Source: a bacterium (GTDB lineage: Bacteria > Desulfobacterota > Desulfocorpusculales > Desulfocorpusculum). Taken from it: a stretch of 64,000 bases of DNA. Below are positions 1 to 64,000 of this stretch, piece by piece. Numbering within the stretch: the first letter of the stretch is position 1; each line of letters starts with the position of its first letter. The stretch is taken from positions 266,661 through 330,660 of the forward strand of contig JBBFLE010000002.1 of NCBI GenBank assembly GCA_037481695.1, read 5' to 3'. The position numbers were made by a program, and so were the translations under genes. The notes beneath the pieces were generated by a model. It saw only the letters and a list, made by a program, of their open reading frames with translations, was not told the DNA's origin and did no database searches.

Positions 1-1220
1 GCAAACCCGATGGTCCCTAGAAGTCCGAAGGCAAAGGCCGTCAGGAGGTTCAGCTGGGGGGCAACCTGCCACAAAAACGCGCCTCCCATGGCCGCTAAAG
101 AGACCACCACGTCTCTGATGAGGTAGTAAAGCCCAAACATCCCGGCTTTACAATGATCCGGAGAAAGATCCATGATCAGGGCCTTGCGGGTAGGCTCTCC
201 AAATTCCTTTAATCCTCTTAAGACAAAGGCTCCCACGAGCCACTCGAAGGATTGGCTGAACATAAGCCCCAAGGGGAAAAGCGTGAAGAACAGGAAGGTT
301 ATGACCACAAAAGGCTTCTTGGTGCTCTTGTCCGCCCAATAGGCTACTGGAATGTACACCAGGACCGCTGTGGCCATCTCTATGCTGGTAAGTATCCCGA
401 ACTGGAAAGCCGAGACCGGCTCTGGGATCATCTTCATACACCATACCACCACGAAGGCATATGGGATCTGCTCGCAGAACCTGACGAGTATGTCTGTGAC
501 CAGCAGGTTTTTCATGGCAGGATTCATCAAACTAAGCAGCTTCAGGGGGTTTTTCTCACCAGAGGCAAGGTCCCCCTTGATCCCGCCTGGTCCATCTTCC
601 CCGCGGTGGTCTTCCTCTATCATTTTCTGCTGAAGGAACAAGGCCGCCACTGCCATTATCAAGGCTACCCCAAATGCCAGACGAACCCCGTCTCTTTCCC
701 CCCAGACATTTATGAACAGGCCTCCCAAGAGAGGGCCAAGGGCCATGGGGATCCGCCTTACAAGAGAGTGCATGCTCACACCCATGGTGCGCTTTTGGCT
801 TGGCAGCACCCGATAGATCAGGCTCATGGTGGCAGGAAGGGAGATGGCTGACCATGAGATGAACAAGACAGCTCCCACCAGAACCGCCTCCCAGGCAGAC
901 ACTAGGATCACAATGGAAAAACCGCACATGGCCACCAGGTTAAAGATCATCAGAGAACGCCTGATGCCGATGCGATCCGATAGATACCCTCCGGGGAAGG
1001 AATAAAGGGCCGAAAGCAGGTTGTCCATGGCCTGGAGAACTCCCACCGCCAATACTCCTCCCCCAAGAGCCAGCATGTATATGGGCAAGAAGCGCTCGGC
1101 CATGCGCTCCCCCATGCCTACCAAAACCACCATGCTCAAAACACCGATGGTGCTGCGCTTAAGGCCCAAAAAAGCTCCGATTCCCAAGAGACTGGCTCTG
1201 ATTTTCTCCCGGCCTTCCAT
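1..1220 (-). CDS. MFS transporter, 3'-partial at the window edge
   Basis: About 406 codons read from an ATG at 1220, preceded by a GGGGGGAG ribosome binding site, and run off the left edge with no stop. The product is a hydrophobic multi-span protein. Major-facilitator features include a first-helix region with MGERMAERFLPIYML and a loop with the classical A-like motif GGYLSDRIGIRR at about residues 75-86. A second such loop in the C-terminal half carries WADKSTKKP. This makes it an inner-membrane secondary transporter of about 12 helices. The substrate cannot be told; the family covers drug efflux and sugar or organic-acid carriers. It has no close neighbour on its strand, and an empty stretch separates it from 1770. 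Confidence 0.85.
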   Translation of the reverse strand, partial: MEGREKIRASLLGIGAFLGLKRSTIGVLSMVVLVGMGERMAERFLPIYMLALGGGVLAVGVLQAMDNLLSALYSFPGGYLSDRIGIRRSLMIFNLVAMCGFSIVILVSAWEAVLVGAVLFISWSAISLPATMSLIYRVLPSQKRTMGVSMHSLVRRIPMALGPLLGGLFINVWGERDGVRLAFGVALIMAVAALFLQQKMIEEDHRGEDGPGGIKGDLASGEKNPLKLLSLMNPAMKNLLVTDILVRFCEQIPYAFVVVWCMKMIPEPVSAFQFGILTSIEMATAVLVYIPVAYWADKSTKKPFVVITFLFFTLFPLGLMFSQSFEWLVGAFVLRGLKEFGEPTRKALIMDLSPDHCKAGMFGLYYLIRDVVVSLAAMGGAFLWQVAPQLNLLTAFAFGLLGTIGF

Positions 1221-1769
1221 TACTCCCCCCAGCCAAAAACACCCTCAGCCCCCTAGGCTACACATGCTTTCCAGCCAGATCAAGCTCGACCCCCCTCAAA
1301 CCAAGGACTTCTATCAACCGCTCATAAAGGCTGAAGCCTGCCTGCTCTATCCTGCATTATTCACCTATGGTGAACGATGCTTCTGGGAAATGTTCCGGCA
1401 TATGATATCTCAGCATGAACCCCGCCATCTCCGGGAAAAGCCTCAGGGCTAAAGTCCTTCTAGGGGTGGCCAGTTTGAGCACCCCAGGCCAGCCAAGAAG
1501 ATCATGTTTTCCCGGCCTCTTTTGATGAGCTTGGCCTGTGGGTCCTGGAAAGCACTGCATGTAGCCGACTGCGTGCAGGAGCCCAAATGCCAAGGCTTGG
1601 ATCCAGATGCAATTTACCGGCAAGGCTCCTCACACTGGAGGGACACTGGTAGATTCGTTTGGCGCCGGCTTCCGAGCCTTGCACACAGGGTTCGGATTTT
1701 CAGCCAGGCGCCAGGAGGCTTTAAGAGCATTGGCCCATAGTCTCAAAAACCACCCGGTCTTTCACAGTT
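1221..1769. other. Intergenic stretch without a recognisable gene
   Basis: About 550 bases between the MFS transporter start and the stop of the secreted-protein gene. Short open frames on both strands lack plausible ribosome binding sites, conserved motifs or a protein-like composition. The part near 1221-1300 should hold the promoter of the transporter, but I cannot point to clear -35/-10 boxes. Confidence 0.4.
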
Positions 1770-2339
1770 TCAATCCACCCAGGTTGGTGGATCGCCTGAA
1801 ATCTTTGGACCAAAAGTGATGACGCTCTTATAAGAGAGTTTTTTAGTCTTGTAAACGCCGTCTACATATGCACTGACCGTGCCTTTTAGGGTCACTTTGA
1901 CTTTACCTAAAGACATATTACGCTCATTTATCTTGCACTTTGAGACCTTAAAAATGGAGATATCATAGCTTAAGTCTGTAACAGTATAGCCTGCCCTTGA
2001 AGCATTTTCTTGAATCCATTCAGTTATGACCGCTAGGAACTCATTTCGATTCAATTCTGCTATAATTTTTTTACCATTTTCAATAAGAAAAGCCCCGTGG
2101 TAGTACCTAACTTTTCCGTTGTCGTTTTCATATGCCAGCAGATCAAAACTGTTGTAGAATGAGACATCCCCGTATGAAACCGACTTGTCCGTGAAATAGC
2201 CGGACACCTTCAAGGAAGGGTGATAGGTGGCTGACCATGTTCCAACTATGTCTTCCCAAGTTGCGGCGTGTAGAGGTGAGGAAATGCCAGTTACGAGACA
2301 AAAAAAAGCTGCCAACAGCACCCTGCCCGCGCGTTTCAT
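1770..2339 (-). CDS. Secreted protein of unknown function, AT-rich
   Basis: 189 residues. The ATG at 2339 is chosen because AGGAGA lies 6 bases upstream and because it opens a clean signal peptide: KR at residues 2-3, a hydrophobic core at 7-20 and a likely cleavage after SPLHA near residue 26. The mature part starts TWEDIVGTW, which resembles the opening of small beta-barrel, lipocalin-like extracytoplasmic proteins ('...GTW' start), and is rich in beta-type segments. I do not recognise a family. Base composition is clearly lower in GC than the neighbours (about 32-43% in the lines I counted). It sits next to an IS remnant, which suggests acquisition by transfer. It appears monocistronic. 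Confidence 0.65.
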   Translation of the reverse strand: MKRAGRVLLAAFFCLVTGISSPLHAATWEDIVGTWSATYHPSLKVSGYFTDKSVSYGDVSFYNSFDLLAYENDNGKVRYYHGAFLIENGKKIIAELNRNEFLAVITEWIQENASRAGYTVTDLSYDISIFKVSKCKINERNMSLGKVKVTLKGTVSAYVDGVYKTKKLSYKSVITFGPKISGDPPTWVD

Positions 2340-2414
2340 GGCTCTTCTCCTCAGTTGATTTTTTGGGCACCATAAACTCTTTTGTAGGATCAGGCAACCC
2401 AAAAAAATGTCTTG

Positions 2415-2838
2415 TGTCGTTAGCATGTGAAATGTCCGGTTGATATAGCAAGTGATGTGTCCGCTTTTTGCGGTTATGGGGGTAGGATAGGGGCTCATGG
2501 AAAGGAGGGCCTTAGGATGGAGACCTACTATTACCCCAGAGCTGCTATGGAGCGGGCCATGAAGATCCAGGAAGTGATTTTGAGGGCTATGGACGGCAGG
2601 CTTAAGTGGTATGAGGCGGCTGAGATCCTAGGGGTCTCTCATCAGCAGATGCGGTGGATCCTGCTTTTTGTGGATGCCAGTACCTGCAGGTGGATCCCTG
2701 CTTTGGATGGCATGGAGGATCTCATCGTGGTTTGGGATTATGCCACCACAGAGGTCTATTATGCCAGGCTAGTGCCCCAGGAAAGCACTCAGAGCACCAT
2801 TTGACCTGCTAATGACAGGTCTTGACGTGCTAATGACA
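2415..2838. mobile_element. Decayed insertion sequence, ISNCY-like, with both terminal repeats
   Basis: The left end TGTCGTTAGCATGTGAA (from 2415) and the reverse complement of the right end, TGTCATTAGCACGTCAA (inward from 2838), agree at 14 of 17 bases. A second copy of the right-end motif TGCTAATGACA lies at 2807-2817, just inside the outer one at 2828-2838. Between the ends is a transposase remnant (2517-2804) that has lost most of its length. The element is therefore about 424 bases, against roughly 1.4-1.7 kb for an intact member as I recall the family. No target-site duplication is obvious. Confidence 0.7.
2517..2804 (+). pseudogene. Transposase remnant with in-frame internal deletion and truncated C-terminus
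   Basis: 95 codons from an ATG with an AAAGGAGGG ribosome binding site. Residues 10-50 are the N-terminal helix-turn-helix of an ISNCY-type transposase (MKIQEVILRAMDGRLKWYEA then AEILGVSHQQMRW). The text then jumps directly into the catalytic DDE region (ILLFVDASTCRWIPALDG, then DLIVVWDYATTEVYYARL) and stops after the QESTQST segment. From memory of the family, about 100 residues are missing at the junction and the whole C-terminal half is absent. The usual DDAT motif reads DYAT. It cannot be an active transposase; any expressed product would be a short DNA-binding-like peptide. Confidence 0.72.
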
Positions 2839-2855
2839 GGGGCGCTTCTGACCGG

Positions 2856-2885
2856 TTGACAGCTTAGATCTGTTCATGATAGGGT
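2856..2885 (+). promoter_or_regulatory. Candidate sigma-70 promoter for the beta-oxidation operon
   Basis: TTGACA at 2856-2861 is followed after 18 bases by TAGGGT at 2880-2885, a perfect -35 box with a weak -10 box. It lies just outside the right end of the IS remnant and directly before the palindrome at 2895-2919, where a repressor would block it. Inference from sequence only. Confidence 0.4.
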
Positions 2886-2894
2886 GCGCAGGTT

Positions 2895-2919
2895 ACTGAA
2901 TGATGATTCAGTCATTCAA
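2895..2919. promoter_or_regulatory. Palindromic operator, FadR (TetR-family)-like
   Basis: The segment holds TGAATGA (2897-2903) and its exact reverse complement TCATTCA (2912-2918), with an interleaved palindrome CTGAAT-GATG-ATTCAG. TGAATGA/TCATTCA are the half-sites I recall for the operator of TetR-type fatty-acid degradation repressors (Bacillus FadR). Here the exact halves are 8 bases apart instead of 4, but the overlapping 18-mer TGAATGA-TGAT-TCAGTCA keeps the normal spacing with one half-site mismatch. It lies between the candidate promoter and the acyl-CoA dehydrogenase start at 3006, so it probably represses the operon in the absence of acyl-CoA. The regulator gene is not in the window. 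Confidence 0.55.
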
Positions 2920-3005
2920 GCCTGTGCAAGCCCCCGGAGGCTGGTGGGCAAGAGATTCGCGGCCTTCTTCCTAAAGAAACCTAAGAGAAAAAGGAGGGAA
3001 ACAAG

Positions 3006-4865
3006 ATGGCGAACTTACTGGTGGATGAGCAGGATGCAGCCTTTGTGCTTTTTGAACAACTGAAAGTGGAAGAGCTTTGTAAGGAACCTCTGTATGCGGA
3101 TTTCTCAAGAGACATCTTCGAGATGACCCTGCGGGAAGCCCAAAAACTGGCTGTTAACGACATCATGCCCACCAATGTTCCTGGTGACCGGGAGGGTGCC
3201 AAGAGAGACGGAGACCTGGTGGCTGTGCCAGAGGTATTCCATAAGGCTTGGAAACTTTACACCGAGGGCGGTTGGATAGCCATGAGCGAGTCCCCCGAAG
3301 TGGGGGGGCAGGGGATGCCATCGGTCTTGGGCATTGCCTGCAATGAATATTTTGTGGCTGCCAACCCCGCATTCACCACCTTCCCCGGTCTGACTCACGG
3401 GGCCGCAAGGCTCATAGAAAATTACGGAACACCAGAACAGAAAGAAAAGTACATGTTCAAGATGTTCTCAGGCCAATGGGCCGGAACCATGTGCCTCACT
3501 GAGCCCCAGGCTGGAAGTGATGTGGGAGCCCTGAAGACAAGCGCCAAGAGGAATCCCGACGGCACTTTTTCCATCACCGGCACCAAGATCTTCATCACCG
3601 ACGGCAACCATGATCTCACAGAGAACATCATCCATCCTGTGCTGGCAAGAATAGAGGGAGCCCCGGCAGGCACCAAGGGTATCTCCCTTTTCATAGTGCC
3701 CAAGATCCGGGTCAACCCCGATGGATCCTTGGGGGAACCCAATGACGTCCACGTGGGAGGCATAGAACACAAGATGGGGCTGCATGGCTCTCCTACCTGT
3801 GTGCTCAACTTCGGGGACGAGGGTCGTTGCATTGGGGAATTGCTGGGGGAAGAAAACGAAGGCATGCGCATCATGTTCCAGATGATGAACGAAGCCCGCA
3901 TAGGGGTAGGTCTCCAGGGCTTGGCCATTGCTTCCACGGCGTATCTACATGCCTTGAAGTATGCCAGGGAGAGGATTCAGGGTTCGGACATAAGGGAGTT
4001 CAGGAATCCGGAGGCTCCCAGGGTGCCCATAATAAGGCACCCCGATGTGAGACGGATGCTCATGTTCATGAAGAGCATCACAGAAGGGGTGCGGGGCATG
4101 ATCTATTTTGTGGCTTACTGCACGGATCGGGCCCGCACAGCCCAGAGCGAAGCCGAGCGAAATCGTTGGATGGGCTTTGTGGATCTGCTCACACCTGTGG
4201 TGAAGGCTTACAGCACAGACATGGGCTTCAGGGTCGTGGAGACAGCACTTCAGGTGCACGGCGGATATGGGTACATCAGAGAGTATCCCGTGGAACAGTT
4301 TCTAAGAGACATAAAGATCTCCTCCATATATGAAGGCACCAACGGCATACAGGCCTTGGACCTTGTGGCCCGCAAATTGGGCATGGGAAAAGGCATGGTC
4401 TTCATGAGCTTCCTGGGAGAGGTGAGTCAGTTCATTGAGTCTTGCAGGAATCATGAAGGCTTGGGCACCGAGATCTCCTTGCTGGAAAAAGCCAAGAATG
4501 CTGTGGCCGAGGTGGCCATGTTCTTTGCCACCAAGGCAAGGGAGGACCTGACTGTGCCGGTGCTCTACGCCTGTCCCTTCCTGGAGCTTTTCGGGGACCT
4601 TGTCATAGGCTGGCAGCTGCTTTGGCAGGCCAGCATAGCTCATGAAAGGCTTCAGAAACTGATGGCCGAAAAAGGTGTGACTGAGGAATCCAAGGCCACT
4701 TTCCTGGGGGAGAACCGGGAGGCTTCCTTTTATGCAGGAAAGATAGCCTCGGCCCGTTACTTTGCAAACACCTTTCTGACCTTGAGCCCCGCCAAGGCGC
4801 AAGTCATAAAAAACGGCGACAAGACTCCTCTGGAAATCCCAGAGACAGCCTTTTCCGCAGCCTGA
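3006..4865 (+). CDS. Acyl-CoA dehydrogenase, long form with C-terminal extension
   Basis: 619 residues from an ATG with AGGAGGGAAACAAG upstream. This is a cytoplasmic flavoenzyme for the first, FAD-dependent step of fatty-acid beta-oxidation. Visible features are the FAD/substrate loop MCLTEPQAGSDVGALKTSA, the segment TGTKIFITDGNHD, the FAD-contact helix HGGYGYIREYPVEQ and the catalytic-base motif IYEGTNGIQALDL (Glu443). The last 150 or so residues form the extra C-terminal domain seen in the long DmdC/FadE-like group; classical enzymes have about 380 residues. It is first in the operon, followed on the same strand by thiolase and hydratase/dehydrogenase genes. Chain-length preference cannot be told. 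Confidence 0.93.
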   Translation: MANLLVDEQDAAFVLFEQLKVEELCKEPLYADFSRDIFEMTLREAQKLAVNDIMPTNVPGDREGAKRDGDLVAVPEVFHKAWKLYTEGGWIAMSESPEVGGQGMPSVLGIACNEYFVAANPAFTTFPGLTHGAARLIENYGTPEQKEKYMFKMFSGQWAGTMCLTEPQAGSDVGALKTSAKRNPDGTFSITGTKIFITDGNHDLTENIIHPVLARIEGAPAGTKGISLFIVPKIRVNPDGSLGEPNDVHVGGIEHKMGLHGSPTCVLNFGDEGRCIGELLGEENEGMRIMFQMMNEARIGVGLQGLAIASTAYLHALKYARERIQGSDIREFRNPEAPRVPIIRHPDVRRMLMFMKSITEGVRGMIYFVAYCTDRARTAQSEAERNRWMGFVDLLTPVVKAYSTDMGFRVVETALQVHGGYGYIREYPVEQFLRDIKISSIYEGTNGIQALDLVARKLGMGKGMVFMSFLGEVSQFIESCRNHEGLGTEISLLEKAKNAVAEVAMFFATKAREDLTVPVLYACPFLELFGDLVIGWQLLWQASIAHERLQKLMAEKGVTEESKATFLGENREASFYAGKIASARYFANTFLTLSPAKAQVIKNGDKTPLEIPETAFSAA

Positions 4866-4892
4866 AGCGGATCATCACTCAGCTCAGGACAT

Positions 4893-4914
4893 CTTGGGGG
4901 CCAAGGCCCCCAAG
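4893..4914. terminator. Strong GC hairpin after the acyl-CoA dehydrogenase gene
   Basis: CTTGGGGGCC-AA-GGCCCCCAAG is a perfect 10-base inverted repeat 28 bases after the acyl-CoA dehydrogenase stop. There is no long T-run behind it, so it could equally be a partial terminator or an mRNA-stabilising stem within the beta-oxidation operon. Related G5C/GC5 hairpins occur at 10020 and 25423. Confidence 0.4.
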
Positions 4915-5108
4915 CCCAAGGAGTTTTGGAGTCATGCTCTTGGTGGAATCCTTAATTTTACATCCAGACCCCATGGGTCCGTGTAAGCAATCTTTCTGAA
5001 TGATGGGGGCTGAACCAGCCAAGCCCTTGCACCTCCAAGGTGCTTTGCCTTGAGGCCCTTCCAGGTGAGGACCCCGAGGCTATCGAACCCCAATGGGAGG
5101 ATCAACCC

Positions 5109-6290
5109 ATGAAAGCAAGAGATGTGGTTTTGGTGGATGCCTGCAGAACAGCTTTTGGAAGGGCAGGCGAGAAGGGTTTCTTCTGGCAGACCCGAGCGGA
5201 CGATATGGTGGTCAAGGTCATCCGGGAATTGCTTCGGAGAAACCCTCAGCTCAAACCGGATATGGTTGAGGAGAATGTGTGGGGTGCTACCACTCAGGAG
5301 AAGGATCAGGGACTGACCATAGGGCGCACCACAGCATTGCTGGCAGGACTGCCTGCAAGCACCTCTGGATGTGCTGTGGATCGGATGTGTGCAGGTGGCA
5401 TGACAGCAGTTACAACGGCTGCAGCCGAGATTGCCCTGGGGGCATGCGATGTGGCCATAGCCGGAGGGGTGGAACACATGGGTCACCACCCCATGGGGGC
5501 CACAGCAGATCCCAATCCGCGTTTCTTGGCTGAAAAGCTGGTGGATCCATCGGCCCTTGTGATGGGCTCAACTGCGGAGAATCTTTTTGACATGTTCCCG
5601 GAAATCACCAAGGAGCAGGCTGACAGGTATGCCGTGTGGAGCCAACGTAAGGCAGCCAAAGCCATCCAGGAGGGAAAGATCAAGCTCACAATAGTGCCCA
5701 TGACTGTTTACACCAAAGAGGGATGGATCGTGGCCGACAGAGACCAGCAGCCCAGGCCTGAGACCACCCTCGAAGCCCTAAGGGATCTCAAAACGCCTTT
5801 CAGGATCCAAGGCAAGGTGACTGCCGGGAACTCCTCTGGACTGAATGATGGAGCCGCAGGCTGTCTTCTGATGAGTCTGGAAAAGGCCTTGGAATTGGGG
5901 CTCAAGCCAAAGATGCGCCTGGTTTCCTTTGCCTATGCAGGCGTCAGACCAGAGGTCATGGGCCTGGGGCCCATTCCAGCCACCCACAAGGCTTTGAAAA
6001 CAGCAGGCCTTTCCATGGAGGACATGGGGATAATAGAGCTCAACGAGGCCTTTGCCGTGCAATGCATAGCCTTCATGAAAGAATTCGGTTTGAAAGAGGA
6101 AGATTCGAGGTTGAATCCCTGGGGAGGCGCCATTGCCTTTGGACATCCACTGGCAGCCTCCGGGCCTAGGTTGATGGCTCATCTGATGCATCTCTTTGCC
6201 GAGAGACCAGATGTGCGATATGGAATGACAACCATGTGTGTGGGACTGGGCCAGGGAGGAACAGTGATTTGGGAAAACCTCCAAAGATGA
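5109..6290 (+). CDS. Thiolase (acetyl-CoA C-acyltransferase), FadA-type
   Basis: 393 residues. The ATG at 5109 is chosen over an in-frame one at 5040 because GGGAGGA lies 7 bases upstream and the product then begins with the normal thiolase start RDVVLVDACRTAFGR. The enzyme cleaves 3-ketoacyl-CoA with CoA to give acetyl-CoA and a shortened acyl-CoA, the last step of each beta-oxidation turn. Catalytic residues are all present: Cys94 in DRMCAGGMTA, His346 in GHPLAASGPR and Cys377 in MTTMCVGLGQGG. The length matches the FadA family (about 390). With the 680-residue multifunctional protein 250 bases downstream it probably works as the FadA half of a FadBA-like system. Confidence 0.93.
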   Translation: MKARDVVLVDACRTAFGRAGEKGFFWQTRADDMVVKVIRELLRRNPQLKPDMVEENVWGATTQEKDQGLTIGRTTALLAGLPASTSGCAVDRMCAGGMTAVTTAAAEIALGACDVAIAGGVEHMGHHPMGATADPNPRFLAEKLVDPSALVMGSTAENLFDMFPEITKEQADRYAVWSQRKAAKAIQEGKIKLTIVPMTVYTKEGWIVADRDQQPRPETTLEALRDLKTPFRIQGKVTAGNSSGLNDGAAGCLLMSLEKALELGLKPKMRLVSFAYAGVRPEVMGLGPIPATHKALKTAGLSMEDMGIIELNEAFAVQCIAFMKEFGLKEEDSRLNPWGGAIAFGHPLAASGPRLMAHLMHLFAERPDVRYGMTTMCVGLGQGGTVIWENLQR

Positions 6291-6540
6291 CCTGGATCAT
6301 AAGCCAGTGCTAGGAATTTCCCAAGGCTTGGCCTCAAGAGCCCAGGATGCTTTGAGCTTGGCCCAACTCCAGGTCTTGGAGGAAAGAAGAGATCCTCATT
6401 TTTTGGCAAGAGTCTGCTCAGATTTAGGCAGATCTTGGAGCTAGCTGGCATGGCCAACAACTAGTCCCGGTGGGAGGACACTTCCCTTCACACAGGGACA
6501 ATGGCATAGGCCGAGTTTTCCCCAGAAAGGAGCGACAGTC

Positions 6541-8583
6541 ATGGCTGAACTGGTGACCAACTTCTATGTCAACTTGTACGACTCTCCCTGCGGCAGAATC
6601 GCTATCCTTACCATGGATAACGGTGAGGACTACCGAAAGCCCAACACCCTTGGGGCAAAGGCCCTGGAGAGCCTCAACCGTGCCCTGGACAGAATAGAGG
6701 CGGATCCCGAGGTCCGAGCCCTGATAATAACAGGAAAACCCTATATTTTTTGCGTAGGGGCAGATCTTAACGACGCAGGCAGCATCTCCAGCTATCAGCA
6801 AGCCTTGGAGGCGGGCAGACAAGGTCACGCAGCATTTAAGAGAATTCTGGAGCTTGCTTATCCCACTGTGGCCGCCATAAACGGGGCATGCATGGGCGGA
6901 GGTCTGGAAATTGCTCTCCATTGCAAGTACAGGACCATCTCTAGGGGTGTGCCTGCAGTGGCCTTCCCGGAGTGTTTCATCGGTCTGGTCCCTGGATGGG
7001 GAGGCACCCAGCTCAGCCCCAGACTGGTTGGAATGGAAAACGCCTTGCAGCTGATCATAACAAATCCCCTCAGCCAAAACAGGATGCTCAATGGCCCCCA
7101 GGCATATGATATGGGACTGGCCGACAGGCTCTTTGAGCCCGTGGAGTTCTTGGATGACACCATCAAGTTCACCATGGGTCTACTTGAGGGCACGCAGAAG
7201 GTGGAAAGAAAAAACCCAGACCCCTCAAAGGCCAAGGAAGCCCTGGAAAAGGCCCGAAGCTTCGTCTGGGAGAGAGTCAGAAGCGCACCCAAGGCTCCTT
7301 ACAAAGCACTGGAGCTTCTGGAAGGAAGCCTGCACTGGAGCCTGGATGAGGGATTCTCAAGAGAGACGGAAATCCTGGCAGAGCTTATTGTGTCTGACCA
7401 GTTCAAGGCCTCGGTCTATAGCTTCGACCTGATTCAAAGAAGGGTAAAGAAACAGGTGGGGCGGCCTGACACACAACCCGTCCCGGTGTTCAAGGTGGGC
7501 CTCATAGGCGCAGGGCTTATGGCTTCTCAATTGGCAGTGTTATTTTTGAGAAACCTTGGGGTACCTGTGGTAATGAAAGACGTAAAACAGGAATTCCTGG
7601 AAAAAGGAGTGCAGCATGTAAAAGGGGAACTGGACAGGCTGGTGCAAAAGAATCGCATGGATCGATCCAAGGCTGATTACCTCCTGAGTCTGCTCCATCC
7701 TACCCTGGATTACTCCCCATTTGCTGATTGCAGTCTGGTCCTGGAGGCGGTCTTTGAGCAGATGGAGATAAAGCAGAAGGTCTTCGGGGAGGCTGAGGAG
7801 GTGGTAGGGGACTCCTGCATTCTGGCCACCAACACCTCTTCCCTCTCGGTGACCCAGATGGCCTCCAAGCTCAAGCATCCCGAAAGGCTCGTGGGCATTC
7901 ATTTCTTCAATCCTGTGGGTGTGATGCCCCTGGTGGAGGTTATAAGGGCCGCTCAAACCTCGGATATGGCCTTGGCCACGGCCTTCGAGCTGTGCAAGAG
8001 GCTTAGGAAAAGTGCGGTCCTGGTGAAGGACTCCCCTGGTTTTCTGGTCAACAGGCTTCTTACGGCCTGGACCGGAGTGGCAATCAAAGCCGCTGACGAA
8101 GGCAGCTCCTTCATTGAAGTTGATGAGGCTATCAGGTCCTTGGGCATGCCCATGGGGCCTTTCACTCTTATGGGACTTGTAGGCCCAGCAGTGGGGCTTC
8201 ATGTGAACCGGGTGATGCATGAGGCCTTTCCAGATCGTTTTCCCGTTAGCCAGAATCTTGTGCGTTTGGTGGAGGCAGGCAAGAAGTCTTTTTACACCCT
8301 AACAGAAAAGGGTTTCGGCGAAGATCCCGAGGTGGTGGCTCTGTGGCAAAGAAAGGATCCCCCTGTGAAACGCTCACGGGAGCAAATACTGGATGAAACC
8401 CTGGAGGTGCTCTGCAGGGAATGCCATCTAATTCTTGAGGAAGGGGTAGTAGCCAGCCCAAAGGATATTGACACTGGAATGATCCTGGGGGCAGGTTGGC
8501 CCTTTTTCTTGGGAGGAATCACCATGCACCTGGATCAGGCTGGCGTAAGCAAGAAAGTCTTGGGTAGGAACTTCCACGTCTAA
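6541..8583 (+). CDS. Enoyl-CoA hydratase / 3-hydroxyacyl-CoA dehydrogenase fusion (FadJ/FadB-like)
   Basis: 680 residues, ATG behind AGGAGCGACAGTC. The N-terminal half is a crotonase-fold hydratase with oxyanion-hole segments CVGADLND (about residues 71-78) and ACMGGGLEIAL. Both catalytic glutamates are visible, Glu123 (GGGLE) and Glu144 (FPE). The C-terminal half is the NAD-dependent dehydrogenase: Rossmann motif GLIGAGLMASQ near 321, NTSSLSVTQMA, and the His454/Glu466 dyad in GIHFFNPVGVMPLVE, spaced 12 apart as in FadB (His450/Glu462). KDSPGFLVNRLL follows. It is slightly shorter than FadB/FadJ (715-729). It carries out steps two and three of beta-oxidation and ends the operon begun at 3006. 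Confidence 0.92.
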   Translation: MAELVTNFYVNLYDSPCGRIAILTMDNGEDYRKPNTLGAKALESLNRALDRIEADPEVRALIITGKPYIFCVGADLNDAGSISSYQQALEAGRQGHAAFKRILELAYPTVAAINGACMGGGLEIALHCKYRTISRGVPAVAFPECFIGLVPGWGGTQLSPRLVGMENALQLIITNPLSQNRMLNGPQAYDMGLADRLFEPVEFLDDTIKFTMGLLEGTQKVERKNPDPSKAKEALEKARSFVWERVRSAPKAPYKALELLEGSLHWSLDEGFSRETEILAELIVSDQFKASVYSFDLIQRRVKKQVGRPDTQPVPVFKVGLIGAGLMASQLAVLFLRNLGVPVVMKDVKQEFLEKGVQHVKGELDRLVQKNRMDRSKADYLLSLLHPTLDYSPFADCSLVLEAVFEQMEIKQKVFGEAEEVVGDSCILATNTSSLSVTQMASKLKHPERLVGIHFFNPVGVMPLVEVIRAAQTSDMALATAFELCKRLRKSAVLVKDSPGFLVNRLLTAWTGVAIKAADEGSSFIEVDEAIRSLGMPMGPFTLMGLVGPAVGLHVNRVMHEAFPDRFPVSQNLVRLVEAGKKSFYTLTEKGFGEDPEVVALWQRKDPPVKRSREQILDETLEVLCRECHLILEEGVVASPKDIDTGMILGAGWPFFLGGITMHLDQAGVSKKVLGRNFHV

Positions 8584-8813
8584 GGCGCGGGCGGTGGGGA
8601 GGTGATAAACAGAAGAAGCTGAGCTAAACTTTAAAAAGATGTTTCAAGCCTCATGTGCAAGCTCATCTTTTGAGAGATGTTTTGGAAATGATCCCTTTTG
8701 CATGCGGGCTGACTCCTTGGAGACACGGCCGGATTCAGCCCCAATTGCTTATTCTGGATTATGGTCCATTTGCTTGGGGGCAGGAACAATAACGGCTGAT
8801 TCTAGGGGGATCC

Positions 8814-9809
8814 ATGGAGGAGCAACAACGATGGGAGAAGGCCAAGGCGGAGGCATCCCTGGCGGGCAGGTGCCTGGAAGCTGGGCAATTCCAGGAGGCT
8901 GAGCTTCACTGCAGCGCGGCTTTGGAGTTGATTCCAGATGACCCAGAGGTCCTCTTCCTTAGGGGAAGCGCCCGTTTTGCCAAAGGCGAGTTTCAAAGGG
9001 CCATGGAGGATTATAGCAGTGTGATATCCTTGGATCCGGGGCAAGCCCGCGCTTTGTACAACAGGGGTGTTTGCAAGGCTAATCTGGGCATGATGGAAGA
9101 GGCCCTGCAGGATTACAGCAAGGCCATAGAGCTTAACCCTGATTGGGCGGGAGCTTATGCAGTCAGGGGTTTGGCAAGGTTCTGTCTAGAGCAATATGAA
9201 GAGGCCATAAGGGATCTTACCAGAGCCCTTGAGATTCAGCCCCAAATGCCGGATGTGCTCAATGCCAGGGGCCATGCACACCTGGTCTCCGGTGACTATG
9301 ACCTGGCTCTAGAGGATTTCACCAAGGCCTTGGAATTGGCTCCCAAGTGGGTGGATCCCCTCATGTCCAGAGGTACGGTTCATCTCATCTTGGGAAGGGA
9401 ACAGCAGGCCATGGAAGACCTGGACAGGGCGGTCCAGATGGCCCCGGACCTTCCAGATCTAAGACTTGCCAGGGGATCTGTGCTGGAATCCAAAGGGGAA
9501 ATGAGCAAGGCCGAAGAGGACTACAGGAAGGCCCTGGAGCTGGAGCCAGGCTCCCCCAGGGCCGCAGGTTTGCTGGCCAGGCTTCTGGCGCGTAAAAAAG
9601 AGAATCTTGATGAAGCCCTTCAGTGGGCAGAGGTGGCTGTGGCAGGAGACCCCCAGGACCCCACGGCCTGGGATGCCAAAGCCTGGGCATTGTTTTGCCT
9701 GGGAAGAAACGGGGAAGCTTTGGCAGCTGCCGAAAGAGCTGTTTCCTTGGACCCTTCAGACAACGACTTACAAAAACATCTAAAGATAATAAGGAGCGCC
9801 TGCACCTGA
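8814..9809 (+). CDS. Tetratricopeptide repeat (TPR) protein
   Basis: 331 residues, ATG behind AGGGGGATCC. About nine consecutive 34-residue TPR units run from residue 12 to the end, each with the W/L-G-Y-A-P pattern (for example LYNRGVCKANLGMMEEAL, then DYSKAIELNPDWAGAYAVRG). There is no signal peptide or membrane helix, so it should be a soluble cytoplasmic scaffold for protein-protein contacts. It sits 230 bases after the beta-oxidation genes on the same strand but has its own leader, so co-transcription is uncertain. No catalytic domain is attached, and the partner is unknown. Confidence 0.85.
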   Translation: MEEQQRWEKAKAEASLAGRCLEAGQFQEAELHCSAALELIPDDPEVLFLRGSARFAKGEFQRAMEDYSSVISLDPGQARALYNRGVCKANLGMMEEALQDYSKAIELNPDWAGAYAVRGLARFCLEQYEEAIRDLTRALEIQPQMPDVLNARGHAHLVSGDYDLALEDFTKALELAPKWVDPLMSRGTVHLILGREQQAMEDLDRAVQMAPDLPDLRLARGSVLESKGEMSKAEEDYRKALELEPGSPRAAGLLARLLARKKENLDEALQWAEVAVAGDPQDPTAWDAKAWALFCLGRNGEALAAAERAVSLDPSDNDLQKHLKIIRSACT

Positions 9810-10174
9810 TGAGCCCTTTCTAGTTGTCCATTTATGGAGCTTGTTGGGCTGTCTGAATGACCTGGGCAGTTGAGTTGAAGGGCTTTGGTGTGATGCTGCC
9901 ATGGGTGAGAGGGTACAAGGCCCGCTTTGCCAAAAAAAAAACAAACTGAATCCTGCCTGAGACACCTATGATCTTGTCCTGGGCATTTAGCCCAGATACC
10001 CTCCGAGATGGTTAAGTTTGGGGGCTATGCCCCCGAATACCCGGTTATTCAAACCATTTTCAGGCCTCCTGCTGGAAGGAACTCATCATAAAGATCAGGC
10101 TGCATCAGATTATGAAGGAGTTCATGCCAGGATATCTTTAAGCTTACCCGGATTCTGAGAGCCTTCAGTATGGG
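9810..10174. other. Convergent intergenic region
   Basis: 365 bases between the stops of the TPR gene (plus) and the MBL-fold hydrolase gene (minus). It contains a run of ten A residues near 9931 and the hairpin at 10020-10034. I see no coding potential. Confidence 0.45.
10020..10034. terminator. Short GC hairpin between convergent genes
   Basis: GGGGGC-TAT-GCCCCC is a perfect 6-base stem with a 3-base loop, preceded by TTT and followed by GAA. It lies between two converging genes, so it could end transcription from either side, though there is no U-tract. It shares its core with hairpins at 4893 and 25423. Confidence 0.35.
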
Positions 10175-10816
10175 TTAAAGATAGGGATTGGTGTCCCTTT
10201 CCCTTTGTATGGTGCTCGTAGGTGATGGCCCATAATGGTGGCCCGGATAAACTACTGTATCCCCCGGCAGGCTAAAGAGCCTCCTCTGTATGGAGTCCAG
10301 CAGGACCTTCCAAGACCCACCCGGCAAATCGGTTCTTCCAACCCCCCCCACAAAAAGGGTGTCCCCTGTGAACACTGCGTGGGGCATGTAAAGGCAGATG
10401 CCTCCTGGAGAATGGCCCGGGGTATGGATCACTTGGAGCTGGATCCCTCCTGCTCGAATAAGATCTCCGTCCCTGAGAGTCATATCTGCAGGGGGAGAAG
10501 GTGTTCCCCCAAACATCTGGAACATGGAAGCAGGTTGTTGGTGCATCCAGGAGGCGTCTGCCTCGTGGATGAGTATGGGGGCCCCTGTCAACTGCTTCAT
10601 CCGTGCGTTGCCCATCACATGGTCTACGTGCCCGTGGGTGTTGATGATCTTGCTGATTTTCACACCCAGCCGATCTGCCTCGGCCAATATCTCATCCGAA
10701 CCTGCAGCAGGATCTATCACCACAGCCTCTGCGCTTTCCAGATCACCCACAAGGTAAGCAAAAACTGCCATCTGGCTCACCAAGAACTGTCTGATTACCG
10801 CTTGCGCCATTCGCAT
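10175..10816 (-). CDS. MBL-fold metallo-hydrolase, glyoxalase II-like
   Basis: 213 residues. The metal-binding motif THGHVDH (His61, His63, Asp65, His66) is followed by further ligand positions in HTPGHSPGG, FTGDTLFVGGVGRTDL and VYPGHHYGP, so the two-metal site looks complete. The pattern fits the small hydroxyacylglutathione-hydrolase-like / persulfide-dioxygenase-like branch of the superfamily: a cytoplasmic thioester or sulfur-substrate hydrolase. The substrate cannot be fixed from sequence. Two ATGs (10816 and 10810) share one AAGGGGGG ribosome binding site. It lies 210 bases upstream of pyrD on the same strand with no functional link evident. Confidence 0.87.
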   Translation of the reverse strand: MRMAQAVIRQFLVSQMAVFAYLVGDLESAEAVVIDPAAGSDEILAEADRLGVKISKIINTHGHVDHVMGNARMKQLTGAPILIHEADASWMHQQPASMFQMFGGTPSPPADMTLRDGDLIRAGGIQLQVIHTPGHSPGGICLYMPHAVFTGDTLFVGGVGRTDLPGGSWKVLLDSIQRRLFSLPGDTVVYPGHHYGPSPTSTIQRERDTNPYL

Positions 10817-11026
10817 ATCCCCCCTTCTCTTGTAGTCACCAACTCATCTTCACCATTTCCCAAGACCAAGAATCTCACCCCTGGAGACCTCATTTTTAAG
10901 CCTTTGGCAAAAATGCTTCTGAATCTGATTTGCCCATAGGATCAGAAGCCCATTAGTAATTCATGGTTCCATCAGACTCCAAATCCTGCAATCATCACTC
11001 ATGAAAGAATCAGACCTTAGGCTCCA

Positions 11027-11956
11027 TCAGGGCATGCCCTCAAGGCTACCTGAAAGCTGCTCCAAAGTGGCCATTTTGTGCCTGATCATGTAGTCCCTTA
11101 AGGAAATCAAGACTTCCTGGTAGAGCCGCGGATTTCCAAAGGCTCCTGAACCCACCTGCACCGCCTTTGCACCAGCGATCAAGTATTCCAAAGCATCCCT
11201 TCCGGATGACACTCCCCCACAAGCTATCACCGGCACAGGCGCCGCTGCCGCCACTTTCCACACCCGATAAAGCGTCAGTGGCCTAATGGCAGGGCCCGAG
11301 AGTCCTCCGGTTCCAATGGAAAGACGGGGTCTTCTCTTCTCCACATCCACGGCCATGCCCAGGTAAGTGTTGGCCACGGTCAAAGCATCGCAGCCTGCCT
11401 CCCATGAGGCCTGCGCGGCCTCAAGGGGCTCCACCCCGTCAGGAGTCAGCTTTACCCAAAGGGGCATAGATGTCTCTGCCCTCACCCTCTTGACCAGATG
11501 GTGCAGTGTCTCAGGATCTCGGCCAAAGGCCACTCCGCCTTTCTTGACATTGGGACACGAAACATTCAGTTCCAGACCCAATATCCCCTGCTCATTGCCC
11601 AGGCAGGAAGCCAGCCTCGCGTATTGCTCCTCGGTCTCACCGAAAACATTAACTATGACCCTCAGACCCGATTCTCTCAACAGGGGCAGATGTTCCCCCA
11701 AGAAAACTTTCAAACCAATGTTTTGTAACCCGATGGCATTGAGCATGCCGCAGGCGGTCTCCACTATCCTTGGAGGCGGATTCCCGGGGCGAGGCTCCAG
11801 TGAAATGCCCTTGGTGACCAGGGCTCCCAGCTGATTGACATCAATGCCTGGCAGCCTTTCTGTGCCATAGCCAGCCGTGCCCGAGGCTGCCAGCACGGGA
11901 TTGGGCAATGTGAGCCCTCCCAACCGGCACCTTAGGTCTGGGGCCGCATCGTGCAT
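11027..11956 (-). CDS. pyrD: Dihydroorotate dehydrogenase B, catalytic subunit PyrD
   Basis: 309 residues. FMN-dependent oxidation of dihydroorotate to orotate in pyrimidine synthesis. The class 1 family pattern is clear: PNPVLAASGTAGYG at the N-terminus, KGISLEPRPGNPPPRI, and the active-site base Cys134 in ELNVSCPNVKKGG. Class 1B and 1A enzymes use Cys where class 2 uses Ser. FMN phosphate-binding segments are CGGVSSGRDALEYLIAG and VQVGSGAF. The electron-transfer subunit PyrK ends 4 bases upstream of this start, which supports the NAD-linked 1B heterotetramer. Length equals that of known 1B subunits (about 305-311). Confidence 0.95.
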   Translation of the reverse strand: MHDAAPDLRCRLGGLTLPNPVLAASGTAGYGTERLPGIDVNQLGALVTKGISLEPRPGNPPPRIVETACGMLNAIGLQNIGLKVFLGEHLPLLRESGLRVIVNVFGETEEQYARLASCLGNEQGILGLELNVSCPNVKKGGVAFGRDPETLHHLVKRVRAETSMPLWVKLTPDGVEPLEAAQASWEAGCDALTVANTYLGMAVDVEKRRPRLSIGTGGLSGPAIRPLTLYRVWKVAAAAPVPVIACGGVSSGRDALEYLIAGAKAVQVGSGAFGNPRLYQEVLISLRDYMIRHKMATLEQLSGSLEGMP

Positions 11957-11960
11957 TTGT

Positions 11961-12758
11961 TCAGTCCCACTCTATTTCTTCAGCCCTGAAAACCGGACCT
12001 TCCTGGCAGGCTCTCACATATCCCCTGGATCCCGAGAGTCTTACCGCACAACCCAAACAAACACCCACTCCGCATGCCATGGGAGTCTCTACGGAGATCT
12101 GGCAAGGCAATCCTTTGCTGGAAGCCCACAGGGCAACCTGCCGCAGCATTTCCCACGGGCCGCAAGCAAAGACCTCTGTACCTGCACGCAAGAGACTGTC
12201 CTGCTCATGCTTCAAGAGCTCCAGGACCGTTCCATGGAAACCCTTTAGCCCGTCCTGGCTGGCCAGCATGACCTTGGCTCCCATCCTGGACATCTCCTCG
12301 CCGCACCACAGCTGATTGCCTGAACGAGCACCCACCAAGGCCCAGGAATCCAAGCGGAGCTTTGGGGGTAATTCTTCAAGCAAAGATATTAAAGAAGCGG
12401 CACCTATGCCTCCCCCCAGCAGCAGAGGAAAACCACCAGTGTCAAATTCCCAACCCCTGCCCAGCGGGCCCAAGACCTGCAGTTCTTCGCCCAGAGGCAT
12501 CCGGGCCAGGCGAGCGGTCCCTTTGCCCACCACTTGGAAAAGAATCTCCACTCGATCCCCGTTGCAAGATGCTTGCGGGCCTCTCCTGAGCCAGCTGAAA
12601 GGTCTGGGCAGAAAAGGGTCGGCCTCTTCTCCAATCTTGAGCATATAAAACTGCCCTGGTCTGGCCTCATGGGATATACCTGGGGCCGCCAGCCCCAGAA
12701 GAAAAGCTCCAGGCTGCACCTCCTGGAGCAGATCAATCTTTGCTCGGCACACTCTCAT
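11961..12758 (-). CDS. pyrK: Dihydroorotate dehydrogenase electron-transfer subunit PyrK
   Basis: 265 residues from the ATG at 12758; a longer in-frame start would run far into the upstream acetyltransferase gene. It carries electrons from PyrD FMN to NAD through FAD and a [2Fe-2S] cluster. Seen in order: the FAD-binding RPFSW (residues 52-56), the NAD-site glycine loop LLGGGIGAASL (113-123), a late CGP motif (199-201), and four cluster cysteines at 229, 234, 237 and 251 (C-x4-C-x2-C-x13-C), exactly the PyrK pattern. It overlaps the end of rimI by 26 bases and precedes pyrD by 2 bases, so the three are probably translationally coupled. Confidence 0.93.
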   Translation of the reverse strand: MRVCRAKIDLLQEVQPGAFLLGLAAPGISHEARPGQFYMLKIGEEADPFLPRPFSWLRRGPQASCNGDRVEILFQVVGKGTARLARMPLGEELQVLGPLGRGWEFDTGGFPLLLGGGIGAASLISLLEELPPKLRLDSWALVGARSGNQLWCGEEMSRMGAKVMLASQDGLKGFHGTVLELLKHEQDSLLRAGTEVFACGPWEMLRQVALWASSKGLPCQISVETPMACGVGVCLGCAVRLSGSRGYVRACQEGPVFRAEEIEWD

Positions 12759-13269
12759 CGCCCGATCCCAATGCCAACTCCATGAGAAGGGCATCCTCCC
12801 CCGTGTCTGTGTAGTAGCGGGGCCTTCGCCCAACTTTTCTGAATCCCTTTGATGAATACAAGGATTGAGCCGCCAGATTGGATTCCCTTACTTCCAGGAT
12901 CATTCGCAAGGCCCCAGAAATCCTGGCTTGCTCCACCACCTCTTGGATAAGATCTTTGGCAATCCCCCGCCCTCGCGCCTTGGGATGAGTTGCCAAATTC
13001 ATCAGGTGCACTTCTGAAGCCACAAACCAGGCACAAATATATCCAAGCAGTTCTTTACTCATGCCTGAACAGGATTCCGCCACCATGCATCTTGAAAGAG
13101 GATTTTCCAACTCCTCCAAAAACATCTTTTCGGACCAGGGCGACAAGAAGCAAGCCCTTTCTATTTCCATGACCTGGATCAGGTCACCCTCTTGCATGCT
13201 TCTCAAGCTCCAGCCCTTTGTTTCACATTTCTCAGGGGGCTCAGGGGTTGCGCTTCTGAAGGATCTCAT
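12733..13269 (-). CDS. rimI: Ribosomal protein S18-alanine N-acetyltransferase RimI-like (GNAT)
   Basis: About 178 residues with the start used here. The GNAT core begins at WSLRSMQEGDLIQVMEIE. The acetyl-CoA loop is HPKARGRGIAKDLIQ, followed by the RimI-like segments SNLAAQSLYSSKGF and RRPRYYTDTGEDALLME, where the YY(x)GEDA block is typical of RimI. The start is uncertain: 13269 ATG has no clear ribosome binding site and 13197 ATG would cut the first strand. The gene overlaps the stop of the upstream EIIA gene and the start of pyrK, so translational coupling is likely. Expected role: acetylation of protein N-termini. Confidence 0.82.
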   Translation of the reverse strand: MRSFRSATPEPPEKCETKGWSLRSMQEGDLIQVMEIERACFLSPWSEKMFLEELENPLSRCMVAESCSGMSKELLGYICAWFVASEVHLMNLATHPKARGRGIAKDLIQEVVEQARISGALRMILEVRESNLAAQSLYSSKGFRKVGRRPRYYTDTGEDALLMELALGSGDESVPSKD

Positions 13270-13657
13270 TTGCCAAATTGACATGTTTGCGGCCATAGGA
13301 GGCCACAAACTGCGCCAGCTCCTTTAGGTTCTTTCCCTCGCGATAGTTGCCCAGAGCGATCATCATGGGCAGATTCACCCCAGTGACCACCTCCACCGTT
13401 CCCTCTTGGAGAAAGGAAAGGCTTAGGTTAGATGGTGTACCACCGAACATGTCTGTCAGAATCAGGACCCCCTCACCTCGATCCACCTTGCGGATGGCAG
13501 CCCCAATTCTCTTTCGCAACTCCTCGTTCATTTCGTTCATCTGAACAGAGAGGGCTTCCATGGCCTCCACGGCCCTGTCCTCTCCCACTATGAGACGGGT
13601 GGCCTTAAGGAGTTCACCAGCCAGGTCGCAATGCGTTACTATGACCACTCCCACCAT
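13241..13657 (-). CDS. PTS mannose-family EIIA domain protein
   Basis: 138 residues, a single EIIA domain of the mannose (ManX/AgaF) type. The phosphorylatable histidine is His9 in VVIVTHCDLA, and LTDMFGGTPSNLSL is the conserved core loop. No EIIB, EIIC or EIID genes for sugar transport are nearby. Instead it follows rapZ, hprK, ptsN, hpf and rpoN, as in many deltaproteobacteria where a truncated PTS has regulatory rather than transport duties. It starts 12 bases after rapZ and its end overlaps rimI, so it belongs to the same transcription unit. Confidence 0.92.
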   Translation of the reverse strand: MVGVVIVTHCDLAGELLKATRLIVGEDRAVEAMEALSVQMNEMNEELRKRIGAAIRKVDRGEGVLILTDMFGGTPSNLSLSFLQEGTVEVVTGVNLPMMIALGNYREGKNLKELAQFVASYGRKHVNLANEILQKRNP

Positions 13658-13669
13658 TGTCTGTGCCCC

Positions 13670-14533
13670 TCATTCCTTGTGAATATCTCTATGGTGCAGG
13701 TTGACGCTGTAATGCAGCCCGCGGAAAAAGCAAGCAAGCCTCTCGGCTATGGCTACAGACCTGTGCCGACCACCTGTACAGCCCACCGAAACCGTCAGAT
13801 AAGTCTTGCCTTCCTTTACATAAAATGGCAGCAGCCATTCCACCAGATCCTGAAGTCTCTTGATAAACTCCTGAGTCTCAGCCCTCTCCAAGACAAAATT
13901 GGCTACAGAAGGATCCTGTCCTGTCCTTTCCTTCAGGCCCTCCACAAAGTAAGGATTGGGCAGGAATCTCACGTCCATGACCAAGTCGCTGTTGGAGGGC
14001 ACACCGTAGCGAAAACCGAAGGACTGCACCAGGATCTGAAGCCTCCTGGAGGCAGGGGATCGCATATGTTGCTCTATGGCCTCTTTGAGCTGATGCACAT
14101 TGTATGAAGAGGTGTCTATGATCAAATCCGACATGTTCCTTAGTTCAGCCAGTAGACTTCTTTCTTTCTGGATTCCTTCCAGCAGGGTCATACCCTTGGC
14201 CAAAGGATGAGTGCGTCTGGTCTCACTAAAACGCCTTATCAAGACTTGATCTTCGCAATCCAGGAAAAGCACCTCTATCTGGTATCCTTGGGAGCGCAGA
14301 TCCCTGATGATGCCCGGAGCCTCCTCCAGAAACTCCCCGGCCCTTATGTCTATTACCACCGCCACCTTGCTGATCTCAGAAGAAGATGAAATGCGAAGCT
14401 CCAAGAACTTGGGCAAGAGAACTATGGGAAGGTTATCAAGACAAAAAAAGCCCAGGTCTTCAAGGGCCTTTATCACCGTGGTCTTGCCCGAGCCAGACAG
14501 GCCGGTCACCACCAGGATGGGAAGTTGCTTCAT
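13670..14533 (-). CDS. rapZ: RNase adapter protein RapZ / YvcJ-family nucleotide-binding protein
   Basis: 287 residues. The N-terminal P-loop is VTGLSGSGKTTVIKAL (about residues 9-24). The central ADLIIDTS-type motif reads SDLIIDTSSYNVHQLKE. The C-terminal domain carries the family signature VSVGCTGGRHRSVAIAERL. In enterobacteria RapZ controls the GlmS-regulating small RNA by directing RNase E; in other bacteria the homologue binds GTP or glucosamine-6-phosphate and its job is less defined. The start overlaps the hprK stop by 4 bases (ATGA), which means translational coupling. Confidence 0.95.
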   Translation of the reverse strand: MKQLPILVVTGLSGSGKTTVIKALEDLGFFCLDNLPIVLLPKFLELRISSSSEISKVAVVIDIRAGEFLEEAPGIIRDLRSQGYQIEVLFLDCEDQVLIRRFSETRRTHPLAKGMTLLEGIQKERSLLAELRNMSDLIIDTSSYNVHQLKEAIEQHMRSPASRRLQILVQSFGFRYGVPSNSDLVMDVRFLPNPYFVEGLKERTGQDPSVANFVLERAETQEFIKRLQDLVEWLLPFYVKEGKTYLTVSVGCTGGRHRSVAIAERLACFFRGLHYSVNLHHRDIHKE

Positions 14534-15471
14534 GTCCTAACAGCGCCCTGAAGACGGCGTTGGATCTTGCGGTCAAGGCTCCTGATGGGGCTTCGGCCGC
14601 TCACCTTCAAGAGATGATTCCTTACAGCCACCTCCACTAAGATGGCTATGTTCCGGTTAAGACTCACTGGCATTCTCAATAGCGGCAGATCCCTATCCAG
14701 CAAAGTGAAGGTACGGCGCACCAGACCAGTCCTGTCCTGGTCCTGGAACTGCTGCCACTCCAATAACTCCACCACCAGATCCACCGGGCTTTCCTCCATT
14801 ACCGAGTCCTGCCCGAACAAATCCATTATGTTGAGAATTCCCAGGCCTCTGACCTCCATGTGATGGCGGATGAGTTCCGGACTTCTACCCCTAACTTTTC
14901 CCTTTGGATCTATGGATAGCTCCACAAAATCGTCGGCCACCAGGCAATGCCCTCTGTCAATGAGATCCAAGGCACATTCGCTCTTGCCGATACCGCTTTT
15001 GCCTATTATGAGAACACCCAGATCGAAAACCCTTAGCAACACACCCTGTATGTGCAGGGGGGGGCCCAGAAGCTCCTTGAGGAGCTTGCCCATTTCCCGC
15101 TTCAGCCTGGTGCCGGAAAGAGAACTGGAAAAAAGAGGAATACCGCTGGTTTGAGACAGAACAACAAGCTCTTCGGGGCAAGCAATGGAACCTTCCAAAA
15201 TGAGGCAAGGCACCTCCATGAGGGTCAACTCTCTCAACAGGGCTCGGCGCCTGCCTGGGGAAACACCTCTTAGGACTTCCAGTTCTGTGGTCCCTAAGAT
15301 CAGGGGTCGGTTGGCCCCGAGATTCATGCCTTGATTCCCCAAGGCCTTTCCCGGACGCAGGACCTTCCACGAAGAAATCGTTCGGCCCAACCCTGTCAAG
15401 CCCGCCAGCGGCCTTAGACCCAGGGGTTCCCTGCCCTTCCTAAGCAGATCCTCCACGTGGATGGAGTGCAT
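14530..15471 (-). CDS. hprK: HPr kinase/phosphorylase HprK
   Basis: 313 residues. The N-terminal domain (1-130) is of the HprK_N type. The C-terminal kinase domain has His140, the conserved LGVLIIGKSGIGKSECAL Walker A segment (about 152-169), the loop HCLVADDFVEL and the signature EVRGLGILNIMDLFG. The enzyme phosphorylates or dephosphorylates HPr on serine. Length is normal (about 310). The ATG has GGGGAGACATCCC upstream. The gene starts 30 bases after ptsN and overlaps rapZ. No HPr gene is in this window, so the substrate must be encoded elsewhere or differ. Confidence 0.95.
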   Translation of the reverse strand: MHSIHVEDLLRKGREPLGLRPLAGLTGLGRTISSWKVLRPGKALGNQGMNLGANRPLILGTTELEVLRGVSPGRRRALLRELTLMEVPCLILEGSIACPEELVVLSQTSGIPLFSSSLSGTRLKREMGKLLKELLGPPLHIQGVLLRVFDLGVLIIGKSGIGKSECALDLIDRGHCLVADDFVELSIDPKGKVRGRSPELIRHHMEVRGLGILNIMDLFGQDSVMEESPVDLVVELLEWQQFQDQDRTGLVRRTFTLLDRDLPLLRMPVSLNRNIAILVEVAVRNHLLKVSGRSPIRSLDRKIQRRLQGAVRT

Positions 15472-15501
15472 GGGATGTCTCCCCGCAAATTGCCGGCCAC
15501 C

Positions 15502-15960
15502 TCAACCGTACTTCTGGTCCTCCTCCAAGATAGCCTCATAGATCTCATCCACACCTTTGGCCCCCATCAAAACCTTGCGGAATTGCCCGTCCTTGAAAAG
15601 CCTTGAAATACGGGCCAAGGCCTTGAGATGGGCCCCAGCCGAATCCTCAGGGGCCACCAGGAGGAAAAAAAGATGGGCCGGCTTCCCGTCCAAGGATTCA
15701 AACTCCACTCCCTTGCTGCTGCGCCCAAAGGCCGCTATCAAGGAATTGAGACCAGGGATTTTTCCGTGAGGAATTGCCACACCCTCTCCGATGCCAGTGC
15801 TGCCAAGCCTCTCCCTCTCCATCAAGACCTGCACCACCCGATCCAAATCCATGACTTCGCTGGGCAAAACAGCGGTCATCTCTTGGATTACTTCCTGCTT
15901 TCCAGTGGATTTGAGCTCGGCAATGACTCTTTCACGTATCAAGATATCTGCTATTTTCAT
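15502..15960 (-). CDS. ptsN: PTS nitrogen-regulatory EIIA component PtsN
   Basis: 152 residues, the normal length. Active-site His65 lies in GVAIPHGKIPG, followed by the conserved strands GVEFESLDGKPAHLFFLL and APEDSAGAHLKALARISRL. In other bacteria phospho-EIIANtr signals nitrogen and energy state to potassium transport and sigma-54-related functions. ATG at 15960 with AGGTAACTTGA in front. It lies between hpf (234 bases upstream) and hprK (30 bases downstream) on the same strand, the common rpoN neighbourhood arrangement. Confidence 0.95.
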   Translation of the reverse strand: MKIADILIRERVIAELKSTGKQEVIQEMTAVLPSEVMDLDRVVQVLMERERLGSTGIGEGVAIPHGKIPGLNSLIAAFGRSSKGVEFESLDGKPAHLFFLLVAPEDSAGAHLKALARISRLFKDGQFRKVLMGAKGVDEIYEAILEEDQKYG

Positions 15961-16194
15961 TCAAGTTACCTGTTTATGGTTCTATGGCGCGCCCCAGCCA
16001 CCGCTTTGGCATCTTGCAGAACTCCCGGCTGTGCTGAAAAGTGCTTAGATTCCCTGTATCCTTAACACAGCCCTTCTGCGCTTCAGTGCTCTACACATTC
16101 TATCCCATGGGCTCAGGCACCCCCAAAAAGCCTTTCCGCTCATGCATTTCACTGCTTCTTGCAGATCCCCGGCCCCCAATTCCCACAGGGAGAC

Positions 16195-16737
16195 TCATCC
16201 CTCCGGCTTGATCAGACCCAGATTCCCATCCTTTCGCCTGTAAAGAACATTTACCTGCCCTGTATTGGAATCTGTAAAGACCACAAACTCGTTATCCGTA
16301 AGCCGCATTTGCATTACGGCCTCCTCCACGGACATGGGTTTTGCGAAGACGTTTCTGCTTACTATGACTTGCGGCTCTTTTCCTTCCTCCTCTACCTCCC
16401 CTGCAATCACCTCCATTCTGAAGCGCCATCCCCTGTCCTCGTTGCCCTCTTTGTACTGTTTAAACTTTTTCTTTTGTTTCTTGAGCTGCCTCTCCAGGTT
16501 GTCCACAACAGCATCAATGGCCGAAAGAAAATCCACTGTCTCCTCCTCCCCGGCCACTGACAAGCCATCGGCTCTCAAGAGCACCTCCACCCGGTGCCTG
16601 TGTTTTTCCTGGGTACAAACCACCTGCACGTCCATGGGTGCATCCACATACTTCTCCAACCTTTGGAGTTTCTCCCGGGCGTAATTCTTTATTTCCTCGT
16701 CGGAGTCCATGTGCCGGAAGGTAAAAGAACATTGCAT
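16195..16737 (-). CDS. hpf: Ribosome hibernation promoting factor, long form
   Basis: 180 residues. The N-terminal YfiA/HPF fold (1-105) contains FTFRHMDSDEEIKNYAREKL and DFLSAIDAVVDNLERQLKKQ. The C-terminal dimerisation domain of long HPF (about 120-176) contains SRNVFAKPMSVEEAVMQM and FVVFTDSNTGQVNVLYRRKD. It binds the 30S decoding site and dimerises ribosomes in stationary phase. The ATG has GAGAGGTGAGATC upstream. It starts 65 bases after rpoN, and pairing with rpoN and ptsN is typical. Short HPF lacks the C-terminal domain seen here. Confidence 0.95.
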   Translation of the reverse strand: MQCSFTFRHMDSDEEIKNYAREKLQRLEKYVDAPMDVQVVCTQEKHRHRVEVLLRADGLSVAGEEETVDFLSAIDAVVDNLERQLKKQKKKFKQYKEGNEDRGWRFRMEVIAGEVEEEGKEPQVIVSRNVFAKPMSVEEAVMQMRLTDNEFVVFTDSNTGQVNVLYRRKDGNLGLIKPEG

Positions 16738-16802
16738 GATCTCACCTCTCTAAAAGTAAATATGCCTTGAAAATATCTTTGGCTGACCTGCGAATCGCCG
16801 AA

Positions 16803-18218
16803 TCAGTATATCTTCCTCCTGCGGTTGGAGGGCAACACACCCAATTCGGTTCTGTACTTGGCCACCGTGCGGCGGGCTATGTGAATGCCTTGTTTGCCCA
16901 ATATTTCGACGATCTCCTGGTCGCTGAGAGGATTGTGGGGCTCCTCTTTCTGGATCAAGCGCTTGATTTGCTCTTTGACGCTTTGAGACGCTATTGCCTC
17001 GCCGTCGGACTTGGAAATGCTGCTGTTGAAGAAGAACTTCAATTCATAAAGACCTTGGGGGGTGTGCGCGTACTTGTTGGTCACGACCCTGGAAATAGTG
17101 GACTCGCTCAATCCTGTGTCCACTGCCACGTCCTTCAAGACCAGAGGGCGCAGATAATCTATTCCGCGGTCCAAGAACTCCCTCTGGAAACGCATGATGC
17201 TCTCGGTGACCTTGTAAATGGTCCTTTGGCGCTGATGGATGCTTCGGATGAGCCACAAGGCCGAACGCATCTTCTCCTGTATATAGGACCTGGCTTCCCT
17301 CGGCAAATCCTTGTTGGACAGGGAACGAACATAGAAGGGGCTCACCCTGAGCTTGGGAAGCCCGTCTTCGTTGAGCACTATCACATACTCCCCCTGAAAC
17401 TTGAACACAAAAACATCAGGAGTGATGTATTGAGCATCCTCCGTGGCATACAGGCGACCGGGCTTAGGCTCCAGCCCCCTAATCCAATCCACTGCCTGGG
17501 CGACCTCGGCCACCGTGGCCCTGAGCTTCTTGGCTATTTGAGGTATGCGGTTGTTCTCAAGATCCTTCAAGCATTCCATTATTATGCGTTCTGCCAGGGT
17601 GCCTTTCATCCCCATGTGACGCACCTGAATCAGAAGGCACTCACGCAGGTCCCTTGCGCCGATGCCTGGAGGGTCAAAATCCTGCACTCGAAGCAGAACC
17701 TCTTCCACCTCCTCAACAGTGGCCTGGCATTGGGAAGCCAGGCTCTCCAAATCGGTTTGCAAATAGCCGTCTGGGCTGAGGTTACCGATTATCTCAAGCC
17801 CTATCCTTCGAGCCTTGCCTTCCAGGTCGGACAAACGAAGCTGCCATATGAGGTAATCGGTGAGGCTATCAGGCCTGGAAAGAGTTTGCTCCAGGGAGGG
17901 TCTTTCATCCTCATCCTCATACTGGGGCAGCTCATGATATGGAACGGTCGGGTAATCCCATGGGATCTTCTCCAGGGAGAATTCTTTGGCTGTCTCCCTG
18001 GGGACCTTGAGCCCAGCAGTCTCACTTGAATGGGAGTCCCATTCCTCCTCTGGCAAGCCCACCATGTCTTCCAAAACAGGGTTTTCCCGCAGCTCTGTTT
18101 GGATGGCGTTGTTTAGCTCCAGCCTTGGCATCTGCAATATTTTCAATGCCTGCTGAAGCTGTGGTGTCATTATGAGCTGCTGAGTCAAGCGCAGCTGTTG
18201 TCTTATCTCCAAGGCCAT
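16803..18218 (-). CDS. rpoN: RNA polymerase sigma-54 factor RpoN
   Basis: 471 residues from the ATG at 18218, which opens with the region I glutamine-rich helix MALEIRQQLRLTQQLIMTP. Acidic region II (about 45-110) is followed by the core-binding domain and the helix-turn-helix VAVDTGLSESTISRVVTNKY. The C-terminal RpoN box ARRTVAKYR (about 448-456) recognises the -24 element. A longer in-frame start at 18284 lacks a good ribosome binding site and would add non-conserved residues. It directs transcription that needs AAA+ activators. No -24/-12 promoter was recognised with confidence in this window. Confidence 0.96.
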   Translation of the reverse strand: MALEIRQQLRLTQQLIMTPQLQQALKILQMPRLELNNAIQTELRENPVLEDMVGLPEEEWDSHSSETAGLKVPRETAKEFSLEKIPWDYPTVPYHELPQYEDEDERPSLEQTLSRPDSLTDYLIWQLRLSDLEGKARRIGLEIIGNLSPDGYLQTDLESLASQCQATVEEVEEVLLRVQDFDPPGIGARDLRECLLIQVRHMGMKGTLAERIIMECLKDLENNRIPQIAKKLRATVAEVAQAVDWIRGLEPKPGRLYATEDAQYITPDVFVFKFQGEYVIVLNEDGLPKLRVSPFYVRSLSNKDLPREARSYIQEKMRSALWLIRSIHQRQRTIYKVTESIMRFQREFLDRGIDYLRPLVLKDVAVDTGLSESTISRVVTNKYAHTPQGLYELKFFFNSSISKSDGEAIASQSVKEQIKRLIQKEEPHNPLSDQEIVEILGKQGIHIARRTVAKYRTELGVLPSNRRRKIY

Positions 18219-18386
18219 TGAGGGATGCCACCCCCAAACTCTTACATTTATTAACCAACCCGCAAGATCTTGATTATAGCACAAGCCCGGGGGCCCACAA
18301 GGGTGGGGCTGCCTCCACAGGACCAGACCCCATTGATCAGTGAAACCGATTCATCGGAGGAACCCCCAGGACCTCACAGGGTCCTC

Positions 18387-18845
18387 TCAACAGAACTCTT
18401 TGAGCAGAGGCACCTCATCACACTCGGGAAATTTCACACAATGGATGCAGTCGGCCCATACTTTCTGGGGCAGCTGGGCCTTTTCCACCCTCTTGAAACC
18501 CATTTTCTCGAAATAAGCAGGCACGTAGGTAAGCACAAAGATTCGGCACACCCCCAAACCAAGGCCTTCCTCAATGGAAGCCTGGGCCAGCCTCCGACCT
18601 ATGCCCTTACCCCTCCAACTTTCCACAACGCAAAACGAACGAAGCTCTGCCAGATCCTCCCACACCACGTGTAGGGCGCATACCCCCAGCAGAGAATCCT
18701 GTTCCTCCCAAACGTAGAACTCCCGAATGTGGGCATATATGTCCCACAGGGGCCTGGGTAAAAGCAAACCCTGTGCAGCATATGTTTCCAATAGCCGGTG
18801 AATTTCCCTGGCATCTTTGACCGTAGCTTTTCGAAGCTCTCCCAT
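18387..18845 (-). CDS. GNAT acetyltransferase, short N-acetylglutamate synthase-like
   Basis: 152 residues: a single GNAT domain with the acetyl-CoA loop SWRGKGIGRRLAQASIEEG. The C-terminal block KMGFKRVEKAQLPQKVW...FPECDEVPLL is the one I associate with the short ArgA-type enzymes that lack the amino-acid-kinase domain (deltaproteobacterial NAGS). Such enzymes make N-acetylglutamate for arginine synthesis. The ATG directly follows the recN stop (TGA-ATG), so coupling is likely. Without an arginine gene beside it the substrate is an inference; a generic N-acetyltransferase is the fallback. Confidence 0.82.
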   Translation of the reverse strand: MGELRKATVKDAREIHRLLETYAAQGLLLPRPLWDIYAHIREFYVWEEQDSLLGVCALHVVWEDLAELRSFCVVESWRGKGIGRRLAQASIEEGLGLGVCRIFVLTYVPAYFEKMGFKRVEKAQLPQKVWADCIHCVKFPECDEVPLLKEFC

Positions 18846-20552
18846 TCAGTTACCTGCCTTTTCCAGAAGCTCCCTTGCGTGAGCCCTTGCCTTTGGACTT
18901 ATCAGCTTCCCCCCCAACATCCTGGAAAGCTCCTCCACCCTGCCCTCTCTGTCCAGAGGCGATACGGAAGTGATGGTCCTGTCCCCCTTTATGTACTTGC
19001 TGACCTGGAAATGATGCTGGGCAAAACATGCCACCTGGGGAAGATGAGTGACACATAAGACCTGATGTGATCTTCCTATAAATGCCAGTTTTTCCCCCAA
19101 GGCATGGGCCACTGCCCCCCCGATTCCCGCATCTATCTCATCCAATATCAAGGTAGGCACCCTTTCGGCCTCTGCCAAGACTTTTTTCATGGCCAGCATG
19201 ATTCTGGAGAGTTCCCCGCCAGAGGCTATTTTCCACAAAGCTCTGGGAGGCTCCCCCACATTCATGGAAAGCCTGAACTCCACCTTGTCCATTCCTCTTG
19301 GACCAGCATACAGACCTTCCTCTCCCAAATAGACCCCCTCTTCAAGCTGGCTCACCAAGACTTCAAAGACCGGTCTGTCAGCTCCAAGATCTTGCAGTTC
19401 TCTTTGCACACCCAGGGCCAAGCGCTGGCCTGCCTCCTGCCTTGCCTGGCTTAAGCTCTTCCCCATATGACAAAGTTTAAGTTCCAAATCCTTCATCTCT
19501 GATCTGAGTCGTGCCAGAGTTTCCTCCCCCAGATCCCCTTTTCTGAGTCTCTCTTCCAAATCCTTTTCCAGATCCAATAGTTCCTCAACATCAGCCCGGT
19601 ATTTCCTGCGCAACCTCTGGATTTCCTCCAAACGTTCTTCCACCTGAGTCAACCTGCCCTGGTCGCATTGAATCCTTCGGGCCTTATCCCTGATTCCACT
19701 TACAGCTTCTTCCAGCTGAACCTCAGCGGTCTTGAGCTCTTTTACTATATCCTCCAGGAACGGAGCCATGCCCACCAGCTGTTGCAGCTCCCTGATGGCC
19801 ATCTGCACGCGCTCCAGAGCAGAACCCCTTTCTCCGTACAGTCCCTCTTCGGCCCTTCCCAAGGCTTTCTGAACTCTCTCGGCATTGAGAAGAAAATTTT
19901 TTTCCTGCTCGAGGCTCTGCGCCTCGCCGGGGATCAGTTTTGCTTGTCTTATCTCCTGGAGCTGGAACTCCCAAAGCTCTCTTTTGCTTTGGGCCTCTCT
20001 TAGCTGGTTCTCTGCCTCCGAAATCCTCTTACCCAGGGCGATCCAATGGTTCCAGAGATCTTCCCAGCTTGCCCTGAGCCCCATGAGCCTGCCATGTTCG
20101 TCCAACAGATCCAAATGTCTTTCAGGCTGGAGTAGACCCTGGTGCTCGTGCTGTCCGTAAATGTTCACCATGTCTCTCAAAAGCTCTCCTAGAAGAGGCA
20201 ATGTGCAAATCTGTCCATTGATGTAAGCCCGGCTTCGGCCCGATCTCATCAAGGTACGCCGGACCACTATCCCGTCTTGTACTTCAAATCCTTTCTGCCT
20301 CAATCGATTCACAGCCTTGGAATCCCCCCAAAGCCGGAAAAACCCCTCCACAGAAGCCTCTTCAGAGCCCTGTCTGATCATCTCTACCCCTGCCTTTGCG
20401 CCCAGCAGGAGTTGTATGGCCCCTATGAGAATGGATTTCCCGGCCCCAGTCTCTCCCGTAAGTACGTTCAACCCTGGCCCGAATTCCACCACCAAGTCAT
20501 CTATGATGGCCAGGTTTCTTATGTGCAAAGACTCTAGCACGGCCCACACCAT
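18846..20552 (-). CDS. recN: DNA repair protein RecN
   Basis: 568 residues, an SMC-like ATPase for double-strand break repair. The start LESLHIRNLAIIDDLVVEF and Walker A LTGETGAGKSILIGAI (about 33-48) lead into RecN-specific NIYGQHEHQGLLQPE. A long coiled coil spans about 160-360. The ABC signature region IASGGELSRIMLAMK and Walker B TLILDEIDAGIGG follow, then HLPQVACFAQHHFQV. Length matches the family (about 555-570). The ATG at 20552 has a weak ribosome binding site; a GTG four codons later is an alternative. No LexA-type box was recognised upstream. Confidence 0.96.
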   Translation of the reverse strand: MVWAVLESLHIRNLAIIDDLVVEFGPGLNVLTGETGAGKSILIGAIQLLLGAKAGVEMIRQGSEEASVEGFFRLWGDSKAVNRLRQKGFEVQDGIVVRRTLMRSGRSRAYINGQICTLPLLGELLRDMVNIYGQHEHQGLLQPERHLDLLDEHGRLMGLRASWEDLWNHWIALGKRISEAENQLREAQSKRELWEFQLQEIRQAKLIPGEAQSLEQEKNFLLNAERVQKALGRAEEGLYGERGSALERVQMAIRELQQLVGMAPFLEDIVKELKTAEVQLEEAVSGIRDKARRIQCDQGRLTQVEERLEEIQRLRRKYRADVEELLDLEKDLEERLRKGDLGEETLARLRSEMKDLELKLCHMGKSLSQARQEAGQRLALGVQRELQDLGADRPVFEVLVSQLEEGVYLGEEGLYAGPRGMDKVEFRLSMNVGEPPRALWKIASGGELSRIMLAMKKVLAEAERVPTLILDEIDAGIGGAVAHALGEKLAFIGRSHQVLCVTHLPQVACFAQHHFQVSKYIKGDRTITSVSPLDREGRVEELSRMLGGKLISPKARAHARELLEKAGN

Positions 20553-21009
20553 TTTGGGGCTGGTAATTATCTGGGATTCTTCTGAGAACCCCTAGATCCA
20601 GCCCATATTGACCAAAGAGACTGCTTCATGCTGAGTATTTCGCAAATCTCTCGGATCCATACTGCCCATCTCGAAAACAGGCCAGCTTCCCCTTGCCATG
20701 TCAAGAAGCTTTTGGCCTGAGTCCCCAGCATTCTTGCCTCTGTTTGGAGGACAAGGCCAACCATACCACGAACATAATTTCCACCAAGAAGTGATGGTAC
20801 CGCATGGTATCGCAAAAATACCTTTGACTGAACATATCTTTCTCCAAGAACAGATTCCTTTTTTCAAGAGAGGCTCCCCATGATCACCCCTTCAGGCAAG
20901 CCTTGGGCTTACCCGAGAATTGAGTTTATGTTCATGGTAAGAGTATGGGTTCAGGAGGCCTTCTTTCAAAGCCCCAGGCACCCTAGGCTTGCGAGCTAGG
21001 GTCTTTCCC
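20553..21009. other. Intergenic region between nadK and recN
   Basis: 457 bases between nadK (stop at 21010) and recN on the same strand. Open frames here are short and low-complexity with no protein-like pattern. It presumably carries the recN promoter, but I see no SOS box (no CTGT-N8-ACAG or GAAC-N4-GTTC) and no clear terminator. Confidence 0.4.
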
Positions 21010-21873
21010 TCATCTCTCTCCCCAGCGCAACTTGCTTCTGAGCACTTCATAGAAGCTACGATGGGGCGATTTTATAAGGGACAATCTATGCGGGCTGGTA
21101 CGAACTTCCAGAACGTCCCCCTCTACAACCCTGTAACCCACCTGGCCGTCAAAGGTCAGGTATACCTCTGCTCCGTGAACGGATCCAAGGAAAACCCTGA
21201 TGGTTCGATCCTCCGGCAGGATGATGGGGCGATTGGTGAGAGTATGGGGACAGATGGGGGTCAGTATGATACAGCCGAGGGCCGGATGCACTATGGGGCC
21301 TCCTGCGGAAAGATTGTAGGCTGTTGATCCTGCTGGGCTGCTTATTATTAGGCCGTCTGCTTTAAAAGTAGTCAGATAATTCTCATCGATGTAAGTCTCC
21401 AAATCTATGATCCGCGCCAGTACTCCTTTGTTTACCACCACATCGTTTAGGACCCTCTGGCATGCAACCTTTTTCCCTTCCCGCCACACCTCTGCCTCCA
21501 GGAGGCTTCTTTGGGTGATAGTTGTCTGCCCTTCCAGCACCCTCTCCAACACTTGGAACATCTCCTCCAAGGCCACTTCTGTCAGGAAACCGAGTCCCCC
21601 AGCATTAACCCCCAAGAGGGGCACCTGGCTCCCGGCCAAAAGACGTGCCGCACTCAGCAGAGTGCCATCACCCCCCAATACCACCAGCAAGTCCACCTTC
21701 AAAGGAAGCTCTTCCCTGGGGCATCCCACCAGTAGGCCCGAGCAAACCGCCAGATCCTCTTCCACCAGACACTCCACTTTCCTGGCTCTAAGCCACTCCA
21801 CCAGTTGTTCAGCCGTGCGAACCACCAGATCAATACGTTTTTTCCCCACCACACCAACGGTTCGGACTTCCAC
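21010..21873 (-). CDS. nadK: NAD kinase
   Basis: 287 residues. The ATP/NAD motif GGDGT is at 67-71 inside LLVVLGGDGTLLSAARLL. Further family signatures are LLGVNAGGLGFLTEV, the NAD-binding RSLLEAEVWREGKK strand region and SPAGSTAYNLSAGGPIVHP. It phosphorylates NAD to NADP. The start is GTG at 21873, preceded by the good ribosome binding site GGGAGGAGCAAAA. It is transcribed away from the large transporter fusion gene and reads towards recN. Length is normal. Confidence 0.95.
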   Translation of the reverse strand: MEVRTVGVVGKKRIDLVVRTAEQLVEWLRARKVECLVEEDLAVCSGLLVGCPREELPLKVDLLVVLGGDGTLLSAARLLAGSQVPLLGVNAGGLGFLTEVALEEMFQVLERVLEGQTTITQRSLLEAEVWREGKKVACQRVLNDVVVNKGVLARIIDLETYIDENYLTTFKADGLIISSPAGSTAYNLSAGGPIVHPALGCIILTPICPHTLTNRPIILPEDRTIRVFLGSVHGAEVYLTFDGQVGYRVVEGDVLEVRTSPHRLSLIKSPHRSFYEVLRSKLRWGER

Positions 21874-21966
21874 TTTTGCTCCTCCCTCAAAACCGGTCTA
21901 TGTCTTACCACAAGGCTCCGGGGGGTGTCAAAGTCCGCTTGACCCAACCGGTCATAGGAGATCAAA

Positions 21967-22029
21967 ATGAGCAACATCTCGACGCTGTGCGAACACAATC
22001 TTGCCAATCCCTTTGGGCGGTCTTCATAG
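21967..22029 (+). other. 20-codon mini-ORF with a strong ribosome binding site upstream of the transporter fusion
   Basis: ATG at 21967 has AGGAGATCAAA directly upstream, the best ribosome binding site in this leader, yet it opens a frame of only 20 codons ending in TAG at 22029. It is out of frame with the transporter fusion that starts about 17 bases later. It could be a leader peptide coupling translation, or a chance site. There is no evidence of expression. Confidence 0.3.
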
Positions 22030-22046
22030 TTGCGGGAGTTGTTGAA

Positions 22047-25000
22047 GTGGCCTCTTTGCTTCAGAGGGTCTTTCGGGTCTATCCAGAAGAATGGCGCCTT
22101 TTGGTATGGGTGACCCTCATCCAACTGGCCATGAGGGTCAGCTCCGTACTGGTGAACAACTACTCCCAGACCGCTTTTCTAAAAAGATTCGGGGTGGAGC
22201 ACCTCCCCACCGTGTTTCTCGTAGAGTCCATCTTAACCTTCCTGGTAATCAATGCGGTGGGGGTTCTCATGGGGAAATACAGAACCCTTCCCGTTTTCAC
22301 TGGTCTACTTATTTTCTTCGGTCTGTGTGTGGCAGCCATCCGCCTGATGATCCCCCTGGACATTCCTCTTATCTATCCCATCCTTTTCATTCTCAAGAGC
22401 CAGGCCATCGGGACCCTGCCCATACTTTACTGGGACATCTTAAACGACATGTTCACCACTAGGCAGTCCAAGCGGCTTTTCACCCTCATCACAGCAGGAG
22501 GAATCCTGGGCACCACTTTGGGGAGCGTTTTTACAGGGAATGTGGCTCGATGGCTGGGGGTGGACAATGTGCTCTGGGTGTTTGTGGTTGGCACTTTCCT
22601 GGCTGCTGCTTTGAACCAGGGTACCGAGAGGGTGCTCGGAACTCCCCTGGAACCTCGCACTGACAGACGCCGCAAGAAGAAAAAGCCCAAGTTCTCTGAA
22701 ACCATTGCAGAAGCCCGTGTATTTTGGAAGCAATCGCCTTTCTTGCGTTACATGGTTCTTCTGGTGGCAATACCCAACATGGTTCTCCCGATACTTACCT
22801 ACCAATTCAATGTAGTTGTGGACATCACCTACGGCACAGAACAGGACACGCTTCACTTTTTGGGGCTGTTTCGAGGTATCTCCAATGCATTCATTTTCGC
22901 CTCTCTTCTTTTCTCAGGCAGGCTTCTGAGTCGCTGGGGAGTCCCCAACAGTCTTCTTTTACATCCCATCAATTATCTGCTGGCATTTGTTGCCTTGATG
23001 TTTCGCTTTGACATCCTGGCAGCCATGTACGCCCGGTTCAGCACAGAGGTTCTCAAGACAGCCCTTAACAATCCCGCCAGAGCCATACTTTACAACTTTT
23101 TTCCCCCTCATACGCGGGCCATGGTCAGGGTGTTCCTGCGAGGCACCGTGGTGCGCTGCTCTGATCTGGCTGGCTCTGGGCTGCTCATAGCCATCAAGGG
23201 CGTTGTGTTACCACAATTCTTATCCCTGGTGGCAGCGCCCCTTGTGGGCATCTGGATATTAACCAGCTTCCTGATCCGCCGAAATTACCCAAGCATGCTA
23301 GTCAAAGTGCTGCTGGAGAGGCAAATAGACTGGGAGCGCTTGGAGCAGATAGATCTAAAAGCGGTGCGACAGGACACCAGAAGCGTGGAGGCCCTGAGGG
23401 AGGGGCTCAAGGATCCCAGGGAAGAGGTGACACTGCTTTGTGCCGAGCTATTGTGCTTGGTGAAGCCGCCTGGATGGGCCCGCTGGGTGGTGGAGGCCTT
23501 ACCTGGAAGGTCCCCAGCTCTCCAGGAAAAGCTCTTGGCAAGCCTGCCCAAGGATGAGAGCACCCTGGAGGTGATCTCCCTTATGGAAAACATGCTGGCT
23601 CGCTCGGATTCCCAACTTTTGGGCGCTCTGTTGGAAGCTATTGCCCGTCTGGCCCCTGATTCCTCTTACCCCATCTTCAAACAATATCTGAACCACAGTG
23701 ATCCTGTGGTCAGGATACAGGCCATGGCCGGGATCCTGGCAGGGAGGAGTCAGGAAGGGATTTCAGAGTGCCGCCGGCTCATGAGGGAGCTCTTGGACTC
23801 AGGGCAGGGCCCCAAGATCAAGATGGCCCTGGAGGTCTTGGCCAGGAGTGCTGATCCAAGCTTCTCCCAAGAGGTTCACGGGTGGGCAAGTTCTGAGGAT
23901 CCAGAGTTTCGCAGCCTGGCCTTAAGAGCTTTGGCCCGCAGTTGTGATCCCGAGCTGTTGGAATTGGCCAGCCAGGCCATGAAACACCCCAATGAAACAG
24001 TAAGAAGAGCTGCAGCGGAAATGATGGCTTCCTGCGGTGAAAAAGTACCTGTGGCCACCTGGATATCCTTGATGGGAGATGAAGACCCGCAGGTGCGAAG
24101 CATGGCGCGACAAGCTGTGAGGGGAAGAGCTGATGCGGCTCGGGAGTTGATAATCGCCTTGGCTTCCCCATCCAGGAGGGTGCGGCAGGAGGCCCTAGTG
24201 CTCTTGGATGAAATGGAAGCCAAGCCTGTAGAGGTTTCCCAGTTTGTAAAGGAACAGATCCAAAGGGCCTACACTTTGATAGCAGCGGCCTTGTGGGTTA
24301 GAGCCTCAGGAGGGGGACTCTCTGCGGATTTATTGAGCCAACATCTTTTGGAGACAAGCCGTTCTGTACAGGAGACCGTCTTGAGGGTCATAAGTGTTCA
24401 AGGAGGGGGCGAGGGCATGCATGTGCTTCTCAGGGCCCTGGGCTCCACAGAACGCAGGGAGGTGGAAGATGCACTGGAGGCTCTGGAGAGCTTTCTTAAC
24501 CCTGGAGTTAGAAAACTGCTGATACCCCTCCTGGAAAACATACCCCTCGAAGAGAAACTTTCCTTGGCCCGAAAGCGTTTGAGGATTCCTGATCCTAAGC
24601 GGATCTCTGAGCAGGAACTGGCCTCTCTTCTCCAGGCCGAGGAGGACCCGGTCACCCGGGCCCTGGCCGTTTACTTCTTTGGGGAGATGAAAGACCAGCC
24701 CATGGATAGAGACACGCTTCAGGCCTTTTTCCCGGAAAGCGATCCCATGGTGCGTGAGGCTTACCAGAGCCTGAGTAAGGCTGAGTCGCCATCCAAGGCC
24801 CTGGGAGGGGAAGGGGGGTCTCTCAGCCTCATGGAAAAAGCCGACTACACGCGAAAGGTGCCCATTTTCTCCTCTTTGTTGGTTAGGGATCTCTTTGCAG
24901 TTGCAGGGATAATGGTGGAATACTCTTGCAGGCCTGGGGAGGCGGTGGTAAGTGAGGGGGAGCCTGGTGAGGCCCTTTTCCTGGTGGTAAGAGGCGAATT

Positions 25001-25274
25001 TAAGGTTCTCAAATCCATGGGAGAGGGCGAGCCTTTGCCCATAGCCAAGATAGGCCCCAGGGACTTCTTCGGAGAAATGGCTCTGTTTGATCACGGGCCC
25101 AGATCCGCCACCGTGAGGGCTGATTCCAGAGATGGGCTTTTGCTCAGGCTGGAGGGAAATGCCTTTCATAGGCTCATGGCAGAGCATCCTGGAATTCCCA
25201 TTGCCATATGCGCGGAGCTGAGCAGGCGCATGAGGGCACTTCATCAAAAGCTAAGCTACAGTGAAACCCATTAG
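22047..25274 (+). CDS. Nucleotide transporter (NTT/MFS)-like membrane protein fused to HEAT repeats and a cyclic-nucleotide-binding domain
   Basis: 1075 residues from the GTG at 22047, chosen because GGGAG lies 8 bases upstream and because the product then starts LLQRVFRVYPEEWR, a pattern I associate with the ATP/ADP-antiporter-like family. Longer in-frame starts (TTG 21876, ATG 21900) lack ribosome binding sites. Residues 1-420 hold about 11-12 membrane helices with the NTT-like segments ILYWDILNDMFTTRQSKR and LITAGGILGTTLGSVFTG. Residues 440-930 are alpha-helical HEAT-like repeats. Residues 950-1070 are a cNMP-binding domain whose phosphate cassette FGEMALFDHGPRSATV retains the Glu and Arg that hold the nucleotide. 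No DNA-binding helix follows. This suggests a transporter gated or sensed through a soluble cNMP arm. The transported substrate is unknown. Confidence 0.82.
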   Translation: MASLLQRVFRVYPEEWRLLVWVTLIQLAMRVSSVLVNNYSQTAFLKRFGVEHLPTVFLVESILTFLVINAVGVLMGKYRTLPVFTGLLIFFGLCVAAIRLMIPLDIPLIYPILFILKSQAIGTLPILYWDILNDMFTTRQSKRLFTLITAGGILGTTLGSVFTGNVARWLGVDNVLWVFVVGTFLAAALNQGTERVLGTPLEPRTDRRRKKKKPKFSETIAEARVFWKQSPFLRYMVLLVAIPNMVLPILTYQFNVVVDITYGTEQDTLHFLGLFRGISNAFIFASLLFSGRLLSRWGVPNSLLLHPINYLLAFVALMFRFDILAAMYARFSTEVLKTALNNPARAILYNFFPPHTRAMVRVFLRGTVVRCSDLAGSGLLIAIKGVVLPQFLSLVAAPLVGIWILTSFLIRRNYPSMLVKVLLERQIDWERLEQIDLKAVRQDTRSVEALREGLKDPREEVTLLCAELLCLVKPPGWARWVVEALPGRSPALQEKLLASLPKDESTLEVISLMENMLARSDSQLLGALLEAIARLAPDSSYPIFKQYLNHSDPVVRIQAMAGILAGRSQEGISECRRLMRELLDSGQGPKIKMALEVLARSADPSFSQEVHGWASSEDPEFRSLALRALARSCDPELLELASQAMKHPNETVRRAAAEMMASCGEKVPVATWISLMGDEDPQVRSMARQAVRGRADAARELIIALASPSRRVRQEALVLLDEMEAKPVEVSQFVKEQIQRAYTLIAAALWVRASGGGLSADLLSQHLLETSRSVQETVLRVISVQGGGEGMHVLLRALGSTERREVEDALEALESFLNPGVRKLLIPLLENIPLEEKLSLARKRLRIPDPKRISEQELASLLQAEEDPVTRALAVYFFGEMKDQPMDRDTLQAFFPESDPMVREAYQSLSKAESPSKALGGEGGSLSLMEKADYTRKVPIFSSLLVRDLFAVAGIMVEYSCRPGEAVVSEGEPGEALFLVVRGEFKVLKSMGEGEPLPIAKIGPRDFFGEMALFDHGPRSATVRADSRDGLLLRLEGNAFHRLMAEHPGIPIAICAELSRRMRALHQKLSYSETH

Positions 25275-25275
25275 T

Positions 25276-25311
25276 CCGCATTGGCCCCTTCACAAGCAGT
25301 GGAAAATGCGG
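25276..25311 (+). terminator. Possible stem-loop after the transporter fusion gene
   Basis: CCGCATT (25276-25282) and AATGCGG (25305-25311) are exact inverted repeats with a 22-base loop, starting 2 bases after the stop codon. No T-run follows, so termination is only a possibility. Confidence 0.25.
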
Positions 25312-25422
25312 GTTAGACTGATGATATCTTCTCGTTAGTGGATTTTTGCTCCAAGGAAGCCTGATTCTCCCGATCTGGTCCTTTCCCGCTGTGGGCTGAA
25401 AATAAGGAAAATGTATTGGGGC

Positions 25423-25441
25423 TTGGGGGCATGATGCCCAA
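25423..25441. terminator. GC hairpin between convergent genes
   Basis: The sequence reads TTGGGGGCATGATGCCCAA; the core GGGCAT-G-ATGCCC is a perfect palindrome with flanking TTGG/CCAA. It lies between the converging transporter fusion (plus) and SUMF1-like gene (minus) and resembles the hairpins at 4893 and 10020. Confidence 0.35.
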
Positions 25442-25469
25442 CCTCACCCATCCTGGGAAACAATCTTTT

Positions 25470-26318
25470 CTAGTCCAGCTCTCTTACCAGTCTAAAGCCA
25501 GTGGTATTGTATCTGCTGGCTGGATGAGCCCAGGTGCGGTTGGCCGAGCGGCCAAAGGTGGCGTATTTGAACCAACTGCCGCCTCGCCTTACCTTGAAAG
25601 TGCCTTGTGCAGGGCCCTGGGGATCGATTAGCTCATCCTGGGGATAAGGCCCGTACCAATCCTGGCACCACTCCCACAAGTTGCCGTGCATGTCGTAGAG
25701 TCCCCAAGGGTTTGGAGCATAGGAGCGAACAGGGGCCGGAGAACCAGCCTTGAGGCCTCTGGCCAACACCTCATTGAGACATCTGGCCACTCCTCTTCTG
25801 GGGTTGTTGCTGAACATGCCTCTTGTGCAATCAGGGGAATCCCCCCAGCTAAAGGCAGATTTGGTTCCTGCTCTGCACGCATACTCCCATTCGGCCTCTG
25901 TGGGCAGCCTGTAAATACCCTCTGCCCTTTTGTTGAGAGCCTCCAGGAATCTGGCCACATCGTTCCAGGAGACCCTCTCCACTGGGCAGTTGTCCCCGCA
26001 GTCCTTGAAGAAAGAGGGATTGGAGCCCATCACTGCCCTCCACTGGGCCTGGGTTACTTCTGTTTCTTGCATGAAAAAGCCACGACTCAGTCTCACCAGG
26101 TGGGGAGTCTCATCAGGGTTCCTGAATTGCTCCTTCTCGGGGCTGCCCATGATGAAACTTCCCGGGGGGATCTTGATGAAGTCCATGCCCAGCGAATTCG
26201 TAAATCTCTTTTTTTCCAATTTGCTTTCCTGTGCAGCTCCTGCTGGGGGAAACATCATTACTAGGCACAAGATCATGAGTCCCACTATTTTCAGTTCTTT
26301 TCCCGACCCTTTCTCCAT
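25470..26318 (-). CDS. Secreted SUMF1/formylglycine-generating-enzyme-like protein
   Basis: 282 residues. The ATG at 26318 opens a signal peptide (charged start to residue 11, hydrophobic GLMILCLVMMFPPAG, cleavage near AGA-AQ). The mature part is one FGE-sulfatase/SUMF1 domain: NSLGMDFIKIPPGSFIMGS, ETEVTQAQWRAVMGSNPS, YRLPTEAEWEYACRAGT, WGLYDMHGNLWEWCQDWYG and RRGGSWFKYATFGRSANR. True formylglycine-generating enzymes have two active-site cysteines just after the GGS motif; here that stretch has none, so sulfatase maturation is unlikely. A binding or other extracytoplasmic role is more plausible. It is 155 bases downstream of treY on the same strand; a link to trehalose is unproven. Confidence 0.85.
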   Translation of the reverse strand: MEKGSGKELKIVGLMILCLVMMFPPAGAAQESKLEKKRFTNSLGMDFIKIPPGSFIMGSPEKEQFRNPDETPHLVRLSRGFFMQETEVTQAQWRAVMGSNPSFFKDCGDNCPVERVSWNDVARFLEALNKRAEGIYRLPTEAEWEYACRAGTKSAFSWGDSPDCTRGMFSNNPRRGVARCLNEVLARGLKAGSPAPVRSYAPNPWGLYDMHGNLWEWCQDWYGPYPQDELIDPQGPAQGTFKVRRGGSWFKYATFGRSANRTWAHPASRYNTTGFRLVRELD

Positions 26319-26473
26319 CTCACTTCCCGCCCCAAAAGAATTAAAGGAGCCTTTGATTTTCAGAGCTGCTCCATCGAGTCCTACCCTCTCACCAGGTACT
26401 TTTCTTCTGCTTTCTTTGCAAGGGTTCCACACCTTTTGTCATCTTGCAGGACAGACATTTTACTTGGACTCTC

Positions 26474-29275
26474 TCAATGACCTGCGACTGCCAAACCCAC
26501 AGGGAAGCGTGAAAGTACATCGCCCACGTAGAGCAATCTGTCCTTTGCTTTGGCTCGAGTCACTCCGAGAATTTCCTGCCATGAGCTGGGGGCCTCTGCT
26601 GGGAGCAAGATAGCAGTGTCCAACCAGACATCCTTTCCTAAAGGAAACTCCGGAGCTGTTACCACCTGTGTCAGCAGTCTCGGAGCCACCACTAAAGCCC
26701 ATTTCTCTTTCCATCTCCTGGCAAAGCAAACCAAGTTGGCATGCCAGATGCCTTGACTCTCCAAGGGGATATACTCCCCATCTAGGAAGAGCTTTGAATT
26801 GGCCTGTCTCAATACCAACACCTTGTGGATAAGAAACAGCTTTATGCGTCCGTCTTCTTTGCTCTCCCGGAGTTCACGGATGAGTAACTCTGGGTCCTCT
26901 CTTGCGATCCGCTCCCTTATCTCAGACAAATATTGCTTCCTCAACTGGAAGTCAACCGGCCGACGGTTGTCTGGGTCTACCAGGTTCAAATCCCAAAGCT
27001 CGCTCCCCTGGTAAAAATCCGGCACCCCAGGTGCAGTCATCTTTAGCAATGCCTGAGATAAAGAGTTCAAGGCACCGTAGTGCGCAATTCTCTTTTGGAA
27101 CGGCAAGAAAGAAGTCAAAAACGGATTCTGCTTTCTGGGCTCCATGATCTTGTCTAAGAAGCCAAGGAATGCAGCTTCGTACTGTTCGTCTGGCTTTAGC
27201 CAGGCCGTGTGCACCTTGGCTTCTCTGACAGCCTTTACGAAATATGTCTTTAGCCTTTCCAAGAAATCCGGGATCTCTCTCTCAAAAAAAGGAAAAGCCC
27301 CTATCAAGGTCTGATAAAGGAAGTACTCATCGTTTCTATCGGGCACGGGCTTTTTTTTCACCTGTACTTTTTTACTGGAATTGATTCGACTCCAGAGGCG
27401 AACATGCTTTTCCCACTGATCCGGAATCTCCGATAAAACGTTGAGCCTGGCCCTCACGTCCTCCCCTCTTTTTGTGTCGTGGGTGGAGGTTGCATTCAAT
27501 GAGTAGGGCCATAGCGAAAAACGTCTGGCCAAAAAGTCATGAAATTCATTCACTGAGATACCGAATCTCTCAGGGAAGCCCCCTACTTCATTGAGGGAAA
27601 CGAAACGGTTATATACATAGAACGCCGTGTCTTCCAGCCCCTTGGCCATCAAAGGTCCGGTGAGCTGTTGGAAGCGCATTACGAAATGCCATCCTTCTTC
27701 CTTGTTTTCTTGGGAAGCCTCTTCTCCCCAATCCTGCAAAAGGAACCTTTGAATGAAAAGAAGCTCATGAGAAAGGGCAGGATTGGACTCCAAAGCCCTT
27801 TCTATTGCCCAACGCACGTACTTTTCAGGGCTTGCAGAGCAGTTGCCCGGACTCATATAGGTCCGATAGACCGGGAAGTGAGCCATGACCTCCACCAAGG
27901 CACGCCTCAGTCCGTAGAGGGTAAGGTCACTGCCGGACCGCATTCTACTGCAGGCCCCTTTTAGCAAGCGTGCCAGATTGTCAATGTCTCCGGCCATGTG
28001 CTTTCCTGTTATGAGCCTTTTTTTATCGCAAACCAGTGCAGCATACTCCACTTCCGTGCCTGAGAAGTTTCTGTATAGCTTGTCCATCACAGCACAGTTT
28101 TCACTTTGGCAAAACAATCCATTGAGCATGTTCAAGAAGTCGTAACCTGTGGTTCCCTGAATAGGCCAGGACTTTGGAATTTCCTCACCGAAGGCCAGGA
28201 TTTTCTCCACCACCACAAAGGCCCCTTGCACTCTTTCACGAAGCCTAAGCAGATACCTTTCTGGATCGTAAAGTCCATCCAAATGATCTACTCTCAGCCC
28301 CGTGATCTGGCCGTGTCTCAGCAACCAGAAGCAAAGCTCGTGTACTTTTTCGAAGACCTGCTCTTGTTCCACGTGCAGGCAGATCAGATCATTGATGTTG
28401 AAAAACCTTCTATAGTTGATCTCCTCTGAGGCGACCTTCCAAAATGCCAGCCTGAAGAACTGCTCGGCCAGAAGTTTTTCCAACAGCCAGAAACTGGAAC
28501 GATCCCCCGGATCCCCATTGAAAGCTTCCAAATTCCTGTGCAAAAATTCCCTCACCGCACCATTGGTCTGGTAGATCTCCCAAAGAATGCGTTTTACAAA
28601 ACGAACCTGATTCTTCCTTTGCTCCACATGGTTTGCATCGGGAAGTGTCCCAAGGGCGTATAATATGCCTAGAATCTTTAGAAAGTCCGGGTGTTCCTCA
28701 CCCAGGACTCCTTTGAGTCTATCTATGTCATGGGAAAGAATGGTGGAGTAGGACTCTAACCGAACCGGATAGGACTGTTGGAAGTAGCTGACCCAGAAAC
28801 CCCCATCTTTGTATTCCAGCCGGATATCCCCGGCCTCCAGGCACTCTCCGTAAAATTGCCCCAAGAAAGGAGCCAGGATTCGCCCTCGGATTCCTTCATA
28901 AGAATGTTCCCAATCCACATCAAAGAAACCAAAATACTCAGAGGCCTGCCCGTTCTCCAGCACATCCATTAACATTTTGTTTTCTTTGTCAAAAGCCATG
29001 TGATTGGGAACTATGTCCTGCAGCCAGCCCATCTGCCTCTTTCTTACTTCATGCAGGAGCCTACTCAAAGCGCTTTGCCCACCAAGCTCGGGGTTGATCT
29101 CCTCGTGATTAACCACATCATAGCCATGCTCGCTCCCTGACCTGGACCTGAATATGGGAGAAGCGTATATGTCTGAAATACCAAGTTCCTGCAGGTAGTC
29201 CAAGCAATTCCCCAAGGCCCTGAAATCAAACCCAGGAGAAAACTGGATGCGATAACATGCAATGGGAATCTTCAT
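26474..29275 (-). CDS. treY: Maltooligosyl trehalose synthase TreY
   Basis: 933 residues, GH13 family. It converts the reducing end of maltooligosaccharides to an alpha,alpha-1,1 linkage. The N-terminal start YRIQFSPGFDFRAL, SDIYASPIFRSRSGSEHGYD and LQDIVPNHMAF are typical of TreY. The catalytic region shows LRVDHLDGLYDPERYLLRL (nucleophile Asp in RVDHLDG), FVVVEKILAFGEEIP (acid/base Glu) and TSTHDTKRGEDVRARLN. The C-terminal PGVPDFYQGSELWDLNLVDP is also family-typical. The ATG has AGGAGGAAGGG upstream. It is the last trehalose gene in the run starting at 37503. Confidence 0.95.
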   Translation of the reverse strand: MKIPIACYRIQFSPGFDFRALGNCLDYLQELGISDIYASPIFRSRSGSEHGYDVVNHEEINPELGGQSALSRLLHEVRKRQMGWLQDIVPNHMAFDKENKMLMDVLENGQASEYFGFFDVDWEHSYEGIRGRILAPFLGQFYGECLEAGDIRLEYKDGGFWVSYFQQSYPVRLESYSTILSHDIDRLKGVLGEEHPDFLKILGILYALGTLPDANHVEQRKNQVRFVKRILWEIYQTNGAVREFLHRNLEAFNGDPGDRSSFWLLEKLLAEQFFRLAFWKVASEEINYRRFFNINDLICLHVEQEQVFEKVHELCFWLLRHGQITGLRVDHLDGLYDPERYLLRLRERVQGAFVVVEKILAFGEEIPKSWPIQGTTGYDFLNMLNGLFCQSENCAVMDKLYRNFSGTEVEYAALVCDKKRLITGKHMAGDIDNLARLLKGACSRMRSGSDLTLYGLRRALVEVMAHFPVYRTYMSPGNCSASPEKYVRWAIERALESNPALSHELLFIQRFLLQDWGEEASQENKEEGWHFVMRFQQLTGPLMAKGLEDTAFYVYNRFVSLNEVGGFPERFGISVNEFHDFLARRFSLWPYSLNATSTHDTKRGEDVRARLNVLSEIPDQWEKHVRLWSRINSSKKVQVKKKPVPDRNDEYFLYQTLIGAFPFFEREIPDFLERLKTYFVKAVREAKVHTAWLKPDEQYEAAFLGFLDKIMEPRKQNPFLTSFLPFQKRIAHYGALNSLSQALLKMTAPGVPDFYQGSELWDLNLVDPDNRRPVDFQLRKQYLSEIRERIAREDPELLIRELRESKEDGRIKLFLIHKVLVLRQANSKLFLDGEYIPLESQGIWHANLVCFARRWKEKWALVVAPRLLTQVVTAPEFPLGKDVWLDTAILLPAEAPSSWQEILGVTRAKAKDRLLYVGDVLSRFPVGLAVAGH

Positions 29276-29400
29276 TCAATGCCCTTCCTCCTGATCCCAT
29301 TTTTTCAGGTGGACAAGACCTGCCAGCGCCTCCCAAAGCCTCAATCTGCTTCGACTCAAGGTGCTGTCTCTTCACAATTATGCTCCTCCATCCGCCCCCA

Positions 29401-31836
29401 TCAGCCTACCTTTATGCCCAGCTTGGAAGCCACTGTTTTCCAAAGCGCTAAGGCGGATGAAGCTCTTTGGTCACCCCGGTTCCTCATGAGCTCCAGGCCT
29501 GGAATCTCTGAACGGATGGACCTGTAGCATGAGTTTTGCACATCCCATAGATCCGCCTCTATTGGCATCATTTCCAAGACATCCAACACAGCCAAAAAAC
29601 GCTCCAAGAGCTCCAGGTCCATCGGATCCTTTTCCAACCTTCTTGCCATTTGGGAAAGAGCATGACCGATCTCGTAGCCCAAACCACTTCCATCTAGGCT
29701 GACACCGCTGGAGTGAGCATCCTGGATCACCGTCATCATGGTGGACGGATCCAATGACAGAGAACGAAGCATGTCTCTTAAGGTCCCCTCCAACGACATT
29801 CTGGAAGCAACAACAAAGGCCTCAGGAACCGGGTAGCTAAGCTCTCTTAGAAACCTTATGAGTGGTGCATTCCTCTGGTGGATTTGACGGTAAAGAGACC
29901 CCGCCTCTTCCAGGTTCACCTGGAGAATCTGGGCGGTAATCTTCCTTTGCTGATCACGAAAAAGGGAGCGCAAGGAGTAAGTTGACGTCCCAAAGTGGGC
30001 GTCTATGTTACGGATGGTTCCGGGAAGATCAGCCATGGAAAAATGGTCTGTTACATCTTTAACCATCCGGGAATACGCCTCTTTGCCTTGGAATTTGCGC
30101 ACGCCACCCCAAATATTGTGATCGCCCAGGTGCATTACCCCGAAGCTCAGGTTTTGGGACTCCCCGGTTATCAAAGATCCCACCCTGATCTTCCCCACTG
30201 CCAGCCTGGTTGTTCCCACTTGCAAGACCCTCGAGTCTTCTTGGTCCACTGAATAGCAAAAGATCCTATCGGACTTCTTGTAACTTTCAAAAAGGGAACT
30301 AACCGCGTAATGTGCTCCCACGTTGAGCAGATCCACCCGCACGGGCCGAACCATTTTTTCAAAGACTGCCCGACCGTTTCCCTTGTCGGGCAGGTTGCTG
30401 CGGCACCTTTCCAAGAGCTTTAGAAAACCTTCTTCCAGGCCGTTGCTCTCCAACTCCTCTGCTAGCTGTAGGGCTCGATCAGCATATTGAAGGATTTGGA
30501 CCGTTTCCAAGCCTGAAATTTCGGAGAAAAACCACCCGCAGCTTGTGTACATGAGCATTGAATGACGTTGCATCTCCAAAAGCTTGATGGCCTCTACTCG
30601 CTGGGAACGTCCCGGGGAATCAATACAATGCTCTCTTAGAAAACGGGACACATTGGAGGGAGATCGGTCCAAAATCACTCTGATATATTGATCTCTGGCC
30701 TCCCACGGATCTCGAAACAGTTTTCGTCCCCTGGTTTCGAACAGCTTGGCCAATTCATCCCGAAGCCAATCCAAGGCCTCTCTTAAGGGTTCCCTCCATT
30801 GCTGGTTCCAGTCTTCTGGTCCTCCGGCCCGGCACCCGCAGTCAGAACGCCACCTCTCAATCCCATGGGCACAACTCCAGGAGGTGTTCTCCAGAATTTC
30901 CACTTCCCAGGCAGCGGGATGTCTCTCCAAGAACTCCCCGTAATTGGTCAAACGAGCCAGTTTATGGGATTGGATATAGTGTAGAGCATAAGCCAAAGCC
31001 ATGTCTCCCCTAGGATGGTGATGACCGTAGGACTCACCGTCGGTGGCTACACTGACCAGCTGGGCTCGTTTTCTTTCCTCAGAAAACCCCTCTAGTAGTC
31101 TTCTTACAAAAAACTCCCCGTTGGAAAGAATTCCTTCGAAGGCTACTGCCTTGGAGATAGGGCCGTCGAAAAAGAAAACGCTGATCCGTTTTCCCGAAGG
31201 CAGGTTAACCCTGTAAGCCATGGTTGGATCAATTCTCTCCCCCCTCACATCCAACCATTCTCCCCCACCCAAAGGCCTGATCCTAGATGCCTGAGACGGG
31301 GCCAATACAGTGAACAAGATCCCCTGGTCTGCAAGAATTTCCAAGGTCTCCAGATCCACTGCTGTCTCGGGAAGCCACATCCCTTCCGGCTCCCTTTGGA
31401 AACGGTGCTGGAAATCGGCTATACCCCAGAGGATTTGTGTGCGTTTGTCCCTGGAATTTGCCAGAGGCAGTATCATGTGGTTGTAGGCGTGGGCAAGGGC
31501 GCAGCCGTGGCCCGAGTAATTCCACCTGGAGTCTCTATCCCCGTCCAGTACGGCCTGGTATACCTCCGGTTCCTCCCTTTCCATCCAAGCCAAAAGCGTG
31601 GGTCCGAAATCCAAGCTCATGCGATTGTAATTGTTGACTAGCTGCTCAATGCGTCCTTCCCTGTCCAGGATCCTGGCCGCAGAGTTGGGAGCGTAACACT
31701 CGGCAGTGATTCTTTGATTCCAATCATGATAAGGGTGCGCCGAGTCTTGCACCTCCACAGCCTCTAACCAGGGATTTTCTCTAGGAGGCTGGTAAAAGTG
31801 TCCATGAATGCAAATGTACCTCTCATTCATGCTCAT
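29401..31836 (-). CDS. GH57-family glycoside hydrolase, DUF3536 type
   Basis: 811 residues. The GH57 conserved regions are visible: region 1 CIHGHFYQPPRENPW at residues 9-23, a region 3-like GMWLPETAVDLETLEIL with the probable nucleophile Glu, and a region 4-like SVATDGESYGHHHPRGD with the probable acid/base Asp. The long helical C-terminal part (about 450-811) corresponds to what I recall as DUF3536. GH57 enzymes act on alpha-glucans (amylase, branching or pullulanase activity). Lying between treZ and treY, and with no treX debranching gene nearby, it may supply or trim maltodextrins for TreY. It overlaps treZ by 14 bases. Confidence 0.88.
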   Translation of the reverse strand: MSMNERYICIHGHFYQPPRENPWLEAVEVQDSAHPYHDWNQRITAECYAPNSAARILDREGRIEQLVNNYNRMSLDFGPTLLAWMEREEPEVYQAVLDGDRDSRWNYSGHGCALAHAYNHMILPLANSRDKRTQILWGIADFQHRFQREPEGMWLPETAVDLETLEILADQGILFTVLAPSQASRIRPLGGGEWLDVRGERIDPTMAYRVNLPSGKRISVFFFDGPISKAVAFEGILSNGEFFVRRLLEGFSEERKRAQLVSVATDGESYGHHHPRGDMALAYALHYIQSHKLARLTNYGEFLERHPAAWEVEILENTSWSCAHGIERWRSDCGCRAGGPEDWNQQWREPLREALDWLRDELAKLFETRGRKLFRDPWEARDQYIRVILDRSPSNVSRFLREHCIDSPGRSQRVEAIKLLEMQRHSMLMYTSCGWFFSEISGLETVQILQYADRALQLAEELESNGLEEGFLKLLERCRSNLPDKGNGRAVFEKMVRPVRVDLLNVGAHYAVSSLFESYKKSDRIFCYSVDQEDSRVLQVGTTRLAVGKIRVGSLITGESQNLSFGVMHLGDHNIWGGVRKFQGKEAYSRMVKDVTDHFSMADLPGTIRNIDAHFGTSTYSLRSLFRDQQRKITAQILQVNLEEAGSLYRQIHQRNAPLIRFLRELSYPVPEAFVVASRMSLEGTLRDMLRSLSLDPSTMMTVIQDAHSSGVSLDGSGLGYEIGHALSQMARRLEKDPMDLELLERFLAVLDVLEMMPIEADLWDVQNSCYRSIRSEIPGLELMRNRGDQRASSALALWKTVASKLGIKVG

Positions 31837-33667
31837 GCACTTCCTCGAAAACCACCATCCCCTGCGAGGGAAGCTTTAGGCAAACCTCTCCTGGTGATTC
31901 CAATTTAGAAGGGATGGAGCTTCCAGGCCCCATCCACCTGATTTCCCAGGAGTCCATGCGTTTGAGCCAGATGCCTTTTTTAAACTTGACTGTGGCCTCA
32001 CCGGCCTCCTTGCCGAAATGGTAGATCCTTCTTACCTGTCTTCCCCGTGCCCAAGAATCCAGAATAAGAACTTCCTCAGACACAAGTTCCTTTGTATCCC
32101 AGCAAGGCTCTTCTTCCCCAGAAAGAAGCTCTTTTCTGAGTCTCACCAGCTCCTTGTAGAACCTCAAGAGCACGGCGCAAGATCCCTTGAATTTTCTTTG
32201 GTGTTGGAGCCTGGAGCTAAAGAAAGTAGCCTCCTCTTGGGGATCGGCTATTGTCCCGCCCCATCTGAAAGCCGAGAACTCCTCCTGACGTCCCTTGCGT
32301 ACCGACTCGGCCAGGTTCGGATCCCCGAAGCTTGTAAAGTAGAGAAAAGGCGCTGTCTCACCGTATTCTTCTCCCATAAAGAGAAGGGGCACAAAAGGAC
32401 AGAGCAACACAATCCCTGCCGCCAGTTTCAACCTTTCGAAGTCTACCAAAGAACTCAAACGTTCCCCAAGCATCCGATTCCCCACCTGGTCATGGTTTTG
32501 CGAAAATACCACCAGGTTGTGAGGCTTCATGCCTCGGCTGGGGCTTCCGTGGCGGCGTTGCCTGTAGCGGGAGAATCGGCCCTGATAAACGAAACCTTCC
32601 CTGAGACTCTTGGCCAGGTCTCGAAGGCGCCCAAAGTCTATGTAGTAGCCAGACCTCTCCCCGGTCAACAATGCATGCAGGGCATGATGGAAGTCATCGT
32701 TCCACTGGGCATCAAATCCGAGCCCTCCTGCCTCCCTTGGTTTGACCGAACGGGAGTCATTCAAGTCGCTTTCAGCTATTAACTGAATGCTTCTGCCCAG
32801 AGCTTGAGCACGACGTCTAACCCAGCTTGTAAGCTCTTGCAGAAACAACCTGGCTGAGAAATCCATCATTCCATGAATGGCATCCACCCTTAGTCCATCC
32901 AGGTGATACTGGGTGACCCAGAAAAGGGCGTTCTCAATCAGGAACCTTCTCACCTCATCGCTTCCAGGACCGTCCAGATTGATTGCCTGGCCCCACGGGC
33001 TCTGATATTTACCCGTGAAGTAAGGCCCAAAGTCCATCAGGTAGTTCCCCTCAGGGCCCAAATGGTTGTAAACCACGTCCAGGATCACGCCCACACCCTT
33101 TCTGTGACAGGAATCCACCAACTCCTTGAGAGCCTGAGGTCCTCCGTAGCTGTTTTGAACAGCGAATAGAAATGCACCGTCGTATCCCCAGTTTCTATCC
33201 CCTGGAAACTGCGCCACAGGCATCAGTTCTATAACCGTTGCTCCCAACTCCTGGATATCATCCAGAAGTTCGATGACCCCATGGAAGGTGCCGGCCTGAC
33301 TAAATGTGCCCACGTGAAGCTCGTAAATAATGAAATCCTTCAAGCATAGTCCCCTCCATTGCTCATCCTGCCACGGGAAAAAGGGGTCTACCACCTCTGA
33401 AGGCCCGTGCACCCCTTCTGGCTGAAACTCAGAGGCCGGATCGGGTCTTTCCACCTTGCCGTCCAGTATATAGAAATAGCGCGTACCGGGTTCTGCCTCT
33501 TCCACGACGCCCTGGAAGTAACCCATGGGACGAGGCTGCAGCTCTACCACCCGCTCCCTAGGGCTGACAATATGAAGCTGCACATTCCGGGCAAAAGGAG
33601 CCCATACTCGGAAGCGACTTCGAGATTCTCCAAGATATACTCCTCCCAAACGCTTGGAAGCCTTCAT
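31823..33667 (-). CDS. treZ: Malto-oligosyltrehalose trehalohydrolase TreZ
   Basis: 614 residues, GH13. It hydrolyses maltooligosyl-trehalose made by TreY to release trehalose. The N-terminal CBM48-like domain has FRVWAPFARNVQLHIV. The barrel shows DIQELGATVIELMPVAQFPG, NWGYDGAFLFAVQNSYGGP, VVYNHLGPEGNYL, LRVDAIHGMMD (nucleophile Asp), LIAESDLNDSR (acid/base Glu) and FSQNHDQVGNR. Length is normal (about 600). The ATG has AGGGGAGCAGCAGTT upstream and overlaps the stop of the MscS gene by 4 bases, while its own stop overlaps the GH57 start, so all three are likely translationally coupled. Confidence 0.95.
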   Translation of the reverse strand: MKASKRLGGVYLGESRSRFRVWAPFARNVQLHIVSPRERVVELQPRPMGYFQGVVEEAEPGTRYFYILDGKVERPDPASEFQPEGVHGPSEVVDPFFPWQDEQWRGLCLKDFIIYELHVGTFSQAGTFHGVIELLDDIQELGATVIELMPVAQFPGDRNWGYDGAFLFAVQNSYGGPQALKELVDSCHRKGVGVILDVVYNHLGPEGNYLMDFGPYFTGKYQSPWGQAINLDGPGSDEVRRFLIENALFWVTQYHLDGLRVDAIHGMMDFSARLFLQELTSWVRRRAQALGRSIQLIAESDLNDSRSVKPREAGGLGFDAQWNDDFHHALHALLTGERSGYYIDFGRLRDLAKSLREGFVYQGRFSRYRQRRHGSPSRGMKPHNLVVFSQNHDQVGNRMLGERLSSLVDFERLKLAAGIVLLCPFVPLLFMGEEYGETAPFLYFTSFGDPNLAESVRKGRQEEFSAFRWGGTIADPQEEATFFSSRLQHQRKFKGSCAVLLRFYKELVRLRKELLSGEEEPCWDTKELVSEEVLILDSWARGRQVRRIYHFGKEAGEATVKFKKGIWLKRMDSWEIRWMGPGSSIPSKLESPGEVCLKLPSQGMVVFEEVHEHE

Positions 33668-34767
33668 AACTGCTGCTCCCCTGGAGCTTGGGTCTTTACG
33701 TTTTTGGTGGTCCCCCCACTGGTCTCCAAGACTGCTCTTGCCTTGGGTAAAGCCGAAGGATGCTTTGACTGCAAGTAGGCCAACAGCCTCTCCCGCACAT
33801 GGCAGCGAAGGTCCCAGACTCTGGAGGAGTCGGATGCACTAACCAAGGCCCTCAATTCCACAGTCCGTTCCGTGGCATTTGTCACTTGCAATGAACAGAC
33901 TTTTCCGTCCCACAGATCTGTCCCTTTTGCAATCCTTAGAAGCTCCTCCCTGAGGGAAGCCACATCCACAGTGTAATCAACGTAAATCAATACTGTCCCC
34001 AGCAGGTCAGCAGAAACCCGTGTCCAATTCTGAAAGGGTTTTTCCACGAAATGACTGATCGGTACAACAAGCCTGCGCAGATCCCATATTCTTAGCACCA
34101 CATAGGTAAGGGTGATCTCTTCCACCCTTCCCCACTCTCCCTCCACCACCAGGACATCATCTATCCGAAAAGGCTGTGTCATGGCAATTTGCAATCCAGC
34201 AAGCAGGGTAGATATGGTACGCTGCGCGGCAACACCCAGGATTATGCCTGCTATGCCTGCAGAGGCCAGGATGCCGGTGCCCAGCTGCCTTACCTTTTCG
34301 AATGTCATGAGGCCGCTCGCCAAGGCCAGCACCATCAGGACAACCGCCACCACCCTCTTGATGATTCTCACCTGGGTCTGCACTGCCCGTGCCTTAAGGT
34401 TGTCCCTGACCGAGATGTCATACTTGTACAGAATCCAGGACTCCACGGCGTCTGTCATTCGAAACCCAAGCCATGCCAAGCATGATATGGTCAGAAGGGC
34501 CAAGACCTGTGAGGCAAAATCTCTGAGACTTTGAGGCAATCTAATCAGAGGGAAAACTAGGGAAAGACCTAAAACCGGGCCCAGAGCTTTCAGTGGGTTT
34601 GAGCAGATCTGAACTACCAAATCATCCAGACGCGTCTGGCTCAGGATGGAGACCCTCTTGCCTATTTTCAACAAGACAATGGCCCCTATCCATCCCCCCA
34701 TTAAGGCTGCTGCCGCCAGGGCTACTGAATCTACCCATTCACTAAGCCATGGCCAGTTCCAGGACAT
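33664..34767 (-). CDS. MscS-family mechanosensitive channel
   Basis: 367 residues from the ATG at 34767 with the strong site GGGGAGGG 5 bases upstream. Four to five N-terminal membrane helices lie between about residues 14 and 165. The pore-lining helix and following beta domain are recognisable as TGILASAGIAGIILGVAAQR, the MscS helix with regular G/A spacing, and then STLLAGLQIAMTQPFRIDDVLVVEGEWGRVEEI. The C-terminal domain is cytoplasmic. Such channels open on hypo-osmotic shock and release small solutes. Its position inside a trehalose gene run, overlapping treZ, suggests a role in releasing trehalose or other osmolytes. Channel specificity cannot be told from sequence. Confidence 0.92.
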   Translation of the reverse strand: MSWNWPWLSEWVDSVALAAAALMGGWIGAIVLLKIGKRVSILSQTRLDDLVVQICSNPLKALGPVLGLSLVFPLIRLPQSLRDFASQVLALLTISCLAWLGFRMTDAVESWILYKYDISVRDNLKARAVQTQVRIIKRVVAVVLMVLALASGLMTFEKVRQLGTGILASAGIAGIILGVAAQRTISTLLAGLQIAMTQPFRIDDVLVVEGEWGRVEEITLTYVVLRIWDLRRLVVPISHFVEKPFQNWTRVSADLLGTVLIYVDYTVDVASLREELLRIAKGTDLWDGKVCSLQVTNATERTVELRALVSASDSSRVWDLRCHVRERLLAYLQSKHPSALPKARAVLETSGGTTKNVKTQAPGEQQL

Positions 34768-34921
34768 AAATACCCTCCCCTTCCAAGAAGTGTTCTTCCT
34801 GGCTCTAACCAATAGGCTCTTTCTTTACCAGCTCTAGCCGAACAGGGTCCCCTTAATCCTGCATCACAAAGTCCCGTCTTGGGCTTTGCATCCTGAGACC
34901 CAAATTCTTCATGGACTCAGA

Positions 34922-36202
34922 TCAAACCTCTATGAGCCGGCTGCCAGGGTTTTCCAAAAGGATCAGTAAGGTAAGATAGTCTCTTATATTGCGCGTTATC
35001 AGGAAATGCCTTCGCACGAATTCCTTGCCTATCTTGCCCATCTCCCGGGCCAATTCAGGCTTTCTGAGCAGATAACGGATTCTGAAGGCACACCCTTCGG
35101 TAGAATGTACCAGGAAACCTGTCTGATAATCCCTCACCTGAAGAACTATACCGCCTACAGCACCGCCGATCACCGGCTTTCCTTTCCACATGGCCTCCGT
35201 GACCGTCAGTCCGAAACCCTCTCGAATTGATTTTTGAACTATGATGTCAGCTGCCCGCTGCAGGGCGTTGACCTCAAGATGGCTGTCCGGTGGAAGCATC
35301 AAAACCTGAATGTCCGGTTCACCCTGGGCCTCTTCCATGACTCTAGCAAAGATTCTAGGACCTTCCGGGTCGTCTGTGGCCTCTCCACCTACCAGAACCA
35401 GCTTGCAAGGGGTATGTTTCCTGACCATGCGAAAGGCCTGGATCACACCCACTGGGTCCTTGAAGGAGTCAAACCGGGAAACCTGCACAACTAAAGGACG
35501 ATCCCTTTCCACTCCTAATCGGTCCATCACCCCCTGAATCTCTTCTGGGGAAAGCTCCCGGTTCTTTTGGCTCAGAGGATCAATGGAGGGATATATCAGG
35601 TACTGAGGATGTGGAAGGTTTTGGGAGAAACTGGGCATGGAAAAAACAGACGCATCATATTGCGCAACAGCTTTGCGCAGTGTACTCCAGATATGCCTGT
35701 CGGGCCTGGATATATCTATATGACACCGCCAGACCCAGTTCCTGGCCCTTCTTCGAGCATGCTCAATCAGAAAAGCAGGCTGTGGATCATGGATGACAAC
35801 AGTGTCTGCATCCCAGGCAAATCGTTTGGCGTTCTCCCGATTCACCTCCAGGTAATGTTCAATGCCTCCAGGAGGATAAGTTGCTTTGAGCCCTTGGAGA
35901 CTGTTGTGGAAAGCTTTTGTGACCTCAAAAAAGGTCTGGTCTCCCTGGATTATTTCCCAGCGGGTCTCCACGCCCAACTCATTTAGAAGTGGGACGTTTC
36001 TTTGCAACATCTCGGCCACTCCACCGCCTGTGCGAGTAGAGTTGACATGAACGAGTCTCTTTGGGCCCAAACGTTCTGCCAAGCGCTCCAGCTGGCCTAT
36101 TACCTCCTCGCCTACCAAAGGTCTGTAATCCTCAAGGGTTATTTTCGCACTTCCATGAGGGCTCTCGGCGGATCTCGCCTTGCTTCTCCGCTCATTCCTC
36201 AT
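34922..36202 (-). CDS. treT: Trehalose synthase TreT-like GT4 glycosyltransferase
   Basis: 426 residues from the ATG at 36202, preceded by AGGAGGGAAGAAC; a longer frame to 36331 has no support. TreT joins NDP-glucose and glucose to give trehalose, reversibly. Visible: VHVNSTRTGGGVAEMLQRNV (acceptor-side glycine motif), VVIHDPQPAFLIEH, WRCHIDISRPD, YPSIDPLSQKN, VVQVSRFDSFKDPVGVIQAF (donor domain start) and VQKSIREGFGLTVTEAMWKG, where the E-x7-E pattern is characteristic of GT4. The whole pattern is of the TreT subgroup rather than a generic GT4. It overlaps the DUF5752-like gene by 11 bases and is followed after 154 bases by the MscS gene. Confidence 0.9.
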   Translation of the reverse strand: MRNERRSKARSAESPHGSAKITLEDYRPLVGEEVIGQLERLAERLGPKRLVHVNSTRTGGGVAEMLQRNVPLLNELGVETRWEIIQGDQTFFEVTKAFHNSLQGLKATYPPGGIEHYLEVNRENAKRFAWDADTVVIHDPQPAFLIEHARRRARNWVWRCHIDISRPDRHIWSTLRKAVAQYDASVFSMPSFSQNLPHPQYLIYPSIDPLSQKNRELSPEEIQGVMDRLGVERDRPLVVQVSRFDSFKDPVGVIQAFRMVRKHTPCKLVLVGGEATDDPEGPRIFARVMEEAQGEPDIQVLMLPPDSHLEVNALQRAADIIVQKSIREGFGLTVTEAMWKGKPVIGGAVGGIVLQVRDYQTGFLVHSTEGCAFRIRYLLRKPELAREMGKIGKEFVRRHFLITRNIRDYLTLLILLENPGSRLIEV

Positions 36203-36869
36203 GTTCTTCCCTCCTGATAACTCCCCCCAACAGCCGGAGCACTTCTTCCTTGAGCTCCCTGAGGGAATGAAAGTACACGTCCAGGTCTCGGATTGCCGCC
36301 ACCAGATCAGATTGACCGAAATTGGATTCAATCCAGAATGAAAAATCGTCCGTTTCTTTTGGCCCTAGTCTCCATCTTGACTCCAAAAGGTGGAAGTATA
36401 TTGAGTCAACTCCCATTCTGCTCAACCCATCATAGAACTCCCCTAGCGTCCAAGCGGATATCCTGGACCTCATCACCACTGTGGCACCTTCACAGAAATG
36501 GAATTCCAAACCAGGCCGAGCCCATGGTACCCTGGGCAGATCCCAAAGGTACTCTTCTAGGATGTCTACCAGACCATGGCGCACTGTCTCCAGATTGTCT
36601 GCATCAAAAGGGTCAAAAGAACTCAATTTCTCCGCAAGTCTTATGTCCTGCAAAGCCGTAGCAGCCCAGTGTGCGAAGTCATTGGGGAATTCCAGTCTGG
36701 GTTGAAAGAGTGTCAGGCGGGACTGAAATATATGGTAAAAGAGAACAGACTCCGGAACCTCTCTAATAGCATGGAGAAGTTCACGGAGGTTCACCACGCT
36801 CAATCCAACAGGCCGAATCATCACAAAACACTCCCTGAACCAGAAGGGATTTTGTGCCCTGACATCCAT
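36192..36869 (-). CDS. DUF5752-like protein upstream of treT
   Basis: 225 residues, soluble, no signal peptide. The ATG has AAGGAGCAGACT upstream. Recognisable segments are FWFRECFVMIRPVGLSVVNL at the start, SVLFYHIFQSRLTLFQPR and NDFAHWAATALQDIRLAEKL. I associate this pattern, from memory, with the DUF5752 family, which I have seen beside trehalose or glycosyltransferase genes. No catalytic motif is evident. The 11-base overlap with treT argues for a stoichiometric partner or regulator of TreT. The function is unknown. Confidence 0.7.
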   Translation of the reverse strand: MDVRAQNPFWFRECFVMIRPVGLSVVNLRELLHAIREVPESVLFYHIFQSRLTLFQPRLEFPNDFAHWAATALQDIRLAEKLSSFDPFDADNLETVRHGLVDILEEYLWDLPRVPWARPGLEFHFCEGATVVMRSRISAWTLGEFYDGLSRMGVDSIYFHLLESRWRLGPKETDDFSFWIESNFGQSDLVAAIRDLDVYFHSLRELKEEVLRLLGGVIRREEHEE

Positions 36870-36903
36870 AGTCTGCTCCTTGCTTTTTCAGGCTCTCAAA
36901 GAC

Positions 36904-37503
36904 TCACCATCTCTTCACAGAGCCAGGCGGGATTTCTCTCAACCGCTCCTTGTAAAGCCTGGGGAGGCCTTGATACAAAGCAGTGCCCCATCTTTTCCTT
37001 TCCAGGAGCTGCTCTGTGACCTGCCCCACCACCTTGGCAGGAACCCCTGTCACGATGGACCTGGGAGGCACTTGGAATCCCTCCTTTAACACGGCCCCTG
37101 CACCCACTATGGATTCCATGCCCACCCTCACACCATCCATCAGTACAGACCCCATGCCCACAAGAACCCTGTCTTCCACCACGGCCCCGTGTATGATGGC
37201 CCCGTGCCCCACGTGGCAATCCTCACCCAGTAGCACCGTTTCTCCCGGCCTTACATGCAACACACAGTTTTCCTGAAGATTGGAGCCCCTGCCCACTCGA
37301 ATACTACCCCAATCGGCCCTGAGCACTGCACCCGGGCCCACGTAACAGTTGTCCCCCAGTTCCACATCTCCCACTATCACGGCCCAGGGATGAACGTACG
37401 CCCCATGGTGTACCTTGGGCTCTCGCTCCTCCAAAGCATAGAAGGGCATGGCCTCCCTCCTGGTCTTTAGCCTTTGATTCACCTCTTTGGGATCATAAAC
37501 CAT
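36904..37503 (-). CDS. Gamma-type carbonic anhydrase-like left-handed beta-helix protein
   Basis: 199 residues. Hexapeptide repeats form a left-handed beta helix between about residues 35 and 160 (for example VIVGDVELGDNCYVGPGAVL). The three zinc-ligand histidines of gamma carbonic anhydrases are at the expected places: His83 in ENCVLHV, and His100 and His105 in CHVGHGAIIHG. A C-terminal helix follows. Related proteins without shown activity (PaaY, YrdA, CaiE) have the same ligands, so the reaction is not certain. It is first in the minus-strand run leading into the trehalose genes (34 bases before the DUF5752-like gene) and divergent from the RNase E/G gene. The ribosome binding site is weak. 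Confidence 0.85.
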   Translation of the reverse strand: MVYDPKEVNQRLKTRREAMPFYALEEREPKVHHGAYVHPWAVIVGDVELGDNCYVGPGAVLRADWGSIRVGRGSNLQENCVLHVRPGETVLLGEDCHVGHGAIIHGAVVEDRVLVGMGSVLMDGVRVGMESIVGAGAVLKEGFQVPPRSIVTGVPAKVVGQVTEQLLERKRWGTALYQGLPRLYKERLREIPPGSVKRW

Positions 37504-37606
37504 CGAAGCCTAGCAGGCAAACCGCGCCAAGGCCCTTTCTTGGACGTGATCAAAAAGGCCCTTGCCGGAACCTCTTGTTCCTTTGCGTGCTTGGAAAAAG
37601 GCTCTG

Positions 37607-37635
37607 TTGTCATTTGATCAAGGCTGGGATAACTT
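37607..37635 (+). promoter_or_regulatory. Weak candidate promoter for the RNase E/G gene
   Basis: TTGTCA (37607-37612) and TAACTT (37630-37635) are separated by 17 bases, 52 bases before the RNase E/G start. The region is the only divergent spacer between this gene and the carbonic-anhydrase-like gene. The -10 match is poor. Confidence 0.25.
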
Positions 37636-37686
37636 ATCTGAACCCTGGCAAGCTCCTCCAGGAGAAAAAAACTTAGAAGGATCCCC

Positions 37687-39207
37687 ATGTCCAAAAAAAT
37701 GCTTATCAACGCGGCTGCTGAAGATCAGCTGAGGGTGGCCATAGTAGAAGACGGATTGCTCCAAGAAGTCGGAATGGAGACCAGCGCCCGGGGCCAGATT
37801 TCGGGCAACATATACAAGGCAGTGGTGGACAGGTTGGATGCGAGCCTCAATGCTGCCTTTGTGGACTATGGAGGGGAACGCAATGGCTTTTTGCCCGCAG
37901 ATGAGGTCCATCCCAAATGGTACAAAGGGCAGGCAAAAAGAGAAGGAAACGGCCCTCCTTCCATCCGAAAGATCCTCGAGCGCAACCAGCAAATAATCGT
38001 TCAGGTGGCCCAGGACCCAAGAGGGCATAAAGGGGCGCTTCTTACTACCTTCATCTCCTTTCCTGGGCGTTTCCTGGTACTCATGCCCTACAGAGCAAAA
38101 AACGGGGTCTCCCGCAAGATCCAGGATGAGCAGGAGCGCACGCGCCTCAAGAAGCTCCTGGACGAAATCAATCCCTCAGAAGAGATGGGCTTCATAGCCA
38201 GGACAGCGGCTGAATCCAAGTCCAAGAATGACCTGCAAAGGGAGGCTAAGGCTTTGCGCAGATTGTGGCAGGGCATAGCCGAAAAGGCCAAGAAGGCCAC
38301 CCCACCGGCTCTTCTTTACCAGGAGAGCAACCTGGCCATCAGGACCATCCGGGACTATCTCTCCCCAGACGTGGAAGAGATCCTGGTGGACGACCCCAAG
38401 CTTTTCGAGGAAATCCAGGAATTTTTTAAGGCCACCATGCCCAAGGCCGCCAAGATGGTGAAGCTTTACAAGGAGAAGACCCCGATATTCAACAAGTACC
38501 AAATCGAGGAACAGATAGAATCCATTCACTATCCCCAGGTTCGACTCAAATCAGGCGGCACCATAGTGATCACCCCCACCGAGGCCTTGGTGGCCATAGA
38601 TGTCAACACGGGCAAGACAACCCTGCGGGAGGATCCGGAAACAACCGCTTTTAAGACCAACTTGGAGGCTGCAGAGGAGATAGCCAGGCAGCTCAGGTTG
38701 AGAGATCTGGGGGGCCTGATCGTGGTGGACTTCATAGACATGGAAAACAAGAAGCACAGGGCTGAGGTGGAAAAGACCTTGAAAGAGGCCTTCAAAAAGG
38801 ACAAGGCCAGAGTCCGCATTTCCAAGATCTCCCAGTTTGGACTTCTGGAGATGTCCCGCCAGCGTCTGAGACCGCCTCTGGAGTCCAGGGCCTTTGATCC
38901 ATGCCCATTTTGCAAGGGGGTCGGGCGTGTCAAATCCCCCGAAGCTCACGCTCTGCAGGTGCTTCGCAAGATCCAGGGAGCAGCAGCCAAGAAGAACCTG
39001 CTGAGAGTCGAAGGGGAACTGCCCCAAGGAACTGGCTGGTATCTTCTCAACGAGCTCAGAAAAGATCTGGCTGAAATGGAAAAGGACTTCGGCATAAAGA
39101 TACTTTTGGATGTTAGGCCAGGAATTCCCTCCCAGGAAGCCATTCTTCGGCTATACCGCCTGAAAAAGGGAGAGGAGGGGGAGAGCATGGAGGAAATCCA
39201 GATCTGA
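37687..39207 (+). CDS. rng: Rne/Rng-family ribonuclease
   Basis: 506 residues, the size of a catalytic RNase E/G core without the long E. coli RNase E tail. An S1-like domain (about 38-130) contains GQISGNIYKAVVDRL and AFVDYGGERNGFLP. Catalytic metal aspartates are Asp305 (VAIDVNTGKTT) and Asp348 (GGLIVVDFIDM). The zinc-link cysteines Cys406/Cys409 are in DPCPFCKGVG. It cleaves single-stranded RNA in mRNA decay and rRNA maturation. RNase E and RNase G cannot be separated with confidence here; the absence of a scaffold tail favours RNase G-like. Its stop overlaps the next start by one base (TGATG). Confidence 0.93.
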   Translation: MSKKMLINAAAEDQLRVAIVEDGLLQEVGMETSARGQISGNIYKAVVDRLDASLNAAFVDYGGERNGFLPADEVHPKWYKGQAKREGNGPPSIRKILERNQQIIVQVAQDPRGHKGALLTTFISFPGRFLVLMPYRAKNGVSRKIQDEQERTRLKKLLDEINPSEEMGFIARTAAESKSKNDLQREAKALRRLWQGIAEKAKKATPPALLYQESNLAIRTIRDYLSPDVEEILVDDPKLFEEIQEFFKATMPKAAKMVKLYKEKTPIFNKYQIEEQIESIHYPQVRLKSGGTIVITPTEALVAIDVNTGKTTLREDPETTAFKTNLEAAEEIARQLRLRDLGGLIVVDFIDMENKKHRAEVEKTLKEAFKKDKARVRISKISQFGLLEMSRQRLRPPLESRAFDPCPFCKGVGRVKSPEAHALQVLRKIQGAAAKKNLLRVEGELPQGTGWYLLNELRKDLAEMEKDFGIKILLDVRPGIPSQEAILRLYRLKKGEEGESMEEIQI

Positions 39208-39938
39208 TGCATCAGAGGATCTCTCAAGGGCAGCACTGCTTCCAGGTCATGGCAGGGGGGCAGCCCCTGGCAGTTGTGCTTCAGACACCCCAGGGATGGC
39301 CTGAAGTGCCCTGCGTGGTGCTTTGTCACGGACTCTTGAGCTCCATGGAAAGCCCCAAGTTCAAGGCCTTGGCCGAGGCTCTTAACCAGGAGGGGCTTGC
39401 TGCCCTGCTTTTGGATTTCAGGGGTTGCGGGAAAAGCGGTGGAAGTCTCAAGGAAAGCACGGTCTCGGCCCGTGTGGAGGACCTAAGCACAGCTACTAGA
39501 TTCTTGGCTCAAAGCTTGGAGCACAAAGGACCCCTCGGGCTCATGGGAAGCAGCATGGGGGGGTTTGTGGCCCTTCTTTATGCTGGGATGGGAAAGGCTG
39601 TGGCTGCCATTTCTGTTTGGGCTGCCCCTTTTGACCCTCTGGAGCTGGAAGACTTGAGAACACATCCGCAAACTGCTCAGTTGGGAAATTCCTTTTTCCA
39701 GGACCTGAGATCACATGATCTTTCAAAGATCAAAGGCAAGATCAAGAATCTGCTTGTGATCCACGGGGAAAAAGACGAGCTGATCCCCATCTCCCATGCT
39801 AAGCGCATCTACCAACTAGGCTGTGCTCCCAGGCAGATGTATCTGATTGCCCAGGCCGACCACAGGTTCACCCATCCGGCGCACAGACAAGAGGCCATCA
39901 GCCTCACCGTAAAGTGGTTCTTGAGACACATGAGGTGA
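39207..39938 (+). CDS. Alpha/beta hydrolase, YqiA/BAAT-like soluble esterase type
   Basis: 243 residues. Alpha/beta hydrolase fold: oxyanion region VVLCHGLLSSMESPKF (about 37-52), DFRGCGKSGGS, nucleophile elbow MGSSMGGFV with Ser116, catalytic Asp candidate in HGEKDELIP and catalytic His in AQADHRFTHP near the end. There is no lid domain and no signal peptide. The substrate is unknown; this compact type acts on short esters or thioesters. The start is the ATG overlapping the stop of the RNase gene, so expression is coupled. Confidence 0.87.
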   Translation: MHQRISQGQHCFQVMAGGQPLAVVLQTPQGWPEVPCVVLCHGLLSSMESPKFKALAEALNQEGLAALLLDFRGCGKSGGSLKESTVSARVEDLSTATRFLAQSLEHKGPLGLMGSSMGGFVALLYAGMGKAVAAISVWAAPFDPLELEDLRTHPQTAQLGNSFFQDLRSHDLSKIKGKIKNLLVIHGEKDELIPISHAKRIYQLGCAPRQMYLIAQADHRFTHPAHRQEAISLTVKWFLRHMR

Positions 39939-40270
39939 TCAAGGTCATGTTTGGGACCCGCATCTTTTACTTAATCATTCATGCTGGATACCCCGTGGCC
40001 CTTGTGAAACACCTGCTTTGAAGAGCTTCTCCCTTGGGAGCCTTTCAGCTATGCAACCTCTAGAGCAGGCCTTGTGTTGACATCACCCCAATGGGCTAGG
40101 CTTTGCAGGCAAGAGCGCCCTGGTAGCATTGAATCTTTTTTATCAACCCAGAGCATTGGTCAAGATCCGTCACTTTGTTTTCTTCTTCCCGAACACGGCT
40201 GCCATATCTGGCAACACTCAAGCCTGTGGGGTTTCACCAGCAAAAGATCTGGGGCAGCCCAAAATCCTCA
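39939..40270. other. Convergent intergenic region
   Basis: 332 bases between the hydrolase gene (plus) and the 59-residue protein gene (minus). I see no credible reading frame, RNA gene or clear terminator. Confidence 0.4.
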
Positions 40271-40450
40271 TCAAGCTTTTTCCTTCATGAATCTGTAGAG
40301 AAACTCTGCGTCAGAGGCTGAAAGGTTGAACTTGAGACAGGCCTCTTCCACGAGTTTGTGTTGGGCGGGGCAATCTTCATCTTTTCTTCGTTCAGAGATC
40401 CACTTGACAGCCTTCCTGAGGGCTTCTCCCTTGGGCATGACCTCGCTCAT
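40271..40450 (-). CDS. Small conserved-looking protein, unknown function
   Basis: 59 residues from the ATG at 40450, supported by the site GGGGGGACGGAAG; a longer frame to 40531 lacks a ribosome binding site. The protein is strongly charged and helical: KGEALRKAVKWISERRKDED, then AQHKLVEEACLKFNLSASDA and EFLYRFMKEK at the end. This two-helix pattern resembles short uncharacterised proteins of deltaproteobacteria. It is divergent from the deacetylase gene at 40594. No known domain is recognised. Confidence 0.6.
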   Translation of the reverse strand: MSEVMPKGEALRKAVKWISERRKDEDCPAQHKLVEEACLKFNLSASDAEFLYRFMKEKA

Positions 40451-40593
40451 CTTCCGTCCCCCCCAAAAGAAATCTTCAAGAACTGCTTCCTTTACTTCGC
40501 AGACAAAAAGCCAAGTCTCTGGAAGCCCCATGATTTAGCCATTAAGATAACACATTGGGACCAATCCTGACCACCATTTGGGAGGAAGGATAA

Positions 40594-41274
40594 ATGAAAA
40601 TAATGGCAGTGATGGCTCATCCTGACGATGCAGAGGTATGGGCCGGGGGTACTTTGGCAAAATTTACGGACATGGGGCACCAGGCTCACATAGTGGTCAT
40701 GACATACGATCCCCAACACCACAGGGGAAGGGAAGCCTTGGAAGGAGCCCGAAGACTGGGCTGTTCCATAGATCTCATGGGTATGCCCGATACTGGTGTG
40801 AGGGATACTGACCAGGCCGCCGACAAGCTGGTACAAATCCTTGGAAAACAGACACCCCAGATCCTGGTTGTACACAACCCCGACGACACGCACCCGGATC
40901 ATGAGGCCAGTTTCTTGGTGGCTCGAAGAGCTTTGATAAGGTGGTACTCGGGGGCACAGAGGCCCAAGATCATCCCTTCCATCTTTGCGGCTAACACGTA
41001 CAGGGGCATGGGCCTAAGGGGCCCTGTGGAACTGGATACCTTTGTTGAGATTTATGAACTCTGGGAACGGAAAGCCAATGCCCTTCTGGCACACCAGAGT
41101 CAGAATCCTCAGGCCTGGATCCCCAGGCAAAAGGCCATGCTGGAAGTGCTGGGAGCCAGATCCGGGTGTCAGATGGCAGAGGGATTCAGACGCCTGGTCC
41201 TTTTTGGAGAGCCCGGGTGCGTACCCCACCTGGACCCGAGCCTGCTCACCGCCAGGAATCCCTCTCAGGAGTGA
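40594..41274 (+). CDS. PIG-L/LmbE-family deacetylase
   Basis: 226 residues, start after GGAGGAAGGATAA. The zinc-binding signature of the N-acetylglucosaminyl deacetylase family is complete: AHPDDAEVWAGGTLAKF at residues 8-24 and HNPDDTHPDHEA near 94-105 with the third ligand His. Family members remove acetyl groups from GlcNAc-containing small molecules or glycans (PIG-L, MshB, BshB). Without bacillithiol or mycothiol genes nearby, the substrate is unknown. A TIGR03084/mycothiol-isomerase-like DinB protein is encoded 0.6 kb away, which is suggestive but no more. Confidence 0.88.
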   Translation: MKIMAVMAHPDDAEVWAGGTLAKFTDMGHQAHIVVMTYDPQHHRGREALEGARRLGCSIDLMGMPDTGVRDTDQAADKLVQILGKQTPQILVVHNPDDTHPDHEASFLVARRALIRWYSGAQRPKIIPSIFAANTYRGMGLRGPVELDTFVEIYELWERKANALLAHQSQNPQAWIPRQKAMLEVLGARSGCQMAEGFRRLVLFGEPGCVPHLDPSLLTARNPSQE

Positions 41275-41377
41275 GGGGCGATCCTGAAGAGAGAGTTCTC
41301 ATGTGGCACTTGAGCTTGGATTTCTTGTGTGTTAGATAGGAAGACTCCAAAAAAGTAAAAACAGGGAGGGCCTCTAG

Positions 41378-41833
41378 GTGGAACTTCGGGTGGACAAATT
41401 GCGCAAGGCAGCCAGGGTGCTCTTGGAGGATGGAGAGGAGTTGCAGGGGAATTTTTTTGTTTCTCCGGTTTCTTCTTGTAGAAGCGGCCCTGAGCTGCTC
41501 TCGGATCTGCTCATGGGAGAAGCCTATTTCCTGCCTTTTGAGACAGAGCAAGGTCAGGTGGTTTTTCTCCAAAGGGATTTCATTCGCTATGTGACTCTTT
41601 CCCAAAAGGAAGTCCAAGAAGAAGTGCCATATGTCAAGCGTGAGGCCGTGGAGGTTTGCCTTCTGTGTGGAGAGATCTTGAAGGGGGATGTGCTCCTGGA
41701 TCTTCCCAGGAGCCGATCCAGGCTTTCGGATTTCTTCAATTCCTGCGGGGGGTTCTTTTATCTCATTACCGAAGCCGGGCAGAATCTGGTCAACTCCCGC
41801 TCGGTCAAGTTGGTGCGTCCGGCCTCCAGGTAA
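41378..41833 (+). CDS. Conserved-looking protein with a CxxC motif, unknown function
   Basis: 151 residues from a GTG with GGGAGGG upstream. It is beta-rich and soluble. Visible segments are ARVLLEDGEELQGNFFVSP, FLPFETEQGQVVFLQRDFIR and the CxxC knuckle VEVCLLCGEILKGDVLLDLP. The end FFYLITEAGQNLVNSRSVKL looks like a small strand-turn-strand domain that recurs in proteins of this group. I do not recognise the family. It is convergent with the DinB-like gene, whose stop is 24 bases away. Confidence 0.65.
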   Translation: MELRVDKLRKAARVLLEDGEELQGNFFVSPVSSCRSGPELLSDLLMGEAYFLPFETEQGQVVFLQRDFIRYVTLSQKEVQEEVPYVKREAVEVCLLCGEILKGDVLLDLPRSRSRLSDFFNSCGGFFYLITEAGQNLVNSRSVKLVRPASR

Positions 41834-41857
41834 GCTGGTGCAACATAAGGCCATCTG

Positions 41858-42631
41858 TCAAAGGCTTGTTTTGGGACTTCTTCCCGTGCCTGGCAGCCCG
41901 GCGTAGGTCTGGGCGATCTGGAGAAACCTCTTGGCCTCATCCCCCTGGGCCTCAAGGCTTGTGTCTTGGTAATGCAGTCTGCGCACAGCCACCCTGCAGA
42001 ACTCTGAAGCCGAACCCCTAATCAACTCAGGGGCGTCCTCAGGCCCGTGGCTCCAAAGCTTTCCAGATGGCAAACGCAGTTCAACCCTCAGGGCTGTGGA
42101 TGGAGGTTGCAGTCCGTTTACCTGATAGGCCCAGGGTCGGGCCAGGCAGGCCAGGAGAGCCACATGGCGAAGCCGGTCAGTATCCTTGGGGACGCGCCCA
42201 GCAGCATCAAAGATGTCCAGGCCGTGGGCCCAGGTCTCCATCAAGCGGGCTGTGGCAAAGGCCTTGGCACTCATGGGCATGGCGAACCAGGGTATTCTGC
42301 TTTTGGGATCGAGTCCCGAGAGTCTCTCTAGCATCTCTGTCCTGGATCTTTCCCACCAATCCAGGATTTCCCGGCTGCTCATGGATCTTCCTCTCTTGAC
42401 TCCAATCTCATTGAAGCCCATGAGAACCCTCTTGGCCTCTTCCAAAGGGGAAAGATCTCCTTTTAGGATCTGCACCGCCACCTCGTCTATGTGGGCTATG
42501 TGTGAAACGCAATCTCTGAGGGTCCATCCCTGGGCAGGGCTGGGTAGATCCCAATGGGAATCCTTAAGTTGCAAAAGCAACTCCAACAGGGCTTCCTGTT
42601 CGGCCTTCAGGTCATCCAAGATTTCTTTCAT
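41858..42631 (-). CDS. TIGR03084/DinB-like metal-binding protein (mycothiol-dependent isomerase-like fold)
   Basis: 257 residues from the ATG at 42631, preceded by AGGAGGCGCAA. The four-helix DinB/MDMPI_N domain is visible: WTLRDCVSHIAHIDEVAVQI, with the first metal His, and ARLMETWAHGLDIFDAAG, with the Glu and second His ligands. A smaller C-terminal domain (about 175-245) follows. The arrangement fits the TIGR03084 family, whose substrate is not known to me. It lies 11 bases downstream of an acyl-CoA dehydrogenase gene on the same strand, so the two are co-expressed and may share an acyl-CoA or thiol substrate. Confidence 0.8.
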   Translation of the reverse strand: MKEILDDLKAEQEALLELLLQLKDSHWDLPSPAQGWTLRDCVSHIAHIDEVAVQILKGDLSPLEEAKRVLMGFNEIGVKRGRSMSSREILDWWERSRTEMLERLSGLDPKSRIPWFAMPMSAKAFATARLMETWAHGLDIFDAAGRVPKDTDRLRHVALLACLARPWAYQVNGLQPPSTALRVELRLPSGKLWSHGPEDAPELIRGSASEFCRVAVRRLHYQDTSLEAQGDEAKRFLQIAQTYAGLPGTGRSPKTSL

Positions 42632-42642
42632 TTGCGCCTCCT

Positions 42643-43788
42643 TCACAGACCCAGAAGTCTTCCTATTATCTCCCTTTGAATTTCCGAAGTTCCTCCCCCT
42701 ATGGGCTGAATGCGCAAATCCCTCCAGATCCTCTGGACTGGAAATTCCATCATGTAGCCGTATCCACCATGTATCTGGATGCACTGATCCGCCACATCCA
42801 CGGCTGTTTCGCATGCCAAGATCTTGCACATGGCCACCTCCTTGCGGCATTCCCTGCCATGCACATACAGCCAAACGGTATGGTATACGAGCTGCCTGGC
42901 GGCCTCCAGGCGGGTAAGCATGTCAGCGAAGCGGTGTCTTATGACCTGAAAACTCCCTATGGGCTGGCCAAAGGCATGGCGTTGCTTGGCGTAGCCCATG
43001 GTCATCTCCACGCAATCTCGGGCTGCGGCCACAGAGCTTGCGGCCATCACCAGTCTCTCTGTCTGAAACCCCTCCATTATCTGGTAAAACCCCCTTCCCT
43101 CTTCTCCCAGAAGGTTCTCCAGGGGCACCCTTACCTCCTCAAAGGCCAACTCAGCCGTATCCGAGGTGCGCCATCCCAGCTTCTCGAGTCTGCGGCTAAC
43201 CCTGAATCCGGCTCTGTCTTTCTCCACAAGAATTTGCGAGATCCCTTTATGGCCCAGTTCGGGGGCTGTCTTGCAGGCCACAACGTAGAAGTCTGCCCTT
43301 GCACCATTTGTTATAAATGTCTTGGAACCACTGATTACCCAATGATCCCTGCTCTTGAAGGCCCGTGTCTTTATGTTTAGCACATCCGAGCCTGCATCAG
43401 GTTCTGTGACCGCGTAAGCCCCTATGGTTTGTCCCAGAATTCCAGGAGCCAGGAAGCGTTGCTTCTGCTCCTGGGTGCCAAAGCGGGAAACTGCAGGAAG
43501 AGCAACAAAAGCATGCAAACCTATTCCAGCACCCACGCCTCCAGATCCGCTCTTGGCAAGGGCTTCAGCCAGTACAACGTGATATCGGAAATCTCCACCG
43601 GCCCCACCATATTGCTCCGGGAACCCACCGGCCAGAAAACCCAGCTCCCCGGCTCTTTGAAATACTTCCAAAGGAAACTCCCCTTGCTGCTCCCACTCAT
43701 CAGCATGAGGCCTGAGCTCGGCAAGAACCCATCTTTCGGCCTGCTGCCTGAAGATCCTGTGTTCCTCCTGGAATAACCAGTCGCTCAT
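42643..43788 (-). CDS. Acyl-CoA dehydrogenase with relocated catalytic glutamate
   Basis: 381 residues, standard length; the ATG has GGGGAGGGACCC upstream. FAD/substrate elements are YAVTEPDAGSDVLNIKT, ISGSKTFITNGA and IHGGYGYMMEFPVQRIWRD. The usual catalytic Glu of the YEGT motif is replaced by glycine (IGGGTSEI, position 365). The isovaleryl-CoA-dehydrogenase-type Glu is present instead at position 244 in FQTERLVMAA, so activity is expected with this alternative base. It is a cytoplasmic flavoenzyme. It pairs with the DinB-like gene downstream, and an AcuC-like deacetylase gene lies 80 bases upstream. Confidence 0.92.
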   Translation of the reverse strand: MSDWLFQEEHRIFRQQAERWVLAELRPHADEWEQQGEFPLEVFQRAGELGFLAGGFPEQYGGAGGDFRYHVVLAEALAKSGSGGVGAGIGLHAFVALPAVSRFGTQEQKQRFLAPGILGQTIGAYAVTEPDAGSDVLNIKTRAFKSRDHWVISGSKTFITNGARADFYVVACKTAPELGHKGISQILVEKDRAGFRVSRRLEKLGWRTSDTAELAFEEVRVPLENLLGEEGRGFYQIMEGFQTERLVMAASSVAAARDCVEMTMGYAKQRHAFGQPIGSFQVIRHRFADMLTRLEAARQLVYHTVWLYVHGRECRKEVAMCKILACETAVDVADQCIQIHGGYGYMMEFPVQRIWRDLRIQPIGGGTSEIQREIIGRLLGL

Positions 43789-43868
43789 GGGTCCCTCCCC
43801 AGTGCAAAGGTAGCTGAAGGCTCAAAACTCTTCCAAAAACACATCTCTGACATTCTAGATGATCATCA

Positions 43869-45212
43869 TCAGGCCTCATGTTCCTCTTGTGCCAAGGGGC
43901 GCTGAGTCCATTGCCCTTCTATCATGTCCTGAGGCTTCCCCCCTTTGGATATCCCGTGGATGGGAAACAATTTTTCTTCCAGGAATGCCACCACTCGTCT
44001 TGCCTCCTCCATGGCCCTGTCTTTTATTTCTCCTTCACTGGGATGGGGAGCATCCAAGAGGCTCCCAACCTCCATCTCAGGCCCGAACATCATTCCTCCC
44101 ACCAGGCCTGCCAGCTCATCCTTGGGCTCCAGATCATTTAGGATTGCCCACGCCAGTGTCCACCAGCGGGCCGTCCTGTACATGTCGTATCCTCCCCCTC
44201 CCAGGGCCAATATTGGACGCCCCAGCCCTGCCATGCACCTCAGAGCATGGGAGTAACCATTGTTGGTGAGCCTGAGGTGGGTCAAGGGATCTGAAATCAG
44301 GGAATCCGCCCCTAGCTGGGCCACAATCAGATCAGGATCGAAGGCCTCCAGCAAGGGCAAAACCACCGAGTCAAAGGCCAGTTGGAATACCTCGTCATCG
44401 CTTCCAGGCTCAAGGGGGAGGTTCACGTTATATCCATAACCTTCTCCCTCCCCCAGCTGTGTTTCCCAACCGTCCCAAGGGTAGAGAGTGCGGCCAGTCT
44501 CATGAATGGAGATCACAAGCACCCTGGGATCCTTGTAAAAAGCCTCCTGAACCCCGTTGCCATGATGGGCGTCGCAATCCACATAGGCAACCTTCCAACC
44601 CCTTTTGAGGGCCTCGGGAACTGACACAGCAATGTCGTTGAGGTAACAAAACCCCTCTGCGTGATCTGGCATTCCATGATGCAGTCCACCGTAGAAATTT
44701 ACTGCCACATCCGCCTCTCCTGCCAAGATGGCTCTCATGGCCCCAAGGGTTCCTCCCACGATCCCGCAGGCCCAATCATATAAACCTGGGACCACCGGGC
44801 ATTCATGGGTTCCAAGCCCCTTCTGCAAAGTCTCCAGGGAAATCCTGCCTTCACTGGCCTCCTTCAGGACCCTTATGTAGGAAGGGTGGTGAAAACCAAG
44901 CAGCTCTTCCTCTTGCACCTTCACTGGGGCCACGACCCTCATCCAAGACCTTTCCCAAACTCCGTATCGCCCGCAGAGCTCTACGGTCTTGTAAACCCTC
45001 TCGGGTTTGAAGGGGTGGTCCCAAGCCAACTCGAAGGAGAAAAGATCTCTGGAATGCACGAAAACAGAGCAAAACTCTCTTTGCTTTCCAGGCCCTGGAA
45101 GCTTTTCTCTCAGATGAGTTACAGGCCAAATGCTCATGAGCCCTTTACCAGGGTAATCCGGATACAGTGGGAAGCTTTTGTGCCCTGACCATTTACCCTG
45201 ACGGATCCTCAC
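43869..45212 (-). CDS. AcuC-like histone-deacetylase-family protein
   Basis: 447 residues if read from the GTG at 45212, which overlaps the glycosyltransferase stop (TAGTG) with GGAGAAGG 7 bases upstream. An ATG at 45137 is an alternative closer to the usual AcuC length. The HDAC core is intact: LAWDHPFKPERV, GGLHHGMPDHAEGFCYLND (the histidine pair), zinc ligands in VDCDAHHGNG and a later Asp in QLGADSLISDP, and the transition-state Tyr in LALGGGGYDM. AcuC deacetylates acetyl-CoA synthetase in Bacillus. The adjacent acyl-CoA dehydrogenase suggests acyl-lysine or acyl-CoA metabolism, but the substrate is not fixed. Confidence 0.88.
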   Translation of the reverse strand: MRIRQGKWSGHKSFPLYPDYPGKGLMSIWPVTHLREKLPGPGKQREFCSVFVHSRDLFSFELAWDHPFKPERVYKTVELCGRYGVWERSWMRVVAPVKVQEEELLGFHHPSYIRVLKEASEGRISLETLQKGLGTHECPVVPGLYDWACGIVGGTLGAMRAILAGEADVAVNFYGGLHHGMPDHAEGFCYLNDIAVSVPEALKRGWKVAYVDCDAHHGNGVQEAFYKDPRVLVISIHETGRTLYPWDGWETQLGEGEGYGYNVNLPLEPGSDDEVFQLAFDSVVLPLLEAFDPDLIVAQLGADSLISDPLTHLRLTNNGYSHALRCMAGLGRPILALGGGGYDMYRTARWWTLAWAILNDLEPKDELAGLVGGMMFGPEMEVGSLLDAPHPSEGEIKDRAMEEARRVVAFLEEKLFPIHGISKGGKPQDMIEGQWTQRPLAQEEHEA

Positions 45213-46387
45213 TACAAGGCCTTCTCCAGCAGGTGGCCCAGCACCTTTCTGTAGTCAAAGAATTCCCTAGCCAGTTCCAGAGCCGCTTGGGCATGCTTTT
45301 GAGGTTCCTGGGCCAGGGAAGCTATGGCCTGGGCTGCCTCCTCCACTGTGGAAAAGGGTAATATCCCTTTGCCGCTGGGCAGGATCTTGCTGAAGCCAGT
45401 CTCCTGAACTACCACTGGAACACCCAAGGCCAAATAGCAGGCGCTTCTGCAAGAGAACCATCCGCTCAGGCTGGCCACATAGGCATTCTTGGCCACACTC
45501 CACTCACCCAGGGAACTGGCCAGGTAGTCCCTGTAAACCCAAGGGTCTGAGGAGACCGGGTAAGCCTCCACCATATTCCAGCCGTGTGCTTGGAGTCTTT
45601 CTTTGGGTGCCCTTCCACTCATGGCCAGTTCCAGGGGAATCACACTCTTGGAGGGCAGATCCATGAATCTTTGGAACTCTGCACTCTTACCCTTGTACTC
45701 AACTCCATTTACCACCCTCCCTCCTTCGGCAGGCTCCCAGGAGGCCACCGTTGTAAGAGTCCTCCTTCTTTGGGGGACCGGCACCCGGTGAGGCTCGAAA
45801 CACTCCACAACTATGGGCTGTCGGGTGGGGATCCAGGAGAAGATCTCCTTGGGGATCAGGCAGTCATGGGCTCCTATGTTCTCGGCAAAGGTGAAAAACA
45901 CATGGTGCTCCTTCAACATCTCCACTCTGGAGCGATCTTCTTCGTCCAGGCTGTTGTTTACATAACCTGGCACCGAGGCCTGAGTGTACATGGGATCGCT
46001 GTCTATGAAAGCCACCCTCTTGACACCCAAATATTCCTCTCTCATCCAACAGGAGGCTGAGATGTGAAGGAAAAGATCTGCCTCCTTGCAGAAACTCTTT
46101 ACCTTGTCCCATCCCAAGCCATAGGTCCTGCCTGTGGAGTCTCTAAAGAACCAACTATTCTTTAGGGCTGGCTCCAAAAGCTCTATCTGTCGGGCCAGGT
46201 ATGAAGCATTTCTGCTTGCGTCCTCCACGAAAGTACCTGCCAGGGGGTCATAGCACCACTTGCCCGTGTCCTCGATGTACATGACCTCATGTCCCATCCT
46301 GAAAAAACCAAGCACGTACTGCAGGTAATCCCAAAAGACCCCGCCGAATGGGTAAGTACCTGCAAGCCCCGTAACCAAGATCTTCAT
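45212..46387 (-). CDS. Glycosyltransferase family 1-like protein (GT-B fold)
   Basis: 391 residues from the ATG at 46387 with GGAGGACAGGGAA in front. It starts MKILVTGLAGTYPFGG like a GT-B N-terminal Rossmann domain. The donor half shows LASSLGEWSVAKNAYVAS, GWFSCRSACYLALGVPVVVQ and GFSKILPSGKGILPFSTVEE, the pattern of CgeB/GT1-type nucleotide-sugar binding. No membrane helix. The acceptor is unknown. It is immediately upstream of, and overlaps by one base, the AcuC-like gene; a functional reason for this pairing is not obvious. Confidence 0.8.
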   Translation of the reverse strand: MKILVTGLAGTYPFGGVFWDYLQYVLGFFRMGHEVMYIEDTGKWCYDPLAGTFVEDASRNASYLARQIELLEPALKNSWFFRDSTGRTYGLGWDKVKSFCKEADLFLHISASCWMREEYLGVKRVAFIDSDPMYTQASVPGYVNNSLDEEDRSRVEMLKEHHVFFTFAENIGAHDCLIPKEIFSWIPTRQPIVVECFEPHRVPVPQRRRTLTTVASWEPAEGGRVVNGVEYKGKSAEFQRFMDLPSKSVIPLELAMSGRAPKERLQAHGWNMVEAYPVSSDPWVYRDYLASSLGEWSVAKNAYVASLSGWFSCRSACYLALGVPVVVQETGFSKILPSGKGILPFSTVEEAAQAIASLAQEPQKHAQAALELAREFFDYRKVLGHLLEKAL

Positions 46388-46600
46388 TTCCCTGTCCTCC
46401 CTATTTCCCATGCTCCGAGATCCAAGATACCTGGCCTCCATGTTCTAATGGAGTGATACAGGATCTTCAGACCCTGAGGCTTTGACCTCGGAAATGGCAA
46501 GCTCAACCCTTTGCCTGAAAATGTACCATCTTCGAACATATCCCCCTTGCCGGTGTTTCTTGTCCAATGATTTGGGGCCATGGAGGCAGGGGGCCGGGCC

Positions 46601-47596
46601 TCAGTGTCCATAGAGCTCCCCGCTTACCTTCCCCCTAAAAACAGCGTAGCTGTAAATCAGGTAACCCACGACCACGGGCAAGACTATTACAGCTCCCCAA
46701 AGCAGGAAGGATAGGGTCTCTTTCTGGGAGGCAGCCTCCCAGAGGGTCACCGTGGGAGGGATGGCAAATGGATAGAAAGAGACAGCGAGTCCCAGGTAGC
46801 CTGAAAGAAATATCCCCACAGCCCAGATCAAAGGTGGTTTTTCTTGCTTTTTTTTGAGGCTCCTCAAAAGGGCCCCAAAACACACCAGGCCCAAGACTGG
46901 AAAAGCCCAGACATAGTAAATCCTGGGAATACTGAACCAGTTGGTCATGACCAGGGGATAGTGCACGGGTGTCCACACGGTCACCACAGCCATGAAGAAG
47001 ATGACCCCCCAGGCAGCCTTCCTGGCCTGTTGGTAAGCCCTTTGCTGCACGGATCCGCTGGTCTTTATAATCAAGTAACAGGAGGCCAAAAGAATGTATC
47101 CCGGCATCAAAGCCACCCCTACCATCAGAGAAAAGGGGTTCAGCCAGTCAAAGGGGCCCCCAGCGAAATGAAGCTCTTTCACAGAGATCCCGCTCAGGAT
47201 CCCCCCGAGGGTCAGGCCCTGGGAAAAGACCGCCACCAGGCTTCCCAGGAAGAAGGCCTTATCCCAGGGGCCTTTGCGCTTCCCGCTGGCTCTGAATTCA
47301 AAGGCCACTCCCCTGAAAATAAGGCCTGCCAGGAAAGCCACAAGAGGAATGTAAAGGGCGCTGGAGAGCACTCCGTAAACAACGGGAAAGCTGGCAAAAA
47401 TGGCCCCTCCCCCAAATACCAGCCAGGTCTGGTTGGCATCCCACACAGGAGCTATGCTCCCCATGAGAATGTCCTTCTCGGACTCCTCCCGGGCCGTGGG
47501 AAATAGCAGCCCCACCCCCAGGCTGATCCCGTCCAGGACCACATAGAGAATCATCACCAGGGCAACCAGTCCGGCCCATAGGACTACCAGGTCCAT
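46601..47596 (-). CDS. cydB: Cytochrome bd-type oxidase subunit II (CydB)
   Basis: 331 residues from the ATG at 47596 (GGGAGGAG 8 bases upstream; a TTG at 47614 is less likely). About nine membrane helices. The first matches the family start (VLWAGLVALVMILYVVLDGI), followed by MGSIAPVWDANQTWLVFGGG with the conserved Trp-Asp pair. CydB scaffolds CydA in the quinol-oxidising, oxygen-reducing terminal oxidase of the inner membrane. It starts 21 bases after cydA. No cydX-like small gene or cydDC is visible next to it. Confidence 0.94.
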   Translation of the reverse strand: MDLVVLWAGLVALVMILYVVLDGISLGVGLLFPTAREESEKDILMGSIAPVWDANQTWLVFGGGAIFASFPVVYGVLSSALYIPLVAFLAGLIFRGVAFEFRASGKRKGPWDKAFFLGSLVAVFSQGLTLGGILSGISVKELHFAGGPFDWLNPFSLMVGVALMPGYILLASCYLIIKTSGSVQQRAYQQARKAAWGVIFFMAVVTVWTPVHYPLVMTNWFSIPRIYYVWAFPVLGLVCFGALLRSLKKKQEKPPLIWAVGIFLSGYLGLAVSFYPFAIPPTVTLWEAASQKETLSFLLWGAVIVLPVVVGYLIYSYAVFRGKVSGELYGH

Positions 47597-47617
47597 GAGG
47601 CCATCTCCTCCCAAAAT

Positions 47618-49018
47618 CTAAGTCAAATCCCTGTCCCTTCCATCTCCATCCATTGATGCTGCAAGGGGCCGCATCCCGGCAGGCCGCTGCAGAGGGGGGA
47701 TGGGGCTTCGCAGGTCAGGACCTGCCCTCAAGGTGCGTATCACATACCAGAAATAGCTCCCACCGATCACCCCGCAGATTCCCACCAGGACGCACAGGGA
47801 CCATAGCACCGTTGGGCCAGTTATGGGAGAGACCCCTTCGGAGGTGCGCATTATGTTATAAACGATCCAGGGTTGGCGGCCCACCTCCGAGGTTATCCAC
47901 CCCAGATAGGTGGCCAAAAACCCCAGGGGTTGCGCTGCCACCAGGATCCTGAGCATTGTCCTGTTTTGATAAAGCCTTCCCCTCCACCAAAGCACACCGG
48001 CTGCCAAAGCCACGGCCAGCAAAACAAAGCCAATCCCCACCATGAGCCTGAAGCTGAAAAAGACCGGAGTCACCGGGGGACGATCCTCTGGGGGAAACTC
48101 CTTCAACCCCACCACCTTGCCCTCCCAGCTCCTGGTTATGAGCAGGCTGAGCATGTTGGGCACCAGCAGCTCAAAGCTATTCCTTTCCTGCTTCTCTTGA
48201 GGGATTGCGAACACCACGAAACCTGCCCCCCCGGAATAATTGGTCTCCCAATGAGCTTCCAGGGCCGCGAGTTTGGCTGGCTGGTGGCGGGCCACCACCA
48301 GGCCGTTGTGATCCCCCAGGAAAACCTGCAGTGGAGACAAAATCAAAGCCATGCCCAGAGCCAGGGCCAGGGAGCGGCGAAAAAAAGCCACATGCTCTCC
48401 CCTCAACAGGAAAAAGGCGCTTATCCCTGCCACCGCAAAGGCCGAGGTCTGATAAGATGCTACCAACATGTGCAGCAGCCTGGAGGGAAAAGAGGGATTA
48501 AAGATGGCTTCCCAGAAATCCACAACCTGGATAGTCCCTCTCACCACTGAATGCCCTGCGGGGGTCTGCATCCAGGAGTTGGCTGACATTATCCAGAAAG
48601 CCGAGAAGGTAGCCCCCAGCCCCACCAGGCAGGTGGCTGAGAAGTGAATGCCCCTGGGCACACGGTTCCAGCCGAATAGCATAATCCCCAGGAAGCCGGC
48701 TTCCAGAAAGAAGGCGGTCATGCCCTCATAGGCCATCAAAGGGGCGAAGACGTTTGCCACTGCCTGGGAAAATCTGGAAAAATTGGTACCGAACTGAAAC
48801 TCCAAGACTATTCCCGAGACAACCCCTACTGCGAAGTGGATGGCAAAGACCTTCACCCAGAATCTGTACAGCCTGAAATAGAGCTCTTCCTTGCGTAACA
48901 GCCAGAGCAATTCCACCAAGATGAGATATATGGCCAGGCCCATGGTCAGGGTAGGGAAGGTGATGTGGAACAACGTGGTTATGGCGAACTGCCAACGAGA
49001 CAGTAGCACTGGGTCCAT
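47618..49018 (-). CDS. cydA: Cytochrome bd-type oxidase subunit I (CydA), short Q-loop type
   Basis: 466 residues against about 520 in E. coli. The high-spin heme ligand is His18 in TLFHITFP, and the low-spin ligand His is in RLLHMLVASY. Conserved proton-path glutamates are in YEGMTAFFLEAGFLG. The quinol-site segment GDHNGLVVARHQPAKLAALE leads into a short Q-loop, as in the CIO subgroup of bd oxidases. GRQPWIVYNIMRTSEGVSP is the family-typical late motif. The enzyme reduces oxygen with little or no proton pumping, often for oxygen protection in anaerobes. The ATG has GGGAAAGCGCTC upstream. Confidence 0.95.
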   Translation of the reverse strand: MDPVLLSRWQFAITTLFHITFPTLTMGLAIYLILVELLWLLRKEELYFRLYRFWVKVFAIHFAVGVVSGIVLEFQFGTNFSRFSQAVANVFAPLMAYEGMTAFFLEAGFLGIMLFGWNRVPRGIHFSATCLVGLGATFSAFWIMSANSWMQTPAGHSVVRGTIQVVDFWEAIFNPSFPSRLLHMLVASYQTSAFAVAGISAFFLLRGEHVAFFRRSLALALGMALILSPLQVFLGDHNGLVVARHQPAKLAALEAHWETNYSGGAGFVVFAIPQEKQERNSFELLVPNMLSLLITRSWEGKVVGLKEFPPEDRPPVTPVFFSFRLMVGIGFVLLAVALAAGVLWWRGRLYQNRTMLRILVAAQPLGFLATYLGWITSEVGRQPWIVYNIMRTSEGVSPITGPTVLWSLCVLVGICGVIGGSYFWYVIRTLRAGPDLRSPIPPLQRPAGMRPLAASMDGDGRDRDLT

Positions 49019-49117
49019 GAGCGCTTTCCCAAAACAGCGGAGGCATCAAGCCTCCTGCCAGGTCTGTGTGCAATGGTTTTCTTCTTTTACCAGATGCCAA
49101 GCCCTCTGTTCAAGCTA

Positions 49118-52100
49118 TTACTTGGCGGGCCTGGTAGGACCCTGGATTTCACCGGATTTTCCGCTCACAACCGGCTCTAGCACCGGGGCCAAGGCCTTGA
49201 GCAGCTGCACTGCAAGAGCGCTTGTGAAATCATAATTGGCAGCCTGTGGCCCTGGCACAAAAGCCGTGACAGCCCCGTAGTACCTCTCCCCCAGAAAAAA
49301 CACGAAGGTGGCCGTCCTGTTCATCACCTTTCTGGCCAGGAGTTTTCCCCCGGCTCCGTACAACTCATAGCGGTGATCCCCGGTGCCCGTCTTGCCTCCT
49401 GTTTTCAAGAAGGAGCCGTCTTGCCTCCTGAAGGCCCCCTTTAACCTCCTGGCAGTGCCGTTTTCCACAACATCCACCAGGGCCCTGAGGGCTGCTCTGG
49501 CCACCTCTTGGGGCAGAATCCTTTCGGCCTTTCCCTCCCCCCTTGCCACCAAGGTCTCGTACGGGGTCCCCTGAGCAAAGTGAAGCCATTCCAACCTCTG
49601 GGTGGGAAGCCTTATTCCGTCATTGAGCAAGATACCCACCAACTCGGCCAAAGCAGCCGGTTGATCCGCCGAGCTTCCTATGGCCGTGGCATAAGAAGGC
49701 ACCAGGGATTCAAAGGGGTAACCTAGTTTTCTCCAGGCCGCATGGATCCTCTCAAAGGCTTCTACCTCCATCATCATGGCCACCCTGCGCTCCTGAGCTT
49801 TTTTACGGCCTCCTTTTAGCAACCACTTGTAAGCTTCCTGGCGGGCCTTGGCCGCCTGGCTCATCACCTCTGCCCGAGTGGCCTGTGGATGCTTTTGAAG
49901 ATAGGCCACCACCCAGAGCTCCAGAGGATGCACATGGGCCAGGAAGCCCTGATCCGCAAGGTCATAGCGTTTGGGGTCATATGTACGATAGAGGCTTTGG
50001 ATGGCTGCATCCGAAATGGGTGTGTGGGGAAGTCTCTCCCTCAGGAATCTGGCAAGAGCTGCCTGATCAGCCTCAGGCCTGACAAACCTGAACACAGCGG
50101 CAAGCCTCTTGGGGGAACTCTGTACCTTGTGAAGCAACAGCTCCAAGGCCTCTTCCTCTGATTTGCCCTTGTATTTTCTGTAAAAACGCGCCAGGTACTC
50201 CCTGCCTTCCCTGTCCGCGAACCTGACCAAGTATTCCTTCCATTGGGGATCCTGAAGACGGCCCACGGCCGACGTCGTAAGCCCTGTGGCCCTGTACATA
50301 TGATATCGCACCAGATCCCTCATAAGCCTCACAAAAACGAGATTCACGGAATGCCTGAACCCCTCCCTCACACTCACCACCAAATCGTTGTGCTCAGGAT
50401 CAAAGTTCTCAAACCTGTGGAGTCCCCCTCCTGTAAAAAAATCTTCCTCCGGGCTGGCAGAATAGGTTCTTTCCAGGGCAGCCTCCAGCATGGCTTCCAG
50501 GCTTTTGTCTGCAGATCCTATGAGATGCTCCAAAGCCCAACGGGTAAGAGGATCGGACATCTCATCTAACTGCTTGAGAAGCTGATATCCAGGCATGGAA
50601 GCATAGCGCTCATGGAGCCAGGCTATTACCTCTAGGTAATGGACCAGAGTCCTTAGCTTGGCAGTGGAGCCCAAATCCAGTTTTACCCCCTCGTTGATGT
50701 TAAAGGGTCCGTCAAAATTGTCTGTCTGCACCCTAAGAAGGTTGGCCTTGGGGGTTCTTTCATAAAGTGTCAGACTGTAAAAAACCTTGGAAGGGTCCCC
50801 CTTGCCCAGAAGCCTGGGGCCTCTCAGGCCGGCTGCCTGAGCTGCAGAGACATCCGTCAGTCTTGTTAACACCTGGGTAACTTTTTCCTGAAGAGGCCTG
50901 TGGAAGGTGCTCATGACCTTCAAGTCCAGCCTGTCCAGGTCGTACAAGCTCTTCATTCCCAGGTCATTGAGCAGAACTATGCGCACCGAATTGGCTGCCT
51001 TGCGCTGAAGGAAAGAGACCGGCTCTGCAGAGGGAACCCTTTGCCTCAGTGTAGGTCTCAGCTCCATGGCAGCCCGGCTCAACTCCCAGGGAATGACTCC
51101 TGCTTGGGCCATGAGCCGCAGGTAATTGTCCACAAGCTGATTCAAAGAAGACTGGTCCATGGTCAGGTAGTAGGAAGGTCTTCTGTGAGCCAGCAACAGG
51201 CTCAACACCCTGCGGAAGGCCAGGACAGCCTCCTTGGGAGGAGACTTTCCTGAGAGGCTCTTCTCGTTTCTCAACAGCTCATTGGTAAAGTTGAAATCTG
51301 CATCGTACCAGGCCCAAAGACCGTCTCCCAGACCATTTACCTCACCGAAGCCCTGGATCGCAGCCAGAGGAATGGAGTTGAGATAGCTCACCACCAGATT
51401 GCGGCGAACTTCCCTGGTGTCTTCCCCTTCCAGGTAAGCCCGAAAAGAGGCCGAAGCCATTTGCCGAAGCTTCTCCAAGGGGTTGTGGGTTCGGCCCTCT
51501 GGGGAATGCCTGTATTTCTCGAGCTGGGTGGCTATGGTACTGCCCCCTGGGGTCCTACCTCCAGACCTGACAGCCCCACCGGCCATGTCCAAAATGGCCT
51601 TGGCCAGCCTGTCCCACTCCACGGCAGGGTTGCGAAGCGGGTACTTCTCATCCAAAAGCTCTCTGTTCTCTATGAAAAGAAGGGTTCGCACCACCATAGG
51701 GGGGATCTCACCAAAGTCGTTGTACACCCTCTGGGGATACCGGGCCGACCATAAGGGAGTCCCATCCTGATCCAGAATCTCCAGTCCAGCCCGGGTCTTC
51801 TCCCTGTAAATAGGGAAAAGGCCCTTGTCCACGGCTTCCATGAACATCTCGCTTGTCCTGGCTTGGGCCTTTACCTGGTATCCCTTTTGTCTGAGGCTAT
51901 CCAGCCAGGCGGGCATCTGGGTGTAGCCCAGCCTCAAATCGTATGGTCCGGGACCCGGAAAACGGATGGCCTGGCTGGGCCCCTCTTCCACCCAGTATGT
52001 CATCTGCTGGGCAAGGCGTGAGAAGGTACGTGCCTGGAGCTGAGAGGTGGTAAGCTCCTCGGACAGGTATTTGTAGGCCCAATAGCCCATGGCAAACAAA

Positions 52101-52156
52101 AATCCCATGAGCAAGAGCCTTACAATGACGTATCGCAAGAACTTGCGAACTCTCAT
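49118..52156 (-). CDS. Long class A penicillin-binding protein (transglycosylase plus transpeptidase)
   Basis: 1012 residues from the ATG at 52156, with one membrane anchor at about 10-28 and the rest periplasmic. GT51 transglycosylase: catalytic-Glu region LLFIENRELLDEKYP near 163, and the motif RTPGGSTIATQLEK at 201-214. Transpeptidase: SxxK Ser497-Lys500 (LGSTAKLRTL), SxN 603-605 (HSVNLVF) and KTGT 922-925 (TGGKTGTGDHRYE). All active-site motifs are intact. SxN to KTGT spans about 320 residues, against roughly 125 in E. coli PBP1b, so an insertion of nearly 200 residues lies between about 620 and 820. An extra domain also precedes the transglycosylase (30-120). Confidence 0.88.
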   Translation of the reverse strand: MRVRKFLRYVIVRLLLMGFLFAMGYWAYKYLSEELTTSQLQARTFSRLAQQMTYWVEEGPSQAIRFPGPGPYDLRLGYTQMPAWLDSLRQKGYQVKAQARTSEMFMEAVDKGLFPIYREKTRAGLEILDQDGTPLWSARYPQRVYNDFGEIPPMVVRTLLFIENRELLDEKYPLRNPAVEWDRLAKAILDMAGGAVRSGGRTPGGSTIATQLEKYRHSPEGRTHNPLEKLRQMASASFRAYLEGEDTREVRRNLVVSYLNSIPLAAIQGFGEVNGLGDGLWAWYDADFNFTNELLRNEKSLSGKSPPKEAVLAFRRVLSLLLAHRRPSYYLTMDQSSLNQLVDNYLRLMAQAGVIPWELSRAAMELRPTLRQRVPSAEPVSFLQRKAANSVRIVLLNDLGMKSLYDLDRLDLKVMSTFHRPLQEKVTQVLTRLTDVSAAQAAGLRGPRLLGKGDPSKVFYSLTLYERTPKANLLRVQTDNFDGPFNINEGVKLDLGSTAKLRTLVHYLEVIAWLHERYASMPGYQLLKQLDEMSDPLTRWALEHLIGSADKSLEAMLEAALERTYSASPEEDFFTGGGLHRFENFDPEHNDLVVSVREGFRHSVNLVFVRLMRDLVRYHMYRATGLTTSAVGRLQDPQWKEYLVRFADREGREYLARFYRKYKGKSEEEALELLLHKVQSSPKRLAAVFRFVRPEADQAALARFLRERLPHTPISDAAIQSLYRTYDPKRYDLADQGFLAHVHPLELWVVAYLQKHPQATRAEVMSQAAKARQEAYKWLLKGGRKKAQERRVAMMMEVEAFERIHAAWRKLGYPFESLVPSYATAIGSSADQPAALAELVGILLNDGIRLPTQRLEWLHFAQGTPYETLVARGEGKAERILPQEVARAALRALVDVVENGTARRLKGAFRRQDGSFLKTGGKTGTGDHRYELYGAGGKLLARKVMNRTATFVFFLGERYYGAVTAFVPGPQAANYDFTSALAVQLLKALAPVLEPVVSGKSGEIQGPTRPAK

Positions 52157-52536
52157 GGAGGATCCCCCACAAGAGCCATTGGGAACTGCTGGTGGCACCC
52201 CTGAAGTTCCCTGTAGAGTAGATCTCTCAAGCAAGCCATGTCATGGAAATTACAATAGCAATCATTCCCCAAGCCCTTGTGATTTTTCCCATTTTGAGAC
52301 CCACACCGGAGAAGGACCCCATAGGGCAAACCAGGCTTCATCCAAGCATAAATCGGTTCATCCCAGGATATCGTGAAATTAGCCCACATCATGCATTAAT
52401 CGCTGATAAAGGGGACCAGGGCTTCCCAGAATCATTTTTCAGACCGAGCCTGAAAAAATGCTCTGTTTATTGAGGTGCTGATAATGCCATCGGTGGCGCC
52501 TGGGCCTTAAGCCATCAGAGCGGTTTTCCCCCGGTT
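52157..52536. other. Intergenic region upstream of the PBP gene
   Basis: 380 bases between the methyltransferase stop and the PBP start, both on the minus strand. No convincing frame or RNA gene. It probably contains the PBP promoter, but no boxes are clear. Confidence 0.4.
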
Positions 52537-53397
52537 TCAAAGGGAGTGAGGCTTCTCTGCTATGGCAAGGATATATCTACCGCAGCCAGCATAGGCCTCA
52601 GCAGCCCGACACTCGATCTCCATCAAAAGATCCTGCTCCTTTTCCGATAGCTGTGAGGGCCTGATGATGGTGCCGTGGGGATCCTCCTGCAGGCCGGAGC
52701 AAATTCCTATGCCCAGGAGCCTAGGTGAACTGAGCCCCAGTTTACGATAAAGGCGTCTTATTTGATCTGTTGTCTGCCAGGTGTACCAAACCGGCTCCCC
52801 CCACAGGTAGCCTTCCTCCCTGTCCAGGGCCATTTGGGCTCCTTCCCAGCGCCAGCTCCAGACGGTTTGCAGTAAATTGTAGTACTGGGATCTAAAGGCC
52901 ACAAAACTCACACCCCCTGGTTTCAAGACGCGTACAATCTCACCCAGCACCTCTTTCCACCTGGGAAGGAAGAAAGTAACTTCGATCAAAAGCACCACAT
53001 CAGCTGAACTTTCCTGTTCTGTTTGCAAAAACTCCAGCAGGTCAGCCTCCTGGAACCTCAGGTTGGCGAGGCCTTGGGCCCTTTGCCTTGCTTTTTCCAG
53101 TGCTGGGCCAGCCAGATCCACGCCTCTTACTTGTCCCCCTCTCTCCAGGCTCCAACTGGCCAGGGGAATGCTGAGGCGACCCTGTCCACATCCCAGATCC
53201 AGGATGCATGGCCCACTCCCTTGGAATCTGGCCTCCAACTCAGGCAGGATCCAATACATGTACTGCCTGGCATAGTAGGCCTCATCAGGGCTCCCCATCA
53301 TGTCATAGCGGGCCATGGTACGAATCACAGCCTCCCTGTGGGAAGCCGTGTCAAAGCTGGCTTCCGCCCTTTTTGTTCTCTTCCTGGGCATCCTCAC
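52537..53397 (-). CDS. Class I SAM-dependent methyltransferase
   Basis: 286 residues. Motif I GPCILDLGCGQGRLSIPLA (about 62-80), motif II-like GVDLAGPALEKARQRA, a motif III/IV-like LIEVTFFLPRWKEVLGE and post-motif RVLKPGGVSFVAFRSQYY give a complete Rossmann methyltransferase. The substrate is unknown. The start is GTG 53397 or the near ATG 53391; the gene overlaps the end of the GT2 gene by 4 bases, so it is translationally coupled to it. This places the enzyme in glycan biosynthesis, for example sugar O-methylation, by inference only. Confidence 0.87.
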   Translation of the reverse strand: MRMPRKRTKRAEASFDTASHREAVIRTMARYDMMGSPDEAYYARQYMYWILPELEARFQGSGPCILDLGCGQGRLSIPLASWSLERGGQVRGVDLAGPALEKARQRAQGLANLRFQEADLLEFLQTEQESSADVVLLIEVTFFLPRWKEVLGEIVRVLKPGGVSFVAFRSQYYNLLQTVWSWRWEGAQMALDREEGYLWGEPVWYTWQTTDQIRRLYRKLGLSSPRLLGIGICSGLQEDPHGTIIRPSQLSEKEQDLLMEIECRAAEAYAGCGRYILAIAEKPHSL

Positions 53398-54581
53398 CCC
53401 GTTGCCCCTTGGTAAACATGCCCACGAGCCTGATCCCTTTTTTTAACTCGGCTCAGTGCATGCCTCAGGTCAAAGACGGTCAATCTGTCGTTCCTGAGCC
53501 GACACGAGTAGTGACTCCTCAAGTACTCATAAAATCGTGGAAAATACTCAAACCACCAGTATGAAGACCAGGCAAAGGCCAAAAAAGAGGCACCCTGACC
53601 CCTTAGATCCTCCAGAGCTTCAATGGCTGCCTCGTCGCTTTGGGGAGGGCCCCAGTAGAATCCATTTCTGTCCAGTAAACAACGGCGTTGGGCCCCAGGT
53701 ATTACTTCCCCAGTGCCCCAGTAATCGTCTTCCACCAACACATACGTGGATCCAGTGGGCACGACCCTTTGGAGATCCCCCACGGCCCTCTCCACCTTCC
53801 TCCACCAACCCCTCCTCTTCAAGCTCTCCTTCTTCACCCTAATCCCAAGACCCCTGGCGTGACTGGCAAGAGCATCAAGAGAAAAGTCCCACATCCTAAC
53901 AAAAAGCTCCAGTCTCTCCCTGAAAGACTCCTTCAGGGTGTACTTGTCGGTATGGATCCTGTAAAGGCCCTGGGGCTCAGCCGTGGCCCTTACAAGCCCA
54001 TACAAGGGGGCCAAGGTAGCCAGGTACAGATCACCACCCCCAAGGCGAAAAAGCTCCTCTGGGATGGGCATCACATGCTCCAAAAACCATCTGGCCCAGG
54101 CATTCCCGCTGGTGGGAGGAAAATGGTGCGGCCCTTCCAGGAGCAATTCCTCCCTAAGATCTCCTTGGGCAATATAGTCTGGCGGGACCTTCTTCACCAT
54201 GACCCTGCTGCATGGATCCATGGTCCACATCTGCCACCTCACGGTGGACACCCCTTTGTCCCTGAACAAATCCATGCAGCTCTCTATGGCCGTAGGCAAA
54301 AGAGCGTCATCCGAATCCAAAAATATGATTACATCCCCCCTGCTCTTTTCAAATCCCACATTGAGGGCAGAAGCATGACCACCATTTTTTTTGAAAACAG
54401 CTTGGATGCGGTCTCCATAGGAACGGATGAGCTCAGCTGAATCATCAGTAGAGCCATCATCCACCACAATGGTCTCCACCTCAGGGTATGTCTGGTCCAG
54501 ACAACTGTCTATGGTCTCCCTCAAATACCGCCCGTAGTTGTAACTGCTTATCACAACACTGGCCAGGGGCTCTCTGATCAT
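53394..54581 (-). CDS. GT2 glycosyltransferase with paralogous C-terminal domain (copy A)
   Basis: 395 residues. Classic GT2 start ASVVISSYNYGRYLRETIDS, nucleotide-sugar motif VVDDGSTDDSAELI, and metal-binding DXD-type FLDSDDALLP. After the catalytic domain (1-270) comes an extra domain (about 285-380) with YVLVEDDYWGTGEV, FYWGPPQSDEAAIEALEDLR and LRSHYSCRLRNDRLTVFDLR, shared nearly block for block with the next gene. There are no membrane helices. Donor and acceptor are unknown. Its stop overlaps the methyltransferase start, and it lies 231 bases after its paralogue on the same strand. Confidence 0.9.
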   Translation of the reverse strand: MIREPLASVVISSYNYGRYLRETIDSCLDQTYPEVETIVVDDGSTDDSAELIRSYGDRIQAVFKKNGGHASALNVGFEKSRGDVIIFLDSDDALLPTAIESCMDLFRDKGVSTVRWQMWTMDPCSRVMVKKVPPDYIAQGDLREELLLEGPHHFPPTSGNAWARWFLEHVMPIPEELFRLGGGDLYLATLAPLYGLVRATAEPQGLYRIHTDKYTLKESFRERLELFVRMWDFSLDALASHARGLGIRVKKESLKRRGWWRKVERAVGDLQRVVPTGSTYVLVEDDYWGTGEVIPGAQRRCLLDRNGFYWGPPQSDEAAIEALEDLRGQGASFLAFAWSSYWWFEYFPRFYEYLRSHYSCRLRNDRLTVFDLRHALSRVKKRDQARGHVYQGATG

Positions 54582-54812
54582 CTTTCTAGCCTGCTCCCAT
54601 GGAGGTTTTGGTCAGGCGCTGGCCATTTAATCACAGCAGATCTCATCTATCAACCTCCCTAAGACTCCCTCTCTTGGCCCATCTGCCAGAGGATTCCAAG
54701 GCCTTGGGTCCTAGTGGGCCTGAAGCCCCATGATGGTCTCCACTGCCCTTGGGATCCTCCAAGAAAATGGCGTGGGACCGCGTCCCTGATGATGGTCTCA
54801 TAAATGGCCCCT

Positions 54813-55865
54813 TCATCCCCTAAGATCAAAAACAACGAGTCTCTTGTTCTCCAGCACACAGCGGTAATGACTTCGGATATGGCTGTGAAATCCAAGGTAA
54901 TGGTCCAGCCACCAAAAGCAACTCCATACAAAGACGATGAAGCTGGCACCTTGCCTCCTCAGCCTCTCCATCTCTTCTATGGCCGTCTCATCGTCCGATG
55001 GCAGGCCCCAGTATCTTCCATCACGTTCCAGAAACGGAATGGCCCTTCGGCCCAAGAGCTCGCCTCCCACATCCCATTTGTCCTCATCCACCAAGATGAA
55101 CGCCTCCCCTGGGGCTATGAGCTTCTCCATGTCCTGGATAGACTCGTGCACCTGATGGAACCATGAATCCCCAAGGCATGTCTCCATGTGAAAAGGCTTC
55201 CCCAGCCTGGCACACCAACGTGCCAACTCAGAATAGTAGAAATCGAACTCCTCCAGCCCTATTCGCAGCCTTTCAGCAAAAGACCTGCCTGCGTACCAGT
55301 TGCCATGGTGCCATCTGTAAAGACCCAGGGGCTCGAGGATTTCCTGTACCTTTCCCAAAAGCGGGACCATGGTCCACAGGTACCCATCCACCCCATAGCG
55401 GATCCCTCCTACTGGGAGGGGAAAGATCCTCTCCAGGGCCCAACGGGCCCATGCATGACCTGCCTTGGCCACCACCTTACCCACTGGGTTGCCTTCTGGG
55501 TCCACAACTTCAAGGGGCCAATCCACCTCCGCCAACTCCTGGTCCCGGAACAGTGGCACCACTGCTTCCATGGCGCCAGGGGCCAGTTCGTCATCCGAAT
55601 CCACGAAGCAGATCACCTTTCCACGGCTCACAGAGAACCCTCTATTTAGGGCAGAGGCCTGCCCACCGTTTTCTTGGAAGATGGCCTTGAGCCTGTCCCT
55701 GTACCTAAGTAGGATAGCCCGGGAGTCATCGGTGGAGCCATCGTCCACCACGATCACCTCTGTGTTTGCATAGGTCTGGGCCAAGGCACTCTCTATGGAC
55801 CTTTTCAGGAAACGGCCATAGTTGTAGTTGCTTATGATCACCGAGGCCAAAGGGCATTCATCCAT
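54813..55865 (-). CDS. GT2 glycosyltransferase with paralogous C-terminal domain (copy B)
   Basis: 350 residues, ATG after AAGGAAACCGAAG. The catalytic part matches copy A: ASVIISNYNYGRFLKRSIES, VVDDGSTDDSRAIL and FVDSDDELAPG. The C-terminal block (about 255-350) has AFILVDEDKWDVGGELLGRR, RYWGLPSDDETAIEEMERLR and IRSHYRCVLENKRLVVFDLR. The two genes are clearly duplicates that diverged in the middle, so they probably add different residues to one glycan. No membrane helix or signal peptide. It is the third block of the minus-strand glycan locus after the ABC exporters. Confidence 0.9.
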   Translation of the reverse strand: MDECPLASVIISNYNYGRFLKRSIESALAQTYANTEVIVVDDGSTDDSRAILLRYRDRLKAIFQENGGQASALNRGFSVSRGKVICFVDSDDELAPGAMEAVVPLFRDQELAEVDWPLEVVDPEGNPVGKVVAKAGHAWARWALERIFPLPVGGIRYGVDGYLWTMVPLLGKVQEILEPLGLYRWHHGNWYAGRSFAERLRIGLEEFDFYYSELARWCARLGKPFHMETCLGDSWFHQVHESIQDMEKLIAPGEAFILVDEDKWDVGGELLGRRAIPFLERDGRYWGLPSDDETAIEEMERLRRQGASFIVFVWSCFWWLDHYLGFHSHIRSHYRCVLENKRLVVFDLRG

Positions 55866-56111
55866 CTTCGGTTTCCTTCAATGCCTTGGTCCAGGATCCA
55901 AAGAAAAATCCCTTCCCCGGGCTCAAAGACTCCCTGGTGTTAGTGGTGGCGCTGCCCCCACCCTCTCGGCTTCTTTCAGGCAAATGGATTCTACATGTCC
56001 AAGTGGTTTTGGAATTGACCCTCGAGCCAGATCCAGATTTCCTCCGGAGCCGCCTTTTGTGGAGGCTGAAGCCCTCATGCAAGTTGAACTCACTGGGCAT
56101 GAAATCTGTTC

Positions 56112-57920
56112 TTAGACCGCCCACTGCGCCGAGTTTCCTGCCCCGCAATGGAGCTTGTGAAAACGTGCGTAAGCTCCTTGCTTGTTTAGAAGCTCCTCGT
56201 GGTTTCCTTCCTCCACGACTCTTCCTTCCTCCAGAACCACTATTCGGTCAGCATTTCGTATGGTAGAGAGCCGGTGGGCAATTATGAAAGTGGTGCGACC
56301 AGCCATCAAACCCTCCAGTGCCTTGACCAAATCAGCCTCTGTGGCAGAATCCAGCGAAGAGGTCGGCTCGTCCATGATCAGAATTGGGGCATCTTTAAGA
56401 AGAGCCCTGGCAATGGAGATGCGCTGTCTTTCTCCTCCGGAGAGGGAGGCCCCACCTTCACCTATGATGGTCTGGTAACCTTGTGGAAGCTTCTGGATGA
56501 ATTCATGGGCTCCGGCAGCCTCCGCAGCCTTCATGATTTCCTTGATCCCTGCACCGGGGCGGCCATAGGAGATGTTTTCAGCCACGGTGAGAGGCAAGAG
56601 AAAAGGATCCTGAAGCACTATGGCCACTTGGGATCTGAGGCTCTCCAAGCTTACCTGCCTGATGTCCACCCCGTCCACTGTTATCCTCCCTTCCCAGGGG
56701 TCCAGCAGCCTGGGGATCAGACTTACCAGAGTGCTCTTGCCAGCTCCTGTGGGACCTACTATGGCCACGGTCTCCCCGGGAAGGGCGTGAAGGCTCACTT
56801 GATTCAATACGGGCCTGTCCTTCTCATATCCGGCGGTTACCCCTTCCAAGCGCACTTCCCTTCCTTTGGCTCCTGCGGCAGGCAAAGAACTGCAGCCAGG
56901 GGCGTCTTTGATTTCTTCCTCTTGAGCCATCACCTCCAAGACCCTTCTAGCCCCTCCTGCCGCAGCAGCAAAACCTGAAGCCAAGTAAGCCAGGGTTGTC
57001 ATGGGTCCGTAAAGGGAGGCCAGGTATGTCAGAAAGACCAGAAGCCCCCCAACAGTTAGGGATTCCCGCACCACATGAATACCCCCGATGCCCATTATGA
57101 CCGCGGTTCCCACGGCCAGGACCCCGCTGACCCCCACCTTGAACTGTAGCTGGGCGGCCACGGCCCTGAGGTAGGCCTGCAGTGTCCTGAAGGACATCTG
57201 TCTGAACCTCTTCTCCTCATAATCCTCTCTGCCAAAGGCCTGGACTGCCGGCAGCGCACTCAATGTCTGCTCTGCCAGGGCCACCATCCTGCCTTCCATC
57301 TGCTGCTGGTCGTAGGTACGTTCTGCCATGGGTTTGGCAAAGAGCCTTATGAGCAGGCCCAAAGGAGGTGCCACCATCAAGGCCAGAATCGCCAAAGGAG
57401 CATCCATGTGCCACATCACCGCAAAAAGCGTCCCCAAGCTGGCCAGAGCATGCAGCAGGGGAATCGCCACTCCCAGGACCAGCTGGTTCACACAGCCCGT
57501 ATCATGGGTGACCCTTCTTAGCAGGTCTCCTGTCATCTGGCGGCCATGAAACCTGAGGGAAAGGCGCTGGAGTCGGTCGAAAAGCTCTGCCCCCAGGTCC
57601 ATGGCCATGCGCACACCCACCCCGGCTTCCAGATAGGTTCGAAGCGTCTGAGAAGCTTGATTCAACAGGTAAACCATCACCGTGGCTGCAGCCAGCCATG
57701 CCACCAGCCCCAGGGGGGAATCTCCAGCAGGGATTTGCTCCAGCCATCTGAGCTTCTGCGGAAGAGGATCACCTTGCAAAACATTGTCCACCAGCACCTT
57801 CATGGGCCATGGAACCAAGGCTTCCAGCCCAACGCTCAGAAGCATGAGCAGGGCTATGACAGCAAGGCTCCTCCAGTGGGGTAGAGCATAGCCGAGTATC
57901 TCTAACCACCAACTTCTCAT
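56112..57920 (-). CDS. ABC exporter, membrane and ATPase domains fused (half-transporter B)
   Basis: 602 residues from the ATG at 57920 (AGGAGGGAGTTGC upstream), overlapping the stop of half-transporter A by 4 bases. Six membrane helices in the first about 310 residues, then an ATPase domain with Walker A IVGPTGAGKSTLVS, Q-loop IVLQDPFLLPLTVAENISYG, signature ASLSGGERQRISIARALLK, Walker B ILIMDEPTSSLD and H-loop IIAHRLSTIRNADR. The catalytic Glu is present, so both sites of a heterodimer could hydrolyse ATP. It is of the type I exporter (MsbA-like) class. In this locus it probably exports a glycan or lipid-linked product. Confidence 0.92.
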   Translation of the reverse strand: MRSWWLEILGYALPHWRSLAVIALLMLLSVGLEALVPWPMKVLVDNVLQGDPLPQKLRWLEQIPAGDSPLGLVAWLAAATVMVYLLNQASQTLRTYLEAGVGVRMAMDLGAELFDRLQRLSLRFHGRQMTGDLLRRVTHDTGCVNQLVLGVAIPLLHALASLGTLFAVMWHMDAPLAILALMVAPPLGLLIRLFAKPMAERTYDQQQMEGRMVALAEQTLSALPAVQAFGREDYEEKRFRQMSFRTLQAYLRAVAAQLQFKVGVSGVLAVGTAVIMGIGGIHVVRESLTVGGLLVFLTYLASLYGPMTTLAYLASGFAAAAGGARRVLEVMAQEEEIKDAPGCSSLPAAGAKGREVRLEGVTAGYEKDRPVLNQVSLHALPGETVAIVGPTGAGKSTLVSLIPRLLDPWEGRITVDGVDIRQVSLESLRSQVAIVLQDPFLLPLTVAENISYGRPGAGIKEIMKAAEAAGAHEFIQKLPQGYQTIIGEGGASLSGGERQRISIARALLKDAPILIMDEPTSSLDSATEADLVKALEGLMAGRTTFIIAHRLSTIRNADRIVVLEEGRVVEEGNHEELLNKQGAYARFHKLHCGAGNSAQWAV

Positions 57921-59737
57921 GCAACTCCCTCCTGGGGGATGAAAAGAAGCTGGCGGGCATACAATCTGGCGTAGAGTCCCCCTTTTTCCATTAGTTCCTG
58001 GTGGCTTCCGCACTCCACCACCTTGCCTGCCTCGAGCACAACTATTCTGTGGGCCCTTCTTATGGTGGAGAGCCTATGAGCTATGACAAGGGTGGTGCGA
58101 CCCTGCATCAGTCTTTCCATGGCTTCCATGATCTCAGCCTCGGTCCTGACATCCACGGCCGAGGTAGGCTCATCCAGCACCAGCACCGGAGCGTCCTTCA
58201 AAATGGCTCTGGCTATGGCCAGGCGTTTTCTTTCCCCCCCTGAGAGGTTGGCCCCCCTTTCACTCAACACGGTCTCATAACCTCTGGGCAGCCTGAGGAT
58301 GAATTCATGAGCACCGGCCATTCTGGCTGCCTCCTCTATCTCCCGAAGGCTTGCCCCTGGTCTGCCGTAGGCTATGTTCTCGGCCACTGAGATGGGCAAC
58401 AAGAAGGGCTCCTGTAAGACTAGCGCCACCTGGGATCTCACGCTGGACAATTGGAGTTGCCTCAGATCCTGGCCGTCCATGGTGAGCCTGCCTTCCCAGG
58501 GATCAAAGAAACGCGGGATCAAGGAAGCCAAGGTGCTCTTTCCAGCCCCGCTGGGCCCCACTATGGCCACCATCTCCCCTGGCCTTGCCTCCATGGAGAC
58601 TTGTTTCAAAATAGGTCTTCCCGGTTCATATCCGAAGGTAACTCCCTCCAGGCGCAGGTGCCTTCCACCATGGGGCCTTTGAGGGCTCAGAGCCTTGGCA
58701 CCCGGAATTTCCCTGACCTCTTCTGGGGCCTCCAACACCTCCATGACCCTATCCATGCTGGCGCTGACAGATCTGAGCTCTCCGTAGGTACGGAGCAACT
58801 CCTGGATGGCATCATGCCAAGAACGAAGATAGGCCAGGAAGACCAGGAGATCCCCCACAGACATGGCCTCGGCCATGACCTTCTTGCCTCCCAAAAACAA
58901 AACCAGGGCCGTACCCATGGTAAGGGCCAGTCCGTTTACCATCCCGTACACATCCTTGAAGAGGCTCCCTTTCTGAGTTGCTGCCGTGGTCTCAGCGGCC
59001 AAGCGTTGGAAGGTCCTGCGGTTCATGGGCCTTGTGCCAAACGCCTGGACTATGGGTATGGCCGAGAGGGTCTGATGTACGAAAGCCATGAGGCGGGTCT
59101 CGGCCTCTCTGGTAACACGGGTGGTACTTTGCAGCCTTTGGCCGAAAAACATGGCGGAAGCTGCCAGGGCTGGCACCGTAATTAGGGTCACTGTCGTAAG
59201 GGTGGGCTCCAGTTTCCAGGCCACCACACCCATGCTCGCCATGACCATGATCTGGTGGGCTGGGCCTACCAGAAGCCCGTGGGCCAGGCTGTACACGCAG
59301 TAAGTATCCCCGCTTAAGCGGCTCAGGGACTCCCCTATTCCTTGGCGAATGTGATAAACAAAGGAAAACCTCTGAAGCCTGTGAAAGAGGTCAACGGCCA
59401 GATCGAAAACCATGCGCTGGCCGGCAGAGGTCCAGCTCCAAGAAAGTACCACATCCAGAGCGCTTTGAATGGCGAACAACCCCAGGCTGGAACATGCGGC
59501 AACTACGATGAGAACCACAGGGGTTATGCCCACGGAAAGCGCTTCCAGGGCACGGCGCACGGCCTCAGGTACAGCCTCATTCCCCAGGGCGTAGTCTACC
59601 AGGAGTTTCAGAGGCCATGGTTGAAGCGCGGAGGCAGCGGAACTCACACCTGTGAGCACCAGGATCAGAAGAAGTGAAGGCCACTGCTTCAGGATATATT
59701 TGGTCAGGGGCCTGTACTTTTGAAGCATTCTTGGCAT
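57917..59737 (-). CDS. ABC exporter, membrane and ATPase domains fused (half-transporter A)
   Basis: 606 residues, ATG behind GGAGAAGCTTTAG. It has the same architecture as half-transporter B: six helices, then Walker A IVGPSGAGKSTLASL, Q-loop LVLQEPFLLPISVAENIAYG, signature ANLSGGERKRLAIARAILK, Walker B VLVLDEPTSAVD and H-loop VIAHRLSTIRRAHR. The stop overlaps the start of half-transporter B, so the two very likely form a heterodimer. It lies 30 bases downstream of the glycosidase-GT2 fusion gene, which argues for export of that enzyme's product. The substrate is not known. Confidence 0.92.
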   Translation of the reverse strand: MPRMLQKYRPLTKYILKQWPSLLLILVLTGVSSAASALQPWPLKLLVDYALGNEAVPEAVRRALEALSVGITPVVLIVVAACSSLGLFAIQSALDVVLSWSWTSAGQRMVFDLAVDLFHRLQRFSFVYHIRQGIGESLSRLSGDTYCVYSLAHGLLVGPAHQIMVMASMGVVAWKLEPTLTTVTLITVPALAASAMFFGQRLQSTTRVTREAETRLMAFVHQTLSAIPIVQAFGTRPMNRRTFQRLAAETTAATQKGSLFKDVYGMVNGLALTMGTALVLFLGGKKVMAEAMSVGDLLVFLAYLRSWHDAIQELLRTYGELRSVSASMDRVMEVLEAPEEVREIPGAKALSPQRPHGGRHLRLEGVTFGYEPGRPILKQVSMEARPGEMVAIVGPSGAGKSTLASLIPRFFDPWEGRLTMDGQDLRQLQLSSVRSQVALVLQEPFLLPISVAENIAYGRPGASLREIEEAARMAGAHEFILRLPRGYETVLSERGANLSGGERKRLAIARAILKDAPVLVLDEPTSAVDVRTEAEIMEAMERLMQGRTTLVIAHRLSTIRRAHRIVVLEAGKVVECGSHQELMEKGGLYARLYARQLLFIPQEGVA

Positions 59738-59767
59738 CTAAAGCTTCTCCAGGAGTGCGTGGTGCAC

Positions 59768-62338
59768 TCAAGAATCATTCTTGGCTTCCAAGGCCCTCTG
59801 GCAACAAGCTGCCGCCCAACCACAATCCCCCATGCTACCCCACCCCAGGAGCATCACCCCCAACAGGATGATCCCTCCCACCCCCCAGGCCTTATCCAGA
59901 AAAGCCGCCAAGGCAAGAACACCGCCAGCAGCCATGGCAGCCAGGCAGTAAGGTGAAATCACCGGCCAAAATCGCACCAGCACCTGTTGCTTGCCAGCTC
60001 CGTGTTCCTCCAATGCCATTTGCAGCCTGACCTTGCCCAGGAGCCCCCCTCTCACCTCCAGGTCCCATGAGTCATAATCTCCTCCTGCCCTGACCAAAGC
60101 CCCACTTTCTTTCAGGCTACTCTCCAATTTTTTCAACCTTTGTGCCTGGGATTCCCAATTTTCACTCCAGATGGCCCTTGTACGAGGAAACGGCAGTAGC
60201 ATTCCACCTTGGCCCCTTCTGCGCCATGGACTCAGGCCGTTTTTGAGCCTTCCCCAAAGCCTGGCCAAAGGCTGCAAGAGGAACAAGGTGGCCGTTACAC
60301 CCTTTAGAACCCAGCAAGGAATGGTTTTGTCCTGGGACCTGGAGAAATCTGCCCGGGCTGCACTGCCCAAGGCCTGCCAGGCCGTGCAAAGCAGGCCCCC
60401 ACCCAACAGCCACCAGGCCGCCTTAAGGGGCTCCCACCAGAAACCCAGAAGAGCAGCGATTACCAGTAAGAGCAAAACAAGATACCACTCGGGCATCATG
60501 GGAAGGGAGAGCCATAAACCAGGGCTTGGGCCGTAAACAGATTGAAAGGGGGCCGTGCCCCAGACACCCTGATATATCCTGGATGGCAACAGGGGAAGGG
60601 GTCTAAGCAGGCCAGATCCATACAGCCTTCCCTTCCAGGAAAGATGCCCCAGGGTGTTGTAACGATGAGGCCATTTCTCCTCCAGAAGGGCCTCGGCACG
60701 GCCGTAGTTCTTCTGCTGTTTCCAGTAGGCCTTGATGGAATTCCTTCTGTGATGCCATACCACGGCTGCGGGACAATAACCTATGCTCCAGCCTTTCTCC
60801 TGAAGCCTCCAGCAAACATCTACGTCATCACCTGCTATTCTGAATCTGGGGTCAAAGCCACCTATGGAAAGCAAAGCATCTTTTCGGAAAGCCATATTGC
60901 AGCCAGGGATGTGCTCGGCTTCCTGGTCCGAGACAAGCACATGTATGGGTCCTCCGGGAGCGTTGGCCACGCACTGAGCTATGGGTCCGTCCTTGCCGGG
61001 GGGGATATTAGGGCCTCCTATGCCCACATGTTGGGAATTCAAGAATGCCCAGGCTAGATATTGCAACCAGTGCGGATCCGGATAGGCGTCATCGTCTATG
61101 TAGGCTATTATCTCCCCCCGTGCTGCCTCCAGACCTATGTTGCGGGCCTTGCTCAAGCCTCCATTGGGAACGCTTATCACCCTGGCCCCCAGGCTGGAGG
61201 CTATCTGGGCAGTGTTGTCCGTAGAGCCGTCGTCCACGACTATGATCTCAAAGCAGGGATATTGGAGGCGTTGAAGCCCCTCCAGAGTGTCCCTTATGGT
61301 TCTGGAACCGTTGTAGGAGCATACCACCACTGATATTTGGGGCCATGAAACCCCTTGTGGAAAAGGCACCTCTGAAAAGGCCTTCCGCACGGCTTCGAGG
61401 GCTGGTTTGGGTTTCCTTTGCCTGGTGGTTATCCCGAAATCCCAATCCTCGATGTCGTATCCGCCCCGATACCACTCGTCGGTCCATGCAAAAACAAAGG
61501 CCCCCACACAGCCAGAGGCAAAGGTCTCTTGGATCTGCCAGGAAAGGCTATGGGCTTGAGCCTCTGTTCCATTGCGTCGACTGTCCAGCCCGATCTCGGC
61601 CATCACCAGGGGCCTGTTTCCTGCCAGGTTCTGGAGCCTTGCCAGATAGGCCCTCAAGCGTTCCCTGGACTCCAAATAAACATTAAAACAGGCCAGATCC
61701 AGGAAATCCAAGTTTAGGAATTCTGTGGTGGGATAGTTCACATACGTGACCAGGGCCTCTGGATCCTCCTGTTTGGTGGCCTCGTACAGCTTTCTGATGA
61801 ATCTTCGGATTCGAGCCGGGCCGTGCCAACGCACTATGGAAGCAGGTATCTCATTGCCTACCACAAAGCAAAGCACCGCTGGATGCCCGCTGAGGGAGCG
61901 TACCTGAGCTCGCACCCTCTCTACTATGGAGCGGGCTCTTGTGGGTTGATCCAGAAAAGCTATGTGCTCCTCCCAAGCCAGCCCGACCATGACCCTTAAT
62001 CCATGCCTGTGGGCCAGATCCAGCAACCAGCGGGGGGGAGCTGTATAAGTCCGCACGGCATTGAATCCGTTTCGGGCCATGAGAGTAAAATCCTTCTCCA
62101 CCTTTACCGGATCATGGAACTCCTGGCCTGTGGCATCCGGTCTGAATGTCCCGTACGTGACACCCTTGACCCAGAATTTCTCCTGGCCCACATAAAGGAA
62201 TTTTCCCTCCACCCTGGGCCTGTGGAATCCAGGTGCCTGTCCGGCAATCCTTTTTCCCTGCTCCAGGTAGCCCGGGTGGTCCAATATGGGCTCCGGAGGT
62301 TCGCTGTGTTGGTCTTGAACTCTAGAGATTGACCTCAA
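59768..62338 (-). CDS. Fusion of a glycosidase-like TIM barrel, a GT2 glycosyltransferase and a membrane tail
   Basis: 856 residues from a TTG at 62338 that has GGAGG 9 bases upstream; no in-frame ATG lies nearby until residue 87. Residues about 45-325 form a GH2-like barrel: KFWVKGVTYGTFRPDATGQE, acid/base candidate Glu163 in FVVGNEIPAS and nucleophile candidate Glu248 in PLVMAEIGLD. Residues 335-560 form a GT2 domain: ISVVVCSYNGS, IIVVDDGSTDN, AYIDDDAYPDP and the late GDDVDVCWRLQEKG. From about 618 there are at least two hydrophobic pairs of helices, then a soluble segment and two more helices near the end. This is a membrane-anchored enzyme that both builds and possibly trims a glycan. Confidence 0.85.
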   Translation of the reverse strand: MRSISRVQDQHSEPPEPILDHPGYLEQGKRIAGQAPGFHRPRVEGKFLYVGQEKFWVKGVTYGTFRPDATGQEFHDPVKVEKDFTLMARNGFNAVRTYTAPPRWLLDLAHRHGLRVMVGLAWEEHIAFLDQPTRARSIVERVRAQVRSLSGHPAVLCFVVGNEIPASIVRWHGPARIRRFIRKLYEATKQEDPEALVTYVNYPTTEFLNLDFLDLACFNVYLESRERLRAYLARLQNLAGNRPLVMAEIGLDSRRNGTEAQAHSLSWQIQETFASGCVGAFVFAWTDEWYRGGYDIEDWDFGITTRQRKPKPALEAVRKAFSEVPFPQGVSWPQISVVVCSYNGSRTIRDTLEGLQRLQYPCFEIIVVDDGSTDNTAQIASSLGARVISVPNGGLSKARNIGLEAARGEIIAYIDDDAYPDPHWLQYLAWAFLNSQHVGIGGPNIPPGKDGPIAQCVANAPGGPIHVLVSDQEAEHIPGCNMAFRKDALLSIGGFDPRFRIAGDDVDVCWRLQEKGWSIGYCPAAVVWHHRRNSIKAYWKQQKNYGRAEALLEEKWPHRYNTLGHLSWKGRLYGSGLLRPLPLLPSRIYQGVWGTAPFQSVYGPSPGLWLSLPMMPEWYLVLLLLVIAALLGFWWEPLKAAWWLLGGGLLCTAWQALGSAARADFSRSQDKTIPCWVLKGVTATLFLLQPLARLWGRLKNGLSPWRRRGQGGMLLPFPRTRAIWSENWESQAQRLKKLESSLKESGALVRAGGDYDSWDLEVRGGLLGKVRLQMALEEHGAGKQQVLVRFWPVISPYCLAAMAAGGVLALAAFLDKAWGVGGIILLGVMLLGWGSMGDCGWAAACCQRALEAKNDS

Positions 62339-62389
62339 TATTTCAGTCCTCCAGACTCCTTCCCCTGCGGTGGCAATCTCTGGAGCCTC

Positions 62390-63367
62390 TCAAGGGCTTC
62401 TTTGGTGCCACCTCAAGGCAGTGTCCACTATCTTGTCCAGTTCCACCCACTGGGGCTTCCACCCCAGGATTTCCCGGGCCCTGGAAGCATCGGCCACAAG
62501 CACAGGAGGGTCACCGGCTCTGCGGGGAGCATTCATTCTGGGGACCCTTTTGCCGGAGACCCTCTCCACGGACTCTATGACTTCTTTTACAGAATGCCCC
62601 TTCCCTGTGCCCAAATTGAGCCCTAGACTGGGCCCACCCGAGCGCAGATGTTCAAGGGCCAATATGTGGGCCTCTGCCAGGTCCATGACATGGATATAGT
62701 CCCTTATGGCCGTGCCATCAGGCGTTTGATAGTCAGTGCCAAACACTTGGACTGGCTCCCCTTTTCCCAAAGCCGCCCTGATCACAAGGGGAATGAGATG
62801 GGTCTCGGGAGTGTGATCCTCCCCTATCTCGCCCTCAGGATCCGCACCGGCCGCATTGAAATATCTCAACGCAACCCATCTTATCCCGTATGCCCTTCCG
62901 TACCATTGAAGGGCCTTTTCCATATAGAGTTTGGACTCCCCATAAGGGTTCACAGGCATCTGGGGAAGATCCTCGCTTATGGGAATGCTCTCAGGTATCC
63001 CATAGGTGGCACAGGTAGAGGAGAATATTATGTCCTTTACTCCCGTGCGCACCATGGCATCCAGAACATTTAGCCCGTTTAGGACATTGTAACGCATGTA
63101 TTTGCGCGGATTCTCGACAGATTCCCCCACGTAGGCGTAAGAAGCAAAGTGAAGCACTGCCTGGATGCCGTAGCGTTCTATGGCCGTGTGGATCTGGTTT
63201 GCATCACACAGATCTCCTTGTACCAACGGCCCCCACTTCACTGCCCAGGGGTGTCCGTACTCTAGGTTGTCCAGGGTGACGGGCAGAAAACCGTGTTGAG
63301 CCAGCCGCTTGCATGTGTGGCTGCCTATGTAACCGGCTCCTCCCGTGACAAGCACGGCCGGGTTCAT
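62390..63367 (-). CDS. galE: UDP-glucose 4-epimerase GalE
   Basis: 325 residues from the ATG at 63367 (GGAG 9 bases upstream). NAD-binding glycine motif AVLVTGGAGYIGSHTCK at 4-20. Catalytic residues: Ser/Thr117-118 in FSSTCATYG, Tyr142 and Lys146 in NPYGESK. The GalE-specific segments LRYFNAAGADPEGEIGEDH and TPDGTAIRDYIHVMDLAEAH separate it from other epimerases. It interconverts UDP-glucose and UDP-galactose for glycan synthesis. It is 51 bases upstream of the glycosidase-GT2 fusion and 29 bases after the decarboxylase-like gene, so it is part of the same operon. Confidence 0.95.
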   Translation of the reverse strand: MNPAVLVTGGAGYIGSHTCKRLAQHGFLPVTLDNLEYGHPWAVKWGPLVQGDLCDANQIHTAIERYGIQAVLHFASYAYVGESVENPRKYMRYNVLNGLNVLDAMVRTGVKDIIFSSTCATYGIPESIPISEDLPQMPVNPYGESKLYMEKALQWYGRAYGIRWVALRYFNAAGADPEGEIGEDHTPETHLIPLVIRAALGKGEPVQVFGTDYQTPDGTAIRDYIHVMDLAEAHILALEHLRSGGPSLGLNLGTGKGHSVKEVIESVERVSGKRVPRMNAPRRAGDPPVLVADASRAREILGWKPQWVELDKIVDTALRWHQRSP

Positions 63368-63396
63368 GATTTCTGGCTCCGGGATACTGGCTGGAA

Positions 63397-64000
63397 TCAA
63401 CCTTGCATGGCTGCCACTGCAATTTGGCTTGGCTGAAGCTGACGCCGGCCTTTTCGCAGAAGGGAGTCAAAGTACTCTATGGTGTTCAGAAGCCCTTCTT
63501 CCAGGCGGACCTTGGGCTCCCATCCCAGCTTTTCCTTGGCCAGGGTTATATCCGGCCTTCTCAAGCAGGGATCGTCACTAGGCAAGGGTTTGAAAACTAT
63601 GGGGGACTTGGACCCCGTCATGTCCAGGATCTTTTCCGCCAGCTCCAGCACCGTCAATTCATGAGGGTTACCCAAATTCACGGGCCCGCAGAAATCATCA
63701 GGGCTTTCCATGAGCTTGAGGAAGGCCTCGATCATGTCCGAGACATAACAGAAGGAGCGGGTTTGGCTACCGTCTCCATAGATCGTTATGGGCATACCAG
63801 AGAGGGCCTGAACTATGAAGTTGGAGACCACCCGACCGTCATCCACCTGCATCCGAGGGCCGTAGGTATTGAATATTCTGGCCACCTTCACACGGACCGC
63901 ATAGCGCCGATGATAATCGAAGAACAAAGTCTCAGCACATCGCTTCCCCTCGTCATAGCAGGATCGGACTCCCGTGGGATTCACGTGTCCCCAGTAATCC
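63397..64000 (-). CDS. UDP-glucuronate decarboxylase-like SDR enzyme, 5'-partial at the window edge
   Basis: About 200 residues of the C-terminal two thirds; the 5' end lies beyond the right edge. The visible frame starts at [20 protein letters not shown], containing the catalytic Tyr and Lys of YDEGK, and continues with [40 protein letters not shown] and [17 protein letters not shown]. This set is that of UXS-type enzymes making UDP-xylose from UDP-glucuronate; close relatives such as dTDP-glucose dehydratases are less similar. It is 29 bases upstream of galE and heads the glycan operon seen here. Confidence 0.88.

Follow-up and report, generated by a model that had tools for sequence, protein, structure and literature searches.

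A probable trehalose-synthesis operon with an embedded MscS-family channel gene in Desulfocorpusculum, and the recurrence of MscS genes beside trehalose genes

Gene content and layout of the locus

The window, a 64,000-nucleotide stretch of a Desulfocorpusculum contig, carries on its minus strand the gene order DUF5752-treT-mscS-treZ-GH57(DUF3536)-treY; an FGE-like gene comes next. A preliminary description made from the letters alone had assigned treT, mscS, treZ, a GH57 gene and treY to one strand, and these identities and reading frames were confirmed by Pfam and TIGR models and by PDB matches. In correction of that description, the stretch at 36192..36869 (-) was found to be a gene of its own, distinct from treT, encoding a DUF5752/OrfY-family protein (PF19027, 4.5e-62).

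The trehalose glycosyltransferring synthase gene treT (34922..36202, minus strand, 426 aa) most likely starts at the ATG at 36202, with a clear ribosome-binding site upstream and an 11-bp overlap with the DUF5752 gene. Its product contains the N-terminal domain (PF21269, 186 bits, 4e-55) and the GT4 domain (PF00534), and the best PDB chains in a phmmer search were 6zj4 (2.7e-125) and 2x6q (8.9e-113); it scored 400 bits against NCBIfam TreT_Thcocales, an archaeal, order-specific model with a cut-off of 775. The genes treZ (malto-oligosyltrehalose trehalohydrolase; 31823..33667, minus strand) and treY (malto-oligosyltrehalose synthase; 26474..29275, minus strand) encode proteins that exceed the curated cut-offs of their equivalog models (TIGR02402, 714.7 bits versus 538.8, and TIGR02401, 914 bits versus 499) and match PDB entries 1eh9 (8.6e-163) and 5zcr (5e-133), respectively. 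Between them lies a gene (29401..31836, minus strand) for a protein that combines GH57 (PF03065, 1.4e-18) and DUF3536 (PF12055, 4e-118) domains with an HGHFY motif. Of the two synthesis routes proposed earlier, that of TreT may not be a purely synthetic sugar-nucleotide route, because its best PDB match, 6zj4, carries the name "trehalose phosphorylase/synthase"; both its direction and its donor are putative. Every trehalose-synthesis gene found in the genome sits at this locus: no TPS, further TreY/TreZ or TreS candidate was found in the genome, and the only other GH13-type matches were two weak, adjacent ones on C5.

The mscS gene (33664..34767, minus strand) most likely starts at the ATG at 34767, a TTG at 34812 having been set aside, and encodes a full-length channel subunit of 367 aa. 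It carries the beta-domain signature (PF00924, 51.6 bits versus a cut-off of 20.2; 1.1e-13) and matches PDB MscS 7dlu (4e-12). The AlphaFold model (pLDDT 88.7) has transmembrane helices leading into a long pore helix (160-197), a beta domain (205-236) and an alpha/beta C-terminal domain (255-335); five helices are predicted before the beta domain, an arrangement resembling YnaI, and Foldseek matched the model to MscS (1.6e-12) and to a YnaI chimera (5.6e-12). The protein is predicted to act as a heptameric, tension-gated channel of the MscS kind. No MscL was found in the genome, which has one other MscS-like gene, so that the locus encodes one of two MscS-family valves.

The coupling of the genes is tight. 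An ATGA at 33664-33667 is common to the mscS stop and the treZ start (4 bases), and treZ overlaps the GH57 gene by 14 bases (31823-31836), both overlaps being exactly as first described; the GH57 gene and treY are 125 bases apart. These same-strand overlaps and the clear ribosome-binding sites argue for one operon. Between treT and mscS lies a spacer (34768..34921, minus strand, 154 bp), where a Shine-Dalgarno-like GGAAGGGGAGG precedes mscS. This spacer contained no minus-strand promoter- or terminator-like match, in a scan whose counts were overall at or near the shuffled background; it is possible that mscS has a promoter of its own here, which would count against a module. A search of 24000-40000 against Rfam gave no match. 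The composition of mscS (GC 0.528, GC3 0.595) is like that of the neighbouring genes and gives no sign of a recent foreign origin.

Two genes limit the same-strand run, one divergent at 37687(+), the other convergent, with its end at 25274(+). A gene for a gamma-carbonic-anhydrase-like hexapeptide protein (36904..37503, minus strand; PF00132; highest NCBIfam scores for PaaY/CaiE/gamma-CA, short of the cut-off) opens it, 34 bp before the DUF5752 gene, and the FGE/SUMF1-like gene (25470..26432, minus strand; PF03781, 2.6e-52) ends it, 41 bp after treY. Whether either belongs to the module is uncertain. A gene 41% identical to the FGE-like gene of the window also precedes mscS in genome G041; because none was seen upstream of MscS in G296, a genus mate of G041, this sharing is treated as probably incidental.

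Related operons and linkage of MscS to trehalose genes

Four genomes of another family (G138, G045, G256 and G190) carry [DUF5752]-treT-treZ-GH57-treY in the gene order of the window but without mscS, the gap between treT and treZ being 12-50 bp. The window mscS therefore looks like an insertion, and the pathway can do without the channel, as these are the closest-matching operons. Their TreT proteins are about 70-76% identical to that of the window; in the trees of TreZ, GH57 and TreY the window has no firm position beside f7, and wholesale operon transfer from f7-type genomes is unsupported. In G300, the order is DUF5752-treT-mscS-treZ-treY, with MscS in the same position and with the same ATGA junction as in the window, although the G300 channel belongs to a different clade (its MscS C-terminal domain was detected) and no GH57 gene lies between treZ and treY. 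Thus, mscS was placed independently at the same treT/treZ spot in the two genomes, and the notion that the treT-mscS-treZ order is unique to the window genome is refuted by a locus with another MscS. As for conservation of the order in relatives, this core recurs, while the exact six-gene set with a window-type MscS was seen only in the window genome.

Across the phylum, 13 of 59 treT loci have an MscS gene no more than 5 kb from treT, against 0.56 expected (Poisson P 5e-14), the linked loci spanning 11 genera and seven families; none of 20 control stretches contained MscS. Placement of MscS beside trehalose-synthesis genes recurs across several phyla, takes many configurations and is far more frequent than chance would give. 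In the MscS tree, linked and unlinked members are interspersed, at least eight changes are forced by the starred branches, and several different clades are linked to trehalose genes. Relatives within the window clade are found as MscS-TreS-TPP/TPS (G041 and G296), TPS/TPP-TreT-MscS (two MAGs labelled Phycisphaerae, Sedimentisphaerales), TPS/TPP-GH15-MscS and, in Persicitalea, TPS/TPP-AmiA-MscS. Since unrelated MscS channels came to lie next to trehalose genes on many occasions, a functional pairing is very probable. The reading of the locus as one osmotic module, advanced earlier, is supported in part: it gains from this linkage and loses from the four operons that lack mscS. Also counting against it, 75 of the 85 tree rows of the window MscS clade lack a trehalose gene at a distance of 5 kb or less. 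In planctomycetes the link is patchy, since a search with the MscS of locus L034 yielded six more homologues and TreT, TPS, TreY/TreZ and TreS were in the 1.5-kb flanks of none; one of the six adjoins a GH15 gene.

DUF5752/OrfY proteins beside TreT and MscS

DUF5752 adjoins TreT in 89 of 90 loci. The window protein is homologous to OrfY of Thermoproteus tenax (PDB 4cso; Foldseek 1e-15, TM 0.77; hmmsearch 4e-41), which was deposited in the PDB under the title "transcription factor". Beside treT in G124, G265 and G244, MscS and DUF5752 occur in a single reading frame; all three fusions come from one family (f54), and in those of G124 and G265 DUF5752 comes after the beta domain, with no C-terminal MscS domain detected. 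The separate genes stand in the order mscS-DUF5752-treT in G055, G340, G146 and G061. This association of MscS, OrfY and TreT is the more interesting lead, and the fusion next to TreT offers DUF5752 a testable role. As a speculation considered unlikely, MscS channels and DUF5752/OrfY might form an unrecognised turgor-sensing control unit for TreT-type synthesis in bacteria and archaea, in which OrfY would be a cytoplasmic adaptor, channel-fused in some lineages, membrane tension would both vent solute and switch synthesis, and the window operon would be one of several independent assemblies.

Explanations for the operon and published counterparts

Mechanosensitive channels are usually seen as general emergency valves, encoded away from the solutes that they release. 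The probable reading of the locus is that it constitutes the cell's trehalose-synthesis operon with an inserted, ATGA-coupled mscS gene, serving synthesis under stress and release on dilution. During stress, hyperosmotic or other, TreT would make trehalose from activated glucose and glucose, its DUF5752/OrfY partner probably taking part, and TreY/TreZ would make it from stored glucan whose chains the GH57 enzyme would trim. On dilution, the co-expressed MscS would open under membrane tension and trehalose would leave with other small solutes, so that the cell need not degrade it. Co-transcription, stress induction, channel opening and the presence of trehalose among the released solutes are what we infer here.

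MscS channels are weakly selective and pass many small solutes, so that trehalose specificity of the window channel is unsupported. It is accordingly quite conceivable, if somewhat short of an even chance, that mscS is a general osmotic valve located here for co-regulation only, mainly releasing potassium, glutamate and other solutes, with trehalose incidental. The window MscS clade also has CorA Mg2+ transporter genes and unrelated genes among its neighbours, and linkage of several clades to trehalose genes is expected if any valve serves; by itself, however, a general valve leaves unexplained both the putative recurrent preference for trehalose over other stress genes and the MscS-DUF5752 fusions beside treT. 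Those fusions, the mscS-DUF5752-treT order, the near-constant TreT neighbourhood of DUF5752 and the title of the OrfY deposition would suit a scheme in which DUF5752/OrfY couples MscS-sensed tension to TreT activity or expression, making the channel turgor sensor as well as valve. For the window this is rather unlikely: its DUF5752 is neither fused nor adjacent to mscS, treT intervening, and the fusions all derive from a single family. Chance recombination, with a neutral mscS and trehalose used for storage or desiccation unconnected with the channel, is disfavoured and appears improbable. It accords with the operons that lack mscS and with the restriction of the exact arrangement to the window genome, but not with the observed excess of MscS beside TreT, the independent G300 placement with its identical junction or the intact mscS reading frame.

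Make-and-release of trehalose is itself an idea already published, and the view that such a unit was undescribed fails on T. tenax. There, a putative MscS-type channel gene and trehalose-synthesis genes (msc-gt-tpsp) were shown by Northern blots in 2013 to form a tricistronic transcript, and trehalose was proposed to be made under stress and let out through the channel on relief (Zaparty et al. 2013, PMC3634074). The systems differ in that T. tenax has TPSP and an activating GT4 protein without TreY/TreZ/GH57, whereas the window has TreT and TreY/TreZ and its genome no TPS, and in that the T. tenax channel (197 aa) resembles only the transmembrane part of MscS; what is unusual in the window is its exact gene set. 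The layout was called unique to Thermoproteales (Thermoproteus and Pyrobaculum) (PMC3634074), a claim that the bacterial loci contradict in outline. The repeated independent placement of MscS in trehalose operons and the MscS-OrfY fusion by TreT suggest that, far outside that order too, one compatible solute has its synthesis and its release arranged as a single unit.

The glucan half of the operon has a counterpart in Pontibacter sp. SGAir0037, where TreZ, a DUF3536-type GH57 and TreY are listed in that order for one locus (PMC11206854). Unlike the window, that locus has TreS, GlgE, GH77 and a branching enzyme, and the available excerpts of the report make no mention of TreT, OrfY or a channel for it (PMC11206854). 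In the same excerpts, the Pontibacter enzyme, PoGH57, acted like a 4-alpha-glucanotransferase and has an HGHFY motif (PMC11206854). This motif is also present in the window protein, which, by analogy with PoGH57, is probably a glucan trimmer of the 4-alpha-glucanotransferase type.

Gene content and genomic setting of the operon

Curated models and solved structures identified five minus-strand genes of the trehalose operon, namely DUF5752 (36869-36192), treT (36202-34922), mscS (34767-33664), treZ (33667-31823) and treY (29275-26474); the GH57-DUF3536 gene (31836-29401, minus strand) had no match in a PDB sequence search and owes its domain identity to Pfam. The gene identities of the preliminary description were thus upheld, as were the overlaps of 4 bases between mscS and treZ and 14 bases between treZ and the GH57 gene, except that the stretch reaching 36869 is the separate DUF5752 gene. 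The start codons, both preceded by purine-rich ribosome-binding sites, are most likely the ATG at 36202 for treT and the ATG at 34767 for mscS. The MscS protein is a divergent yet clear relative of MscS, and its predicted structure, with five YnaI-like helices ahead of the beta domain, matches MscS and YnaI structures.

An FGE/SUMF1-like gene (25470-26432, minus strand) follows 41 bp past treY, and a gamma-carbonic-anhydrase-like gene lies on the minus strand 34 bp upstream of DUF5752. Convergent to the operon, positions 21876-25274 (plus strand) encode a 1132-aa protein with MFS/ADP-ATP-carrier-like membrane helices, HEAT repeats and a cyclic-nucleotide-binding domain.

In this genome (G000), no trehalose-6-phosphate synthase (TPS) was found, and besides TreY and TreZ, PF00128 detected a pair of adjacent, weaker matches within 819-aa open frames on contig C5. 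No MscL was found in G000, where the only two MscS-like genes (PF00924) are the window mscS and a second within a large frame of 836 aa. Hence, all the trehalose-synthesis genes found in G000 lie in the window, as does one of the genome's two MscS-family valves. Close relatives of TreT, TreZ or the window MscS were not found in the family mates G001 and G002. MAGs labelled Syntrophobacterales and Deltaproteobacteria belong to the phylum, as MscS rows from G392, G134 and G271 match those of named records exactly; a deltaproteobacterial lineage is therefore probable.

A make-and-release model and its precedent

TreT would form trehalose from activated glucose and glucose, while TreY and TreZ would produce it from a glucan whose chain length the GH57-DUF3536 enzyme would adjust; a Pontibacter homologue acts like a 4-alpha-glucanotransferase (PMC11206854). 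When dilution raises membrane tension, solute would escape through the MscS channel co-translated with treZ. Gene identities, layout and recurrence are observed, and from them we infer co-transcription and induction of the operon, gating of the channel and passage of trehalose through it. Because TreT enzymes may be bidirectional or phosphorolytic, and the PDB entry closest to the window TreT (6zj4) is named both trehalose phosphorylase and synthase, the presence of two synthesis routes, as read from sequence, is no more than likely.

The suggestion that such a set had not been described as a unit was not supported, as the same model has been published for the Thermoproteus tenax msc-gt-tpsp operon (PMC3634074). 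Northern blots revealed a tricistronic transcript, the channel affected growth when expressed in E. coli, and the authors held the layout unique to Thermoproteus and Pyrobaculum (PMC3634074). Comparable bacterial associations are TPS/TPP-TreT-MscS in MAGs labelled Phycisphaerae and Sedimentisphaerales (L034, L035) and TPP/TPS genes with mscS-treT in G124 and G265. The window operon is set apart from msc-gt-tpsp by its combination of TreT with TreY/TreZ/GH57, by an MscS of full length and by a homologue of OrfY; we rate it a variant of the already published channel-trehalose arrangement.

Conservation of gene order and linkage of MscS to TreT

Gene order was found to be shared for the trehalose block with G138, G045, G256 and G190, all four from a single other family, and for treT-mscS-treZ with G300, of a different family. 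The four share treT-treZ-GH57 in the window's order, with treY next in the three whose contigs are long enough; their TreT proteins are ~70-76% identical to that of the window, and treT and treZ lie only 12-50 bp apart, without the channel gene. The channel is also absent from DUF5752-treT-treZ-treY in G109 and G372. The simplest explanation of these channel-free blocks is that the window mscS was inserted into a trehalose block that recurs among genomes. G300 carries DUF5752-treT-(12 bp)-mscS-ATGA-treZ-treY, with an MscS gene at exactly the window's position; since the two MscS proteins fall in different clades of the MscS tree, the same position, with an identical stop-start overlap, was taken by two different channels.

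Among 59 further TreT loci, sampled by similarity rank in a phylum search with small deviations, an MscS-family gene lay within 5 kb of TreT in 13 (G154, G055, G124, G340, G126, G253, G247, G146, G265, G244, G098, G091, G061), spanning 11 genera and 7 families. MscS gene counts in the same genomes (mean 2.3) predicted 0.56 linked loci (Poisson P = 5e-14, or 3e-8 with density underestimated threefold). Relatedness makes these genomes non-independent, and it is safer to go by the number of families, 7 of about 30. Neither MscS nor trehalose genes occurred in 20 equally long control stretches placed at fixed coordinates in genomes of the phylum. Of 15 MscS genes chosen as unrelated controls, however, 2 were also near trehalose genes, so the link is general to MscS genes of this phylum and not confined to one clade.

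The two control genes, L148 (G057) and L155 (G056), lie beside TPS/TPP or TreT genes. A 60th TreT locus, in G023, was chosen for its already-seen link and left out of the count; it has DUF5752-treT-TPP-mscS-TPS on one strand (L294:3086-7073), combining TreT and a TPS/TPP route with a channel.

DUF5752 and the MscS clade

Of 90 TreT loci in the phylum, 89 had DUF5752 no more than 1.5 kb away. The AlphaFold model of the window protein (36192-36869) is confident (pLDDT 94), and the only known structure that it matched was T. tenax OrfY (4cso; E 1e-15, TM 0.77), labelled a transcription factor by its depositors; the DUF5752 profile matched the 4cso sequence at 4e-41. Directly beside treT, DUF5752 is fused behind an MscS beta domain in a single open frame in G124, G265 and G244, all from the same family (L279:6214-7626, L259:4197-5603, L284:2-931); the G244 frame is interrupted by the contig end. 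The G124 and G265 fusions retain the membrane part, with DUF5752 after the beta domain, and Pfam found no MscS C-terminal domain in them. These fusions and the mscS-DUF5752-treT order of G055, G340, G146 and G061 provide independent evidence that channel, DUF5752 and TreT belong together. That MscS and OrfY/DUF5752 jointly sense turgor to control TreT is conceivable, though rather unlikely.

On the MscS tree, the window protein forms a group (support 92) with the MscS of G041 and that of G296, whose genes lie in MscS-TreS-TPP/TPS clusters. Elsewhere in its clade, TPS/TPP genes occur as TPS/TPP-TreT-MscS in L034 and L035, TPS/TPP-GH15-MscS in L068 and TPS/TPP-AmiA-MscS in Persicitalea (L081), and TreT/DUF5752, TreS or TPS genes are near the clade's MscS in G243, G097 and G389. 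The trehalose-linked label requires 12 changes on the MscS tree, at least 8 of them forced by well-supported branches. The link is nonetheless patchy, as 75 of the 85 rows of the clade are unlinked and six further planctomycete MscS homologues had no TreT, TPS, TreY/TreZ or TreS within 1.5 kb; one adjoins a GH15 gene.

In the G041 cluster, an FGE/SUMF1-like gene (L091:10666-11736) 41% identical to that of the window sits before mscS. Near relatives of the window MscS in the Deltaproteobacteria MAGs L032, L033, L041 and L039, a CorA Mg2+ transporter gene occurs on the same strand, and in L039 and L041 it is adjacent.
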